Source of the DNA: Ariolimax columbianus
Lineage: Eukaryota; Mollusca; Gastropoda; Stylommatophora; Arionidae
NCBI GenBank assembly: GCA_036924085.1
Contig: JAVGWX010000004.1
Coordinates: forward strand, 83,099,941-83,163,940
Length of the DNA: 64,000 nt
Reading direction: 5' to 3'
Below are positions 1 through 64,000 of the stretch, piece after piece (positions within the stretch are counted from its first letter, which is position 1; every line of letters begins with the position of its first letter). A program made the translations under genes and the position numbers. The notes below the pieces were generated by a model, which did no database searches, was not told the DNA's origin, and saw nothing but the letters and a program-made list of their open reading frames with translations.

Positions 1-96
1 GTGAGGTCATCTAGGGACAATCAACTGTGCTGTGCTGGCACGCGACAGAGATGTTATCATATGATGTGTGAACAATTCTTGCAGTCTATGCTGTTT

Positions 97-432
97 CTCC
101 CCCCCCCCCCCCCTTTTGTGCGCCCTGAAAAAGATGTTATGTGGTGGGTTGCAGTAGCTTTCCTCACATCCCGAGCATGTTGATGAAGATGGACCGGGGT
201 CCTCCAGGAGGTTATGCTATGCTTGGCTTCATCTGCGTGTCACTCACTACTACGGGGATCACGCCGATTCCTCACCTCGTTAGCCAGGCTGCCATGAAAA
301 CAGCCCGTTTCCAGGGATGGCTACTAGGAAGCCGAGGTGAGGTTTTGGTCAGTATGTTTTGCCTGACCCTGACTAACATGTCTAATCAGTATATTTTGCC
401 TGACCAGACATTAGTCTTTCATCCCCAAAACT
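97..432 (-). mobile_element. SINE-A copy (AAC-tailed family), 3' end lost
   Basis: This is one of six clear copies of a ~350-bp interspersed repeat in the window. Read on the minus strand, a full copy begins with GGGGAGGAAGACTAACGTCT, has a short tandem section built on CTGATCAGACATGTTAGTCA, a ~230-bp body, and ends in CGAAACAACAAC. Orientation comes from the copy at 62568-62928, which has a clean target-site duplication next to an (AAC)n tail. Here the tail end is replaced by a C homopolymer at about 99-112. Open frames across it are not conserved between copies, so I do not call it coding. No convincing tRNA-like A/B boxes are visible. Confidence 0.75.
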
Positions 433-1690
433 AAAAGGTATTAAGCATCATCTCATCCACCCACGCGTTTTAATGTTAGGGAATGAAAGCTAGCAAGGAA
501 GGAAACTGGACATTTTACCTAAACAACAAAAAAAAAAAAAAAAAGGGTACATACTTTCATAAATGGGTGCTGGCACATAATATAAATTTTTCAATGGTAA
601 GAAAAGATCATTAACTTTTACTGAACCATTGGAGACAAAATTTGCCTAGGGCATTGTCTCTATATATTCGTTGTATTAACACCGGTTTTGCAATAGAAAC
701 TAGACCATTTTAGCTTGCGCAATAACAATGGCGATTTTTATTAAAGATAACGATCTTGTTCTGTTTATGTGGATTTAGAAGGCTATCCAATTTTTTATTG
801 TGATAAAGTTAAGTTGTTGCAACAGATTTTTCTGAGGTAGGTCTATTTAGTTTATGTAGATGTTATAAATACATTTGTAGTGGAAACTAACAGATTTGCC
901 AATCTGGTAGGAACACTATCAGTGCTTTGTAACAATTTCATGGATTTACAAGACAACGGGTGAACCCAAAAATGGGGGTCTAAATGTTTGTGACGTAATA
1001 AAAAAAATTTGGAAACTAGAAAGTTAACCAAGTTACTTCTTTTCTACCATGTGGTGTAAAGGTCTCTTTGTTTATTTTTCATGTGGCTTATAGTTTCTGC
1101 AGAATTGGGGAGTCAGTCCTATGCCTAACTGTCCCTAGTCCCCTCTGATGACATGCATGGAAGGTTAAAGTATAACTATTCCCTGCTACAATATAAGGCT
1201 GCAGTAACACTGAGGCGCCATAGTTACATTTTACTACACAAAAAGCAGGGTTCATACAGTCTAGTCAGTGATTATGTTATCCATGTCATATATGCTTGTC
1301 CCAGAATGAGTTTCGTAATCTGGGTTAAACCATGACCCCTTCTTGAAGGGCAATCATAAAATGCATTATCTTTTTTCTATGCTTTCAGATATCGACATGA
1401 CATTTCTATTTTTATTATGTAAAGACTACTTGTGTTAACTATATGTCAGACCAGAGTTCTTTCAAAACATGGTTGTTCAAAGTTGTGATCTGTCCTTCTT
1501 TATGTCTGCCCTTTGTTGTGGTAGAGCAGAGTATGTGTCAATCTGGCCCCAAGAGTGATGCTCGTGGTAAAGTTACTACCAGCAGGGTCTCCTAATCCAG
1601 ACTAGAGCAGCTTGTGTGTCTTTATGATCCCAAGAGTTATGTTGGCTGTAGCATAACTATCAGCAGGGTCTCCAAAGCCAAACTAGGGCA
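433..1690. other. AT-rich non-coding stretch
   Basis: I see no coding similarity, RNA gene or recognised repeat here. There is an A-run near 528-544 and scattered short AT-rich tracts. Short open frames, for example 1153-1335, show no family motif. Confidence 0.5.
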
Positions 1691-2765
1691 GCTTGTTTCA
1701 CTTAGTGTTTCATGGCATTGTGCTGCCCTTGCCAGGTTTAGGAAGTTGACAGAGGTGGCTATGAAGCCAGTCCTCAGGCACAGCTGCACTCAATATACTG
1801 TTGTTGAAATTCTCCAATACCTTTTCAATGCATGCTTTACCCAGCTGCTTAATGTGATCATACTGTACTCCATCAGGACTCTGGGCAGTACTCTTGCTGT
1901 TACTAAGAGCATGTTCTACTTCGAGCCCAGTTATGAGGTCAATATAAGAAAAATCCCTGATGGCCGTGCCAAGAATAACCTCCTGAATATAATGCAGGAC
2001 GTATCTATCACCTTCATCTATCTGAACAATATATATCTTAAGGAACCTGTATCCTTTCTCTTCATCAGTTTTTAGGATTGTTCCTGTAGAGTCTACTAAA
2101 TTGGGGACAGACTGATTAATATTCTTTCCCTGCATGTACCAGAACTTTTGGAGGGTTTCATCATTGCCTACTCCCAGTTATGAACTCCTCCCTCTTTTCA
2201 CTCTTTGATTCCCTGGCTAAAGCCTTGAAGCAATCATTGCTATTCATTTGTTCTTCAACCGCGATCATTCCTATATGTTTCTTAACGGCTTATCACAACA
2301 CATTTGTTGCTACTTCCTTTGCTGTCAATGCCTTTTCCACTGTTTCATTCCACCAGGGTGGCTAGACGACAGAGGATCTAGTGGACTTTTTTATGTCGAA
2401 TAGATTGATGCAGTAGTTGTGAGGGGCTGTCCTGAATCTATATGTATGCAGGGTAATTGAAAACCCATCCTGATTTCCTGTGCTGCATGGTTTCCACATT
2501 ATGAGAACAACACATGGTAATCAGTTACTATCCTGAGTTCCCAATACTAGAGCTAGAGACAGTTGCTCGATCAATGACACCATTAGTATCACCAGGTCGG
2601 GAAGCAAATCTGTTTGGACGATCATCAATTAAGAAGGCAAGATCTATGTTGAGTAGTGCCAGGCTCAAAGCCACCCCTTGCCTGTTTTCAGTGGAGTTTC
2701 CCCAATCTTTGAACCTAGCATTGTAGCCACCTGCTATAAAACCATTCTTGCTAAGCATTGCCGAC
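1690..2765 (-). pseudogene. Non-LTR retrotransposon fragment (endonuclease C-terminus to start of reverse transcriptase)
   Basis: On the minus strand, 2758-2528 encodes the end of an AP-endonuclease-like domain (NARFKDWG, ENRQGVALS, then a DTNGVID segment followed by a TVSSS strand). The linker at about 2365-2140 retains a K/E-rich helix, and 2135-1710 encodes the entry to the reverse transcriptase (DGVQYDHIKQLGKACIEKVL, then PEDWLHSHLCQLPKPGKG). The spacing between blocks is what a Jockey/I-type ORF2 needs, so this is one element broken by frameshifts. The catalytic RT palm and everything 3' of it are missing, and the 5' edge stops at a TA-rich tract near 2770. Clade assignment is uncertain. 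Confidence 0.75.
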
Positions 2766-3234
2766 AGTATATATATATGTTAAAGCTATGCATTTATTCA
2801 TTCATGTCCGTGAACTATAACCCAGTTTCAATATGTAAAGGTGAACTATTTTTTGTGAAAGTCACTATAACTAGGTTTCGTTATCTACTTTTCCATGTTG
2901 TCTTTTTTTATTTTCCGAAAGTGATCACTGGTGCTTGCTATCATGTTTTCCAGGTTCATTCCTACACTTTAGATTAGGCATGCTGAACTTTTATCACATC
3001 TGCCCCACTGCGATGATACAAGGGTTTTGATTTGTTACAGTCACAAGACCTTCATCAGGGGCAAAAAACAAATGCAAACACCTAAGAAATCACAAATTAC
3101 ACAAAAATTAAATGTGTTCAAATGAATAAGTACCTACATCCGTACATACACACAAATATATATAATACATGAACCAACGAGTACATGTATTAACACATAC
3201 CACTACACAAACATTTATGAGGTGTGATTTTTTT
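2766..3234. other. Unassigned repeat-like sequence
   Basis: This stretch holds a (TA)n tract and a segment (about 2980-3075) with a short motif CCTTCATCAGGGGCAAAAAA. Its reverse complement resembles the GATGAAGG-type ends found next to some retroelements. No open frame or terminal repeat supports a specific call. Confidence 0.3.
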
Positions 3235-3985
3235 TTAAGTATCTGGATTGGATTCATAAAATAAATAATACAAATGTTTTAGATTTGTAATAATAATAAT
3301 AAGTAGTCCTCCTTCAAAGCACATATTTAGCTCAATGTTATTTCCACTGCGCAAGGCATGTTTTGAAGTCATATTCATCCCATTCTGTTGTATCACCTCA
3401 ATGTTCTGAGATTTCTTTCCTTTCAAGTGGTATTTTATGTTTGGGAAGAAAAAGTCACAGTGGCAAGATCTGGCAGCATAATTGTTTGGTGGACCTGTGG
3501 TGTTAGCAAGAAACTGCTGCATATGTTGTGAACAAATGGCAGACAAGATGTCATGATGGAGTTGCCACTCAGCACTCTCAGACAATGCATGCCTTTTTGC
3601 GACGAAGTGCGTTCTTCAAGTGCTGCTTAAAAATCAACTGAACTGACCCAAAACTAATGTGTAAGTCTTCAGACAATTCACAGATTGTGATTCAGTTATT
3701 TCCTAGAATAGTTTTGTGTACAAGTTCAACATTGTTCTCACTTTTGCTAGTTGTGGGCCTCCCAGACCGTTTTTCACTCTGAAGACTTTCATAGCCATCT
3801 TTAAATGTTTATACCACTCATAGATTTGTGTACAGCTTATATAGTCCACCTCCCTGTGGCGTCTAACTTTAAGTATGTATTTTTACATGTGCCGTCACAT
3901 TTTTAACAAAATCTTGAACTAATTCATTGATCTATTTTTTTCACCATGACAATGCAACGAGGGCAGTTCACATACATAGGACAAA
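3235..3985 (-). pseudogene. Tc1/mariner transposase relic
   Basis: Read on the minus strand, the N-terminal half (about 3980-3590) retains mariner helix-turn-helix features: an EWYKRFKDG-like block, an SGRPTTSK linker and an ISFGSVQ-like recognition helix, spread over shifted frames. The C-terminal half is one open frame (3585-3235) with HHD, FLANT, CHCDFFFPNIKYHLKGKK and IEVIQQN blocks. The part between, which should carry the first catalytic Asp and most of the core, is deleted. DDE-family transposases cut and paste DNA, but this copy cannot be active. I could not place terminal inverted repeats with confidence. Confidence 0.75.
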
Positions 3986-4946
3986 GCAGCACTGCAAACA
4001 AACCAGAAGAGCAAGACAGACGTGACAGGCTACATGCACATTAGGTTCCTTCAATGACATAGTAAATACTTCCCTATTAGGAAAATGAAGATGAGCAGGG
4101 GATGTGGTGTGCATGCCTGACAATAAATGAACACCAATAGTGATATCCTGGTAGCCCTACAACTTTAACCATCCATCAATGAGATGCAGAAATTACCTTA
4201 TTATTCCAGCATGATAATCCAATGCAAAAGTCCTAATTAAGTTTTAAAATACATTTGTCTATGTGGCATCAGAAAACTTGTTATGCGTGGTTGAATACCA
4301 AGATCATAGTCCAATAATTGCACTCACATACTGGGATGTTCAATTTTGTTCCATAACTGCAAACTAAGTTTTTGTTAACTCATTTACTACATGGAACCGA
4401 TACATTGGCTGAAAGATTTTTTTCTTCTTGAGAAAACCAACCAGCCATCATATGGGCTTTTACTACTGTTAAAAAAATAAAAACCAAATCTTTTTCCATT
4501 CCAAGTTTTTATAAATTTATTAACCATGTTTCCTGATGCAGATTTAGACACTTTACTTTTAATTTAAAGAATAGTTTTTATGGACATTGAGGGTTCTTTG
4601 CAGAAATGTGTAGTCTTTTTATATTTGGATCATATTTTTGGTCCCTTTTTCAACTTGATGTGCCCTAAGTAGAATGTGGATATTGTAACAACTACTGCAT
4701 CTAATTAAGTGAAACTTCCCATGTGGATTACCTTCAATAGAAAGCCACTGCGTCATTCATGTATTGGTATAAGGCTGAATTATTAAAACTGATTTATTTT
4801 TAAACTACTCATCTTTTTAAATTTAAAAAAAACTTATGCAACTATAATCCCTCTGTACGACAATGTTCAAGCGCAATATGTTAAATAGCTGTATTCCATT
4901 GTACTCTGCTTTTAATTTTAAACAGTTTGATTTATTATTTGTATTT
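3986..4946. other. AT-rich non-coding stretch
   Basis: No coding or RNA signal was recognised. The sequence is AT-rich, with short homopolymer runs and no clear tandem structure. Confidence 0.45.
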
Positions 4947-5371
4947 CATGTTGTTTTTGAATGCCCACATTGAGTAGGTTTACTCTTTTGTGCGCCCTGA
5001 AAAGGACGTTAAGTGGTGGGTTGCAGTAGCTTTCTGCACATCCAGAGCATTCTGATGAAGATGTACTGGGGTCCTCTAGGCGGTTGTCCTATGCTTGGCT
5101 TCATCTGCTTGTCGCTCACTATATACGGGGTTGATTTCGATCCCTAACCCCGCTAGCCATGAAAACAGCCAATTTCCAGGAATGGCTACGAGGAAGTCAC
5201 AGTGAGGGCCTTGACCAATATGTTTTGCCTGACCCTGACTAACATGTCTGATCAGTATAATTTGCCTGACCCTGACTAACATGTCTGATCAGTTTAATTT
5301 GCCTGACTCTGACTAACATGTCTGATCAGTATAATTTGCCTGACCAGACGTTAGTCTTCCTTCGCCTTCCC
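4947..5371 (-). mobile_element. SINE-A copy with 10-bp target-site duplication
   Basis: This is a full-length member of the AAC-tailed family in minus orientation. ATTTGTATTT occurs immediately outside both ends (4937-4946 and 5372-5381), consistent with target-primed insertion. The tandem section near the element's 5' end carries about three units of the TGACTAACATGTCTGATCAG motif (5225-5345). The tail is degraded to a T-rich tract at 4951-4958 on the plus strand. Confidence 0.8.
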
Positions 5372-5381
5372 ATTTGTATTT

Positions 5382-6350
5382 AATAAAAGATTTACTGACT
5401 GTAAATAAGTGACTAAATTACCTGTGCTTGAGTTTTGCATAAGAAAAAGTGCGTCCAGATGTCCTAAATATGCCGGAGTGAATCAGTTAAACAATTTGTT
5501 ATTCAATCAAAATTTATAGGGGAAACCTTAGATAACTCTCGCTGAATCCTAACCTAAGCCTAGGCCGGTTCTGTTATTCTCTAGATTGAGAGACCCTGTT
5601 CTATAGTCTATAGGTCTGCCAGTAGTGCAATGATGCCATTTGTTGACAGAACTCAATTACTGTTCCTCAGATACTCAGAATCCGATGTAATAACACAGTG
5701 ACACAATAAAATAGCTATGTTCTTTCGTCGAATTTCAGTTAACAAGAACAGAACAATGAAGGAAGCCAGCTGTGACCAACAATGAGTGCATATCTAAGTA
5801 CAACTGACAACTGTACTCGGTCAACCGTCGAACAAGCAAATAATTGAAATAATGGTTTGTTTGGCTATTCCTGGCGACGTAGCTAACAAATATCCACCAC
5901 TTTGTATTTATTCATAAACATATCTTAACATACACAAGCACTTTAGAAGCATCTGCTGTAAAATAAGTTGAAGGATCTTATTCTTACCGAGTTGTAGCCA
6001 GGGATATGATGTAACTAATCCGATGACAGAGCAGAAGTGGCCAGGACTGATTGACAGAACTAGGCGCCGAAACACACAACACGAAATCGGACAAAACTCA
6101 CCACGCTGAGTTGTGCGTTTGTGGTGTTCGCTCCAGATGTGATGACTGTATAAATGATGATGTTAATAAGTTAGGATGTGCTGTGGTGGAAATGTGGCGA
6201 GGATCGAAAAGGTGATAAGAAGGAGATTGAAATCGTCGATTGCAGCAGCCGGCAAACCCCAAAGCCAGCCCGCCTTCAATATGGTCAGGTGACGGGTGAA
6301 CTTTGACCTTTGTTATGCAATCGAAATGTTCCCAGAAATGGTCGATGTCT

Positions 6351-6355
<5 letters not shown>
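5382..6355. other. Non-coding stretch with two candidate minus-strand splice donors
   Basis: There is no protein similarity. On the minus strand two good donor-like sites occur, CTCG/GTAAGAAT near 5988 and CGTG/GTGAGTTTTG near 6100. They lie downstream of a moderately GC-rich block (6200-6300). These could mark untranslated first exons of an unseen gene, but I found no matching coding exon on that strand, so this is weak. Confidence 0.25.
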
Positions 6356-6415
<60 letters not shown>

Positions 6416-6860
6416 AAGTGTGGATGAGTAGGGGAGTGGTGTGAATGAGCAAGGAATAGGTTTGAGTAAGCGCGGGTGTGGGAGAAGGGTGGACGGGCTG
6501 GTAAGTCAGTGGGGAGGGTGGTGAGGTGAGTGAATGTGGAGGGGGTATGGGGGGAGTGATGGTGAGTAAGTGAATGAGGGTGGGGTGTATGAGTGTGTGG
6601 GTCGGGGTTGGGGGAATAGTGAGTGTGTTGGTGGTGAATGTGTCTGTACGTGGGGTGAATATGTGGGGTGGGGGATTGTATGGGGGTGGGGGGAATAGTG
6701 ATGTGTTATTAAGTGCGTTTGTGATTTATGTGGGAGGAGGGGAGGGGGGTAAATGAGTGTGGGTCTGTAGGGGGGGGGGGGGGATAGCGTTAGGTTAGTG
6801 AGTGGGTTGGTGATGTGTGTGTTGATGCGTAGGGTGAATGAGGGATTATGTGTGTACCTG
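6356..6860. repeat. Purine-rich and G/T-rich simple sequence
   Basis: A (GA)n tract (6362-6412) passes into ~440 bp with almost all G and T plus A on the plus strand, rich in GTGAGTGG, GGGGTG and a G12-14 run near 6768-6782. The strand asymmetry and G-runs could form quadruplexes or triplexes. The open frame at 6574-6756 is a by-product of this composition. Confidence 0.85.
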
Positions 6861-6939
6861 AGTAAATGTTTTATTCTATTATCTTCCTAATAATCCACTT
6901 CATTGCACACCCATAGATGTTCAGTCTCTCTCATTAAGT

Positions 6940-7146
6940 GACGAAGCGTATAGAAACTAATGTGGTGAATGCTTGGAATGCACGGGAGCGGGAGGTAGTG
7001 GAGGCAGGAACAGTTTTTGCATTTAAGAATAAATTGGATCCGCATAGCTTTTAGAGCAAGGGGAAAGAAATGAAACTGGTTGTATACAAAGTCTGCAGAG
7101 TCTTCTAAACCAGTATAAAGATGTTAAGTTAAATTAAGTTAAGTTA
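6940..7146 (+). mobile_element. CR1-like LINE, 3' end fragment
   Basis: The sequence encodes the degraded C-terminus seen in CR1/L2-type elements (VVNAWNA-like, then AFKNKLD-like) followed by the 3' untranslated end. That end contains CTGGTTGTATACA, GCAGAGTCTTCTAAACCAG and a (TTAAG)n-type tail at about 7118-7146. The same end recurs at 23849 (minus), 45990 (plus) and 48712 (minus). Confidence 0.75.
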
Positions 7147-7493
7147 ATGGTTCGAGGAGCTCGTTTGTTGAACACACTCATACTCCGTCCTCTCATGCGC
7201 CCCCTTCACCACCCCCACTACACGTAAACATCGTTTGATTTCAGAGCTCTGCGGTCTATAAATTTATATTGATTATTAATTGCGATGTGATCATTGCCGG
7301 ACCGGACTTATCCTTCATACGACCCTATACTGGATACATAGGGTCTTGTTTTGTAAACAATTTATTAAAACACAAATACAATGAGGATCCTGCCAACTTG
7401 ATGTCCTAGGCTGCAGCCTAGTCGGCATATTAAGAAGTCGGACACATTGGTCATCGTCCAACAGGCGGTCCTTAATAGACTTCAACGTGTTAC
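7147..7493. other. Non-coding stretch
   Basis: I see no recognisable gene or repeat. The minus-strand open frame 7533-7315 has no family motif and its start overlaps the tandem repeat at 7494. Confidence 0.4.
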
Positions 7494-7625
7494 TCAGGCA
7501 TAAGTGAATGGTAGCTGAATATGTCTCAGGCATAAGTGAATGGTAGCTGAATATGTCTCAGGCATAAGTGAATGGTAGCTGAATATGTCTCAGGCATAAG
7601 TGAATGGTAGCTGAATATGTCTCAG
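7494..7625. repeat. 32-bp tandem repeat, four copies
   Basis: A 32-bp unit containing CATAAGTGAATGGTAGCTGA repeats at 7501, 7533, 7565 and 7597 with essentially no divergence, implying recent expansion. Confidence 0.95.
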
Positions 7626-7679
7626 ACCAGTACGGGCTGATGGGGTCTGAAGTCCTGGTCATGCCAGGGTTCTGGGCAT

Positions 7680-8290
7680 CGAACGAGTGAATGAGAGTGT
7701 GAGTGAATGAGGGAGTGAATGAGTGAATGAGTAGGTGAGTGAGCGGGTTAGTGAGTGAGTTAGTTAGTGAGTTGGTTAATTGGTTGGTTGGTTGGTTAGT
7801 TAGTTAATTAGTTGGTGTGAGAGAGAGAAGATAAGGGAATTAGAGAGAGAGATGGAGAAAGAGAGAGAGACAGTGTGTGTGTCTTGTCTATGTTGCATGA
7901 AGTTTGTGTGTGTGTGTGTGTGTTCCAGGGAAGTTACATGGCGTTTGTTTGTGTGTGATACTGCGTGTGCGCTATTGGGACTGTTATTGTCTGTGATACC
8001 GTATGTGCTATTGTGTATGTGATATTGTATGTTGAAAGTGTGTGTGTGATATTGTGTGTTGATAGTGTTTGATATTGTGTGTGATATTGTGTATGTGAAA
8101 TTGTGTGTTGATAATGTCTATGTAATTTTGTGTGTTGGTAGTGCGTGTGATATTGTGTATGTGATTTTGTGTGTTGATAATGTCTATGTGATATTGTGTA
8201 TGTGATATTGTGTATGTAATACTGTGTGTTGCTAGTGCGTGCGATATTGTGTATGTGATATTGAGATGGTGACAGTGTGTGTGTAACATA
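7680..8290. repeat. GT-rich cryptic simple sequence
   Basis: Irregular GAGTGAAT and GTTAGTTG runs pass into interspersed GTGTGTGATATTGTG repeats to about 8290. Overlapping minus-strand open frames (8308-7934, 8289-8008) encode only His/Thr/Tyr/Asn repeats and are compositional artefacts. Confidence 0.85.
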
Positions 8291-8607
8291 TTTTAGCTGT
8301 AGATACAATATATAGGTAAGAACTTAGACAACCATTTATTTATTTCTTCTTCGTGGGATTTAAGACAGTGCAGCTGAACTCAGTCCCGCCAGAATTTGAG
8401 CAATCAAATCAAACCACGACGTAACCCGACATAAGTTTCAGGTGTCAACACCTGGAACAATAGAGGTAGACTTGTTGCCACCGCGTCGTCTGGAAACCAC
8501 GCGAACAGAGGGGATATTGGCAAGCAGGCGGACAAAAACGCGCGCCGTTTTGGAAATCACTTGTTCTGGAGATGGAGATCGAATATAAAAGCCAGACAGT
8601 GAAGTTT
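8291..8607. other. Unassigned stretch with a TATAAAAG motif
   Basis: No coding similarity is visible. It is relatively GC-rich at 8470-8555, followed by TATAAAAG at 8584-8591 and a (CT)n tract from 8617. That could be a core promoter or part of a solo LTR, but no terminal repeats are evident. Confidence 0.3.
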
Positions 8608-8616
8608 TCTACTCTA

Positions 8617-8656
<40 letters not shown>
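8608..8656. repeat. (CT)n microsatellite
   Basis: An uninterrupted CT dinucleotide tract on the plus strand lies between the TATA-like motif and the LINE 3' end. Confidence 0.95.
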
Positions 8657-8659
<3 letters not shown>

Positions 8660-8681
8660 TACCTCACTCTGTTTCATTACC

Positions 8682-10636
8682 TCTTCTTCTTCTTACGCTG
8701 TCAGACGTCGACCTTTATTTTTTCGAAAAAAGCGGCGGTCATCCTGAGGCTGTCGACACTGCCATAGAGCTTGTCTTGCAGTTCCACTGGTGATGGCCAC
8801 ATCTGCTCTCTCTGATCCTCGTATGTCGGGCAGTTTTGCAGCAGATGTTCAGCGGTCATTTTACCGGTACCGCATGGGCATTCGTCGGTACCACCTATCT
8901 TCAATTTGTTAAATAGGTGGTACCTCAGTCTATTGTGGCCAGTGCGAAGTCTGAAGACAACGATCTGCTCTCTTCTGTTCAACTGGTAATAGGCATCGTT
9001 TTTGGTGTAACCAGTATGTTCGGTTTCCCATTTGGTCATGTTTTTGGCTTTGATAAGCCGTTTTGACTCTTCGTACGTCATACTAGTATCTGTTTGTGGT
9101 AGTCTTGCACCTTCTTTTGCCAGTCTGTCTGCCTCCTCGTTGCCTTGGATGTTGCAGTGTGATGGGACCCACTGTACCACTACCCTTTTTGGTGCGGACT
9201 GCTGGCATAGTTTGCAGAGTGCTGCTCTTAAGTCGTTAAGCTCAGTGTTTTTCTGGCTTTTTAGCGCTGTGACTACGGCGAGAGCATCTGTAAGCAGGAC
9301 TATATGGCTTTCATTTTCTTTATGTGTCACCATTTCTTCCACTGTCGCCCTCAGTGCCTCTGCCTCCGCTCTGAAATTGCTTGTGTACTTACCAGTAGCG
9401 AATGACAGTGTTATTTTTCTGCCATTTGGTAGGTTCAGGAATGCTCCTGCCCCTCCGTTCTGTGTAGTGTCTGTTACAGAACCGTCGGTGTATGCATGGG
9501 TCCAGTCCATGCTTGGGTAGTTTTCCGATATAAAGCTTAGGGTAGTATCTCTCCTTTCTTTTTCAGTCTGGCAGTTTTTGTTTCCAATACCTGGTATATT
9601 TTCTACCACCTCTGGAAATATATCCTGCCTCCAGGTAGGTTTTCGTACAGTAGTGATGGGTTTTGGTGTTGTTAGTGCGTTTATGGGATCTTCGTGCATC
9701 TTTGCTTTGGCTATTTCTGCAAAGTTTCTCCGCTTTAGTTTCCCTTTTCCCAAATTGTTTAGTCTCTGGGGCATTGGACGGTCAGTCAGTCTTCGGAGTT
9801 TCTCTGACTGCAGCTGGGCTCTGCAGTCTCTTCTATCGGTCATGGATTGCAGTTTTGTAATCTTTTCAAGTTCTACAATTGGCATTGACTTCATGCCTCC
9901 TGTTATAACTCTCATGGCTTGGTTTTGAAGTTTGCTAACTTTATCGAAGTTCGCCTTTGCTGCTGTTGTCCATGCCGCAATGCCATACTCGAGAACTGGT
10001 CTCACTCTTCCAGTGTACAGTTTCTTTAGTATGCTTTCGTCTGCTCCCCAGCTTGTGCCAGCAAGTTTCCGCATGATTGCCATTCTTTCTCTGGCTCTCA
10101 TTCGGTTTCTCTCGATCTGACTTTTCCATGTCATGCGCCGATCAAATGTGACTCCCAGATAGTTTGGGTTGTCGTTCGGCTGCAGGAATTTGCCATTTAA
10201 ACTTAATTTGGTATTTTGGGGTTTGATTGAAAGCGAGAATATTGTGCATGTGGTTTTCTCCTCGTTTATTTTGACCAGCCATGAGTTCGCCCACTCTTCC
10301 AGCGATGTTAGAACCTGCTGCATCCGATTTCTTGCTATGGTGAGATTCTTTTCAGAGGTCCACATAGCCAGATCGTCTGCAAACATTGAGCTATGGACTC
10401 TTCTTGGTATATTCTCTGTAATGTCGTTTATATACACCAGGAAGAGTGGGTGACAGTACTCCACCTTGGGGTACTCCCTGCTCGAGTGTCACCTTTTTTG
10501 CTTATCTGCCCTTATACTTGGACTCTGGCCGTTCTGTTTTTGAGGTAGTGGTTGATCCACTTGTACATTTTCCCACAAACATCACTTCTTCTTAGCTTGA
10601 CTCTTAAGTCCCTCTTTCCAGACTTTGTCAAATGCA
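8682..10636 (-). mobile_element. 5'-truncated copy C of the rRNA-headed LINE family
   Basis: The minus strand runs from the RT catalytic region to a (GAA)n tail at 8693-8682. The 5' break lies at about 10636, inside the FDKVW block, where sequence switches abruptly to a different LINE. A 5' truncation of this kind is typical of incomplete target-primed reverse transcription. No ribosomal sequence is present, which is expected because that part lies 5' of the break. No convincing target-site duplication was found. Confidence 0.9.
8701..10630 (-). pseudogene. ORF2 3' half: reverse transcriptase palm, RNase H, Cys/His C-terminus
   Basis: The main frame (10464-8701, 587 codons) contains FLVYINDITENIP, the catalytic FADDLAMW of reverse transcriptase, and NYLGVTFDRRMTWKSQI. 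It then has an RNase H domain with AYTDGSV, FRAEAEALRA, LLTDALAV and GNEEADRLAKEG, and a C-terminal CPCG-HLLQNC finger. All four RNase H acidic positions appear present; the usual Ser after the third-block Asp is Ala. A two-base deletion near 10449 relative to the 33-kb copy breaks the link to upstream RT motifs (the VPQG region), so it is a relic. The stop is directly followed by a ~10-nt 3' UTR and the GAA tail. Confidence 0.9.
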
Positions 10637-11175
10637 CTCGAAGGATTCGATTCTTTGTCTAGAAGTTTTGGTAATCGTCCATGTTTCGCAGCCATAAGCT
10701 GTCACAGGAAAAACACAGGCTCTCAAGACTTTTACTTATATCATTTTGTTGGTGCTCTGCCATAATTTCTTCAGGCTGTTCAGTCTCTGCATTGCCATGG
10801 CTATTCTTCTTCTGATTCCTTTTTAGCAGTCGCTATTCTTGTCAATTCTGGAGCCAAGATATTCAAAATGCGTGACCAGATCTATTTCCTCACCATTTAC
10901 TGTACATTTATGTTGACATTGTTTTTTGTCGGTGGTCATTATCTTTGTTTTGTTTATCTTTAAAAACAGATTTTGATCTTTACTGTGTCCATTTACAGCT
11001 GTAATTAGCTTATGTAGCCCTTCTGCACTTCTTGATAGTATCACTGTGTCATCTGCGTATCGTAACTCTGGAATCTCGTACACCCCAATCGTAAATGGGT
11101 CGAAACTTTCAATGTTCTCTTCTTCTCGAATATTTCTCATTATACATTCCGCATATATGTTATATAGATAAGGTG
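10637..11175 (-). pseudogene. Second LINE (RTE-like) reverse transcriptase fragment
   Basis: The open frame 11140-10823 encodes ELRYADDTVILSRSAEGLHK, LFLKINKTKIM and HFEYLGSRIDKNSDC. These are RT palm blocks with the YADD active site. Frame-shifted sequence on to 10640 matches the thumb region, with KSLESLCFSCDSLW-like residues. The element is cut by the 5' end of copy C at about 10636. Clade is judged only by motif style (RTE/CR1-like 'ADDTVIL') and could be wrong. Confidence 0.75.
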
Positions 11176-11449
11176 AGACGATACATCCATGTCTTACTAA
11201 TATAGAAGTAAAAATAGAAGAACTCCATCGCTAAGATTGACACTGAACGTGACACACTCAGTTATGCCGTGCCCAGTAACAAAACGCAATCTGTACACAT
11301 TCTGACCTGAAGTGTTTGTGACTCAGCAAAATTTTTCGTTATCTAATCGCTTAAGTTCTTTTCAAAGTGTCGTGTCTATAGCATGCAACGATATCATGGG
11401 CGGGTCGTGACCGAGGCTGTAAAGTGGGGATTGAGGACAACAGGAATAA

Positions 11450-12100
11450 TTGTTGTTGTTTCGAATGCCCACAATGAGTAGGTTTACTCTTTTGTGCGCA
11501 CTGAAAAGGATTTACGTGGCCGGTTGCAGTAGCTTTCCTCAGATTCCGAGCGTGCTGATGAAGGTGGACCGGGGTCCTCCAGGCGGCTGTGTTATGCTTG
11601 GCTTCATCTGCGTGTCGCTCGCTACAACGGGGATCACGCCGATTTTCCCCCCTATTAGTCAGGCTGCCATGAAAACAGTCCGTTTCCAGGAAGGGCTACT
11701 AGGAAGGAAACAGAGGTGAAGGCCTTGATTGGGTATGTTGTGCCTGACCCTGACTGACATGTCTGATCAGTATGTTTGTGCCTGACCCTGACTAATATGT
11801 CTGATCAGTATGTTTGTGCCTGACCCTGACTAACATGTCTGATCAGTATGTTGGGCCTGACCCTGACTAACATGTCTGATCAGTATGTTGTGCCTGACCC
11901 TGAGTGACATGTCTGATCAGTATATTGTGCATGACCCTGACTGACATGTCTGATCAGTATGTTGTGCCTGACCCTGACTGACATGTCTGATCAGTATGTT
12001 GTGCCTGACCCTGACTGACATGTCTAATCAGTATGTTGTGCCTGACCCTGACTGACATGTCTGATCAGAATGTTGTGCCTGACCAGACGTGTCTTGCTTT
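11450..12100 (-). mobile_element. SINE-A copy with expanded internal minisatellite
   Basis: This copy shares the AAC-type tail ((GTT)n at 11450-11460 on the plus strand) and body (11461-11730) with the other SINE-A elements. Its tandem section (about 11735-12085) is expanded to roughly ten units of ~36 bp containing CTGACTGACATGTCTGATCA. Other copies have one to four units. Units differ at one or two positions, for example CTGACTAACATG versus CTGACTGACATG. Open frames in the body are not conserved between copies. Confidence 0.8.
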
Positions 12101-12104
12101 AGGA

Positions 12105-12649
12105 GGCATGGAAACGCAAGCTAATGCATGGGTGGATAACAACAGTAGAGGCATCAAACATGGAGAGGCTGGTGTGGATCATCTATTTTGGTTGTTTATG
12201 ACATCTTGGTTTCATAGGCACCAATTATGGATACAGTAGATGTGGACAGGTAGGACACGGTGAAGTCTGTCAATGGTTGGTTTTTTTAATGATGACACCG
12301 CAATAGATGAATCAGCAATTCATAGATTGCACAGCTTTGATATCGAATGAGGTCCGAGCAGGCTGGGACGAAAGAGAGGACGGAGCAGAAGTGTGTACAA
12401 CCAACTAGCTGCAGGAACCATCAGTATCTAGACTCTTCGACATTTACTGAGAGACACTGAGCACTTACGAGTAGGCCCATAATTCAGTGAAGTTAGGGAC
12501 AGAACAGAACAGAATTAGTCTTTACTTAACGGCATGCAACATTAACAATGAATACACGTTTGAGAAAAGAATTTAGCATATTTTGTTCACATGTAGAAAC
12601 ACAATACAGTGTTACAAAGCATACAGTGACTAATATATTCACATTATTA
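12105..12649. other. Unassigned stretch, possible transposon debris
   Basis: No confident similarity is visible. Some segments (12340-12480) read like degraded retroelement coding sequence, but no family motif stands out. Confidence 0.3.
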
Positions 12650-13019
12650 GGGATCAAGATGATAAACAGTGCAACAGCTGTAACGGTCAGCGACCCAATG
12701 CTGTCTGCTAGCGTCATGGCCAGCGATCAGGGCAGCCAAGACCCATCTCCACCCCTACGTGATGATCCTGAATAACAGGGCAGACTGGCTAAGGAAAATG
12801 GATCGAAGTTTTAAAAAAAAAAAGAAAAGTAAAGTTGTTCCCAAAAATGCCTGCTGAAGTCGGATGTGTAGGACCGAAATGTGCACATATCCCAACCAAG
12901 CTGTAAACTACGACACAAAGCATTCTATACTCCCGACTACATCCTACTACTCGCAAAGCCCTTTCCAAGTTTTGGTAGCGGGAGTTTGAGAACGAACGAA
13001 CGACGAAGAAGAAGAAGAG
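12650..13019 (+). mobile_element. SINE-B copy (GAA-tailed family)
   Basis: A divergent full-length member. It starts at GGATCAAGATGATAAAC, has the GGTCAGCGACCCAATGCTG block, the CTGGCTAAGGA motif, the core TGCTGAAGTCGGATGTGTAG (about 12849), the CTGTAAACTACGACACAA block and a GAACGAACGAACGACGAAGAA tail region. The family recurs at 17425, 22121, 44732 (minus), 47186, 53986 and 61287. No A/B-box tRNA head is obvious, so the promoter type is unknown. Confidence 0.8.
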
Positions 13020-13197
13020 AAAGTCTCAGATAGAGTGGTCACCATCACACATCATGGACGAACATCATCAGGCTGCAAATGAAATCAGAGTGTACATATA
13101 TTAAAGTAAAATTAACTAGTTGGGTACAGCATAATCAAGCATACGTATTTCGTTATGCATATGACTGTGGAGCATGGAACAAACAAGAAACTTCATA

Positions 13198-13507
13198 GAC
13201 AAAATCCAGATCATCAATTTGTTTTGTTAAAATCCAGATCATCAAATTGTTTTGTTAAATCCAGATCATCAATTTGCTTTGTTAAAATCCAAATCATCAA
13301 GTTGTTTTTGTTAAAATCCAGATCATCAAGTTGTTTTGTTAAAATTCAAATCATCAAGTTGCTTTGTTAAAATCCAGATCATCAGGTTGTTTTGTTAAAA
13401 TCCAGATAATTAATTTGTTTTGTTAAAATTCAGATCATCAAGTTGTTTTGTTAAATCCAGATCATCAAGTTGCTTTGTTAAAATCCAGATCATCAAGTTG
13501 TTTTGTC
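13198..13507. repeat. ~28-bp tandem repeat, about 11 copies
   Basis: The unit is approximately TTGTTTTGTTAAAATCCAGA followed by TCATCAAG. Units vary by single-base indels and substitutions. The open frame across it is a by-product. Confidence 0.9.
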
Positions 13508-13599
13508 GAGTCCACAAAATTCCGTCAATTTTGATTTAAGTTGTCGACTTATTTATGTTGATTTATGCAGTTGTATAACATGTGTGTTCATAATGTCCT

Positions 13600-13790
13600 C
13601 ACTGCCGTGTGAGTTACCTGTTGAACGGAGACAGCTTTGGAAGTAAACCCTGAGATGATATCTGGATCCTGTGATATCTCTAGTCGTCTTGACTTCGTCT
13701 TACCACTAGAACGGGGTAGCTCAAGACGAGAGAGTGAAGCTGACGATAGTCCAAATCTTCTCACTTAAAACTAGTTAACTGATTAGCTAC
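13600..13790 (+). mobile_element. SINE-C-type core fragment
   Basis: It shares the AGTCGTCTTGACTTCGTCTT block and the GTAGCTCAAGACGAGAGAGT block with the tRNA-headed SINE-C at 21768-22025 and with 18760-19080. The tRNA-like head is too degraded to call. Confidence 0.5.
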
Positions 13791-14279
13791 TGAATTGAAA
13801 AACAGGCTGTGGCAGAATTAAATTTAGGTCCCATTTTCCCATTTGCAGGTGTATGTACAAATTTAGCTGCAGTTTTCTTAATTATTAACATATTTTTATG
13901 AATGATATACTATTTTGTAGGTAAATGAATGTTCTCTAAGATAGATCTAAACCAATTGTGTGTTATTTTTTTAGTAGGAAATTTGTAAATGGTAAATTAT
14001 TATTTACAACAGAAAAGCATTACAAAATTATTTTTAAAAGTGCCAACTCACCTTAAATTTTTGAATGTCCGAAACATTTAATGTCTTTTACTTGGTAGTT
14101 TTCATAAAGTATATCCAACAATAAGAAAAACAAATCCAAGAACACAGAAATTGGATAATATTTACACTTATAATAGCTAATGTAACCACATGTAGGCCAG
14201 ATAAGAAAAAATTAAACATTTGAAGAAAAGAAAATATGTCTTTGGAAAAATTAACATTAAAAAAATATATATCTCCAAT
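13791..14279. other. AT-rich non-coding stretch
   Basis: No gene was seen. It may include piggyBac-element untranslated sequence, but I could not identify terminal repeats or TTAA target duplications. Confidence 0.35.
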
Positions 14280-15590
14280 TTATTTACAGTGCATCAATGT
14301 CTTTAGTGAGCACCATCTGCAGGATCACGTGTATGGTACACTCTAAAACAGTTCTTCGGATGGAGATGTGGCTTTTCTGGGCAACCAGTGCAATAAAAAT
14401 TTGTGCGGGGTCTCTTTGCAGGAGTTGAGCATACAATGCAGTTCCTGTCTTTGTCTGAGTGATCCACAAGATGCACAGCACCCTCATATCTTTTAATTGT
14501 GTTTCCTTCTTTGAATTTTCTCCCAACTTTATTGCTGTTTGTGGTTACTACCTCTTGCGGGATGATGGATGCAGCCTTCTCAGTCAGCTGATGGATCAAA
14601 TTTTATGTGAAGACTTTCAAGGGCATAGGCTTCTCATCAACATGACAGAGCGTGTATAATATATGAGCATTTACCTGTGAAACCTCAATGATCCAATAAA
14701 ATATTTTGTTCCACCATTTTCTTGTTTTTCTTTGGAAGCTGCCATCGTATGATACCATCTGGTCGCTATGGTCACATCCATTCATACACATGTTGTATCG
14801 CTGCACTACTTTGGGTTTTTCAACTGTGTTGCCTTGTCTAGTTGTAACCAGCTCCATCTGAACTGTAGTCTTGGTGGAGACAACAATACACGGCTTTTTG
14901 CTTTCTTATCTCGCCAAGCAACACATATCTGGGATCCATCATTATTTCTGTACCACCTAGCTTCTCGGAGCTGTAGAGAAATGGTCTTCAACTGAAGCGG
15001 AACATTTTTCCTGTTGATGTTGAGTGTGCCAGTATAATCAATACCCCTACTCAACAGATATGTAATCACGGTGTCTACAGTGTAGTACCTATCCGCAAAT
15101 ACATGGTGGCCTTTTCCAATTCCTTGCAGCAGGTAATCAAACACCTTCACGGCCTGACTTGTACGGTCATTGGCAAGGAGATATGATGTGTTTTTTCCGA
15201 AGTATGTCAATACAGACTAGACATACCCTGTAGTAGAATCACACAAGCGAAAAGTCTTGATGTGATACTTGCTTGGCTTGGAGGCATTGTACTGCTTGTG
15301 CTTCCAGCGTCTGCTATAGCCTATTACCATTTCATTAATGGCCAGATCCTGAAATGGATAAAATGCATCCTGGAACTTTGCTATTAGTGAAATCAAGAAT
15401 GGCTCTATTTTGTCCTTGCCTACAGATTCAGCATCTCCAACATGCATCATGGTGTGGTAAATGATTTCAAATCTCAATCTGGGAAACATCTGACTGTACC
15501 ATGGGTTGTAGTTGTGCGGTTTGTGTGCCCAATAATCCTTCATCGATGCTTTTTTACCTAAACCTATTGCAATAATCACGGCCAAAAATT
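14280..15590 (-). pseudogene. piggyBac-type transposase relic (PGBD-like)
   Basis: Four minus-strand pieces read in order. 15585-15217 has a DLAINEMVIGYSRRWKHKQY block, equivalent to the conserved region around the first catalytic Asp (expected SIDE, here AINE), and IKTFRLCDSTTGYV. 15210-14806 has the ADRYYTVDTVITYLLSRGI block with the second catalytic Asp, and VCVAWRDKK-like sequence. 14857-14603 has NMCMNGCDHSDQMVSYD with the third catalytic Asp region and KWWNKIFYWIIEV. 14599-14303 has the Cys-rich C-terminal finger (CSTPAK, YCTGCPEKP, HPKNCFRVYH). Frameshifts separate the pieces, and the first acidic residue appears replaced by Asn, so it is inactive as read. Confidence 0.9.
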
Positions 15591-16306
15591 TTAACAGCTC
15601 ATATTCAGCGATAGGCTTTCAACTTGCAAGTGTAGACTTTTGTCAAGAAACTTGTTTGGATTTCTTCAATTCTGCATATTCATTGATCATTGATACCAAT
15701 GTCCCATTCAAGGCATGTTATGAGATGTATCGCGTGATTGATACAGGGTGCAGACTCTTAACTTCGGCACGTGGAACGTGCGGATATTACTGTACAGCGT
15801 CAAGGCCGATATACCCGACTAGCGCTGTTCATGTGTACATTCGTCCGGTTGAGTTTGTCACGCTCATGTCGGACTGCACAGTCCATATACGGTCACATCT
15901 GATAATCATATCTGACGCTGGTACCATTTTCTCTTGCGACAGGCAACTAACTAAGCTCTCGACTTCATAATCCAAATAAAGGACCAGCAGAAAGAGAAAT
16001 AGTGACGGAACACTTTCATGATGGACCCCCGTTCGTGTCAGAAATGACCTAGAAAGCTAATCTTCATGTACAACACAACTGATATTTGTACGTGTTTTCA
16101 TAACTATATCTCTATATTTTAATAATGAATATCATCTGACAAAGTATTAACAGCCCACTTTTAAAGCCAGCATATGTCTTTTTCTAAACTCAAACTTTCA
16201 TTCACACAAACACTGACATAAAAAAAGGTTTCAGAGTTGTGTACCACATAAAGCACAAACATTATTAACAAAGCTGTATTAATGGTTAAGACTATGTGTT
16301 GTATTA
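15591..16306. other. Non-coding stretch, may include piggyBac 5' flank
   Basis: The plus-strand open frame 15656-15970 has no recognisable domain. No repeat boundaries are visible. Confidence 0.35.
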
Positions 16307-16915
16307 CGAGGCGTTTTCAAATTAAACCTGACCTAACTGCACCCGGTGAACATAAGTACAATGCACATTATGACGTGACATCTGGTATAAACAGCACATA
16401 CCAACCGTCGTTTGCAAGATTTAATTTTCCTCCGACTCATAGTTTCATCAGCAGACCGTTGAAAACCTGGCGGGTGTGATACGGTATTCATCCAGAGTTG
16501 ATCAGCGAGCGGTAATTCGGTTTCTAACAGCTGAAGGATGTTGATCAGCTGACATTCATCGCAGAATGCAGTTAGTGTATGTTGACAAAAGTGTATCGAA
16601 GACAACAGTTAAGAACTGAACAACGATGTTTAAAGAAGGATGTGAGGTAACGAACGATCTCCCGAGACCAGGTCAGGCGCATATTGTTGAGTCAGAAGAT
16701 GCCATCGACAAAAATGATGCAGCAATTCGGGTGGACCGTCACCGGAGCTTACGTTCGAGAGAAATTTGCTGTATCGCTAGGGACAGTTCAAATGTTGGTT
16801 AGCAGGAAACTGAAGTATCGGTACCCATTGTGAATACCTTCAGATACGTCATGCTCATTGTACGTATGTTCACTTGGTGCAGTTAGGTCCGGTTTCATTT
16901 GAAGACGCCTGGCAT
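16307..16915 (+). mobile_element. Internally deleted mariner-type element with ~35-bp inverted ends
   Basis: The left end (CGAGGCGTTTTCAAATTAAA from 16307) and the reverse complement of the right end (CCAGGCGTCTTCAAATGAAA) match over about 35 bp, finishing in CTGACCTAACTGCAC and CGGACCTAACTGCAC. TA dinucleotides flank both ends (16305-16306 and 16916-16917). Inside, 16620-16830 retains transposase linker sequence in shifted frames (FKEGCEVTNDLPRPG, then a helix-turn-helix-like stretch). The catalytic domain is deleted, leaving ~600 bp, a non-autonomous derivative. Confidence 0.8.
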
Positions 16916-16917
16916 TA

Positions 16918-17141
16918 TGAATGACTGTTGACACTTTACACCTAATATCTTCTGTGCATCACTAGATTTCTTCTTTTTTATACAGGAAACCCTTGTGTGT
17001 TCACAATTGAACAAAGCTACAATAATCTTTGACAAATGTTGTTCTTTACTTTGATTTATAATGCCCCTGCACTGTTCCCTATACAAGCTACTATAGAAGG
17101 CCTTCCATATTGAATGCAGGAATATAACTGATTATTTATTG
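16918..17141. other. Spacer between two mariner elements
   Basis: About 220 bp with no recognised feature. Confidence 0.4.
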
Positions 17142-17299
17142 TACAGGGGGCGTTCAAATTAAACAGGGACTTTTTGTTCTAGTTCTACCTGAATGGGGTA
17201 TAGCGTGCTGGAACTATTATCATTAGTTAGGGGAACTTGTGTCCTATTACGGCTAGGTGGCCCACTTGCCACGGGTCAGTAGAACACCACAGGCCAGTA

Positions 17300-18210
17300 G
17301 AACATCGTGTTGTGATGACGCTTCTTGTGAAAGAAGGCGTGAAACCAGCGGAAATTTACAGAAGACTGCAATCTCAATACAGTGAAGAGACACTACGTCG
17401 CATTAAGATATTTGAATGGTATAAGGGATCAAGACGCCGAGCAGCGCATGAGCTGCAGTGGTCAGCGACCCAGAGCTGACTGCTAGCGTCAGGGCCAGCG
17501 AACCAGAGCTGCCAAGACCCTTCTACACCTCCACGCGGTGATCCTGGATAACAGGCTGCAGCAGTGCAGACTGGCTAAGGAGAAGGGATCGAAGAGGAAA
17601 TGCTAACCCAGTACTAAAAAAAAAGTCGGATGTGTTGGACCGAAAGGTGCAAATATCGCAGTCAAGCTGTAAACTACGACACAACGCGTTCCGTTCTCTG
17701 GACTACATTCTGCTACTTAAGCCCTTTCATGGTTTAGGAGCGGGAGATTGAGAACAAACGACTAAGAGGAAGAAGAAGAAGAAGAAGAAGAAGAAGAAGA
17801 AGAAGAAGAAGAAGAAGAAGAATGGTATAAATGTTTTAGAGAAGATGGTACATACGTGAGTGATGATCCCGGCCATAGTGGCTCTCAACCCACCACAGTC
17901 ATTCCTGTGAATATCCAGATTGTGGAACGCATTATCCTGGAAAATCGACGCATAGCCTATTGCGGAATTGCACAAGAAGCAAGTCTTTCTTTGGGTCCGG
18001 AGATTTCCATATATTTAGACTCATAAAAGAATTCCTGGGAGGTCAGCATTTCAGCACTGATGACGAAATGAAACAGGATGTCCTGGATTGGTTCAGACAT
18101 ACTGACAAATCTTTCTACGCTGAAGCTTTTCAAGAATTACTTAAACGCTGGTAAAAGCGCATAAACGTTGCAAGAGATTATATCGAGAAAAAAAATGTGT
18201 ATTTTGACAG
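17300..18210 (+). pseudogene. mariner transposase, interrupted and degraded
   Basis: The N-terminal segment (to 17424) has the helix-turn-helix region LVKEGVKPAEIYRRLQSQY and EWYKGS. After the SINE the frame resumes with EWYKCFREDGTYVSDDPGHS and ENRRIAYCGIAQEASLSLG. Nearly all of the catalytic core is missing. The C-terminus (18000-18154 and on) retains GDFHIFRLIKEFLGGQHFST, EAFQELLKRW and DYIEKKNVYF. The DDE/D triad cannot be complete, so this copy is dead. The conserved C-terminal FLGGQHFSTDDE style points to the mariner branch rather than Tc1. Confidence 0.85.
17425..17819 (+). mobile_element. SINE-B inserted in mariner, 11-bp target-site duplication
   Basis: A complete SINE-B with a long (AAG)n tail (17768-17819). 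GAATGGTATAA occurs at 17414-17424 and 17820-17830, and both duplications fall inside the transposase EWYK codons, so the insertion post-dates the mariner. It contains the core TCGGATGTGTTGGACCGAAA at about 17625. Confidence 0.95.
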
Positions 18211-18273
18211 CTTGAAAAAAAAAAAATTCAGAACAAAAAAAAAAGTCCTGGGTTCACTTGGACGCCCCTCGTA

Positions 18274-18759
18274 TACAAAGCTAGTAATTTTTACTTTAAT
18301 AAATTTTCACACATATATATTTGCAGCAATATGAGGGCTAAATAACTCCAAAATGTCCTAATAAAATCTGTTACATATTATGCACTTTAACACACAGGCT
18401 AGCTGAACGTTTATTATATAATTCATTATACATATTACATGTATTATAATACAGATTAATGGTCAAATTACTGAAGATGTGCAAAATTCTACCTGTCTGG
18501 AAAGTAATATTGATAAAAACGAGGAACAAACTAAGATGTTACGACCCTGATTAGGACTGGTCATCTTATCAGGAAAGAGATGGCCACTGACAATCCCAGA
18601 TCGATCAGCCCAGACAACTCCAGCAACAGCATAATTGCGCGGAGAATATTACGGGGGCATGGACATTCCAAGCGTCCGCTGATGACTTTGTGACGAAACT
18701 ACACGACTGAATGAGAAACTGGTTGTCTACAGACCATGCAGAGTCTTATGGTATTCACT
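18274..18759. other. Non-coding stretch with a possible CR1-tail fragment
   Basis: Mostly unassigned. The segment 18713-18750 contains GAAACTGGTTGTCTACAGAC and GCAGAGTCTTA, resembling the CR1-like LINE 3' end but too short to delimit. Confidence 0.35.
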
Positions 18760-19080
18760 GTGGTAGAGAGGTAAGGCACTGGCCTCTAAAAACGATGGAA
18801 GGAAACGATGGGCGATTAAATCCCGTAAGTTTTCAAGTGGCCTCCGGTCTCAAGAGAAGTGGGGCCAGAGTGCCTACATCTTGAGTTATCTTCAGTTGTC
18901 TCGACTTATTGTCTTCCCACTGGTCCGGGGTAGCTCGAGACCAGAGAGTGAGGTTGATGATCAGCGCAGATTCTTCCTCACTGTAATCTAAATACAGCGC
19001 GTTACATCATCAAGGCATACCCGTTTGATAATGTCACCATCATAGCTTGCAATGAGCAACAAACAACAACAATACAAGCT
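18760..19080 (+). mobile_element. SINE-C-related element
   Basis: It begins with a degenerate tRNA-like head (GGTAGAGAGGTAAGGCACTG, an A-box-like stretch), then the family core CTCGACTTATTGTCTTCCCA and GTAGCTCGAGACCAGAGAGT. It ends near an (AAC)n-like tract at 19060-19080. It is more diverged from 21768-22025 than that copy is from 20460-20592. Confidence 0.6.
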
Positions 19081-19239
19081 ACTGTAGAAAACCTTCTACA
19101 TTCATACTAAAGAAAGTCAAATGGGAAGTTGTCTGTTGACATGTTGTTGAAAAAGATTAGACAGTTTAACATGAATGTAAAGTAGATCCTGCCGTAAGGC
19201 TCGCGGTCATGCATGTGACTAAGGATACCCCGTCCAGAC

Positions 19240-19830
19240 TGAAGACCTTCATCGACTTATGTCTTCGCTGCATACTTTGTGTAAGATGACTAGGTCAGGT
19301 CATTCCGTAACCGGTGAGGTCGTTGGGGCACGCATGAAGACATCCTCACAACACCACGCCACCCTTCTCTGTCCTCGGCCGCTGCCTGTGACTCTTCTGG
19401 TCGGAGATCGGTCCATTCTTTTATGTTTTCCTCCCAACTCTTTTTCGGACAGCCTCTTTGCCGTCTGCCTTGCACATTTCCGTGGAGGATCGTATTTGCA
19501 AGACCATTTGATCTCGATATATGACTGTAACAAGCGAGTTTCCCTCTTTTGATAGTTGCCAATAGGTCTTCAAAAGGCCCTATTACTGTTGTAATTATAT
19601 GTCGTATTTCCTCATTTGTAACTCGATCTTTGTACGTGACATTTCAAAGTCTTCGGAAAAATCTCATCTCTAAGGCATGTATCGTTCGCAGAAGGTCAGC
19701 TGTAACTGTCCATGTCTACAAGCATAGAGGAATATTGACAGGAGCAGTGTACGCATTAATCTGGTTTTCGTGCGTAGTGTTAACCGTTTATCTTGTCAGA
19801 ATTTGTTAAGCCGTGCAAGCGCCGTTATTG
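19240..19830 (-). pseudogene. LINE reverse-transcriptase C-terminal relic
   Basis: On the minus strand, 19830-19560 carries SIFLYACRHG and EMSRTKI-like thumb motifs in broken frames. The frame 19562-19290 reads TIKRGKLACYSHISRSNGLA, NVQGRRQRGCPKKSWEENIK, EWTDLRPEE and EDREGWRGVV, the standard C-terminal signature of a widespread invertebrate LINE group. The element at 43240-44135 shows the upstream part of a similar element. Only the 3' third is present. Confidence 0.8.
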
Positions 19831-19869
19831 TCTGTGCTATTCTGGCCAAAACCTCACCTTTTGTTCATT

Positions 19870-20222
19870 CATCACCGAAAATCAACAAGATCACTAGAGG
19901 TCATGACAAATACAGACCAGAGGGAAATAAAACGGCAACAGTCACGAGGATAGGAGATTTGGGAAAGAAAGTGGAGATGGAAAGAACATACTCTCAGAAA
20001 GACGCCAGGCAGAATAACCAGACATCCACTGGATTGGAACCCACAGTACAAAGGGACAAGTGGGAAGGCCAAGAAATACCTGCAATGAACAGACGAAGAG
20101 CAATTCGGTCCAGTCCGGGTCTCGTGTTCGGAACTCAAAAGACAGCCCAGAAAAGGAACAGTTGGAGACCATCTGTTGTGGCCCTATATTTAAAGAGGAA
20201 CCAGTTTAGTAAATGATGATGA
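19870..20222 (+). pseudogene. LINE 3' end relic (RTE-like, GAT-type tail)
   Basis: In several plus-strand frames the sequence shows STGLEPTVQRDKW, a GRPK-like block and RWRT/VVALYLKR-like terminal residues. It ends with TGATGATGAAG. The order matches the extreme C-terminus of RTE-type ORF2. No catalytic region is present. Confidence 0.5.
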
Positions 20223-20395
20223 AGTGCACCCTGTATATGCCCCCTGTAGTACTAATTCATTAGATCTGTCAGTACAATTATATAGCAGTAACGTTTTTGT
20301 CATTACATTTTTAAAAAAGCACAATCCATGTCATCGACAATGCACCTTTATGCCACATTCATGTTAAGATGGATTTTTAAAAATTCCATTTTTAG

Positions 20396-20455
20396 ATACA
20401 TTTCGCCGCCGAAGACGGATGTGTCAGTGGGAGGTTGAGAATGAACGAAGCGAAG
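20396..20455 (+). mobile_element. Truncated SINE-B fragment
   Basis: It contains the core remnant CCGAAGACGGATGTGTCAGT joined directly to the 3' end GGTTGAGAATGAACGAAGC, with the intervening part deleted. Confidence 0.6.
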
Positions 20456-20457
20456 CC

Positions 20458-20594
20458 AAGCCATTCTCACTCTCTCTCGTCTCGTGCAGCCCGATCCCAG
20501 TGGCAAGTCAAGGACAAGACGACTAGGGGGCGAACCCACACCAACTGATCACGAGGCCGACGGCTTAACCACTTCGCCACTGAATCCCCCTATA
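20458..20594 (-). mobile_element. SINE-C copy, tRNA-like head, truncated
   Basis: The minus strand reads GGCGAAGTGGTTAAGCCGTC (A-box region), GTGTGGGTTCG (B-box start), then the core AGTCGTCTTGTCCTTGACTT and CACGAGACGAGAGAGAGT. The segment after the B box is deleted relative to the copy at 21768. Confidence 0.75.
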
Positions 20595-20824
20595 TTATAG
20601 CAGTAATTTATACTAACCACACAGTACAGACTATAGTGTGATTCAAAACTCGTTCCACTCTTTAAAATCTACAAGTCAAGGATCCATTACACAGAAATGG
20701 ATGCAATTCTGAATGGAAAATGTTAGTCACACGTACAATGACATTAAGGCACATAAATGCAAGTGGAAACAAGCAGGTGGTTTTAATTTTTGCTTCTTTA
20801 CGATTTACAAGACGCCTCAAGACG

Positions 20825-21265
20825 GAGGGTAGCTATTGTTATCGTTTTATTAATGCGTTTCTCTCTCAAGAGCAGAGTAGCTATTGTTATCATTTTACTA
20901 ACACGTTTCTCTATCAAGACGCAGGATAACTATTGTTATCGTTTCCCTTACACTTTTCTCTCTCAAAACGCAGAATAGATATTGTTATCATTTTACTTAC
21001 ACGATTCTCTCTAAGACGCAGAATAGCTATTGTTATCATTTTACTTACACTTTTCTCTCTCAAAACGCAGAATAGCTATTGTTATCATTTTACTTACACT
21101 TTTCTCTCTCAAAACGCAGAATAACTATTGTTATCATTTTACTTACACTTTTCTCTCTCAAAACGCAGAATAGCTATTGTTATCATTTTACCTACTTTTC
21201 TCTCTCAAAACGCAGAATAGCTATTGTTATCATTGTACTTACACTTTTCTCTCAAGACATAGACT
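20825..21265. repeat. ~50-bp tandem repeat, about nine copies
   Basis: The unit contains AGCTATTGTTATCATTTTAC, TTACACTTTTCTCTCTC and AAAACGCAGAAT. Central copies (21020-21215) are nearly identical and outer copies diverge, as expected for unequal exchange. The serial open frames are artefacts of the repeat. Confidence 0.95.
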
Positions 21266-21767
21266 AGCCATTGCTAGTGTTTTGCCAACACTTTTCGGTC
21301 CTGGACCGCCCTTGCATTACGTCCAAGCTCGAGATACACTGACTGACGGAAACTATACTCATTAGAATCACAAGATCAATGTCAGCTGGACGTATTTGTG
21401 TGCAAGTCTCAGCTTCACCGATGTTCTGAATCACCGTGTCATCTGTTGAGGATCCACAAATGCCAACTCAAAATTATCGCTGCGAAATCAATGACCTAAC
21501 TTTGGAACAGCTCTCTGGGAAATCTTCCAAAAGCTCTGAAACTTGACTTTATCTCTGCCTCCTAAGCTCCGCCTTCCTTCCATGGTTGATGAGAATAGTT
21601 AATCACGTGATCCTAAATGTTCCTTCTGCGTGGGACAATTTCTGCGACCATCCACTCATAATCCAGAGCTAAATTTAGGAATTCTTCTATTCTTTTAAAA
21701 GTTCCTATTTACTGTAGTAGACGTGTCTGCCTTAGATATAATTACTTTCCCTTTCATTAAAACCATT
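21266..21767. other. Non-coding stretch
   Basis: No recognised gene, repeat or RNA. Confidence 0.4.
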
Positions 21768-22025
21768 TGGGGATTCCGTGGCGAAGTGGTTAAGCCGTCT
21801 GCCTCGTGATCAGGTGGTGTGGGTTCGACTCCGGACTCGATGCGGAGTCCCCTGCATCTCGTAGTCGCCCCCTAGTCGTCTTGTCCTTGACTTGCCACTG
21901 GGGTCAGTCGGCTCGAGACGAGAGAGTGAGGATAAAAAGTAGCGCAGTTAATCCTTGCTAAAAATAGCGCTAGCAAATAAATTATGCCATCATCGTCTAC
22001 GATGGACGTCGGCCTTTGCCTTTGA
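21768..22025 (+). mobile_element. SINE-C, tRNA-headed, near full length
   Basis: The head GTGGCGAAGTGGTTAAGCCG followed by TGGGTTCGACTCC gives well-spaced A- and B-box pol III promoter elements, resembling a Ser/Leu-type tRNA. The body carries AGTCGTCTTGTCCTTGACTT and GGCTCGAGACGAGAGAGTGA. The tRNA structure is not completed, so this is a SINE rather than a tRNA gene. Confidence 0.85.
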
Positions 22026-22110
22026 AACCATAGATGCAACTTGAAAACGTATTCCTTCCCAAAAAAAACACAATTAATTTATTTATTGACATAACTTGAT
22101 AGGATCACTT
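22026..22110. other. Short spacer
   Basis: A-rich spacer with no recognised feature; the SINE-B target duplication follows. Confidence 0.4.
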
Positions 22111-22120
22111 CAATACATTC

Positions 22121-22474
22121 GGGATTAAGATGCTGAGCAGCGCATGAGCTGCAGTGGTCAGCGACCCATAGCTGACTGCTAGCATCAGGGCCAGCGAACC
22201 AGAGCTACCAAGACCCTTCTACACCTCCACGCGGTGATCCTGGATACCAGGCTGCAGTATGGCAGACTGGCTAAGGAGAAGGGATCGAAGAGGGAATGCT
22301 AACCCAGCACTCAAAAAATGCTTGCCGAAGTCGGATGTGTTGGACCAAAAGGTGCAAATATCGCAGTCAATCTGTAAACTACAACACAACGCATTCCGTT
22401 CTGTGGACTACATTCTGCTACTTAAGCCCTTTCAGGGTTTAGTAGCGGGAGATTGAGAACGAACGAAGCCAAGC
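22121..22474 (+). mobile_element. SINE-B with 10-bp target-site duplication
   Basis: A full-length copy. CAATACATTC flanks it at 22111-22120 and 22475-22484. The tail is GAACGAACGAAGCCAAGC rather than (GAA)n, so the tail varies within the family. The core AGTCGGATGTGTTGGACCAA lies at about 22330. The open frame 22259-22456 is not conserved in reading frame between copies. Confidence 0.9.
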
Positions 22475-22484
22475 CAATACATTC

Positions 22485-22879
22485 AAAGCTATTATTATCA
22501 AAGCTCTCTTCCCACGGGTTGCTGGCACCCAGCCGGATATTGCCTCTGTAAACTAAACCCAGTTCAAAATGACTTTATCAATTCTAATCTATTTCTTCCC
22601 CTAACAACTTCATCTAATTTCCAACTATGTTTTTGGTTCTTATTTGTCGCCTTCTGTAGCGTGTCTGACCTCTGACGTTCTGGCAGCTTCGTTCTTTCCA
22701 GTTTCACTGTGGAATAAAAATCTCGAATTCGTGCCATGTGATGCCATCCATAGTGTATTGTCCACACCTTTTTCTGGCAACGTACCAAGGCTTCGACCAG
22801 TTTGCATGTCTTGCATATACCTTTTTCTGGCATAGGTTTTTACACACCCTTTTTCTGACAAGATACCAAAGCTTTGACC
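22485..22879. other. Probable retroelement debris
   Basis: Minus-strand frames (22833-22564) are Lys/Arg-rich and lack a recognised motif. Position directly 3' of the RNase H relic on the minus strand suggests degraded LINE sequence, but this is inference. Confidence 0.3.
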
Positions 22880-23600
22880 AGAACGAGACGCACTGACGCT
22901 CTACAGATACGTACTGGAGTCAGTCCATCAGTGTCGGCCAAAGGCAGGACACTTACTGTACTATAACTCTTCTGGGTATGGACTGCTGATATAGTTGACG
23001 GAGTACTGATCTTAAATGATTTAGGTCTGCATTTGTTTGGTTCTTTACCGCTGTAACTACGGACAAGGCATATGTTGTTCTTTGCGAATGCCCACAGTGA
23101 GTAGTTTACTCTTTTGTGCGCCCTGAAAAGGACGTTAAGTAGAGGCATTTGCTTTCTTCACATCCTGAGAGAGCTGATGAAGGTGGACCGGGATCTTCCA
23201 GGTGGTTGTCCTATGCTTGGCTTCATCTGCGTGTCACTCACTACTGTAGGGATCACGCCGATCTCTCAGCTCGTTAGCCAGGCTGCCATGAAAACAGTCC
23301 GTTTCCAGGGAGGGCTACTAGGAAGCCGAGGTGATTGTCTTGTCCAGTATGTTTTGCTTGAGCCTAACCTGTCTGATCAGTATATTTTACCTGACCAGAT
23401 GTTAGTCTTCCTCCCCTAACTGATCAAGGCATTGGTAAAAGAGACTAACTGGCTTGCATTGCTTTTGTCTGTCAGCATAGCTGCTACTCCAACTTTCAAT
23501 ACTTCTGCTCTGAAATTATTATGTGCGTAGTCTAAAGATCAGCAATTGTTCATTTCGCTGAGCTGGTGATACACAACAATGGGCCGTGATCCGGGTGCTC
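22880..23600 (-). pseudogene. LINE RNase H relic, split by a SINE-A
   Basis: On the minus strand, about 23545-23433 encodes an NNFRAEVLKVGVAAMLTDKS-like block (second RNase H acidic position). After the SINE at 23072-23424, 23063-22900 continues with SVVTAVKNQTNADLNHLRS and LYQQSIPRRVIVQ. These align in order with the RNase H domain of the rRNA-headed LINE (residues around VVTALKSQKNTELNDLR) but are clearly diverged, so this is a related family. Confidence 0.8.
23072..23424 (-). mobile_element. SINE-A with 8-bp target-site duplication
   Basis: CAAGGCAT is present at 23064-23071 and 23425-23432. The body matches other SINE-A copies, the tandem section is reduced to about one unit, and the tail is a short AAC-like stretch. 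It interrupts the LINE RNase H relic within the coding block, so it is younger than that relic. Confidence 0.85.
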
Positions 23601-23848
23601 TGTTACCTACCTGTTTCTGAAGAAATTAACCCCCGACAAACACCTGACCACTTTAAAAGATATTCACAGATCAGTCGGATAGTGCTCTAATCCTTCCCTT
23701 GACAGCCTATCAGACTCCATATTGCCAAAAACACTTCCGTGAAATGGAATCCACTGCATCTGTGTTCCCTTGAACCGATGATAAACTGTATAGAGTAACA
23801 CCTTGAGTTCTTTGAGATCTCATTTTTGTCTGGTAATATGTTCGGCCA

Positions 23849-24118
23849 TTTAACTTAACTTAACTTAGCGTCTTTATTCTGGTTTAGAAGACCCTGCAGA
23901 GTCTGTATACAACCAGTTTCATTTACATCACCTTGCTCTAAAAGCTATGCGCATCGAATTTATTCTTAAATGCATTAACTGTCCCTGCCTCCACTACCTC
24001 CTGTGCCAATGCATTCCCTCTTCTAGACACTGTAAGTGAGTTTTTCTGAGTCATTCCTCATAATTATAATTCTGGAATCTCACAATCAGCTTTGTCGCGC
24101 TTTTTTGTATTCTTTGCA
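23849..24118 (-). mobile_element. CR1-like LINE 3' portion (left part, host of copy A)
   Basis: The 3' tail (TTAAC)n at 23852-23868 and the conserved GCAGAGTC/CTGGTTGTATAC end are followed upstream (minus strand) by degraded C-terminal RT coding sequence. The element is interrupted at 24118 by the rRNA-headed LINE and resumes at 30201, as shown by alignment to the uninterrupted relative at 48712-49418. Confidence 0.8.
24107..24118. repeat. 12-bp target-site duplication of copy A (left)
   Basis: GTATTCTTTGCA is repeated exactly at 30189-30200, directly after the (GAA)n tail. Confidence 0.95.
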
Positions 24119-24756
24119 ATCTGGGGCGAGTCTCTCGGTGGCTCGATTGGCGCGCATCCAGTGTTCGTACAGCGATCTCAGTCCCGCCAGGCGGAGTGAG
24201 AGCGCGGCTTGCCCACGAAGCTCGCCCGCGTCTCCCCGGCAAGCTAGCGGGACAAGTTTGGTGGTGTTGTACCGCCGGTAACGGTGCGTTACTGTAGTCC
24301 GTACCGAGAAGCTTTGTCAGTCCGTGAGGTTTGTCGAAGGCTAGCGCGTATAGCCAATCTCGACAGTTCGTCTCGCTCGAGGTCCTTCTCTCGCAATAAG
24401 CTTGGGACCGGTAATTGGAAAGCAGGAATCGTGCCTAATGGCACTGTCCTCGCCCGACCAACCGGTCGGAGAAGGGCAGCCCGGCAGGCAAATTTCGTCT
24501 CTAGTACCAGTGAAAATCAACGCCGGGGCCGTTAGGATCCGTTCTGCACAGAGCGCTGCCATCCCTCCCCGAGCGAGCCCGGTCGGTCGGTCGGTGTGTG
24601 TACGGGGCGGCCAGGCGGTCCTAGGTCGACGGGTGAGGGACGGAAGGGTAACAACCCTCCGTCCGTTAGTCGGTCCCTGCGGCCGTCCTCGTGAGGCTTT
24701 TACACATCCATCCATCCGACCAGTGTGTGTGGCAAACACGGTTCGTCTCCGACAGA
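24119..24756 (+). other. 5' external transcribed spacer-like leader
   Basis: A GC-rich, CpG-rich block that starts at ATCTGGGG and runs directly into 18S rRNA. Copy B carries a clearly homologous block (38473-39107) with shared CGATCTCAGTCCCGCCAGGC and CGACAGATATCTGGTTGATC. Position immediately upstream of mature 18S and base composition fit a 5' ETS. Whether the first base equals a pol I start cannot be told from sequence alone. Minus- and plus-strand open frames here are compositional. Confidence 0.75.
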
Positions 24757-25922
24757 TATCTGGTTGATCCTGCCAGCAGTCATATGCTTGTATCAAAGAT
24801 TAAGCCATGCATGTCTAAGTTCACACTGTCTCACGATGAAACCGCGAATGGTTCATTAAATCAGTCGAGGTTCCTTAAATGACACGATCCTACTTGGATA
24901 ACTGTGGCAATTCTAGAGCTAATACATGCTTACCAAGCTCCGACCCTCGCGGAATGAGCGCTTTTATTAGTTCAAAATCAATTGTCGTTTCCCCTTACGG
25001 GGTTGCGGCGTCCCCACTGGTGACTCTGGATAACTTTGTGCTGATCGCATGGCCTCATGTGCCGGCGACGCATCTTTCAAATGTCTGCCATATCAAATGT
25101 CGATGGTACGTGACATGCCTACCATGTTTGTAACGAGTAACGGGGAAACAGAGTTTGATTCCGGAGAGGGGAGCATGAGAAACGGCTACCACATCCAAGG
25201 AAGGCAGCAGGCGCGCAACTTACCCACTCCCGGCACGGGGAGGTAGTGACGAAAAATAACAATATTGGAATCTTTCGAGGTCCTGTAATTGGAATGAGTA
25301 CACTTTAAATCCTTTAACGAGGATCTATTAGAGGGCAAGTCTGGTGCCAGCAGCCGCGGTAATTCCAGCTCCAATAGCGTATATTAAAGTTGTTGCAGTT
25401 AAAAAGCTCGTAGTTGGATCTGAGGCGCAGGCGGGCGGTCCGGCTTGCGCCGTTTCACTGCCCGTTGTCTCCTGTCCTACCGTCTGCCGGCTCTCTCCCG
25501 CGGGTGCTCTTCGCTGAGCGTCCCAGGTTTACTTTGAAAAAATTAGAGTGTTCGAAGCAGGCCTCGGCTGCCTGAATAATGGTGCATGGAATAATGGAAT
25601 AGGATCTCGGTTCTATTTTGTTGATTTACGGAACTGGATGTAATGATTAACAGGGACAAACGGGGGCATTCGTACTGTGGCGTTAGAGGTGAAATTCTTT
25701 GATCGCCGCAAGACGAGCTACTGCGAAAGCATTTGTGAAGAATGTTTTCATTAATCAAGAACGAAAGTCAGGGGCGCGAAAGACGATCAGATACCGTCGT
25801 AGTTCTGACCATAAATGATGCCGACTTGCGATCTGCAGGAGTTGTGGCTTAATTTGACTCAACACGCCCGGTTCAAATACTGTAATGATTTACAGACTGA
25901 TAGCTCTTTCTTGATTTGGTGG
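24757..25922 (+). rRNA. Partial 18S rRNA, retrotransposon-borne pseudogene
   Basis: It begins TATCTGGTTGATCCTGCCAG, the eukaryotic SSU 5' end. It continues through GTGCCAGCAGCCGCGGTAAT (about 25345), the V4 region and GGCTTAATTTGACTCAACAC (about 25846) to TGATAGCTCTTTCTTGATTT just before the junction. Roughly the last third of 18S is absent. Around 25840 an internal block is also missing: sequence jumps from CTGCAGGAGT to the GGCTTAATTTGAC segment, while copy B retains the intervening part. Several substitutions at normally invariant positions indicate it is not a functional gene. Confidence 0.93.
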
Positions 25923-26300
25923 GTCTAATAGGGAATGTGTGCTGGAATTAGACCCTCGGAAGACAGGTTAGTTTTACCCTACTGATGACAGGTCGTTGCT
26001 ACGGTAATCCTGCTCAATCTGAGAGGAATTGCAGGTTTCAGACATCTGGTTCACATGCGTGGCTGATAAGCCAATGGTGCGAGGCTACCATCTGAGGGAT
26101 TATGGCCGAACGCCTCTAAGCTGGAATCCCGCCTGGATATGCGACGATATTCTTAATACCACTGCGACGGGAGGCAACGATATGGTTATGACCTGGGGCT
26201 CGCGTCTCAGCCCGACCTGGTCGAGCCGCAGAAAGAGGTCTCTGCCGTCCCGCCGATCAAAGCGGGCGAGGACCTGTCCGATATTGACCCCACGCGGCGT
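25923..26300 (+). rRNA. 28S rRNA 3'-terminal fragment fused to 18S
   Basis: Starting at CTAATAGGGAATGTGTGCTG the sequence follows the end of LSU rRNA: AGACAGGTTAGTTTTACCCT, TACGGTAATCCTGCTCA, GAGAGGAATTGCAGGTTTCA, CCAATGGTGCGAGGCTACCA and GAACGCCTCTAAGCTGGAAT. It then has a 3' tail region with GCCGATCAAAGCGGGCGAGG. ITS1, 5.8S, ITS2 and most of 28S are missing. The exact 3' limit is uncertain. Confidence 0.9.
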
Positions 26301-27107
26301 GGAGGTATGAAATCATTTGTAGACGACTTAGTTATCGGTCGGGGTGTCGCAAGCAGTAGAACAGCCACCTTACTGCAAACTGTTGAGACTCAGCCCTCAA
26401 TCATGAGATTTGTTCGCACACCAGACGAACATCTCCGTGCCATGACCAAGCTTGTTTCCTGGCTAAATGCACTCTTGCCTCGTTCTTTACTTTTGTCTTC
26501 TATCAGTCATCCCAATGGACGCAGAAGAGATGCAGGCCAGTAGACATTGCACCTCTGCCCCTCTGTGACAACCTCCCAGGTGGCGGGGAATGCTAAGCGT
26601 ACCCTCACTGCAGAGGAGCCGAGAATACTAAAGGGGAGCAAGAACCCCCACTCACACGTATATGCTACGTTTCTGGCAGGACGTGACGATCCTGGGACAC
26701 AGACACACTGGACTGCCTCTCTTCCGGGATACTTGAAAAACTAGTACATAAGTCCATCATATCATCATCATCATCATTACCTTTCGACACGAGCGGTGAA
26801 GACTCGATAGTCCTGCAAGACAACTTTCCTAAGATAGACAACTCTGACCTCAAACAACTGCTGCCTTGCAGATGGGCTGGGGACAGCCAAAGGCTAAGGA
26901 GGGCAGCCTTACAGAAACGCCTGTTGAAATAGGATGCACTGGGCCACAGGCCTAATGAAACAGTACAACGTAAATCGCTGTATGATGACGTCACAATTTA
27001 AAAGAAGAAAGTATGGTGCTCATCCTGTGGAGTCCCACCAAGCAGAGAGAGTGCTGGGCCCCACGCCTTGAAGTGGCCCACCTGATGCTACTGGTGGTCA
27101 CCCACCT
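26301..27107 (+). other. LINE leader between rRNA and ORF2
   Basis: About 800 bp conserved in copy B (35666 to about 36310, minus). It includes CATGAGATTTGTTCGCACAC, a block around 26800-26960 with GGCTAAGGAGGGCAGCC and ACGCCTGTTGAAATAGGATG, and the segment leading into ORF2. The 26880-26960 block resembles the SINE-B core. I see no zinc-knuckle gag-like ORF1, which related LINEs usually have. Confidence 0.7.
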
Positions 27108-30100
27108 ATGTGCTGTGGAGTCAAGGCACAAGGACATGGGGCAAGAGCTATTGACCAAAAACTCAAGACCCTTAAAATACTACAGTGGAATGTGGAGGGA
27201 GTCATTAACAAAAAGGTTTATCTAACAAATCGCCTGTTCGAAGGCGAGATAGACGTGGCATGCATCCAAGAAACGCACCTCAACAACAACCACAGATTCT
27301 CAATCAGAGGATTCCAGACCTTCCGACTTGATAGAGAAGGTCACAAAGGAGAGGTTCTGATACTGACACATAACTGCATACCAAGTAGCGCAGAAATTGT
27401 AGGAGTTGACATAATGACACAAAAAACTAAATCCGTATATTCAACCTGTATGGCCCACCCAACAAAGATCTGTCGCTCTCGAGTATGGAAATCAAGGACT
27501 CCAGCTGCCTAGTGGTAGGAGACTTCAACAGTCACTCGGAGAGATGGGGATATTCAGACACAGACAGCAGAGGTGATGAAGTGGAAGACTGGGAGATAGA
27601 CACAAATCTCTATCTTATCAATAGGCCAGATGACAGCCCTAGCTTCTATTCCAGAACATGGCATACCACCTCCACTCCAGACTTGGCCTTCTCCACGGGG
27701 GATATTCACAACAAAATAGATCGTCAGGTGCTCGACCAATTAACAGGTAGTGACCACACACGAAATAACAATTTGAAACCTATGGTGGAAAGCCTAAGCA
27801 AAGCAATAATGCAAGCAGCCACCGAGACCATCCCAAGAGGAGCAAGGGAAAACTACAAGCCATATTGGAATGATGAACTGCAGAAAGCTGAGGATAAAGT
27901 CTCAAATGCTAGAGGCATGGCAGAGAGAGAGCAATCTATGAAAGCAAATATCGCCATCAAGGCCCATCACTGCAAAATACAAAAGAACACTGAACCAAAT
28001 AACAAGAGACAGTTGGAAAAAACAAAACAGAAAGCCTCAATCTAGATAAAGAAGGGAACAAACTATGGAATTTAGTGAGAGCCATGAATGACGAAATACC
28101 ATCAAATAAACAAATTACTATCAAGCAGGGCGACAACATGGTTACCGGAAAAAAAGCAGCAAACGCCTTTATAGAACATTATGCAAGAGCAAACCACATT
28201 GATGTCCCTACAGACAGGCATACAGACATTAGTGGAGAACAAAAGAGCCACAACAACATCAAGATTGCACGAGAGGAGCCCATGATGGCAAAACTAACAA
28301 TGAATGAAATGAATGATGCCATGAGAACTTTAAAGAAAAAGAAATAGCCTGGAAAAGATGGGGTAACAAATGAAATGCTGACGGGGTTTAGCCAAACAGC
28401 AAAGAAGAAGTTACTGTCAGTCCTGAACCAAAGCTGGAAAAGGGGAATTGTACCGCAGGTATGGAAAGATGCTGTACTTATACCCGTACCAAAGAAAGAA
28501 AAAGATAGAACAGATCCAAATGGATACAGGCCTATCAGTTTACTGAGCTGTGTAGGTAAACTAATGGAGCGTATGATAAACACTAGACTGATGTGGCACC
28601 TGGAAGCAAAACACATATTAATTCCACAGCAAGCAGGATTTAGACAACACAGATCCACTGAGGACCAGATCACTCTCATAGCACAGGAAATAGAGGATGC
28701 TTACCAAGAGAAAAAGCATACAGTAGCGGTTTGGGTGCATCTAGAGAAGGCATTTGATAAGGTGTGGAAAGAGGGACTTAAAGTCAAGCTACGAAGAAGT
28801 GAAGTACCTGGAAAAATATACAGATGGATCAGCCACTACCTCGAAAACAGAACAGCCAGAGTTCAAGTACAAGGGCAGATGAACAAAAAGGAGACACTAG
28901 AGCAAGGAGTACCCCAAGGGGAGGTACTGTCACCCACACTTTTTCTGGTGTATATAAACAACATCATAGAGAATATACCAAGAAGAGTCCACAGCTCCAT
29001 GTTTGCAGACGATCTGGCTATGTGGACCTCTGAAAAAAATCTCATGCAGTAGGCCCTAACATCGTCGGAGGAGTGGGCGAAATCATGGCTGGTCAAAATA
29101 AAAGAAGAAAAAACAACATGTACGATATTCTTGCTTTCAAATAAACCACAGAACACCAAACTAAGTCTTAACGGCAAATATCTGCGGCCAAACGACAACC
29201 CAAACTACTTGGGCGTCACATTTGATCGGCACATGACATGGAAAAGTCAGATCGAGAGAAACCGAATGAGAGCCAGACAAAGAATGGCAATCATGAGGAA
29301 ACTTGCTGGCACAAGCTGGGGAGCAGACGAAAGAATACTGAAGAAACTGTACACTAGAAGAGTGAGACCAGTTCTTGAGTATGGCATTGCGGCATGGACA
29401 ACAGCAGTAAAGGCGAACTTTGATAAAATTAGCAAACTTCAAAACCAAGCCATGAGAGTTATAACAGGAGGCATGCAGTCAATTGTAGAACTTGAAAAGA
29501 TTACAAATCTGCAATCCATGACCGACAGAAGAGACTGCAGAGCCCAGCAGCAAACAGAGAAACTAAGAAGACTGACAGACCATCCAATGTATCAGAGACT
29601 AAATAGATTTGGAAAAGGGAAACTAAAGCGGAGAAACTTTGCAGAAATAGACAAAGCAAAGATGAGCAAAGACCCTATGAACACCATAACAACACCAAAG
29701 CCCATCCCTACTGTACGCAAACCCACATGGAAGCAGCATATCACTCCGGAGGTGGTAGAAAATATACCAGGTATTGGAAACAAGAACAGCCAGACTGAAA
29801 AAGAAAGAAGAGACATAACCCTGAGGTACATAGCGAAAAACTACCCAAGCATGGACTGGACCCATGCATTTACCAACGGTTCTGTAACAAACACAAGACA
29901 GAATGGAGGGGGAGGGTTATTCCTGAGCCTAACAAATGGTAGAAAAATAACACTGTCAGTGGCAACTGGAAAATTCTCAAGCAATTTCAGAGCGGAGGCA
30001 GAGGCACTGAAGGCTGCAGTAAAAGCAATGCTGACAGACGAAAGCAATGAAAGCCAGATAGTCCTGTTTACATTAGTAGTGCCAACACTAGACAAGCTCT

Positions 30101-30165
30101 ATGGCAGTGTCGACAGTCTCAGGATGACAGCTGCTTTCTTCGAACAAATTCAAGTTAACGTCTGA
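27108..30165 (+). pseudogene. Copy A ORF2 (endonuclease-RT-RNase H), degraded
   Basis: The pieces, in order, are as follows. AP-endonuclease: ILQWNVEGVINKK, IDVACIQETHLNNN, VVGDFNSHSERWG and SDH (27160-27760). RT: GYRPISLLSCVGKLMERMI, QAGFRQHRSTEDQ, VHLEKAFDKVW (first catalytic Asp of the VDLEKAF motif reads His), QGVPQGEVLSPTLFLVYI, FADDLAMW. RNase H: FTNGSV (catalytic Asp reads Asn) and FRAEAEAL. Relative to copy B, about 45 codons are deleted just after SDH, stops occur near 28345 and 29050, and most of RNase H plus the Cys/His finger is deleted near 30075. It ends at DKLYGSVDSLRMTAAFFE, then the stop, ~10 nt and (GAA)n. Confidence 0.93.
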
Positions 30166-30188
30166 CAGCGTACGAAGAAGAAGAAGAA

Positions 30189-30200
30189 GTATTCTTTGCA
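30189..30200. repeat. 12-bp target-site duplication of copy A (right)
   Basis: GTATTCTTTGCA matches 24107-24118 exactly. Confidence 0.95.
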
Positions 30201-30530
30201 GCAATGTTTATATCCCCTCTATGATAAGGACTCCACACCGGTACACAGTACTCCAATCTAGGTCAAACTAATGCTTTATACAGTTTGACTATCACTTCCT
30301 TGCTCCTATGTTTAATATTTCTTTTTATCATACCTAACATTGCATTTGCCTTATTCACTGCTACCTGAATTGCTCACTCACCTTATCTGTATGATCTATT
30401 ATAACCCCTAGGTCCCTTTCCTTATCTATCTTTCTAATATTGTTCTCTCCCATTCTGTAATTATGTTTCATATTGTGGATGACTGTACATTTATCTACAT
30501 TAAATTTATCTACATTAATTTGACAATGTT
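30201..30530 (-). mobile_element. CR1-like LINE (right part, host of copy A)
   Basis: This continues the interrupted element. TATGATAAGGACTCC, TAATGCTTTATACAGTTTGA and TCCTTGCTCCTATG align with the uninterrupted relative at about 49155-49260. On the minus strand they encode degraded RT thumb sequence (KEVIVKLYK-like, and AKAN-like). It fades out near 30530. Confidence 0.8.
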
Positions 30531-31718
30531 GTGTAAACATGTAACAACAGTCATCAGGGTTTCAAAGGAAGCCTGTAGTGAAGCATTAGAACAGACAGGA
30601 TAGGCTGAGCTATACAACAAGTTTGGGTTAAAGGGCAGGAGCCCATAGGCTGCTGGATCAATAACCATGCAGCAAGTTTTGTGAAGAATTAGTGAAGACA
30701 TCCCTTTGCATAAAGCAAATGTGAAATAAATTAGAAATTGTAATGGTAATTTTTATTTAAGAGTAGTGACATGTTAGCAAACATGTGAAGTGGCAAAGCT
30801 GATTGTGTCCAGCCTAACACAGCATAGGAATCAGGTCAATTAGTAGCTAGAAGACGCTCAAGAGCGACCTATTTTTTTCCCCTCACAATATGTCAGCCAC
30901 AAATTATGCCAGCCTTCCCTGACTGGATTTCTATTTTTAGAACAGGTGATCTATTATGTTTTTTTATGTTCATGACTGCTTACCCTAAAATTATCATCAC
31001 GCTCTGCTACTGAAGGAAGTTCGCTTCCTTTATTTAGCCAGCCTTCCCTCACTGGATTTATATTTTTAGAACAGTGGAGCTATTATGTTCTTTTATGTTC
31101 ATGACTATGCTTACCCTAAAAAATTATCATAACGCTTTGCTACTGAAGGGAGCCAAGAAAAAGATGAATGGTGTTAAGGAAACACCAGAGAGCCATGGAT
31201 AGAAAGTATCAAAGACTACACATATGGCACATAAAAGAAGACTGCACTTACACAAAATGGATAGAGGAGATTAGATGAGATGACATTTAGTTCTAGATTT
31301 ACTCTTCTCAATTAGCCAATCTCTGATCTAAATTAGGCAATGATTGCAGGATACAAGACTTGAATGTATCATGGCCTCTCCTGCCAGTCTATCTCACCTA
31401 CACAGTGGATCCTGTTATACCCAGTAATCTTGCCAATGCTTGGGTGTTAGCCCTAGCGGGAGGTAAGATGGGACAGCAAACGAGGTTAAGACGAAGACAG
31501 AGCACCGAGCCAGATGGGAGAGGTGGAGCACACTCCACCATAGAACAGATGCTGAAGACACAGGTACCAGGCCAAGAGGAACACAAGTAACCCTGGTGGC
31601 AAACAACTCACCCAACCCCTTTTTTTGTGTATATGTCTACATAAAATTCCAAACATAATTGATATGGTGCTTGTACTGTGAAGTTCCTCCAGGCAGGAGC
31701 AGGACAGGGTTATGAGTC
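30531..31718. other. Spacer between the two rRNA-headed LINEs
   Basis: No gene was recognised. It contains a ~129-bp direct duplication (listed separately). The plus-strand open frame 31360-31590 has no identifiable domain. Confidence 0.4.
30909..31150. repeat. Tandem duplication of a ~129-bp unit
   Basis: CCAGCCTTCCCTGACTGGAT at 30909 recurs as CCAGCCTTCCCTCACTGGAT at 31038. Similarity continues through TATGTTCATGACT and GCTACTGAAGG in each unit. Confidence 0.85.
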
Positions 31719-31729
31719 TCAACAGATCC
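31719..31729. repeat. 11-bp target-site duplication of copy B (3' side)
   Basis: TCAACAGATCC recurs exactly at 39108-39118, outside the 5' end of copy B. Confidence 0.9.
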
Positions 31730-31755
31730 TTCTTCTTCTTCTTCTGCGTACACAG

Positions 31756-34700
31756 TCAGACAGTAACCATTATTTTCTCGAAAAAAGCGGCGGTCATCCT
31801 GAGACTCTCGCCACTACCATAGAGCTTGTCTTGCAGTTCCACTGGCAATGGCCACATCTGCTCTCTCTGATCCTCGTATGTCGGGCAGTTCTGCAGCAGA
31901 TGTTCAGTGGTCATTTTACCAGTACCGCACGGGCATTCGTCGGTACACCCTTTCTTCAATTTGTTGAATAGGTGGTACCTCAGTCTGTTGTGGCCAGTGC
32001 GAAGTCTGAAGACAACGACCTGCTCTCTTCGGTTCAACTGGTAATAGGCATCGTTTTTGGTGTAACCAGTATGTTCGGTTTCCCATTTGGTCATGTATCT
32101 GGCTTTGATAAGCCGTTTTGACTCTTCGTACGTCATATTGGTATCTGTTTGTGGTAGCCTTGCACCTTCTTTTGCCAGTCTGTCTGCCTCCTCGTTGCCT
32201 TGGATGTTGCAGTGTGACGGAACCCACTGTACCACTACCCTTTTTGGTGCGGACTGCTGGCACAGTTTGCAGAGTGCTGCTCTTAAGTCATTAAGCTCAG
32301 TGTTTTTCTGGCTTTTTAGCGCTGTGACTACTTCGAGAGCATCTGTCAGCAGGACTATATGGCTCTCATTTTCACTGTGTGTTACCATTTCTTCCACTGC
32401 CGCCCTCAGTGCCTCTGCCTCCGCTCTGAAATTGCTTGTGTACTTACCAGTAGCGAATGACAGTGTTATTTTTCTGCCATTTGGTAGGTTCAGGAATGCT
32501 CCTGCCCCTCCGTTCTGTGTAGTGTTTGTTACAGAACCGTCGGTGTATGCATGGGTCCAGTCCATGCTTGGGTAGCTTTTCGTTATGAAGCTTAGGGTAG
32601 TGTCTCTCCTTTCTTTTTCACTCTGGCAGTTTTTGTTTGCAATACCTGGTATATTTTCTACCACCTCTGGAAATATATCCTGCCTCCAAGTAGGTTTTCG
32701 TGCAGTAGTGATGGGTTTTGGTGTTGTTAGTGCGTTTATGGGATCTTCGTGCATCTTTGCTTTGGCTATTTCTGCAAAGTTTCTCCGCTTTAGTTTCCCA
32801 TTTCCCAAATTGTTTAGTCTCTGGTACATTGGATGGTCCGTCAGTCTTCTGAGTTTCTCTGACTGCAGCTGGGCTCTGCAGTCTCTTCTATCGGTCATGG
32901 ATTGCAATTTTGTAATCTTTTCAAGTTCTACAATTGGCGTTGACTTCATGCCACCTGTTATAATTCTCATGGCTTGGTTTTGAAGTTTGTTAACTTTATC
33001 GAAGTTCGCCTTCGCTGCGGTTGTCCATGCCGCAATGCCATACTCGAGAACTGGTCTCACTCTTCCAGTGTACAGTTTCTTTAGTATGCCTTCGTCTGCT
33101 CCCCAGCTTGTGCCAGCAAGTTTCCTCATGATCGCCATTCTTTCTCTGGCTTTCATTCGGTTTCTCTCAATCTGACTTTTCCATGTCATGCGCCGATCAA
33201 ATGTGACTCCCAGATAGGTTGGGTTGTCGTTTGGCTGCAGGATTTTGCCATTCAGACTTAATTTGGTACTTTGGGGGTTTTAATGAGAGCGAGAATATTG
33301 TGCACGTGGTTTTCTCCTCGTTTATTTTGACCAGCCATAAGTTCGCCCACTCTTCCAGCGATGTTAGGGCCGTCTGCATCCGATTTCTTGCTATGGTGAG
33401 ATTCTTTTCAGAGGTCCACATAGCCAGATCGTCTGCAAACATTGAGCTATGGACTCTTCTTGGTATATTCTCTGTAATATCGTTTATATATACCAGGAAG
33501 AGTGTGGGTGACAATACTCCCCCTTGGGGTACTCCCTGCTCGAGTGTCACCTTTTTGCTCATCTGCCCTTGTACTTGGACTCTGGCCGTTCTTTGTTTGA
33601 GGTAGTGGTTGATCCACTTGTACATCTTCCCACAGACATCACTTCTTCTTAGCTTGACTCTAAGTCCATCCTTCCAGACTTTGTCAAATGCCTTTTCTAG
33701 ATCCACCCAAACAGCTACTGTGTGTTTCTGTGCCTGGTAGGCATCTTCTATCTCCTGGGCTATGAGGATGACCTGGTCCTCAGTGGATCTGTGCTGTCTA
33801 AAGCCGGCTTGCTGTGGAATTAGTATTCGTTTTTCTTCCAGATGCCACATCAGTCTGGTGTTTATCATCCGTTCTATCAGCTTGCCAACACAGCTCAGTA
33901 GGCTTATGGGCCTGTATCCATTTGGATCTGTTTTGTCCTTCCCTGTTTTTGGTACTGGTACCAGTATTGCATCTTTCCATGCCTGGGGTACAATACCCCT
34001 TTTCCAGCTTTGGTTCAGGACTGATAGTAGTTTCTTCTTCGCTGTTTGGCCCAGCCCCATCAGCATTTCGTTTGTTATCCCGTCTTTTCCGGGAGATTTT
34101 CTTTTCTTTAGTGTTCTCATAGCCTCTTCCATTTCGCGCATTGTTAGTTTGGCCATCATGTGCTCTTCAGGAGCCGTATTTATGTTTTCGTGTCCCTTTA
34201 GCTCTTCGCTAATGTCTGTATGCTTATCTGCAGGGACCTCGATGTGGTTTGCTCTGGCATAGTGATCGACAAAGGCGTTTGCGGCTTTCTTACCTGTGAT
34301 CAAGTTCTCGCCCTGCTTGATAGTAATTTGTTTATTTGACGGGGTTTCGTCATTCATGGCTCTGACTAGCTTCCATAGCTTGTTCCCTTCTTTGTCCAGG
34401 TTCAGACTTTCCGTTTTATTTTTCCAACTTTCTCTTGCTGTTTGCTTGAGAGTGTGTTTGTACTTCGCCGCGGCGGCTTTGAGGGCGATGTTTGCCTCCA
34501 TGGATTTTTCTAGTTCTGCCATGTTCCTAGCATTTGTTACTGCATCTTCCACTTTCTGTAACTCATCATTCCAGTAGGGCTTATAGTTTTTCCTAGCTCC
34601 TCTTGGGATGGTTTCAGTGGCGGCTTGCATTATTGCCTTGCTTAGGCTCTCCACCATGGGCTTCATTTTGGTGTTTCGTGTGTTGATGGTTTCACACAGC

Positions 34701-35665
34701 CCATCTGTCAGGATTGCAAATCTGTCCCAGTCGGCTCGTTTGTAATTCCAACGTGGGAGCGGTTTTGTTTCCTGTGGGCCTACTTCCATGTCAATGGTTA
34801 GCCTGATCGGCCTGTGGTCGCTACCTGCCAGTTGGTTCAGCACCTGGCGGTCTATTTTATAGTGTATGTCCTGTGTGGAGAAGGCCAAATCTGGAGTCGA
34901 GGTGGTATGCCATGTTCTTGAATAGAAGCTAGGGCTATCCTCCGGCCTATTGATTAGGGAGAGATTTGCATCTATCTCCCAATCTTCCACTTCGTCACCT
35001 CTACTGTCTGTGTCAGAGTATCCCCATCTCTCCGAGTGGCTGTTGAAATCTCCAACTACTATGCAGTTGGAGTCTCTGACCTCCATACTCGAGAGCGATA
35101 GGTCTCTGTTTGGTGGTCCGTACAGATTGAAAATGCGGAGCTTCGTCTCTTGAGCCATTATGTCAACTCCTACAATTTCTGCTTGTCCGGTGTGATTGAC
35201 AGGTACCGCGCTACTCGGTATGCTGTTTCTGGTCAGTATCAGGACCCCTCCTTTGTGGCCTTCTCTATCTAGACGGAAGGTTTGGTATCCTCTGATTGAG
35301 AATTTATGGTTATTGTTGAGGTGCGTTTCCTGGATACATGCCACGTCAATCTTACCTTCATGCAGGTGGTGTGTTAGGGAAAGTTTTTTGTTAATGACTC
35401 CCTCCGCATTCCACTGTAGTATTTTGAGGGTCTTGAGGTTTTGGCCAATAGACGTTGCCCCATAGCCATGTGCCTTGACTCCACGACACATGGGTGGGTG
35501 ACCACCAGTAGTCAAGGGTGGGCCCCTTCGAGGCGTGAGGCCCGGCGCTATCGCTGCCTGGCGGGTCTCCTCAGGATGAGCGCCATACGTTTTTCTAATA
35601 GGTTGTACTGCCATCATACTGTGATTTACGTTGCACTGTTTTGTTAGGCTTGCGGCCCCGTGCAT
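31756..35665 (-). pseudogene. Copy B ORF2, nearly intact, one frameshift
   Basis: Frame 35665-33197 (822 codons) carries the AP-endonuclease (ILQWNAEGVINKK, ACIQETHLNNN, VVGDFNSHSERWG, SDHRPIRL) and most of RT (SPGKDGITNEML, YRPISLLSCVGKLIERM, QAGFRQHRSTEDQ, VDLEKAFDKVW, GVPQGGVLSPTLFLVYIND, FADDLAMW). A one-base length change in a G/T run near 33272-33284 shifts into frame 33189-31756 (477 codons). That frame holds the RT thumb (MTWKSQIERN, RPVLEYGIAAW), RNase H (AYTDGSV, FRAEAEALRA, LLTDALEV, GNEEADRLAKEG) and a C-terminal CPCG-TEHLLQNC finger. Catalytic residues look intact. The domain order fits RNase H-bearing I-group LINEs; the snail element Nimbus is a possible relative from memory. 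The frameshift may be genuine or an assembly error. Confidence 0.93.
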
Positions 35666-36309
35666 CCGATTTCAACAGGCGTTTCTGTAGGGATGCCCTC
35701 CTTAGCCTTTGGCTGTCCCCAGCCTATCTGCAAGGCAGCAGTTGTTTGCGATCAGAGTTTTCTCTCTTATGGAAGTTGTCTTACCAGACTATCGAGTCTT
35801 CACTACTCGTGTCTATAGGGTGTAATGATGATATGTGATGATATATGAGATGGACTGGTTTACCCGGAAGAGAGGCAGTCCAGTGTGTCTGTATCCCAGG
35901 ATCGTCACGTCCTGCCAGAAACGTAGCATTTGCATGTGAGTGGGGTACCTCTTTTTCCCTTTATTTTCTTGGCTTCTATGCAGGGATGGTACGCCTAGCA
36001 TTCCCCGCCACCTGGGGTGTTGACACAGTGGGGCAGGTGTGCAATGTCCGCTGGTCTGCATCTCTTCTGCGTCCAGCATGATAGTTATATGGCTGATAAC
36101 GTACAGAGGTAGATATCGTAGCCGGAGTGCATTCAGCCAGAGGACAAGCCTGGTAATGTCACAGAGATGTTGATCGCCTGGTGTGCGAACAACTCTCATG
36201 GTCAGTGGTTGAGTCTTGACAGTTCACAGTGAGGTGGCTGCTCTACTGTTTTCGACACCCCGACCAGGTTCTAAGTCTTTGGTTGGTGTTTTTCGCACCC
36301 CATCGCCGT
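35666..36309 (-). other. Copy B leader between 28S fragment and ORF2
   Basis: Homologous to 26301-27107. It contains the SINE-B-like block (35640-35730: GGCTAAGGAGGGCATCCC and CGCCTGTTGAAATCGGATGC on the minus strand). The open frame 36199-35813 lacks gag features. Confidence 0.65.
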
Positions 36310-36640
36310 ATAGGGTGAGTATCAAGCAGTTGTCCGCCCGCTTTGATTGGCGGGCGGCAAGGACCTCTTTCTGTGGCTCTACCTGATAGGGCTGGGGCGC
36401 AAGCCCCAGGTCCCGAGCATGTAGGAGCCTCCCATTGCAGTGGTGCTGAGATTTTGGGCGGGATTGCGGCTTACAAGGGTTCGGCCGTAATCCCCCACAT
36501 GGTAGCCTCGCGCCCTTGGCTTATCAGCCTGGTACGTGGACCAAAGTGTCTGCGGCTCCTCTCGATTTGAGCTGGTTTTCCGTAGCAACGCCCTGTCATT
36601 TGTAGGGTAAAACTGACCTGTCTTCAGATGATCTATTTCC
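36310..36640 (-). rRNA. 28S rRNA 3' fragment in copy B
   Basis: The minus strand reads GAAGACAGGTCAGTTTTACC, GGGCGTTGCTACGG, GCCAAGGGCGCGAGGCTACC, GGATTACGGCCGAACCC and ATCAAAGCGGGCGG. It is the counterpart of 25945-26300 but more diverged. Confidence 0.85.
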
Positions 36641-37261
36641 AGCACCCGTTCACTATTTTGTCAGACGAATTTATTGAGGGCTTTTGTTTGTCAATGATCA
36701 GGTATTTGAAATCTGCGGTTTCTGCGGACACGATTTCCGTAGCGTTCTTTCATTTGAGTGTTTGAGAGCTGACTTGTCATCCGTGAGTCTAATACCAGCG
36801 TACGTTCATTATTAGACCCAAACGGCAGTGCTCTCGATTTGTCAGTTGTTCTACAGTATTGGCGTGTTCAGTCAAATTAAGCCGCAGGTTCCACACCTGG
36901 TGGTGCCCTTCCGTCAATTCCCTTAGCGAGACAATCAAGTTTCTTAGGGGGTAGTCCCAGATTTTCGAGGGTCTAATTCCAGCACATGTTCTCTATTAGA
37001 CCCCACGAAGGTGTACTTTTGGTAGTCATTCTGCAGTATTGGCGTGTTAAATTAACTTAGGCCTCAGGCTCCACTCCTGATAGTGCTCTTCCGTCAATTC
37101 CTTTATCAACCACTGGATGCAGACAAAACCGGGCCACAGGGGGCATAACCCCAGAATTTTGGGGGTCTAAGTCCAGCATCAGTTCAATATTAGACCCCTG
37201 AAGAGTGGTCTCAGCATGTCAATCATTTCAGTGTTGGCCGTGTTGAGTCAAATTAAGCCGC

Positions 37262-37300
<39 letters not shown>
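36640..37300. repeat. ~180-196-bp tandem repeat of the 18S/28S junction
   Basis: The 18S segment CTTCCGTCAATTCC (plus strand) recurs at about 37284, 37088 and 36908. Each is followed (toward lower coordinates) by the junction with the 28S block, reading on the minus strand GGGGTCTAATA, then GCTGGAATTAGACCC-like sequence. A fourth, partial unit merges into the 28S 3' fragment. Units differ by many substitutions, so the duplication is not recent. Confidence 0.85.
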
Positions 37301-37310
<10 letters not shown>

Positions 37311-38472
37311 TTTGCAACCATACTTCCCCCGGAACCCAAACACTTTGGTTTCCCGGAAGCTGCCCGCAGAGTCATCGAAGCAACTCCTGCGGATCGCTAG
37401 TCGGCATCGTTTATGGTCAGAACTACGACGGTATCTGATCGTCTTCGCGCCTCTGACTTTCGTTCTTGATTAATGAAAACATTCTTGACAAATGCTTTCG
37501 CAGTAGCTCTTCTTGCGGCGATCCAAGAATTTCACCTCTAACGCCGCAATACGAATGCCCCCGTTTGTCCCTGTTAATCATTACCTCCAGTTCCGAAAAC
37601 CAACAAAATAGAACCGAGGTCCTATTCCATTATTCCATGCACCATTATTCAGGCAGCCGAGGCCTGCTTTGAACACTCTAATTTTTCAAAGTAAACGCGC
37701 CACCCAGGACGCTCAGCGAAGAGCACCCGTGGGAGAGAGCCGGCAGACGGTAGGGCAGGAGACAACGGGCAGTGAACCGGCGCGAGCCGGACCGCCCGCC
37801 TGCGCCTGAGATCCAACTACGAGCTTTTTAACTGCAACAACTTTAATATACGCTATTGGAGCTGGAATTACCGCGGCTGCTGGCACCAGACTTGCCCTCC
37901 AATAGATCCTCGTTAAAGGGTTTAAAGTGTACTCATTCCAATTACGGGGCCTCGAAAGAGTCCCGTATTGTTATTTTTCGTCACTACCTCCCCGTGCCGG
38001 GAGTGGGTAAGTTGCGCGCCTGCTGCCTTCCTTGGATGTGGTAGCCGTTTCTCATGCTCCCTCTCCGGAATCGAACCCTGATTCCCCGTTACCCGTTACA
38101 AACATGGTAGGCATGTCACGTACCATCGACATTTGATAGGGCAGACATTTGAAAGATGCGTCGCCGGCACATGAGGCCATGCGATCAGCACAAAGTTATC
38201 CAGAGTCACCAGTGGGGACGCCGCAACCCCGCGAGGGGAAACGACGATTGGTTTTGAACTAATAAAAGCGCTCTTTCCGCGAGGGTCGGAGCTTGGTAAG
38301 CATGTATTAGCTCTAGAATTGCCACAGTTATCCAAGTAGGATCGTGTCATCTAAGGAACCTCGACTGATTTAATGAGCCATTCGCGGTTTCACCGTGAGA
38401 CAGTGTGAACTTAGACATGCATGGCTTAATCTTTGAGACAAGCATATGACTACTGGCAGGATCAACCAGATA
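37230..38472 (-). rRNA. Partial 18S rRNA in copy B
   Basis: It runs on the minus strand from TATCTGGTTGATCCTGCCAG (38472) through V4 (about 37820-37690) and GGAATTGACGGAAGGGCACC (37297 and down) to GGCTTAATTTGACTCAACAC. It is better preserved than copy A, keeping the segment deleted there. The 3' third is missing. The V4 sequence (GCGCAGGCGGGCGGTCCGGC) resembles molluscan 18S. Confidence 0.93.
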
Positions 38473-39107
38473 TCTGTCGGAGACGTACTGTGTACAGCAC
38501 ACACCGGTCGGCGGAGGAAGGGTGTGTAAAAAGCCTCACTGGGACGGCCGCAGGGACCGACTGACGGGACGGACGGAGGGTTGTTCCACCCGTCCCTCAC
38601 TCCGTCGACCTAGGACCGCCTGACAGGGGCCTCCCACACGCACCAGACGACCGACCGACCGGGCTCGCTCGAGGAGGGATGGCAGCGCTCTGTGCAGAAC
38701 GGATCCCAACGACCTCGGCGATGAATTTCACTGGGACTGGAGACAATTTGGCCTGCCCTTCTCCGTAGGAGAACGCAGGGCCTCGAGGCAACGACTCCTG
38801 CTTTCCATTTGCCGGTCACAAGCTCTTTGCGAGAGTCGGACCACCAGCGAGACGTACTGTCGAGCTCTGCTATAAGCCTTAGATAAATCACCACGGACGG
38901 ACCACGTTTCCTGATACGGACCAGACTAGCGCACCTCGGTGGAGGAGCCACTACCACAAACCGCACCCAATTCGCACTACGGGGAAAGGCAGGCGAGCGT
39001 TTTCCGCAAGCCCGCGCTATCGCACCGCCTGGCGGGACTGAGATCGCTTTACGAACACTGGTTGAAATTGAGTCGCCGCGGCGAGACAACTACCCCAGAT
39101 CCACAGA
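38473..39107 (-). other. 5' external-spacer-like leader of copy B
   Basis: GC-rich homologue of 24119-24756, collinear over its length. The 5' end lies at the 11-bp duplication. Confidence 0.75.
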
Positions 39108-39118
39108 TCAACAGATCC
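39108..39118. repeat. 11-bp target-site duplication of copy B (5' side)
   Basis: Identical to 31719-31729. Confidence 0.9.
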
Positions 39119-39344
39119 AACTTTCAGCTACTAGAAGTCTCCCTTGTGGAGCCAGGAGATGTAAGGGAGAAAATACTGGCCAACCAAATTGTCCACTACA
39201 GCAACCTTTATCCAGAGAACTAGCCTCCATGTGTAGACGTAACAGGAATAAAGCATGGCGAACGAGAATAAAAAAGATGAAGATATAGAAGCAGAAAAAG
39301 AATATGAAAAAGAAAAATTAGCCAATCTGCTGTGGTCTCATTTC

Positions 39345-42300
39345 TATGGCCCCCACTGCCTTGTGGGAGACTTGGTCCCCAGAAAGACCTCGGGAGTAAA
39401 TCCTGAGGAAAAATCTCGAGCTGGAGTCCCTGAGGCAACAATATTCTGACAATTGCAGCGTGCCGCTGATTCCAGACAATATCGGCTCGTTCCCCTGGAT
39501 TAATTAGCTATTGTTCTCCTTAGAAATATGCCCAAGCTTGCACCTTGGAGAGACCTTCCAGTCCTACCCTGTAACACCAACACAACACGTGCCTCATCGA
39601 ATATCAACCTGGGCTGTTGGATTGTCCGTACTATGTTGATTGGACTGTCTGATAACTTTCAGAAAATAAACTGTTAGAAAGAAAAGGTGTTATCAATGAT
39701 ACATTAAAAATACTCCATGTGGACACTGCAGCACTACAGGAAACTCACTTAGCCGGCTCAGGATAAAAAAGTTAGAAGGATTTACATATTCTACTGGCAA
39801 GGAAAACACCCCAATGAAATAAAGAGGGTATGGAGTATAGGCTTTGTCATGAAAAAGTCCTGAACACAGATGGTTGAACAGGCGAAAATGGCTCAGAGCT
39901 CCTGTCTCCATACGACTGTTTGCCCCAACACCTCTTGTCAGTACATATGCTCCTGCCTTCTACTCCCAGTCTGAAGTCAAAGATGCTTTTTATGAGAACC
40001 TATCATCAGTAAATAGAAGCATACCGAGTCAGGAACAACTTGTTCTACTCAGTGACTTCAGTGCTAGAGTCGGTGCTAACTACGATTTGTGGCTTTCATG
40101 TCTTGACAACTTCAAAGTCTGCAAAAATCATGTAAATTGACAAAGGCTTTTTAGAGCTCTGTGTCTACCATGGACTCTGTGTGACCAACTCCTATTATCA
40201 GACCAAACTCCAACATAAGGTCTCATGGATGCACCCACGATCCAAGCCCTGGCATGATCTTCTCTGGTTCTTGTGAGATGGTCTATTCTCAAATCTGTTC
40301 TCCTCATGCTCTCCTACCATAGTACCGACTGTGACACAGACCATGCAATGGATTGGTGTAAAATCAAATTGCAACCAAGGAAATTGTATCACACCAGAAA
40401 CGAAGGTAAACCACGCATCGACACGAGCAAAATGTCAGACCCTGCACTGACCGTTCGCTTTAATGAGGCCTTCGTGGAAACTCTCAGAATTCCACAAGGT
40501 AGCACCATGGTTTATAAAATCCTGGGAACAACTTCAAAGCAACATTCACAGCACTGACCTTGCTATCTTTGGAAGAAGAAAATTAAATGACTGATTCGAC
40601 GCCAAAATAAATTATGTGATACCTGTCATCAACGCAAAGCGTTCTGCTCTGATTAACTACAAGTGCCTTCCAAATGCAGTTACTCTACAAATTATTAAGT
40701 CTGCTAGGAGCCAAGTTCAGCAAACAGCTCGCTGCTGTGCAAATGAGTACTGACTCCAGTTCAGTGAAAACATCCAGAGTGTGGCACAAACAGACAACAT
40801 CAGAGAAATATATGATAACAAAATGATAAAAAAGCTATTGGTCCAGTGCACAGGAAAACAGTGCAGCTCAAATCCATCAGTGACGAGAAAATAACTGACA
40901 AAGGAAGGCAGATGGAGCGATGGGTAGAGCACTACTCTGAGCTATACTTATGCAACAGTTTGGTCACTCCCACAGCCCTCGATGCTGTTCAAGGCTATCC
41001 TAGAACGGAGAAGCTAGATATTGAACCATCTCTAGAAGATCTCAAAGCAGCCATTGACATTTTAGCTCCAGGCAGAGCATCAGGAAGCGATGACATTCCA
41101 CCTGACTTGATCAAGCACTGTAAAGATGCACTCTTGAAACCACTGCATATGCTTCTATGCCAAAGTTGGAAAGAGGCCATCATACCACAAGATATGAGGG
41201 ATTCAAAGATTGCCACACTATACAAAAATAAAGGTGATAGAAATGACTGCAATACTTACAAGGGTATGTCAATTCTCAGTGCTGTTAGCAAAATCTTTGC
41301 CAGAGTGGGCTTACTGCAGCTTCACAAACTGGATTAGCGTGCATACCCAGAGTCACAATGCAGATTCCAATCGGGAAAATCAACGATTGACATGATCTTC
41401 TCTCTACGGCAGCTACAGGAAAAGTCATGTGAGCAGAACAAGCCTTTTTATGTCGCTTTCATCGACCTAACAAAAGCATTCGATTTCGTTAGCAGGGATG
41501 GATTCTTCAAAATCCTCTCCAATATAGTCTGCCCTAACAAACTGCTGCAGCTAATAGTGTAATTTCATGAGGATTATGAAAAGAAAAGACCAATTTTACA
41601 GTAATGCACCACAACCATTCAGTATTCATAGTGGTGTTAAACAAGGCAGCCTCCTTGCCCAGACACTATTCAGGCTCTTCTTTGCTCTGTTACTGAAGTA
41701 TGCGTTTGGTAATACAACAGAAGGGATTTTCCTTCACACTAGATCAGATGGTTTAATCTTCCGAGACTCAAAGCTAAAACCAAGATCAGAATGTTAGTGT
41801 CAGGGACTTGTTATTTGCTGATGATGCTGCGATTGTCACAGTCATCATGAACTTCAGAGCATGATAGATCGCTTTTCCCAGGGATGCAAAGATTTAAGCC
41901 TCATATTAAGCCTGAATAAAACAAATGTGCTAAGATAAGAAGTAGATGTCACCCCAACCATCACCATCAACAGCTATGAATTGGCAACTGTGGAGCACTT
42001 GCTTGGGGTTCCTCACCAATGATAAGCTCTCCCTAGACCCCAAAATAGGCAATCGCATGGGCAGGGCTGCTACCATATTTTTTCATCTCACAACATGTGT
42101 CTGGGAAAACCCCAAACTTATAGGCACGACCAAAGCTATAATCTACAATGGCTGTCTCCTCAGTAGGATCTATTGTAGCAAAACATAGGAAACATATACC
42201 AAACAAGAGAAACACCTTTCACCTAGGGTGACTTAGATCCATCTTTGGTGCCTCTTGGCGAGACAGGGTAGCAAACGCAAAGGTACATTCTCAAACCGGT

Positions 42301-42680
42301 CTCTCAAGTATGTACACTCTCCTTAAGCAGCAAAGACTGCGATGGCTTGACCATGTTCATCGCATAGATGGCTGTTGCATCCCCAAAGATATTCTCTGTG
42401 GACAGCTGACATGTGATAAATGAACAGTTGACTTATCACAGCTGAGGTTTAAAACGCGTGTAAGCGGGACATGAAGGCACTGGATATGGATCTGAGATCT
42501 AGGGAAGACATAGTTGCAGACGGATCCAAGTGGAGATGTGACCTGCAGAGCCACCTCATGCTGGACAAAAATAATCTTATGCTACACAGGGAAGTCCAAA
42601 GGCAATGCTGCAAGGAAGATGAAAACAAAAAAACTCAACAGTGACTTGCTACTCCAGTGTCGCATCAACCTATAGTCAGA
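39345..42680 (+). pseudogene. LINE ORF (endonuclease plus reverse transcriptase), heavily degraded
   Basis: Plus-strand pieces, in order. A leader with LVPRKTSGVNPEEKS. AP-endonuclease blocks: a CWIVRTML-like start near 39615, DTAALQETHLAG-like, SVDFSARVG-like at 40058, and a VTNSYYQTKLQHKVSWMHPR-like block near 40185. RT blocks: LKAAIDILAPGRASGSDDIP, LLCQSWKEAIIPQDMRDSKI, ATLYKNKGDR, AFIDLTKAFDFVSRDGFF (41455-41510), GVKQGSLLAQTLF and LLFADDAAIVT near 41810. C-terminal Cys-type residues lie around 42650. Many stops and frameshifts occur. Motif style matches the APE-type LINE proteins often mis-annotated as craniofacial development protein 2-like. Clade not determined. Confidence 0.85.
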
Positions 42681-42784
42681 CATGACTGAAATGCCAATCA
42701 ACTAGCCAATCACATCTGACATTTGTATTGAAATAGTACTACTGCGTCAGCCATTGGATTTATCTCCACTGCATAATTAAATAA

Positions 42785-42965
42785 GGTAATTAACTTAACG
42801 TTTTTTTTACTGGTTTAGAAGACTTTGCAGAGTCTGTATACAACCAGTTTCTTGAAGGGTGGTTAACTGATGTGCAAGTCCATCTGAATAGACTCAAACA
42901 TTAGAGCTAAGTAGACTCGCAGCCTATTAGTGACCATCAATGCTGCTCTTAACAAACCACCTAAC
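42785..42965 (-). mobile_element. Short SINE carrying the CR1-like LINE 3' end
   Basis: The minus strand has a body containing AGAGCAGCATTGATGG and CTGCGAGTCTACTTAGCTCT. It ends with AAACTGGTTGTATACAGACT, CTAAACCAG and a TTAAGTTAA tail. It is homologous to 62185-62375. Body and tail together suggest mobilisation by the CR1-like LINE. Confidence 0.65.
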
Positions 42966-43239
42966 CATGGGCGGTGTTATGCCATGTCAGACAGTTAGCC
43001 GTCTCTTACAACATCCTCTCTGTGGGGCAGTGGTGCTATTCTTGTCTTTGTGATACACAAAGACCCTGGCGGACCACTCGGGACAACCACATCCCTACAA
43101 GCACATCTTTACTATTACAGCATCAATATCTAGCACTTGGTATATATCACATCTGCTTTAACCATCCACATGCACAGATTACACCAATCACACATCTGTT
43201 AAGTAACATATCCCAGGTACTACGATGGTAATTAACCCT

Positions 43240-44135
43240 AATTCATCATTACCAGTCCCGTAACCTAGAAGGTCTTTGAGGCACTGTTATTGCAGTTTGT
43301 AGAACCAGTTCCTGCCATACGTCCTGATTTTTCGCCAGGGTATTAGTTTCAGATATTGTGATCCCATCTCTTTTTTGGTTTCCCTCTCCCACGCTTTCCA
43401 GGCACAGTGCCTTGCAGGACGGTCTTGGTCAGCCCCACCGATCGTGATATATGTCCTTACCATATCAAATAAATTTTGTGTGTGTTTTTACTATAACCTA
43501 TACGTTTTTATATTGATCTAACTCCTTTCTAACAATTTCAACAGCACTCTCATTTGCAACAGGATGAAAATATGAAATGCCAAGAATTCTTTGAAAGCAT
43601 CTCATTTCCATTGTGCAAATTTTTCGTTCTAGGGCAGCCGTCAGAATCCAAGTCTCACATTCGTAGAGGTATACCGAGATGAAACTATTGTTTACATTAA
43701 AGTCAGCTTTGATTGAAGGCTAATGGTCTTGTCTTTCCAGATTATTCTCAGTCTGGTCAGGGCGACCATGGCCATCGCTGTTCTAGACCCCTCCGCATTC
43801 ATTTCTGCTCCCAGATATTTGAACCCGTAACACTTTCAAGAGGTTCACCTTTAACCATAATCAGGTTTAAAATACCCTCTAGGGTGTTGATCATGATCTT
43901 ACTCTTCTCTGCACTGATTTCCATCTCGAATTTCTGGGCAGCATTGTCCAGATTTACGACTAGCCTTGCAAGTTCAGGCTCTGTTCCAGCCAGACCGGTA
44001 ATGTCGTTGGCAAACCAGAAGTTGGTGAGTATGTGTCCACCTATACTGACCATCCCTACATGTTCATCCAATGCTTCTGACATAATATGTTCTAGAAAAA
44101 CATTAAAAAGTGTCAGAGAGAGGAAACACCCTGAT
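43240..44135 (-). pseudogene. LINE reverse transcriptase relic
   Basis: The open frame 44083-43799 encodes FANDITGLAGTEPELARLVV (active site FADD altered to FAND), FEMEISAEKSKIMIN and a VKGEPLESVTGSNIWEQ block, i.e. RT palm and thumb. Downstream frames to 43240 keep RIAVALRSMVRP-like and LYKCETWIL-like residues. The family resembles the relic at 19240-19830. The Asp-to-Asn change alone would abolish catalysis. Confidence 0.8.
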
Positions 44136-44376
44136 TAGAGTGTTAATTATGTATTGTTCAGACAGATGCAATTCAATATTCAATATGTTAATTTGTACAC
44201 CACTGGAGTTCTTGTGGGTAGACAATAGGGACCCTCAAAGAAACCTTTCTTACTGGCTTAATTGTTCGACCCTCAAATAACAATATTTATTTTCTTCATA
44301 AAAATGGTGGTCTGTTCCAGGTTTTTCTCCGCCACTATACTAGGTCTATTAAAAAAGTTTAAGAACCTTTCTGTAT

Positions 44377-44732
44377 GACTTGACGTTCTCATTCTCAATC
44401 TTCCGCCACCAAGCCCTGAAAAGTGCATAAGTAGTGGAATGTAGTCCAGAGAACGGAATGCATTGTGTTGTAGTTTACAGCTTGACTGCGATATTTGCAC
44501 CTTTCGGTCCAACACATCCGACTTCAGCAGACATTTTTTTAATCGCGGATTAGCTTTCCCTCTTCGATCCCTTTTCCTTAGCCAGTCTGCTCTGTTGCAG
44601 CCTGTTATCCAGGATCACCACATGGAGGTGGAAAAGGGTTTTGGCAGCTCTGGTTCGCAGGCCCTGACACTGGCAGTCAGCTATGGGTCGCTGACCCCTG
44701 CAGCTCATGTGCTGCTCAGTGTCTTGATCCCC
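44377..44732 (-). mobile_element. SINE-B with 14-bp target-site duplication
   Basis: A full-length copy in minus orientation. GAACCTTTCTGTAT flanks it at 44363-44376 and 44733-44746. The family core CTGAAGTCGGATGTGTTGGA lies at about 44528-44509 on the minus strand. Confidence 0.92.
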
Positions 44733-44746
44733 GAACCTTTCTGTAT

Positions 44747-45560
44747 AATTTATTTCGGGATTACATGGAACCTAGTTAGCCTTGTCTCCTTTGAAATACT
44801 CCCTTCTTTTATTAACATATAGTTTTCAACGCCGTTTACAAATTCGGAAGCAGTCCTATCAAACATCTGTGGGGATCACGCGTAGATCCATCAGTGAATT
44901 GCTCTTAAGTTTTTCAGCAGTCTGAAATTGTTGTCCTTTCAAACTGACTTTCAGAAAGAGCAGCAAAGATAGCACCATAACTGGCTGCGGGTCTACATTG
45001 CTCTTCTGTTTCAGTTCATTATAGATGCCGCCAGACCATGGATTTGCCGGGAAGTCACACTAGTCGACGACTTACACTTGTGTTCACGGAAATGTGTTGT
45101 TTTCCATTTGGACTGGTTCATTCGTTTGTTTTGTGTGTTCTCTTCCATTTGATTATCCTGGACATCAGAATGGACATCGGCTATATGAATAGCCTTACAC
45201 TTAAACATGTGTCATATTTCACGGTCTAGTTCACCCGGCTGAACTTCACGAGATGGCGCCCTTCGCCCTAGCTGAAGACAGTGCCAGTGTGGTTGTATGA
45301 AATTTAGACACAGCTATAATGAACTGCCATCTGGAGAGAGATGGGCTCCATCAGGTGTGTAGTGGCACAAGACACACCATTGTTGTATGGTGGGAGCTAG
45401 TACTACATACTACAATAATGGTGCCTCAACAACCTTGTAGGTTATGGGGCTGATAATGATGAAGCAGAAAAAAAAGGCTTCTGCAGTGAGGTCACGTGAG
45501 TAGAGTATTTGTGAAGCCAATTGTCGTCCTTTAATTAAGCCAAAGAATGAGAAGTGATAT
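44747..45560. other. Unassigned stretch
   Basis: No recognised coding sequence. 45245-45430 contains a short imperfect repeat around CACACCATTGTTGTATGGTG and could be an unclassified element; boundaries are not visible. Confidence 0.35.
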
Positions 45561-45569
45561 GTCAACTGA

Positions 45570-45990
45570 TTGTGGGATTCCAGAATTACAATTATGAGGA
45601 TAGACTCAGAAAAACTGTCCTACAGTGTCTAGATAATGAGAAGAATTCGAGGTGACAATACAGGTTTATAAGATAATCAAAGGAACGGATAAATTAGACT
45701 TTAACAAGTTTTTTTTTAATACAACAACCACCTACAAGAACAAGAGGGTACAGCTACAAATTAACTAAAGAAAGGTCCAGATTAGATATTAGGAAATATT
45801 CTTTTAGTCAGAGAGTGGTGAATGCTTGGAATGCATTGCCACAGGAAGCAATGGAGGCAAGGACAATTAATGCATTTAAGAATAGATTGGATGTGCAAAG
45901 CTTTTACAGCAAGGAAATGTAAATGAAACTGATTGTATACAGACTCTGCAGAGTCTTCTAAACCAGTTTAAAAACGTTGTTATTATGGTG
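45570..45990 (+). mobile_element. CR1-like LINE 3' end
   Basis: Degraded C-terminal RT residues, with an RGDNTG-like block and GTGGTGAATGCTTGGAATGC (VVNAWNA), precede the conserved end CTGATTGTATACAGACTCTG and CTTCTAAACCAGT. Frameshifts are frequent. Confidence 0.75.
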
Positions 45991-46439
45991 GTGGACGATT
46001 CTCCGTTAAAATGTCATGTTCTTATGAAGTAAAAACAGGAAAAAGTAAAGATACTGTTAACACACCAATATAGCACCTCACTAAAACAATTTTAGACAAT
46101 TAAATCAAAATAGTCAAAGCAAATTTGCATGATTTACCAAACACACTTTATCAGCAATTAAAACAGGCACCGATAAAAGAACCACTACTGTGATTATAAC
46201 TTACATATTGTCTCCCTTGCATAAATACAAAGTTACGAGACAAAATAAAAATTACTTTACATATTTCTTAGAACAAAGAAATGAAATTTCATTTTCCAAG
46301 AATTGCTGTCAAAATTATGCAGTTTCTGTGAATTGAGTAATATCATATATTACAGAGTGTTTAGGACATTGTAACTGAAATAACAATATGTTACGACATG
46401 TGGTACTAAACTCACAAAATCTGAAAAACCTAGCAAAAA
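45991..46439. other. AT-rich non-coding stretch
   Basis: No feature recognised. Confidence 0.4.
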
Positions 46440-46605
46440 TCCAGAAGGGTCTAGGTTAATGTGAAGATCAGGTAAAAAATACTGACGATGAACCCACATC
46501 ATGCCCAAAAAACATTTCCGCCTCAAATGGGGAATGACTCCAAGACCACTCAGATGCAAAGGCAGCTCGCTAACCACTGCACTACGCGGTTGGAGGTTGT
46601 AAGAA
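46440..46605 (-). mobile_element. tRNA-headed SINE
   Basis: The minus strand starts CGCGTAGTGCAGTGGTTAGC (A-box-like). A B-box-like stretch GGAGTCATTCCCCA follows, then an unrelated body. Only one copy was seen in the window, so boundaries are approximate. Confidence 0.5.
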
Positions 46606-46629
46606 GCAACATTCTGCAAACGACATACT

Positions 46630-46970
46630 ACTTACTTTAGCCCAGCCCTGTGGCAAAGGATGGTGATCTGTCCCTGTCAGTCAAGAGTGTGATAGTCGTC
46701 ACTTGGTTAGTTGGAATCTCTTATATGAGCCTGGGTAGCTCTCTTCTTCTGAAAGTAAGTGATTTTACTGTTTTCCTGATCACATTCCACTCCCCTTTTG
46801 ACAAGCCTGTCTGTTTTTTCAATCATGGAATGAAAGGAATGGTAACCACTGAAGTATGGCCTGTGTACTGACAGCTACCTGACTTAGTTCATTCCTCAGG
46901 TGTGGGAGGGTACGACCCTTGAGGGCTTGGAGAACATAATTACTCGATGATAGTGAGAATTACTCTTGTA
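46630..46970 (-). pseudogene. LINE RNase H relic
   Basis: Homologous to 61620-61930: both contain CTGTCCCTGTCAGTCAAGAG or CTGTCCTTGGTAGTCAAGGG, ACAAGCCT and TTAGTTCATTCCT segments in the same order. In the other copy the minus strand encodes an ADRLAKVGG-type RNase H block, which gives the assignment. Confidence 0.55.
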
Positions 46971-47004
46971 TATCACATTAGGGGTATGATTAGTGCAGTG
47001 CTTT

Positions 47005-47712
47005 TTGTTGTTTACGAATGCCCACAATGAGTAGGTTACTCTTTTGTGCGCCCTGAAAAAAGCGTAAAGTGGCGGGTTGCAGTAGCTTTACTCACATCCC
47101 GTGCATGCTAATGAAGGTGGACCGGGGTCCTCCAGATGGTTATGCTATGCTTGGCTTCATCTGCATGTCGCTCACTACTACTGGGGGATCAAGATGCTGA
47201 GCAGCACATGAGCTGCAGTGGTCAGCAACCCATAGCTGACTGCTAGCGTCAGGGCCAGCGAACCATAGCTGCCAAGACCCTTCTACACCTCCTGGATAAC
47301 AGGCTGCAGCAGGGCAGACTGGCTAAGGAGAAGGGATCGAAGAGGGAATGCTAACCCGGTATTCAAAAAATGCTTGCTGAAGTTGGATGTGTTGGACCGC
47401 AAGGTGCAAATATTGCAGCCAAGCTGTAAACTACAACACAACGCATTCCGTTCTCTGAACTACATTCTGCTACTTACCCTTTCAGGGTTTGGTAGTGGGA
47501 GATTGAGAACGAACGAAGAAGAAGAAGAAGACTACTACTGGGATTGTGTCAATCCCTCACCCCATTAGCCAGGATGCCATGAAAACAGTTCGTTTCCAGG
47601 GAGGGCTACTAGGAAACCGAGGTGATGGTTTGGTCAGTATGTTGTGCCTGACCCTGACTAGCATGTCTGATCAGTATATTTTGCCTGATCAGACGTTAGT
47701 CTTCCTCCCCTA
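47005..47712 (-). mobile_element. SINE-A interrupted by a SINE-B
   Basis: The 3' half (47005-47185) and 5' half (47531-47712) join across an inserted SINE-B. The joined sequence matches other SINE-A copies in ACTACTACTGGGAT-TCACCCCATTAGCC order. The tandem section is short, about one to two units. Confidence 0.9.
47186..47530 (+). mobile_element. SINE-B nested in SINE-A, 12-bp target-site duplication
   Basis: ACTACTACTGGG is duplicated at 47174-47185 and 47531-47542. The copy is full length with a (GAA)n tail and the GAAGTTGGATGTGTTGGACC core at about 47380. Confidence 0.95.
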
Positions 47713-47715
47713 GCA

Positions 47716-47950
47716 CAGAGGTAGAGCACTCGCTTTTCATGGCAAAGGTTTGAGGTTCAACTCCTACTACCAGGAGCACCAATCAACCCATTTGTAAATG
47801 GGTACCTGACTTACAGTTAGAGAAGGAAAAGACAATGAGGAAGGGAACTGGTCACCCCTACCTCACAAACTGAGGCTTAGTATACTGAAGTCTCTAACAC
47901 TTTATTCCTGACCAGCAGTTAAGTCTGCTGAATGACTTCCTTTACTTTAC
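47716..47950 (+). mobile_element. SINE-E, tRNA-headed
   Basis: The head GAGGTAGAGCACTCGC (A box) and GAGGTTCAACTCC (B box) are correctly spaced. The body with GGGTACCTGACTTACAGTTA is shared with 58108-58270. Confidence 0.7.
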
Positions 47951-47994
47951 TTTTATCACATTAGCAGCTTGTTCTAGAGCTTAAACCTCAGCAG

Positions 47995-48160
47995 TCTAGT
48001 TGGAAAAACCTAGGCTGTGTAGTTGGAAAAACCTCGGCCATATAGTTGGAAAAACCTAGGCTGTGTAGTTGGAAAAACCTAGGCTGTGTAGTTGGAAAAA
48101 CCTCGGCTGTATAGTTGGAAAAACCTCGGCCATATAGTTGGAAAAACCTCGGCTGCACAG
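47995..48160. repeat. 23-bp tandem repeat, about seven copies
   Basis: The unit is approximately AGTTGGAAAAACCTAGGCTG plus TGT, with alternating CTAGGCTGTGT and CTCGGCCATAT versions. Confidence 0.92.
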
Positions 48161-48394
48161 AATTTAACAGTAGAAATACTCCTTATCTCAACAATTTTCA
48201 GGGTACAAAACATAGATACCAGCATTTAACAGCATTTGTTGCTGATCCATCTGTGGTATGTAATCCAAGGATATAAGAAGAGCGACTGCAAGGGTCTAGC
48301 AGAAAAAATTAATTAAGAGTGAACAACTCAGATACGAATAGCTTCTAAAACCAACAAAACAAAAAATTATATTTCAATCCAATATGAAAATGGA

Positions 48395-48610
48395 GAGCTG
48401 CTGTTCGCTGAGCAGTCTGGATACCGACTCCTGGTCACAGGAGGCTTGGGTTCAAACCCTTCTGATCACAAGTTATTTTTCCTATCGTAGGTAAAATAAA
48501 ATCTTAGCCTGTGCATTGCATGGTGATTGTAGTGACATTCAGCATTTATTCCTCAGCTCTACAAACCCCAGAAATGGAAATAAATCGCTCAGGTGTTACC
48601 TGGATTGAAA
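48395..48610 (+). mobile_element. SINE-D, tRNA-headed
   Basis: A-box-like GTTCGCTGAGCAGTCTGG and B-box-like TTGGGTTCAAACCC are followed by a body ending in TTATTCCTCAGCTCTACAAA and AGAAATGGAAATAAA. The last part is shared with the minus-strand copy at 57690-57885. Confidence 0.7.
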
Positions 48611-48711
48611 AAAGGGAGCGAAGAATCTTAACACTGTAACCTACCAGGCATGTCATAAGAGGTGACTAAGTAGGGTTGGGCATGGGGCTGGCTAGCCCAT
48701 CCTGTAGAAAC

Positions 48712-49418
48712 TAAGTTTAACCTAGCTTAACTTCATTATGCTGGTCTAGAAAGCTCTACAGAGTCTGCATACAACCTGTTTATTCTACTCAGCCGATACT
48801 AAAAATAACTGTGATCGTCCAGTATATTTTATAATGCATTAACTGATCCTGCCTCCACCCCATCCTGCGGCAATGCATTCCACACCTTTACCACTCTCAA
48901 ATTTTTTCTAATATCTAATTTGGACCTGTCTTTACACAATTAGAAGCTGTGCCCTCTTGAAGCCAGTTGTATTTTGAAAAACTTGACTAATTTATCCTTT
49001 CCATTGATTAATTTATAAACTTGTATTACGTCACCTCAAATTCTTCTCTGTTCTAGACACTTAAGACCATTTTTTCTGAGGCCTTCCTCATAACTATAAC
49101 TCTGGAATCCCACAATAATTTTTGTAACTCTTCTTTGTGTACTTTCTAGCATGTCTATATCCACTCTATGATAAAGACTCTACAACTGAATACAGTACTC
49201 CAATTTAGGTCTCACCAATGATTTATATAATTTGACTATCACTTCCTTGCTCTTATGTGTAATGTTTCTTTTAATCGTACCCAGTATTGCATTAGCCTTT
49301 TCCACTGCTACCTGGACTTGCTCCCGCACCTTACCTGTATGATCTATTATAAGACCTAGATCCCTTTCATTTTTTTTTGGTCCTAATATTCTCTCTCCCA
49401 TCATGTAATTATCGTCTT
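48712..49418 (-). pseudogene. CR1-like LINE 3' portion, reference copy
   Basis: From the TTAAC-type tail (48712) upward on the minus strand: C-terminal RT residues, then frame 49440-49180 with ILGPKKNERDLGLIIDHTG, VEKANAILGTIKRNITHKSK and LYKSLVRPKLEYCIQ, the RT thumb of CR1/L2-type elements. This uninterrupted copy shows that 24118 and 30201 were once adjacent. Its 5' side is cut at about 49419 by another LINE's tail. Confidence 0.85.
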
Positions 49419-50110
49419 CTTCTTCTTCGTTCATCCTCATATCAAGGTTTCGGTTTCTCTTACAAAGGACACCGTTGTTTGTAATGCTGTTTCATCTCCA
49501 TACAGCTGCTGTCTCATATCTGTGTCACGGGGCCAGCATTGTTCTCTCTTTTCCTGCGTAAGTATGCAGCTTTGTAGGATGTGTTCCACGGTCATGATAT
49601 GCTCCCCACATGGACACCTGTCATCTGTCCCAATCCTCATTTTGTTGTAAAGATGACTCTTGAGTCTGTTATGCCCAGTTCTCAGTCTGAAGATGATGAC
49701 TTGCTCTTCTCAAGTTATAGTAGCTGTCTTCTATGTTGATCAGCCCATTTTCCCCTGAAGTTGGCTTGAATTATGGTCTTGGCCTCATTATGTGATACTC
49801 AGGTCTGTTTGTGGGGATGCTCCTCCACTCTTTGCTAGTTTGTCTGCAGCTTCATTGCCTTCAATATGGGATCCACTGCATGACCAACCTTGGGTGTTCT
49901 GCTGAGAGCTGTGTCAGGGAGAACATACATTGCTCGAGATCTTCATCTTTGTGTTGTTTTAGCGCTGCTATTACTGACGCGGCATCAGTCAGGAATACTA
50001 TGTTTTCTTGGTGGATATTTTTATCTTTCATGTAATTATAACCCTTACTGGATCGTCCCATGTGTAAGCTACAGAAACTTTATCAGATATAGATAACTTT
50101 GATGTCTTGG
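49419..50110 (-). pseudogene. Related RNase H-bearing LINE, 3' end
   Basis: On the minus strand, 50061-49861 encodes an RNase H block with NIVFLTDAASVIAALKQHKD and RLVMQWIP. Further on, 49640-49437 encodes DDRCPCGEHIMTVEHILQSC, QLYGDETALQT and a stop. The tail is ACGAAGAAGAAGAC. Finger and tail resemble the rRNA-headed LINE, but identity is low enough to be a separate family. It is inserted next to, or into, the CR1-like LINE. Confidence 0.8.
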
Positions 50111-50379
50111 CATTCTTTTGGTGAAGGCCTATGATCCACAGAAAGCTTAAAAGGTTTTGATTGATTTATTGATTGATTGAGTGGGTATAAATAGCCAAAT
50201 GATAATTTTGTAGGAGACTAGGACCACAGAAACAGTTGGTCTCCTTGTGAAACAGCTGTGCCAAAGCAATTATGAGCTCTTTCAGAGGTGTCTTCTGTGG
50301 CCACAGCTTGCACCATTCATAACCCTTGTTAGTTATCTTTTATGACAATGTATGGTTTACAATAAATGCAACTAATGAC

Positions 50380-51150
50380 AATCAGATTGTGCTGGGAGAT
50401 GCACTTCTCTAAAGATGTTGAACCATTCATATATCTTAGTAGCAAAACAGCCGTTGATATTTTGCACCAACAGTTTGACTAAAGGGAATTGGTATCGCCA
50501 GACATTGTGAATTTTAGTGACTCCAAGGCGGTATTGACGCACACCCCATACAAAAAAAAAAGATATATGTTCAGTGAAAAGGGCAATCAGCAACATAATC
50601 ATATCCCGTGCAGTTAACATTATCTTGCAATGGATCCCTGAACACAGCGAGATATCAGGAAATGAGATGGCTGACAAACTGGCAAAAACAGGATCCTCCA
50701 AACAACAAGAAGATAGATCCTGAAGTAACTACACTTTTAAACGAATACTAGAAAAATCTGACTAAACAGGGGGACAGTCACATCAGCTTGCAGTGTAATT
50801 AGTAAAATGTCACAACCAAAAAGCAATGATAATATAAATATACTACACAGAAGAGAACAAAGTCTCATCTTTCAGTTCCGAACAGGACATATTTAGAGAA
50901 TAGCCACTTGAAACGCATCAACCCCCAACACTTGCCCATGTGCAACTGCTCTTGCACTGATGAAACAGCTAGACATCTACTCATTAAGTGCAAATCACTT
51001 GCAGTCACGAGGAAAAGACTTTTACAACTGCTGTCGACAATTGCCAATTCACTGTATAGTACAGTGGAACAGCTGAAGAAGACCTGTAGTTACATAAGAA
51101 CCGCATTGGGGTACCAAGAGCAGGCTTGCTCAGCAGTTATGTGATAGTAG
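50380..51150 (+). pseudogene. LINE RNase H and C-terminal finger relic
   Basis: Plus-strand frames show LQWIPEHSEISGNEMADKLA (RNase H final block with the last acidic residue), a SVPNRTY/RTGH-like block, and frame 50908-51144 with HLPMCNCSCTDETARHLLIK (Cys/His finger). The 16-bp minisatellite begins ~20 bp downstream. Opposite in orientation to the relic at 49419-50110. Confidence 0.75.
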
Positions 51151-51170
51151 CAGCAACATCTTGGTAACAA

Positions 51171-53405
51171 TATAGACAAAGTAGGATATAGATAAAGTAG
51201 GATATAGATAAAGTAGGATATAGACAAAGTAGGATATAGATAAAGTAGGATATAGACAAAGTAGGATATAGATAAAGTAGGATATAGACAAAGTAGGATA
51301 TAGACAAAGTAGGATATAGATAAAGTAGGATATAGACAAAGTAGGATATAGACAAAGTAGGATATAGACAAAGTAGGATATAGATAAAGTAGGATATAGA
51401 TAAAGTAGGATATAGACAAAGTAGGATATAGATAAAGTAGGATATAGATAAAGTAGGATATAGATAAAGTAGGATATAGACAAAGTAGGATATAGATAAA
51501 GTAGGATATAGATAAAGTAGGATATAGACAAAGTAGGATATAGATAAAGTAGGATATAGATAAAGTAGGATATAGATAAAGTAGGATATAGATAAAGTAG
51601 GATATAGACAAAGTAGGATATAGACAAAGTAGGATATAGACAAAGTAGGATATAGATAAAGTAGGATATAGACAAAGTAGGATATAGACAAAGTAGGATA
51701 TAGATAAAGTAGGATATAGAAAAAGTAGGATATAGATAAAGTAGGATATAGATAAAGTAGGATATAGACAAAGTAGGATATAGACAAAGTAGGATATAGA
51801 TAAAGTAGGATATAGATAAAGTAGGATATAGATAAAGTAGGATATAGATAAAGTAGGATATAGACAAAGTAGGATATAGACAAAGTAGGATATAGACAAA
51901 GTAGGATATAGACAAAGTAGGATATAGATAAAGTAGGATATAGACAAAGTAGGATATAGACAAAGTAGGATATAGATAAAGTAGGATATAGACAAAGTAG
52001 GATATTGACAAAGTAGGATATAGATAAAGTAGGATATAGACAAAGTAGGATATAGATAAAGTAGGATATAGACAACGTAGGATATAGATAAAGTAGGATA
52101 TAAACAAAGTAGGATATAGATAAAGTAGGATATAGACAAAGTAGGATATAGACAAAGTAGGATATAGATAAAGTAGGATATAGATAAAGTAGGATATAGA
52201 TAAAGTAGGATATAGACAAAGTAGGATATAGATAAAGTAGGATATAGATAAAGTAGGATATAGATAAAGTAGGATATAGACAAAGTAGGATATAGACAAA
52301 GTAGGATATAGATAAAGTAGGATATAGATAAAGTAGGATATAGATAAAGTAGGATATAGATAAAGTAGGATATAGACAAAGTAGGATATAGACAAAGTAG
52401 GATATAGACAAAGTAGGATATAGATAAAGTAGGATATAGACAAAGTAGGATATAGATAAAGTAGGATATAGATAAAGTAGGATATAGACAAAGTAGGATA
52501 TAGATAAACTAGGATATAGACAAAGTAGGATATAGACAAAGTAGGATATAGATAAAGTAGGATATAGATAAAGTAGGATATAGACAAAGTAGGATAAAGA
52601 CAAAGTAGGATATAGACAAAGTAGGATATAGACAAAGTAGGATATAGACAAAGTAGGATATAAATAAAGTAGGATATAGACAAAGTAGGATATAGATAAA
52701 GTAGGATATAGACAAAGTAGGATATAGACAAAGTAGGATATAGATAAAGTAGGATATAGATAAAGTAGGATATAGACAAAGTAGGATATAGACAAAGTAG
52801 GATATAGATAAAGTAGGATATAGATAAAGTAGGATATAGACAAAGTAGGATATAGACAAAGTAGGATATAGATAAAGTAGGATATAGATAAAGTAGGATA
52901 TAGATAAAGTAGGATATAGATAAAGTAGGATATAGATAAAGTAGGATATAGACAAAGTAGGATATAGATAAAGTAGGATATAGATAAAGTAGGATATAGA
53001 CAAAGTAGGATATAGATAAAGTAGGATATAGACAAAGTAGGATATAGACAAAGTAGGATATAGACAAAGTAGGATATAGACAAAGTAGGATATAGACAAA
53101 GTAGGATATAGATAAAGTAGGATATAGATAAAGTAGGATATAGATAAAGTAGGATATAGACAAAGTAGGATATAGACAAAGTAGGATATAGATAAAGTAG
53201 GATATAGACAAAGTAGGATATAGATAAAGTAGGATGTAGATAAAGTAGGATATAGATAAAGTAGGATGTAGATAAAGTAGGATATAGATAACGTAGGATA
53301 TAGATAAAGTGGATATAGATAAAGTAGGATATAGATAAAGTAGGATATAGATAAAGTAGGATATAGATAAAGTAGGATATAGACAAAGTAGGATATAGAC
53401 AAAGA
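51171..53405. repeat. 16-bp minisatellite, ~140 units, two unit types
   Basis: The unit is GATATAGAYAAAGTAG (Y = C or T). Apart from the C/T position nearly all units are identical; rare variants are GATGTAG (53233, 53265), AACGTAGG (about 52076, 53289) and one 15-bp unit near 53310. Because 16 is not a multiple of 3 and the minus-strand unit has no stop in any phase, three long minus-strand open frames (up to 749 codons of Ile/Leu/Tyr/Ser repeats) arise. I treat these as artefacts. Confidence 0.97.
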
Positions 53406-53499
53406 TTTAAAAATAAGAATTCAAAAAGAATTGGGAAACTTACAGAAATAAAAATAAATTAAGTCCAAAGCAAAAATAAAAATCTTCAACTCTAATGTA

Positions 53500-53960
53500 C
53501 AAACTGTTGTATTGTATGGCTCTGAGATATGGAGAACTAAAACAATTATGCCACTCCAACTATGTATCAATTTAGACTTACGGATGTGAATCTTGGGCAA
53601 TTACCATTGCACAGAAAAGCCAGCTGCAAGATATTTAAAGAAAGATGGCCCAAGTAATGAAAGGAGACAAGGTACAAACAATGTGGCAGAATCTTGAAAT
53701 CCATCCCTTGCAGACTCGACTGGACCAATCTCAACTTCAGTGGTTTGGCCATGTCTGCAGAAGGAAGGACGATCAGCTAACATGGTAGTCATGAGAAGTA
53801 AAGAGCCAAGGATCCAGACACTCAGTCTGCTGGGATGACCATATAACAGAGTCTATAAGAGACTATGCACCAAACTGGAACTAGGTCAAGAAGAAGACAG
53901 TGGATAGAACAGTCTGACGTTCTTTCTGGCAAACCTTTACACCCCAGGGTACAAAAGGAG
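53500..53960 (+). pseudogene. LINE C-terminal relic
   Basis: Plus-strand frames read VVLYGSEIWRTK (RT thumb to C-terminal domain) and LQWFGHVCRRKDDQL, followed by a 3' end with ACACCCCAGGGTACAAAAGG. Part of that end recurs after the SINE-B at 54300-54340. Only the 3' ~450 bp is present. Confidence 0.65.
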
Positions 53961-53985
53961 TGACTAAATAAGTAAGGTAGAAGAC

Positions 53986-54291
53986 AGGATCAAGATGCTG
54001 AGAAACGCATGAGCTGCAGCGATGAGCAACCCATAGCGGATTGCTAGCGTCAGGGCCAGCGAACCAGAGCTGCTAAGACTCGCGCTGATCTTGGATAACA
54101 GGTTGCAACAGAGCAGGCTGGCTAAGGAGAACGGTTCGAAGAGGGAAGGCTAACCCTGTACTAAATAAATGTTTGCTGCCAAAGACGGTTGTGTCAGACC
54201 AAAAGGTACAAATGTTGCGGTCAGCTGTAAACTCCTGCAAAGCCCTGATCAGGGCTTGGTAGTGGGAGATTGAGAATAAATGCAGAAGAGG
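53986..54291 (+). mobile_element. SINE-B with 12-bp target-site duplication
   Basis: AAGGTAGAAGAC flanks it at 53974-53985 and 54292-54303. It has internal deletions relative to other copies. The core is GACGGTTGTGTCAGACCAAA at about 54184. Confidence 0.9.
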
Positions 54292-54530
54292 AAGGTAGAA
54301 GACTCAACACCCAAGGGTAGAAGTGGAACGACTAATTAAGTAAGTAAAGTTGTTTGAGAGTAAACGACAAAAAATAATGTGTGTTTATCTTGGTCCCTAA
54401 CGAAGGCCTTGTGGTTATAAGGTAGGATTAATTTATATTTCAGTTGAAGCACTTTTTTCTCAGCTATAGTTATCTATGTGAGTTATATCATATACAAAAT
54501 CATAAAACAAATAAACAACCAATAACACAC

Positions 54531-54686
54531 TCAAGATTCTCCTCTGCCATCATTCTGTTGGTGGGGTGGTGGCGGATGAGGAGATTCAAGCTTTTCAGAT
54601 TCGAGAAGAAGAGCAATCTGCTGATGGGAAGATTCCAAGAACACATCCAGGCTGGCCAGGTGGCGCCGCCTCACTCTAGAATCAGC
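54531..54686 (-). CDS. CCDC91: CCDC91-like, terminal coding exon
   Basis: After the acceptor CTGTTAG/GCTGAT the minus strand encodes 51 residues and a TGA stop. The start, ADSRVRRRHLASLDVFLESS, lines up with the C-terminus of vertebrate CCDC91 as I recall it (RQRSLSSLELFLSCAQKQL). A species-specific tail rich in Pro, Gln and Gly follows. It joins the exon at 57969-58082 in phase 0. CCDC91 (p56) binds GGA clathrin adaptors at the trans-Golgi; the C-terminal half is coiled coil. No clear polyadenylation signal was identified downstream. Confidence 0.75.
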   Translation of the reverse strand, partial: ADSRVRRRHLASLDVFLESSHQQIALLLESEKLESPHPPPPHQQNDGRGES

Positions 54687-54914
54687 CTAACAGATTAGTC
54701 AAAACAAAAATATATATGAGAAATCATAATAACATTCAGTATTGAGTTTTGTTCCTCCCTTAAAACTCCCACACAATACTGCTCGCTTGCGACCTATTTA
54801 TCGTCAGTAATGTTTCACTAAGATGTCACATTTTATATACTAAACCAGTGGTTCTTAACTTCTTCGTTATTGCGGACTTCTTTAAATAACCCAAATATAT
54901 TAATAATAATACTA
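54687..54914. other. Intron sequence
   Basis: Part of the last CCDC91-like intron; no feature recognised. Confidence 0.5.
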
Positions 54915-55420
54915 ATGTTCGCTTAGGTTCTGAGGACCGTTGTGTTCATTGGCCACGTCCATGACCCACTTCTGTGGTGTGGTTCCAGGCCTCGTCTATA
55001 GCGGAGGAAGAGGTTGATATCTGCTGGAGCCATACTGTGCGGGGACGGCCTCTTCTGTGTCTCCATCCGGTCGGGGGAAGACTTTTGGCTGAGGAACGAC
55101 TTGTGTAGTATCTTGTGGGCCTGGGTTTCCTGGTCCAGTAGTACAACATTACTGAACAAAGAAACTCAGCGGCAGTCAAGTTTTTAAGAGATTGGATGGA
55201 GGCCTGTTTTAGCAGAGAGCTCCACTTTGTGGATGTAGTCATGTCATCGGATACGCTGCTGGTCTCGACATGTCATGTTTCAGCAATGTCCAGGTTTCGT
55301 GGCCGTAAAGTAGGACTGGGACTACACAGGACTGGTAGAAGCAGATTTTTGTCCTAAGGGAGATCTTGCCGTTATTCCACACACGTCGGAGGTCATGCAT
55401 AGCAGACGCAGCTAGTCCGA
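54915..55420 (-). pseudogene. LINE C-terminal relic inside the CCDC91-like last intron
   Basis: On the minus strand, 55420-55250 reads LRRVWNNGKISLRTKICFYQ and VVPVLLYGHETWTLL (RT thumb). The frames at 55242-54946 and 55159-54923 include HRRGRPRTVWLQQI-like and IDEAWN residues. Broken by frameshifts. Sense orientation with the host gene. Confidence 0.75.
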
Positions 55421-55889
55421 ACTGCCTTTACATATTGGGACTGCTGCACCAATCAAATGATATCAAAAATATTCCACATATGAAAATAAACTTTCTGTGC
55501 ACTCAAAATAGTAAACAATGTCTGCAATTGAAAATGTTAACGGCAATGTTTTGTTCATAGATAAGAAAAAATAATGAAACGAAAATAACATTTTCTATCA
55601 TCATTCAATTTGAATTACATTTAGCTCAGGGGTTGTGTTTTCAGAAGTCTGCGATCGTGGACAACAGTCCTGCTGTGATGTCCTGTTATCTGCCTTAACC
55701 ACTCAAACTCCCACTGGGGCGTCTGTTTAATCGGCATTCATCTAATTCTATGAACGTTGTCTAAATTGACTTCTGCTGTACATGGCATTCTCTCTGTTTT
55801 TTTGTTTTTTATATCTGTCTTTTTATCTTCTGATTTTAAATGCAAAAGCTTATTTTTTTCTCTCGTTAACCTTATTTCTCTATTCCCCA
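55421..55889. other. Intron sequence
   Basis: No recognised element; open frames here lack motifs. Confidence 0.4.
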
Positions 55890-56105
55890 ATGGGGTGTGC
55901 GTTGGACTATGTTTTTATTTTGCGCCTGTCGGCCCAGTGCATCCGACTTCAACATGCATTTTATGTAAGGGTCTGCTTGCTCCTGCATTTTCTAACGGTT
56001 TGCTTCCCCGTGGTAATGGCTGGTGCTGTGATTGGGGAGCGAACCCAGCACCTTCGGATGGTGAGCCGTGTCACTTAACCACAAGCCGACGCCGTTCCCT
56101 AAAAG
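55890..56105 (-). mobile_element. SINE-F: tRNA head joined to the shared core
   Basis: The minus strand begins GGCGTCGGCTTGTGGTTAAG (A box) and GCTGGGTTCGCTCCCC (B box). It ends with ATGTTGAAGTCGGATGCACT and GGGCCGACAGGCGCAAAA, the same core motif found in SINE-B and in the leader of the rRNA-headed LINE. Confidence 0.75.
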
Positions 56106-56539
56106 CTCATAACATTGCTTCCGTTTTCGCAGATCCCCTGAGAGGACCTCACAAACCCCCAGTAGGTTCACAGATCACAGGCTAAGAGCCGCTGTACTAA
56201 ACTATTCCCAATTGAATTATCAATGAAATGGAATAAAGAAATTATATGTGTAGGAATGTAGATCAATATAAAAGAGATAAGTGACATAGCTTTTGTTATC
56301 AACCAATAAACTAAAAATGTGTCTAAGCACAGTTCAATAATTCAACTATAGATTCATATATGAACAAAACAACTGCTTTCTATCAAAGATAATCCCTGTG
56401 AAAAATAATCTGAAAGTTTCACCATATTAATTGAAATAATTTTCAAAATATTTGCATATTACTGAAGGAATGCAAAGTTGAAAATTCACATTTTTTGTTT
56501 CTGCAAAATACTTTGACGTGTCTCGATGGAATTTCTTTT
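56106..56539. other. Intron sequence, AT-rich
   Basis: No recognised feature; the open frame 56747-56427 overlaps a SINE-A-like body and has no motif. Confidence 0.4.
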
Positions 56540-57630
56540 GTAGCAGGTTACAGTGGCACTTGTTACATAATGAGGGTACTTGAGAAGGTGGACTGTGGTT
56601 TTCCTGGCTGTAGTGTAATGTGAGGTTCCCCAGTAAGGTAACTATTGTGGGAATTATAGTGTTGATTCCCACCTCATTGGTCAGACTACTGTGACACAGC
56701 CTGTTTCCAGAAGCATGAACAAGGACGTGAGGTGGGGTCTTGATCAATAAGTTTCACCTGACTCTAAAGTGAGGTGGGGTCTTGATCAATAAGTTTCACT
56801 TGACTCTAAAGTGAGGTGGGGTCTTGATCAATAAGTTTCACTTGACCCTGACGTGAGGTGGGGGTCTTGATCAATAAGTTTCACTTGACCCTGACGTGAG
56901 GTGGGGGTCTTGATCAATAAGTTTCACCTGTCCGTGACGTGAGCTGAAGTCTTGATCAATAAGTTTCACCTGGCTCTAACGTGAGGTGAAGTCTTGATCA
57001 ATAAGTTTCACCTGACTCTAACGTGAGGTGAGGTCTTGATCAATAAGTTTCACCTGGCTCTGTTGTAAGGTGAGGTCTTGATCAATAAGTTTCACCTGAC
57101 CCTGACCTAATATGAAGTGGGGGGTCTTGGTCAGTATGGTTCACCTGACCCTGACACAAGGTTTGGTCATCAGTATGTTTCACCTGATCCTGATGTGAGG
57201 TTTGGTCTTAGTCAGTATGTTTCACCTGATCCTGATGTGAGATTTGGTCTTAGCATGTTTCACCTGGCCCTGATGTGAGGTTTGGTCTTAGTCAGCATGT
57301 TTCACCTGGCCCTGATGTGAGGTTTGGTCTTAGTCAGCATGTTTCACCTGATCCTGATGTGAGGTTTGGTCTTAGTCAGCATGTTTCATTTGGCCCTGAT
57401 GTGAGGTTTGGTCTTAGTCAGCATGTTTCACCTGGCCCTGATGTGAGGTGAGGTCTTGATCAATAAGTTTCATCTGACCCTGACCTAATATGAAATGAGG
57501 CCATGGTCAGTATGTTTCATCAGGCCCTGAAGTGAAGGGTCTTGGTCAGTATGGTTCACCTGACTCTGATGCAATGTTTGGTCTTCATCAGTATGTTTCA
57601 CCTGATCCTGATGTGAGGTTTGGTCCCATA
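56540..57630 (-). mobile_element. Divergent SINE-A with a massively expanded minisatellite
   Basis: 56540-56745 aligns block by block with the SINE-A body (GTAGCAGGTTACAGTGGCAC, GAAGGTGGACTGTGGTTTTC, CAGCCTGTTTCCAGAAGC). It runs into ~24 units of 36-40 bp (TGAGGTGGGGTCTTGATCAA, TAAGTTTCACCTGACTCTA), covering the element's 5' tandem section. The later units (57160-57460) form a second subtype with GTCTTAGTCAGCATGTTTCA. It lies in the CCDC91-like last intron. Confidence 0.75.
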
Positions 57631-57689
57631 ACCCAGAGTAGAAGTGAAGCAACTAACAAAAAATGCTGAAATTTAATAAAAACCATTGT

Positions 57690-57885
57690 TACAGCATTTA
57701 TTCCCATTTCTGAGGACCACTGGGTTGATCTATAGAGCTGAGGAATAAAGGTCACTTGCTCCTGCAGTTACCATACAGTGTAAATCTGACAGAAAAAAAA
57801 CCTATGCCTTACTGAGGCTTTTAACCCTATACTTCTTGACCAGGACAGGTACTCAAACCATTTAACCACCCGCTGCTCAAATGTA
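57690..57885 (-). mobile_element. SINE-D copy, tRNA-headed
   Basis: The minus strand starts GAGCAGCGGGTGGTTAAATG, with B-box-like TATAGGGTTAAAAGCC. It ends with TTATTCCTCAGCTCTATAGA and AGAAATGGGAATAAATGC, shared with 48395-48610. Confidence 0.7.
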
Positions 57886-57968
57886 TTGCATATTGTCAAG
57901 AAATTATTTTGAATTTATGTTGTTTTTTTGTTGCCAAATGTCTTGATGTAATGATGGATGATTCAGAC

Positions 57969-58082
57969 CTGTCTTTGTTCATCAATGTATGCGCGCACGT
58001 CCACCATGGAGGCATCGAGAGCTGCTCTAACTGCATTCCTTCCTCTCTCTCTCTCCTCGTTTACCAGCAGAATTATCTGCTC
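57969..58082 (-). CDS. CCDC91: CCDC91-like, penultimate coding exon
   Basis: 114 nt, phase 0 at both ends: acceptor TTTTCTCAG/GAGCAG and donor AGACAG/GTCTGAAT. It encodes 38 residues including NEERERGRNAVRAALDASM, then VDVRAYIDEQRQ, a charged coiled-coil segment. The pattern corresponds to the KAVEEAVKRTRDELIEYIKE portion of vertebrate CCDC91 as I recall it. Flanked by SINE-D (downstream) and SINE-E (upstream) in the introns. Confidence 0.75.
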
Positions 58083-58107
58083 CTGAGAAAAGATAAGCAA
58101 AATATGA

Positions 58108-58270
58108 GGGCGTCTGGGTGGTAGAGCTCTCATTAACCAGAGTAAATGTACTGAGTTCAATCCCTGTTATTGACATGCTTCAGTCAATATATATGTAAAT
58201 CGGTACCTGGATTACTGTTAGGGGAAGGGGATGGCAGCAGGTAATCCCATCTAATAAAAATTGGTGGCCT
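58108..58270 (+). mobile_element. SINE-E copy, tRNA-headed
   Basis: GGTGGTAGAGCTCTCATT (A-box region) and GAGTTCAATCCC (B box) are followed by GGTACCTGGATTACTGTTAG, as in 47716-47950. It starts only ~25 bp upstream of the CCDC91-like exon acceptor, antisense to the gene. Confidence 0.7.
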
Positions 58271-58394
58271 CGTACAATAACTAACATTTCATCGACTACA
58301 GCAATGTCTGATATGAGACTTGATCTTTAGCGACACAAAAAGTGACAGTTACAAAATGCACATGAAAAAAAAAGCTTTGAACATGGATGAACTT

Positions 58395-58760
58395 CTCATA
58401 TGTACCTTCCATTCTACTGACCTACCTCACTATTACCTTCCATTCTACTGACCTACCTCACTATTACCTTCCATCCTACTGACCTACCACATTATTACCT
58501 TCCATTCTACTGACCTAACACGCTATTACCTTCCATTCTACTGACCTACCTCACTATTACCTTCCATTCTACTGACCTACCACATTATTACCTTCCATTC
58601 TACTGACCTACCTCACTATTACCTTCCATCCTACTGACCTACCACATTATTACCTTCCATTCTACTGACCTACCACATTATTACCTTCCGTTCTACTGAC
58701 CTACCACCTTAATGACCAACCACCCTAATGACCTACCACACTATTAACCGACTACATGAC
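58395..58760. repeat. ~31-bp tandem repeat, about 11 copies, fading to ~59000
   Basis: The unit is ACCTTCCATTCTACTGACCT plus ACCACATTATT or ACCTCACTATT. Degenerate ACCTACCACA units extend to about 58990, right up to the donor of the CCDC91-like exon at 58998. Confidence 0.92.
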
Positions 58761-58997
58761 CACGACGTCTAACGACATAAGTGGACTATAGATAAATAGA
58801 CATGATCTACCACACTTTTGATCTACCAGATGACCTACTACATGACCTATCCCACTATTGACCTACCACACTATTAATGGACTATATGACATACCACACT
58901 TTTGACCTACCACATGACATACCCCATTATTGACCAACACATAACCTACCTCACTATTGACCTACAATTACATTGACCTACCACTCTATTAACATAC

Positions 58998-59087
58998 CTG
59001 GGCTAACCTCTTTTCCTCTTCCACAGCTGCTTTCAATGATGCTTCATGCTTCTCTCTCACATCCTCAAACCTCTGAGAACAAGCAGC
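58998..59087 (-). CDS. CCDC91: CCDC91-like, internal coding exon
   Basis: 90 nt, phase 0: acceptor GTCCAG/GCTGCT and a strong donor GCCCAG/GTATGTTAAT. The 30 residues include AACSQRFEDVREKHEASLKA, then AVEEEKRLAQ, a Glu/Lys-rich coiled-coil heptad pattern matching the ISQETVKAAIIEEQKR stretch of vertebrate CCDC91 as recalled. Homology to neighbouring exons in rhythm suggests a repetitive coiled coil. Confidence 0.75.
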
Positions 59088-59384
59088 CTGGACAGAGCGA
59101 TGAAAAATAGAAGATGTTTGCCAAGCAAAAAATGAACAAATTATTTTGTTCTGTTATCACGATTGTTCCGATCGCTGTGTCCCCTGAGATGGTTTAGAAG
59201 GGCTGAGAAATTAAGGCCACTTGCCTAAGCTTTCACCTTATATCTCCATTGAACAATATCTTGTTTTACCGAGATTGAAACGGTTTGTTTTTTTTTTGGC
59301 GCAAAACAGATGCCGAGAAGCTCAGAGAGCAATGGAACGGCACGTACTAAAAATTTAGATACGGGATAAGATCCGGAACATACA
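59088..59384. other. Intron with SINE-D remnant
   Basis: 59175-59245 has GGTTTAGAAGGGCTGAGAAA and TTAAGGCCACTTGCC, resembling the 3' body of SINE-D. The rest is unassigned. Confidence 0.35.
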
Positions 59385-59620
59385 AATTCGACTGATCGTT
59401 GGACTGGACATGTGGTACGCATACCTGATAACAGATAGACCCGTAGAACGTTTTGGTGGCCAAATGCCTGTACACGTCCATGGGACCGTCTACCTATGTG
59501 ATAGCGACATGGACTGACCAAAGACCTAAGCCGGCATTGCAAATGATAGAGACGCATACAGAATATTGTTGGCTTTCTCGCATATAGCCCATCTGCCGGA
59601 CTGACGCCAAGGATAATGTG
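59385..59620 (+). pseudogene. Short LINE C-terminal relic
   Basis: A plus-strand frame reads DRWTGHVVRIPDNR and then a RTFWWPNACTRPWDR-like block, resembling the W-GHV-R-PD-R motif near the C-terminus of several LINE groups. Short and broken. Confidence 0.45.
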
Positions 59621-59937
59621 AATTAACCTTTAGAACCTCTCAACCAGTCCCCCTTTGATTGTTTCGCTTCTCTGCCCATCACTCCAAATGGGGGAGCATA
59701 TCTTTCCTCGGAAATTATTCAAGTGTATCAATTATCTCCTCTCTTAGTCACTCCTCTTCTACCTTTGGGATTTAGAGTTCTTTTTGTACATACTTGCAAT
59801 CAAGTGTGCAGACAAACAGATGATCTGTTGTGCAATGGCATTATGGAGGGGATGTCCATCCTTTTCACCAACCATTTTGGGCAAACCATCCTTTTCACCT
59901 TTATGCAGGCCACTATAGCGTAAGAAATTCAAGACCT

Positions 59938-60975
59938 TTAGAATGTTTGCATTACCTTTAGAATTGTTGCCATTACCTTTAGAATTGTTGCCATTACCTT
60001 TTGAATTGTTGCCATTACCTTTAGAATTGTTGCCATTACCTTTAGAATTGTTGCCATTACCTTTAGAATTGTTGCCATTACCTTTTGAATTGTTTTCAGT
60101 ACCTTTTGAATTGTTTTCAGTACCTTTAGAATTGTTGCCATTACCTTTAGAATTGTTGCCATTACCTTTAGAATTGTTTTCAGTACCTTTAGAATTTTTG
60201 CCATTACCTTTAGAATTGTTGCCATTACCTTTAGAATTGTTGCCATTACCTTTTGAATTGTTGCCATTACCTTTAGAATTGTTGCCATTACCTTTAGAAT
60301 TGTTGCCATTACTTTTAGAATTGTTGCCATTACATTTTGAATTGTTTTCAGTACCTTTAGAATTGTTGCCATTACCTTTAGAATTGTTGCCATTACCTTT
60401 AGAATTGTTGCCATTACCTTTTGAATTGTTTTCAGTACCTTTAGAATTGTTGCCATTACCTTTAGAATTGTTGCCATTACCTTTAGAATTGTTTTCAGTA
60501 CCTTTAGAAATGTTGCCATTACCTTTAGAATTGTTGCCATTACCTTTTGAATTGTTGCCATTACCTTTAGAATTGTTGCCATTACCTTTAGAATTGTTTT
60601 CAGTACCTTTAGAAATGTTGCCATTACCTTTAGAATTGTTGCCATTACCTTTAGAATTGTTGCCATTACCTTCAGAATTGTTGGCATTACCTTCAGAATT
60701 TGTGACATTACCTTTAGAATTGTTGTTATTTCCTTTAGAGTGTTTGCCATTATCTTTAGAATTTTGATCATTATTTTTATAATTTTAGTCGATACCTTCA
60801 ACATTTTTGTCATTAACTTTAGAACTGTTGTCAGTACCTTCAGAATTGTTGCCATTTGCCTTTAGAATTTGTGCCATGACCTTTAGAATGTCTTCCATTA
60901 CCTTAAGAATTGTTGCCATTGCCTTTTAATTTTTGTCATTACTTTTAGAATTTGTATCATTACCTTTAGAATTTT
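59938..60975. repeat. 18-bp minisatellite, ~50 units
   Basis: The unit is TTGCCATTACCTTTAGAA, with a TTTTCAGTACCTTTAGAA variant interspersed every few units. Because 18 is a multiple of 3, both strands stay open (six-residue repeats). The frames at 60855-59938 and 59943-60767 have no other support as genes. Units become irregular after 60680. Confidence 0.95.
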
Positions 60976-61084
60976 TGTCAATTTCATTTTGAATTTTTGC
61001 CTAGGCAGTGACTAACAAAGAAGATTCACTAAATGGTCACGTAGAATAAGCATGTGATCACATCTTTGATGTTTACACAGTCAG

Positions 61085-61930
61085 AAGAGTTCCTGTGGTG
61101 CTCTCGACATTTTTTGGAACACATCTCTGTATAGCGTTGAGTTTAGTGTTGAACTGTTGGCATAATCCATCATCTTTCTTTACTGGCCAAACAGGGGAGA
61201 ACAGTCTTCTAAAACATGCTCCGTAGTTTGTTCGCTTAACCCACATGTGCACAGCGGTGAAGCTGACAGTCGAGGATTGGACAAGTGTCTCTATTTGGGG
61301 CCAAATGCAACAGCACATGACAGCAGCCAGCAACTAATAGCTGGCTGCTTGCATCATGGTCAGCGAACAATAGCTGACCGTCACATGATGTGTTCCACCA
61401 CCATATGACGGCCCTGGGAACAGGCTGCACTAGTGATTAGTGTAGTCTGGGCAATGGATTATGACCACAATGGGCAGGCAAACCCAGTACTAAAAACAAA
61501 GCCAGTGCTGAAATCGGAATTGTTGGGTCAAAAGGTGCAGATATCGCAGCCTCGATGTAAACTACAATAGAATGTCACAATATCCTTTCCAGGACAAGCG
61601 CAGAAGAAGATGTTGGACAAGGGTCTGTTCTGCATGTTGTGCATATGTCCTAAGATGAAGAATGGCAATCTGTCCTTGGTAGTCAAGGGTGATGCCATTT
61701 GGTTGGTTCTGTTCTCTTTTGTAAGACTGGATAGTTCTCAAAACATGTGCCTTCAATATCTTCTTGTTTCACAATCTCCACCCACTTTTGCAAGCCTATC
61801 TGCCTACTCGTTCCAAGATTGGTAGCCCCTGAAGTATAGTTAGCGTTCTGTTATGGCAGCTATCTTGCTTAGTTCATTCCTTAGGTGCAAGAGTCTGCCA
61901 CCCTTGACAGCTTGCAGTACTCAGTGGGGA
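61085..61930 (-). pseudogene. LINE RNase H and finger relic split by SINE-B
   Basis: On the minus strand, 61930-61620 carries an ADRLAKVGG-like RNase H end in broken frames. After the SINE-B (61287-61612), 61275-61085 encodes a CTCG-SEQTTEHVLEDC finger, comparable to CPCG-TEHLLQNC of the rRNA-headed LINE, then a DVFQKMSRAPQEL-like terminus. A diverged RNase H-bearing LINE in the CCDC91-like intron. Confidence 0.65.
61287..61612 (+). mobile_element. Divergent SINE-B with ~9-bp target-site duplication
   Basis: TTGGACAAG lies at 61278-61286 and 61613-61621 (14 bp if one mismatch is allowed). Block order matches SINE-B: AACTAATAGCTGGCTGCTTG, CTGGGAACAGGCTGCA, CTGAAATCGGAATTGTTGGG, TCGATGTAAACTACAATAGA. 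It has a short GAAGAAGA tail. Older than the other copies by divergence. Confidence 0.8.
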
Positions 61931-62155
61931 CTCAGTTGTCTTGAGGCAAGGTGTTCGCCTCGAGTGCTGGAGGTTGCATGTTCGAATCGCGGTGGAGACC
62001 GTGGAATTTTTCAAATGGATCTTCTGGTAAAAATCCCCCTGATCTCTGGGTAGTGAGATCGGACTCCCATGTTCAGTGTCGAGCAAGTTAAAAATTCCTT
62101 GGCAGTCGGAAATTGAAAAGAGTAGGCTTAATGGCCGCTGCCCGAACAAAAATTC
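61930..62155 (+). mobile_element. tRNA-headed SINE
   Basis: TTGAGGCAAGGTGTTCGCCT (A-box region) and GCATGTTCGAATCGC (B box) are followed by ~150 bp ending in GGCCGCTGCCCGAAC and an A-rich tail. Confidence 0.75.
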
Positions 62156-62184
62156 AAATTAAAAATCTACCCAAGTTATTTGTA

Positions 62185-62375
62185 CCTTTCCCCAGATGGT
62201 TCGTTAAGAGCAGCTGTAGATGGCGCCCAACTGGCTGCAGATCTACTTAGCTCTAGTGGGTTTATTATGATGGACTCGAACATCTGTAAAAACCACCCTC
62301 CAAGAAACTGGTTGTATACAGGCTCTGTAGAGTCTTCTAAACCAGTATAAAGATGTTAAGTTAAGTTTATGTACA
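62185..62375 (+). mobile_element. Short SINE carrying the CR1-like LINE 3' end
   Basis: Body with AGATGGCGCCCAACTGGCTG and ATCTACTTAGCTCTAGTGGG, then AAACTGGTTGTATACAGGCT, CTTCTAAACCAGTATAAAGA and a GTTAAGTTAAG tail. Homologous to 42785-42965. Confidence 0.7.
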
Positions 62376-62567
62376 TATAGTGCATCTCTGGAGATAATTA
62401 CCAGGTGGCAGACAGAATTGTTGTTATAAATCATATTCTCGGCTTGTTAAAATGGTTGAACCTCAGCTATAGTAAACTTTGCAGATGAGAGTTTGATACA
62501 TATGTTACCAGTATTGGGAATGATTACTGACATTTGAATGAATTTCTTTGTTGATTTACTTATCGGC

Positions 62568-62928
62568 TTTAGGAAAGGAAGACTAACGTCTGGTAAGGCA
62601 CAAACATACTGATCAGACATGATAGTCAGGGTCAGGCAAAATATACTGGCCAAGACTCTCACCTCGGCTTCCTAGTAGCCCTCCCTGGAAACAGAGAGTC
62701 CATCATGGCTGCCTGGCTAATGGTGTGAGGGATCGACGTGATCTCTGTAGTAGTGAGCGGCACGCAGATGAAGCCAAGCATAGCACAACCACCTGGAGGA
62801 CCCTGGTCCACCTTCTTCAGCACGCTCAGGATGTGAGGAAAGCTACTGCAACTCGTCACTTAACGTCCTTCTCAGGGCGCACAAAAGAGTAAACCTACTA
62901 ATTGTGGACATTCGAAACAACAACAACA
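62568..62928 (+). mobile_element. SINE-A, reference copy with 10-bp target-site duplication
   Basis: ACTTATCGGC occurs at 62558-62567 and 62929-62938; the (AAC)n tail is at 62916-62930. This fixes the orientation of the family: tandem section at the 5' end, tail at the 3' end. Only one tandem unit is present. Confidence 0.92.
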
Positions 62929-62938
62929 ACTTATCGGC

Positions 62939-63204
62939 CTGAAATGCTGCCAGGGCCAGAAGTAGAATTTAGGATGAACTCTTCATTCTAACTAGATGCT
63001 CCCAATGAATGTAGAACACATAAACACTGACAGCAAAAGGTTCAATTGGTCTTCTCACAATGGGTCAGTACCTACTAACACAAGAACGGATTAAGTGCAA
63101 GTACATGGCATCCTAAAACTTGTGTTTTGTGTAGAAGATGATGGATGTCTTCCATAGATAATCATTCATTTAGGTCAACTCTGACTTTGAAACACCTGTT
63201 GCTT
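62939..63204. other. Intron sequence
   Basis: No recognised feature. Confidence 0.4.
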
Positions 63205-63325
63205 TACAGATGCTTGAATAAAAATGGCTTGCTGAAAGTGGTTGTATCAGGCCGAAAGGTGCAAAACCACAGCAAAATGAGGCACATTCTTTGTGCTCTA
63301 ACAAACAAATTGAAGAAAACTGAAT
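63205..63325 (+). mobile_element. Fragment carrying the shared SINE core
   Basis: TGCTGAAAGTGGTTGTATCA and GGCCGAAAGGTGCAAAACCA match the SINE-B core; flanking sequence does not extend the match on the 5' side. Confidence 0.5.
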
Positions 63326-63349
63326 AAACATGAAATAGAATACTATTGC

Positions 63350-63815
63350 TAACTTGTCCCCCTCTTGTTTTCTAGCTTATCCATCTCTCGTTTTCTAACT
63401 TGTTCACCTCTTGTTTTCTAACTTGTAAACCTCTCACGTTCTAACTTGCCCATCTCTTGTTTTCTAACTTGTTCACCTGTTTTCTAACTTGCCCACCTCT
63501 CCTGTTCTAACTTGCCCACCTCTCCTGTTCTAACTTGCCCATCTCTTGTTTTCTAACTTGCCCACCTCTCACGTTCTAACTTGCCCATCTCTTGTTTTCT
63601 AACTTGTTCACCTGTTTTCTAACTTGCCCACCTCTCCTGTTCTAACTTGCCCATCTCTTGTTTTCTAACTTGTTCACCTCTTGTTTTCTAACTTGCCCAT
63701 TTCTCGTTTTCTAACTTGTCCCCATCTTGTTTTATAACTTGTTCACCTCTTGTTTTCTAACTTATTCATCTCTTATTTTCTAACTTGTCCCACTCTTGTT
63801 TTCTAATTTGATCCT
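63350..63815. repeat. ~23-26-bp tandem repeat, about 18 copies
   Basis: The unit is TTGTTTTCTAACTTGCCCAC plus CTC, with TTCACC, CATCTC and ACGTTC variants. It ends ~80 bp from the donor of the next CCDC91-like exon. Confidence 0.92.
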
Positions 63816-63894
63816 CTTTTGTTATTTATTTAGTATATATAGCTGGTCCTATATGCACTATTTCAGTTTTGTATAATAACTATCTTCCTCTCAC

Positions 63895-63981
63895 CTCAAG
63901 TTCTTCAAATCTAGCATGTGCCTTCTCCTGCTCTTCTTGTACAGCTTTCTGAAACCTTTCTTGGCTCACTGTTCTTTCTGC
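63895..63981 (-). CDS. CCDC91: CCDC91-like, internal coding exon
   Basis: 87 nt, phase 0: acceptor CATGCAG/GCAGAA and donor CTTGAG/GTGAGAGG. It encodes 29 residues including AERTVSQERFQKAVQEEQEK, then AHARFEELE, comparable to the KVSQEIQKAIQEQRK region of vertebrate CCDC91 as recalled. This is the most 5' exon in the window; upstream exons lie beyond base 64000. The four exons together give 148 residues of coiled coil and C-terminus. Confidence 0.75.
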
Positions 63982-64000
63982 CTGCATGGGATTTAGTCAG

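Follow-up and report, generated by a model that had tools for sequence, protein, structure and literature searches.

A LINE family of Ariolimax columbianus that travels with an ETS-like, 18S and 28S ribosomal RNA head

For the LINE inserted at 24119-30188 of the DNA analysed here (64,000 nucleotides of Ariolimax columbianus, contig JAVGWX010000004.1; hereafter the window), the question is how its 5′ end came to consist of ribosomal precursor sequence, and whether this head moves with the element. The preliminary description had proposed that external-spacer-like DNA, 18S, the 28S 3′ end, a leader, an ORF and a (GAA)n tail moved as one unit, and that this belongs to a LINE family with an rRNA precursor at its head. 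The parts of this insertion (copy A) are as follows.

24107-24118, unstranded: 5′ TSD, GTATTCTTTGCA, identical to 30189-30200
24119-30188, + strand: whole insertion of copy A, inside the exact 12-bp TSD
24119-24756, + strand: ETS-like head adjoining the mature 18S, first letters ATCTGGGG as in copy B
24757-25866, + strand: 'clean' 18S 5′ part, Rfam about 1-1209 (RF01960, 793.5 bits for 4-1116)
25867-25924 (end about), + strand: decayed 18S tail (about 1210-1274), then the 18S/28S junction
25925-26413, + strand: 28S 3′ segment, reaching the mature 3′ end (RF02543 to 3399/3401)
26414-27170, + strand: leader
27171-30165, + strand: remnant of the EN-RT-RNase H ORF, with stops, frameshifts and deletions (RVT_1, 8.7e-31, in 28348-29052)
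30174-30188, + strand: (GAA)n 3′ tail
30189-30200, unstranded: 3′ TSD, exact copy of GTATTCTTTGCA

The exact 12-bp duplication described earlier around the block was borne out. Among 200,000 random pairs of window positions at a fixed offset, an 11-mer was shared at a frequency of 9e-5 and a 12-mer at 5.5e-5. The joined flanks of copy A match an uninterrupted relative elsewhere in the window (49044-49412) across the insertion site, with 80.6% identity over 371 aligned columns, and the whole block is therefore one insertion, as had been claimed. Both rRNAs named in the block were matched by Rfam in copy A. The 18S match covers 24760-25835, and the clean 18S part has an internal deletion next to 25843, ahead of the boundary between clean and decayed 18S. 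The 28S match reaches model position 3399 of 3401 at 26411. As the 28S match continues this far, the junction of 28S and leader formerly placed at 26300, which is about 110 bp too early, was rejected and moved to about 26413, where the last letters of the 28S read AGATTTGT, which we take to be the mature end of large-subunit rRNA. The DNA upstream of the 18S is a putative external spacer (ETS), a label drawn from its place directly 5′ of the mature 18S and from its GC content (0.61 vs 0.42 for the window).

By comparing the window with itself (matches of more than 150 bp touching 23000-40000), two further copies, B and C, were found.

39108-39118, unstranded: copy B 5′ TSD, GGATCTGTTGA
39107-31730, − strand: whole insertion of copy B, with its own 11-bp TSD
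38473-39107, − strand: ETS-like head, its 5′ end 7 nt longer than that of A
37239-38472, − strand: clean 18S, Rfam 1-1209 (RF01960, 935.3 bits for 4-1116, continued to 1209)
36787-37301, − strand: tandem 18S/28S-junction units B1-B3
36189-36660, − strand: decayed 28S 3′ segment (RF02543, 68.6 bits for 36191-36594; the upstream part lies beyond that match)
35450-36188, − strand: leader
31756-35671, − strand: EN-RT-RNase H ORF, split between two frames that overlap (33197-35671 and 31756-33279)
31730-31741, − strand: (GAA)n tail
31719-31729, unstranded: copy B 3′ TSD
8682-10635, − strand: copy C, 5′-truncated inside the RT, 94.7% identical to B (C-terminal part of RVT_1, and RNase_H)

The order of parts in copy B is that of copy A: ETS-like DNA, 18S, 28S 3′ end, leader, EN-RT-RNase H ORF and (GAA)n. 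The two 5′ ends lie at the same ETS position save for the 7 extra nucleotides in B, and the 28S of copy B ends in AGAGTTGT, one change from the end of copy A. All three copies carry a (GAA)n tail, and the head is present in both of the copies in the window that are long enough to show one. No TSD of copy C was recognised by eye, and the joined flanks of copy B matched no other stretch within the 64-kb window. As copy B repeats the layout at another site, this is a multi-copy LINE family that travels with an ETS-18S-28S head, seen as two insertions with different TSDs and a common order and common junctions. The objection that no other copy might share these junctions is thus answered, within the 64-kb window, by copy B. 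For an assembly artefact, or for rDNA fragments and a LINE nested by chance, no supporting point was found; two copies with different flanks and TSDs, diverging by 5-24% depending on the part, and the empty site of copy A make this hardly credible, and it was rejected on copy B and that empty site. An R1/R2-type insertion at a fixed rDNA site was also ruled out for A, B and C, since the DNA around them is unrelated and their TSDs or flanks differ.

The protein places the family among the APE-type LINEs, with an APE-like endonuclease, RT and RNase H in that order on one strand. In copy B the Pfam matches are Exo_endo_phos_2 (2e-18), RVT_1 (8.1e-38) and RNase_H (9.1e-17), and the ORF is broken by a single frameshift near 33240-33280. 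Relatives of the protein with solved structures include LINE-1 ORF2p and R2. The marks of TPRT are present in the form of TSDs of 12 bp (A) and 11 bp (B), the (GAA)n tails and the 5′-truncated copy C. Between A and B, dN/dS is 0.11 in EN-RT (659 codons, with 2 codons holding stops in A excluded), which shows that coding constraint acted on both lineages once A and B had diverged; the C-terminal part gives 0.36 over 296 codons. B and C, compared in the same order, give 0.21 (133 codons) and 0.25 (494 codons).

The A-B dS is 0.79 in EN-RT vs 0.28 in the C-terminal part (31756-35671 against 27171-30165), and 78/212 vs 21/101 fourfold sites differ. With the higher divergence in EN-RT than in the C-terminal part, the LINE body may itself be a mosaic. 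A pattern scan of the three forward frames of the leader found no CCHC motif in A or B, which hints that ORF1 might be missing from the family. When relatives of the ORF were sought, three stretches of viral_contigs fitted the pattern and none was confirmed, while 2 of 27 in genome_contigs were confirmed as LINE-like RT at 28% and 26% identity. These two (L001:851-1885 and L002:131-1033) lie in contigs labelled as bacterial symbiont or MAG, and they probably represent eukaryotic contamination. A 21-mer of the leader had no exact match in viral_contigs.

If the head had simply been captured once and carried along, its parts should have aged with the body. Between A and B, however, identity over aligned letters is 95.5% in the 18S vs 76.3% in the 28S (p = 3e-27), with 76.8% in the ETS, 80-82% in the leader and 83-87% in the ORF. 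Changes in both copies were counted against the conserved (capital-letter) columns of the Rfam consensus, which were covered at 1-643 and 756 to about 1100 of the 18S and at about 2969-3161 and 3290-3399 of the 28S. At the 405 columns of the 18S there are 10 changes in A only, 1 in B only and 8 shared; at the 140 columns of the 28S there are 6 in A only, 22 in B only and 10 shared, with 2 columns scored as both-different. The private changes of B therefore amount to 1/405 in the 18S vs 22/140 in the 28S (p = 5e-13), whereas those of A, which serve as a control, do not differ in this way (10/405 vs 6/140, p = 0.26). The total departures of A also differ (18/405 vs 18/140, p = 0.001), because the shared decay sits in the 28S; shared departures are commoner there (10/140) than in the 18S (8/405, p = 0.010). 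With the 18S of copy B nearly free of private changes and its 28S rich in them, either the 18S came from functional rRNA far later than the body did, or it has been constrained. Neutral co-inheritance of the whole head was rejected, the 18S being too clean at conserved columns. Of the earlier proposal, the part that stands is the family with an ETS-18S-28S head; the part that falls is a single capture simply carried along.

Constraint would rescue a single capture. The head could have been inherited vertically under purifying selection on the 18S, which would serve nucleolar retention, an internal promoter or camouflage as host rRNA. The similar divergence of ETS, 28S and leader and the equal 5′ starts of A and B, but for the 7 nt, speak for this. 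However, the 8 shared departures of the 18S are presumably arthropod-typical, whereas the rRNA parts downstream share decay, and the variable V4 is only slightly less conserved than the remaining 18S (100-bp windows of 95% and 91% A-B identity in V4 vs 93-99% elsewhere). Selection would account for a clean 18S but hardly for a clean unit lying beside decayed units of the same sequence in copy B, and we consider this explanation improbable.

The high A-B identity is limited to the 18S, which could also reflect gene conversion after insertion, either among the dispersed copies or with rDNA, that homogenised this stretch alone. Yet the ends of the near-identical block are set by rRNA anatomy. It begins 13 nt 5′ of the 18S start (the last ETS mismatch is at 24743) and ends at the decayed 18S tail. 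In addition, the differences inside the block point largely to decay of A. With B as reference, C>T or G>A changes in A make up 26/49 of the 18S differences, and 12/49 are located at CpG. This bias fits a copy A that has been decaying in place, by about 3-4% in the 18S, after inserting with a clean 18S. Gene conversion is therefore very unlikely.

Copy B has at least three tandem 18S/28S-junction units at 36787-37301 (− strand), at spacings of 196 and 180 bp, and copy A has one. These units in the 5′ UTR of copy B look like the 5′ monomers of LINEs; mouse L1 has such monomers in tandem.

The junction between clean and decayed 18S gives a second view of the age of the head. In copy B the clean 18S ends at Rfam 1209 (...GACTCAACACG) and the decayed 18S tail follows directly. 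Copy A shows one mismatch in the last 24 nt up to the same boundary, and then the decayed tail. A 63-nt piece of 18S that occurs in each of the copy B units has 0 mismatches in B1 (37301-37239), 9 in B2 (37105-37043) and 4 in B3 (36925-36863), and the contrast of B1 with B2 and B3 together is significant (p = 0.005). Within one element, clean 18S thus adjoins old, decayed copies of itself.

This arrangement could be explained by recurrent template switching, in which the element RNA would start in the decayed 18S/28S units and the RT would use the 18S homology to jump to nascent pre-rRNA and read it as far as its 5′ end, so that each copy gains a new head. The boundary between clean and decayed sequence would then be the edge of the 18S homology, as found in both copies, and the clean B1 next to decayed B2 and B3 would be expected. 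It is also known from human L1/28S chimeras (n=18) that LINE machinery can join rRNA (PMC13174262). Against this, the switch would have to be near-obligatory, as a jump of one kind is required for each of the two headed copies in the window, and an ETS divergence of 23% is high for a recent common source. We regard recurrent switching as somewhat unlikely, though a serious competitor.

The ETS is the difficult part for any renewal of the head. Its A-B divergence is 23%, with 11 gaps opened in the alignment, vs only about 3-4% decay of A in the 18S, and this contrast is the main objection to a recent pre-rRNA source shared by both. For the heads to be fresh pre-rRNA, either fast evolution of the ETS or two ETS/rDNA types in the host would be required. 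The ETS has diverged about as much as the 28S and the leader, which would fit simple co-inheritance of the ETS. The differences in the ETS are balanced in direction, and transitions make up 62/142 of them vs 71/109 in the 28S (p = 0.0009); the ETS may thus have diverged by a process other than that of the 28S, although misalignment near indels could mimic this. The longest identical run in the ETS spans 34 columns, a length that 4 of 2000 column shuffles attained. The clustering is not distinctive, as identical columns cluster in the leader too (36 columns, reached in 35/2000 shuffles) and in the 28S (21 columns, 0/2000, with the gap columns of B's extra units included).

Taking these points together, we favour, with a probability of about 0.5, the reading that this family of APE-endonuclease, RT and RNase H LINEs moves as a chimeric pre-rRNA/LINE RNA, with rDNA-resident masters as the preferred source and template switching a close second. 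The fusion of the leader to the mature 3′ end of the 28S and the jump from 18S to 28S would have arisen once, before the split of A and B, either through template jumping or through the deletion of part of an rDNA unit. The body would have carried the captured 28S 3′ end and 18S segment ever since, and both would have decayed with it. Full-length templates made since then would be co-transcripts that run from a fixed point in the ETS, through 18S of functional quality, into the element. The ETS-18S head would have been taken from functional rRNA at, or shortly before, the making of each copy, unless the 18S was strongly constrained.

In the preferred route, the masters would sit in deleted rDNA units and be read from the rDNA promoter, and homogenisation of the rDNA would keep the master 18S clean. 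An rDNA-resident master would account for the obligatory head, the constant start and the constant boundary. More tentatively, going by the layout of A and B, the LINE may form part of an aberrant rDNA unit whose Pol I transcript, from the pre-rRNA start, serves as the template; each full-length copy would then be newly headed with ETS-18S, and host rRNA would be a self-renewing supply of 5′ UTR and promoter. Dispersed copies would be largely dead on arrival. If the 5′ ends in the ETS-like sequence correspond to the Pol I start, these copies would be without the upstream core promoter. The routes through an rDNA master and through template switching predict the same boundary, and the headed copies compared number two.

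R1 and R2, and likewise R8 and R7, resemble this family in being LINEs tied to pre-rRNA, and R7 inserts in 18S. R8 inserts into 18S genes (PMC7650587). R1/R2-type elements occupy fixed rDNA sites, whereas the three copies here are found in unrelated DNA. Outside rDNA, R1 elements can keep upstream 28S sequence, 7-28 bp of it in the melanogaster type and none in the ancestral type (PMC2718515); copy A, in contrast, carries about 1.75 kb of ETS and 18S plus the 28S 3′ end. The LINE-1 chimeras of mammals (with U6, 5S or 28S) likewise have a structural RNA fused 5′ of a LINE within one insertion and one TSD. For human LINE-1/28S chimeras, 18 loci with 28S pieces of 50-482 nt, 83% of them in sense orientation, have been described, and the term '18S' does not occur in the main text of that paper (PMC13174262). 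Such chimeras are one-off events, whereas the chimera described here forms a recurring family and contains ETS-like DNA and 18S as well. In SINEs derived from 5S or 28S rRNA, the rRNA-derived part is mobilised by LINE machinery (PMC13174262), but these are non-autonomous, while in this family the LINE itself bears the rRNA head.

The swapping of LINE 5′ UTRs, which a 2026 study speculates to come from chimera formation (PMC13174262), and 5′ monomers likewise show a 5′ part that evolves apart from the ORF; in this family the donor can be named as pre-rRNA. Titles and the first parts of abstracts in the open-licence literature (for some searches the best 15 of 119 and the best 15 of 95) named no LINE with an ETS-18S-28S head. 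LINEs have changed their 5′ ends repeatedly in evolution by a route that is unclear, and this family would be a natural case with an identified donor RNA, in which old and new parts of the element can be dated against very well conserved sequence. It would also link site-specific rDNA elements with dispersed LINEs, and makes the supply of LINE RNA by Pol I testable.

Among the other ORFs of the window, 3 of the 23 listed were compared with Pfam and gave no match. The window also contains several repeat arrays. A minisatellite-like array at 51170-53404 is built from about 140 copies of a 16-bp unit and is open in three frames of the − strand, and about 51 copies of a 21-bp unit at 59934-61001 leave both strands with long open frames. 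Related 37-bp units form arrays at 5224-5345 and 11733-12084, and a 42-bp array at 56727-57625 has the part CCTGACCCTGA in common with them.
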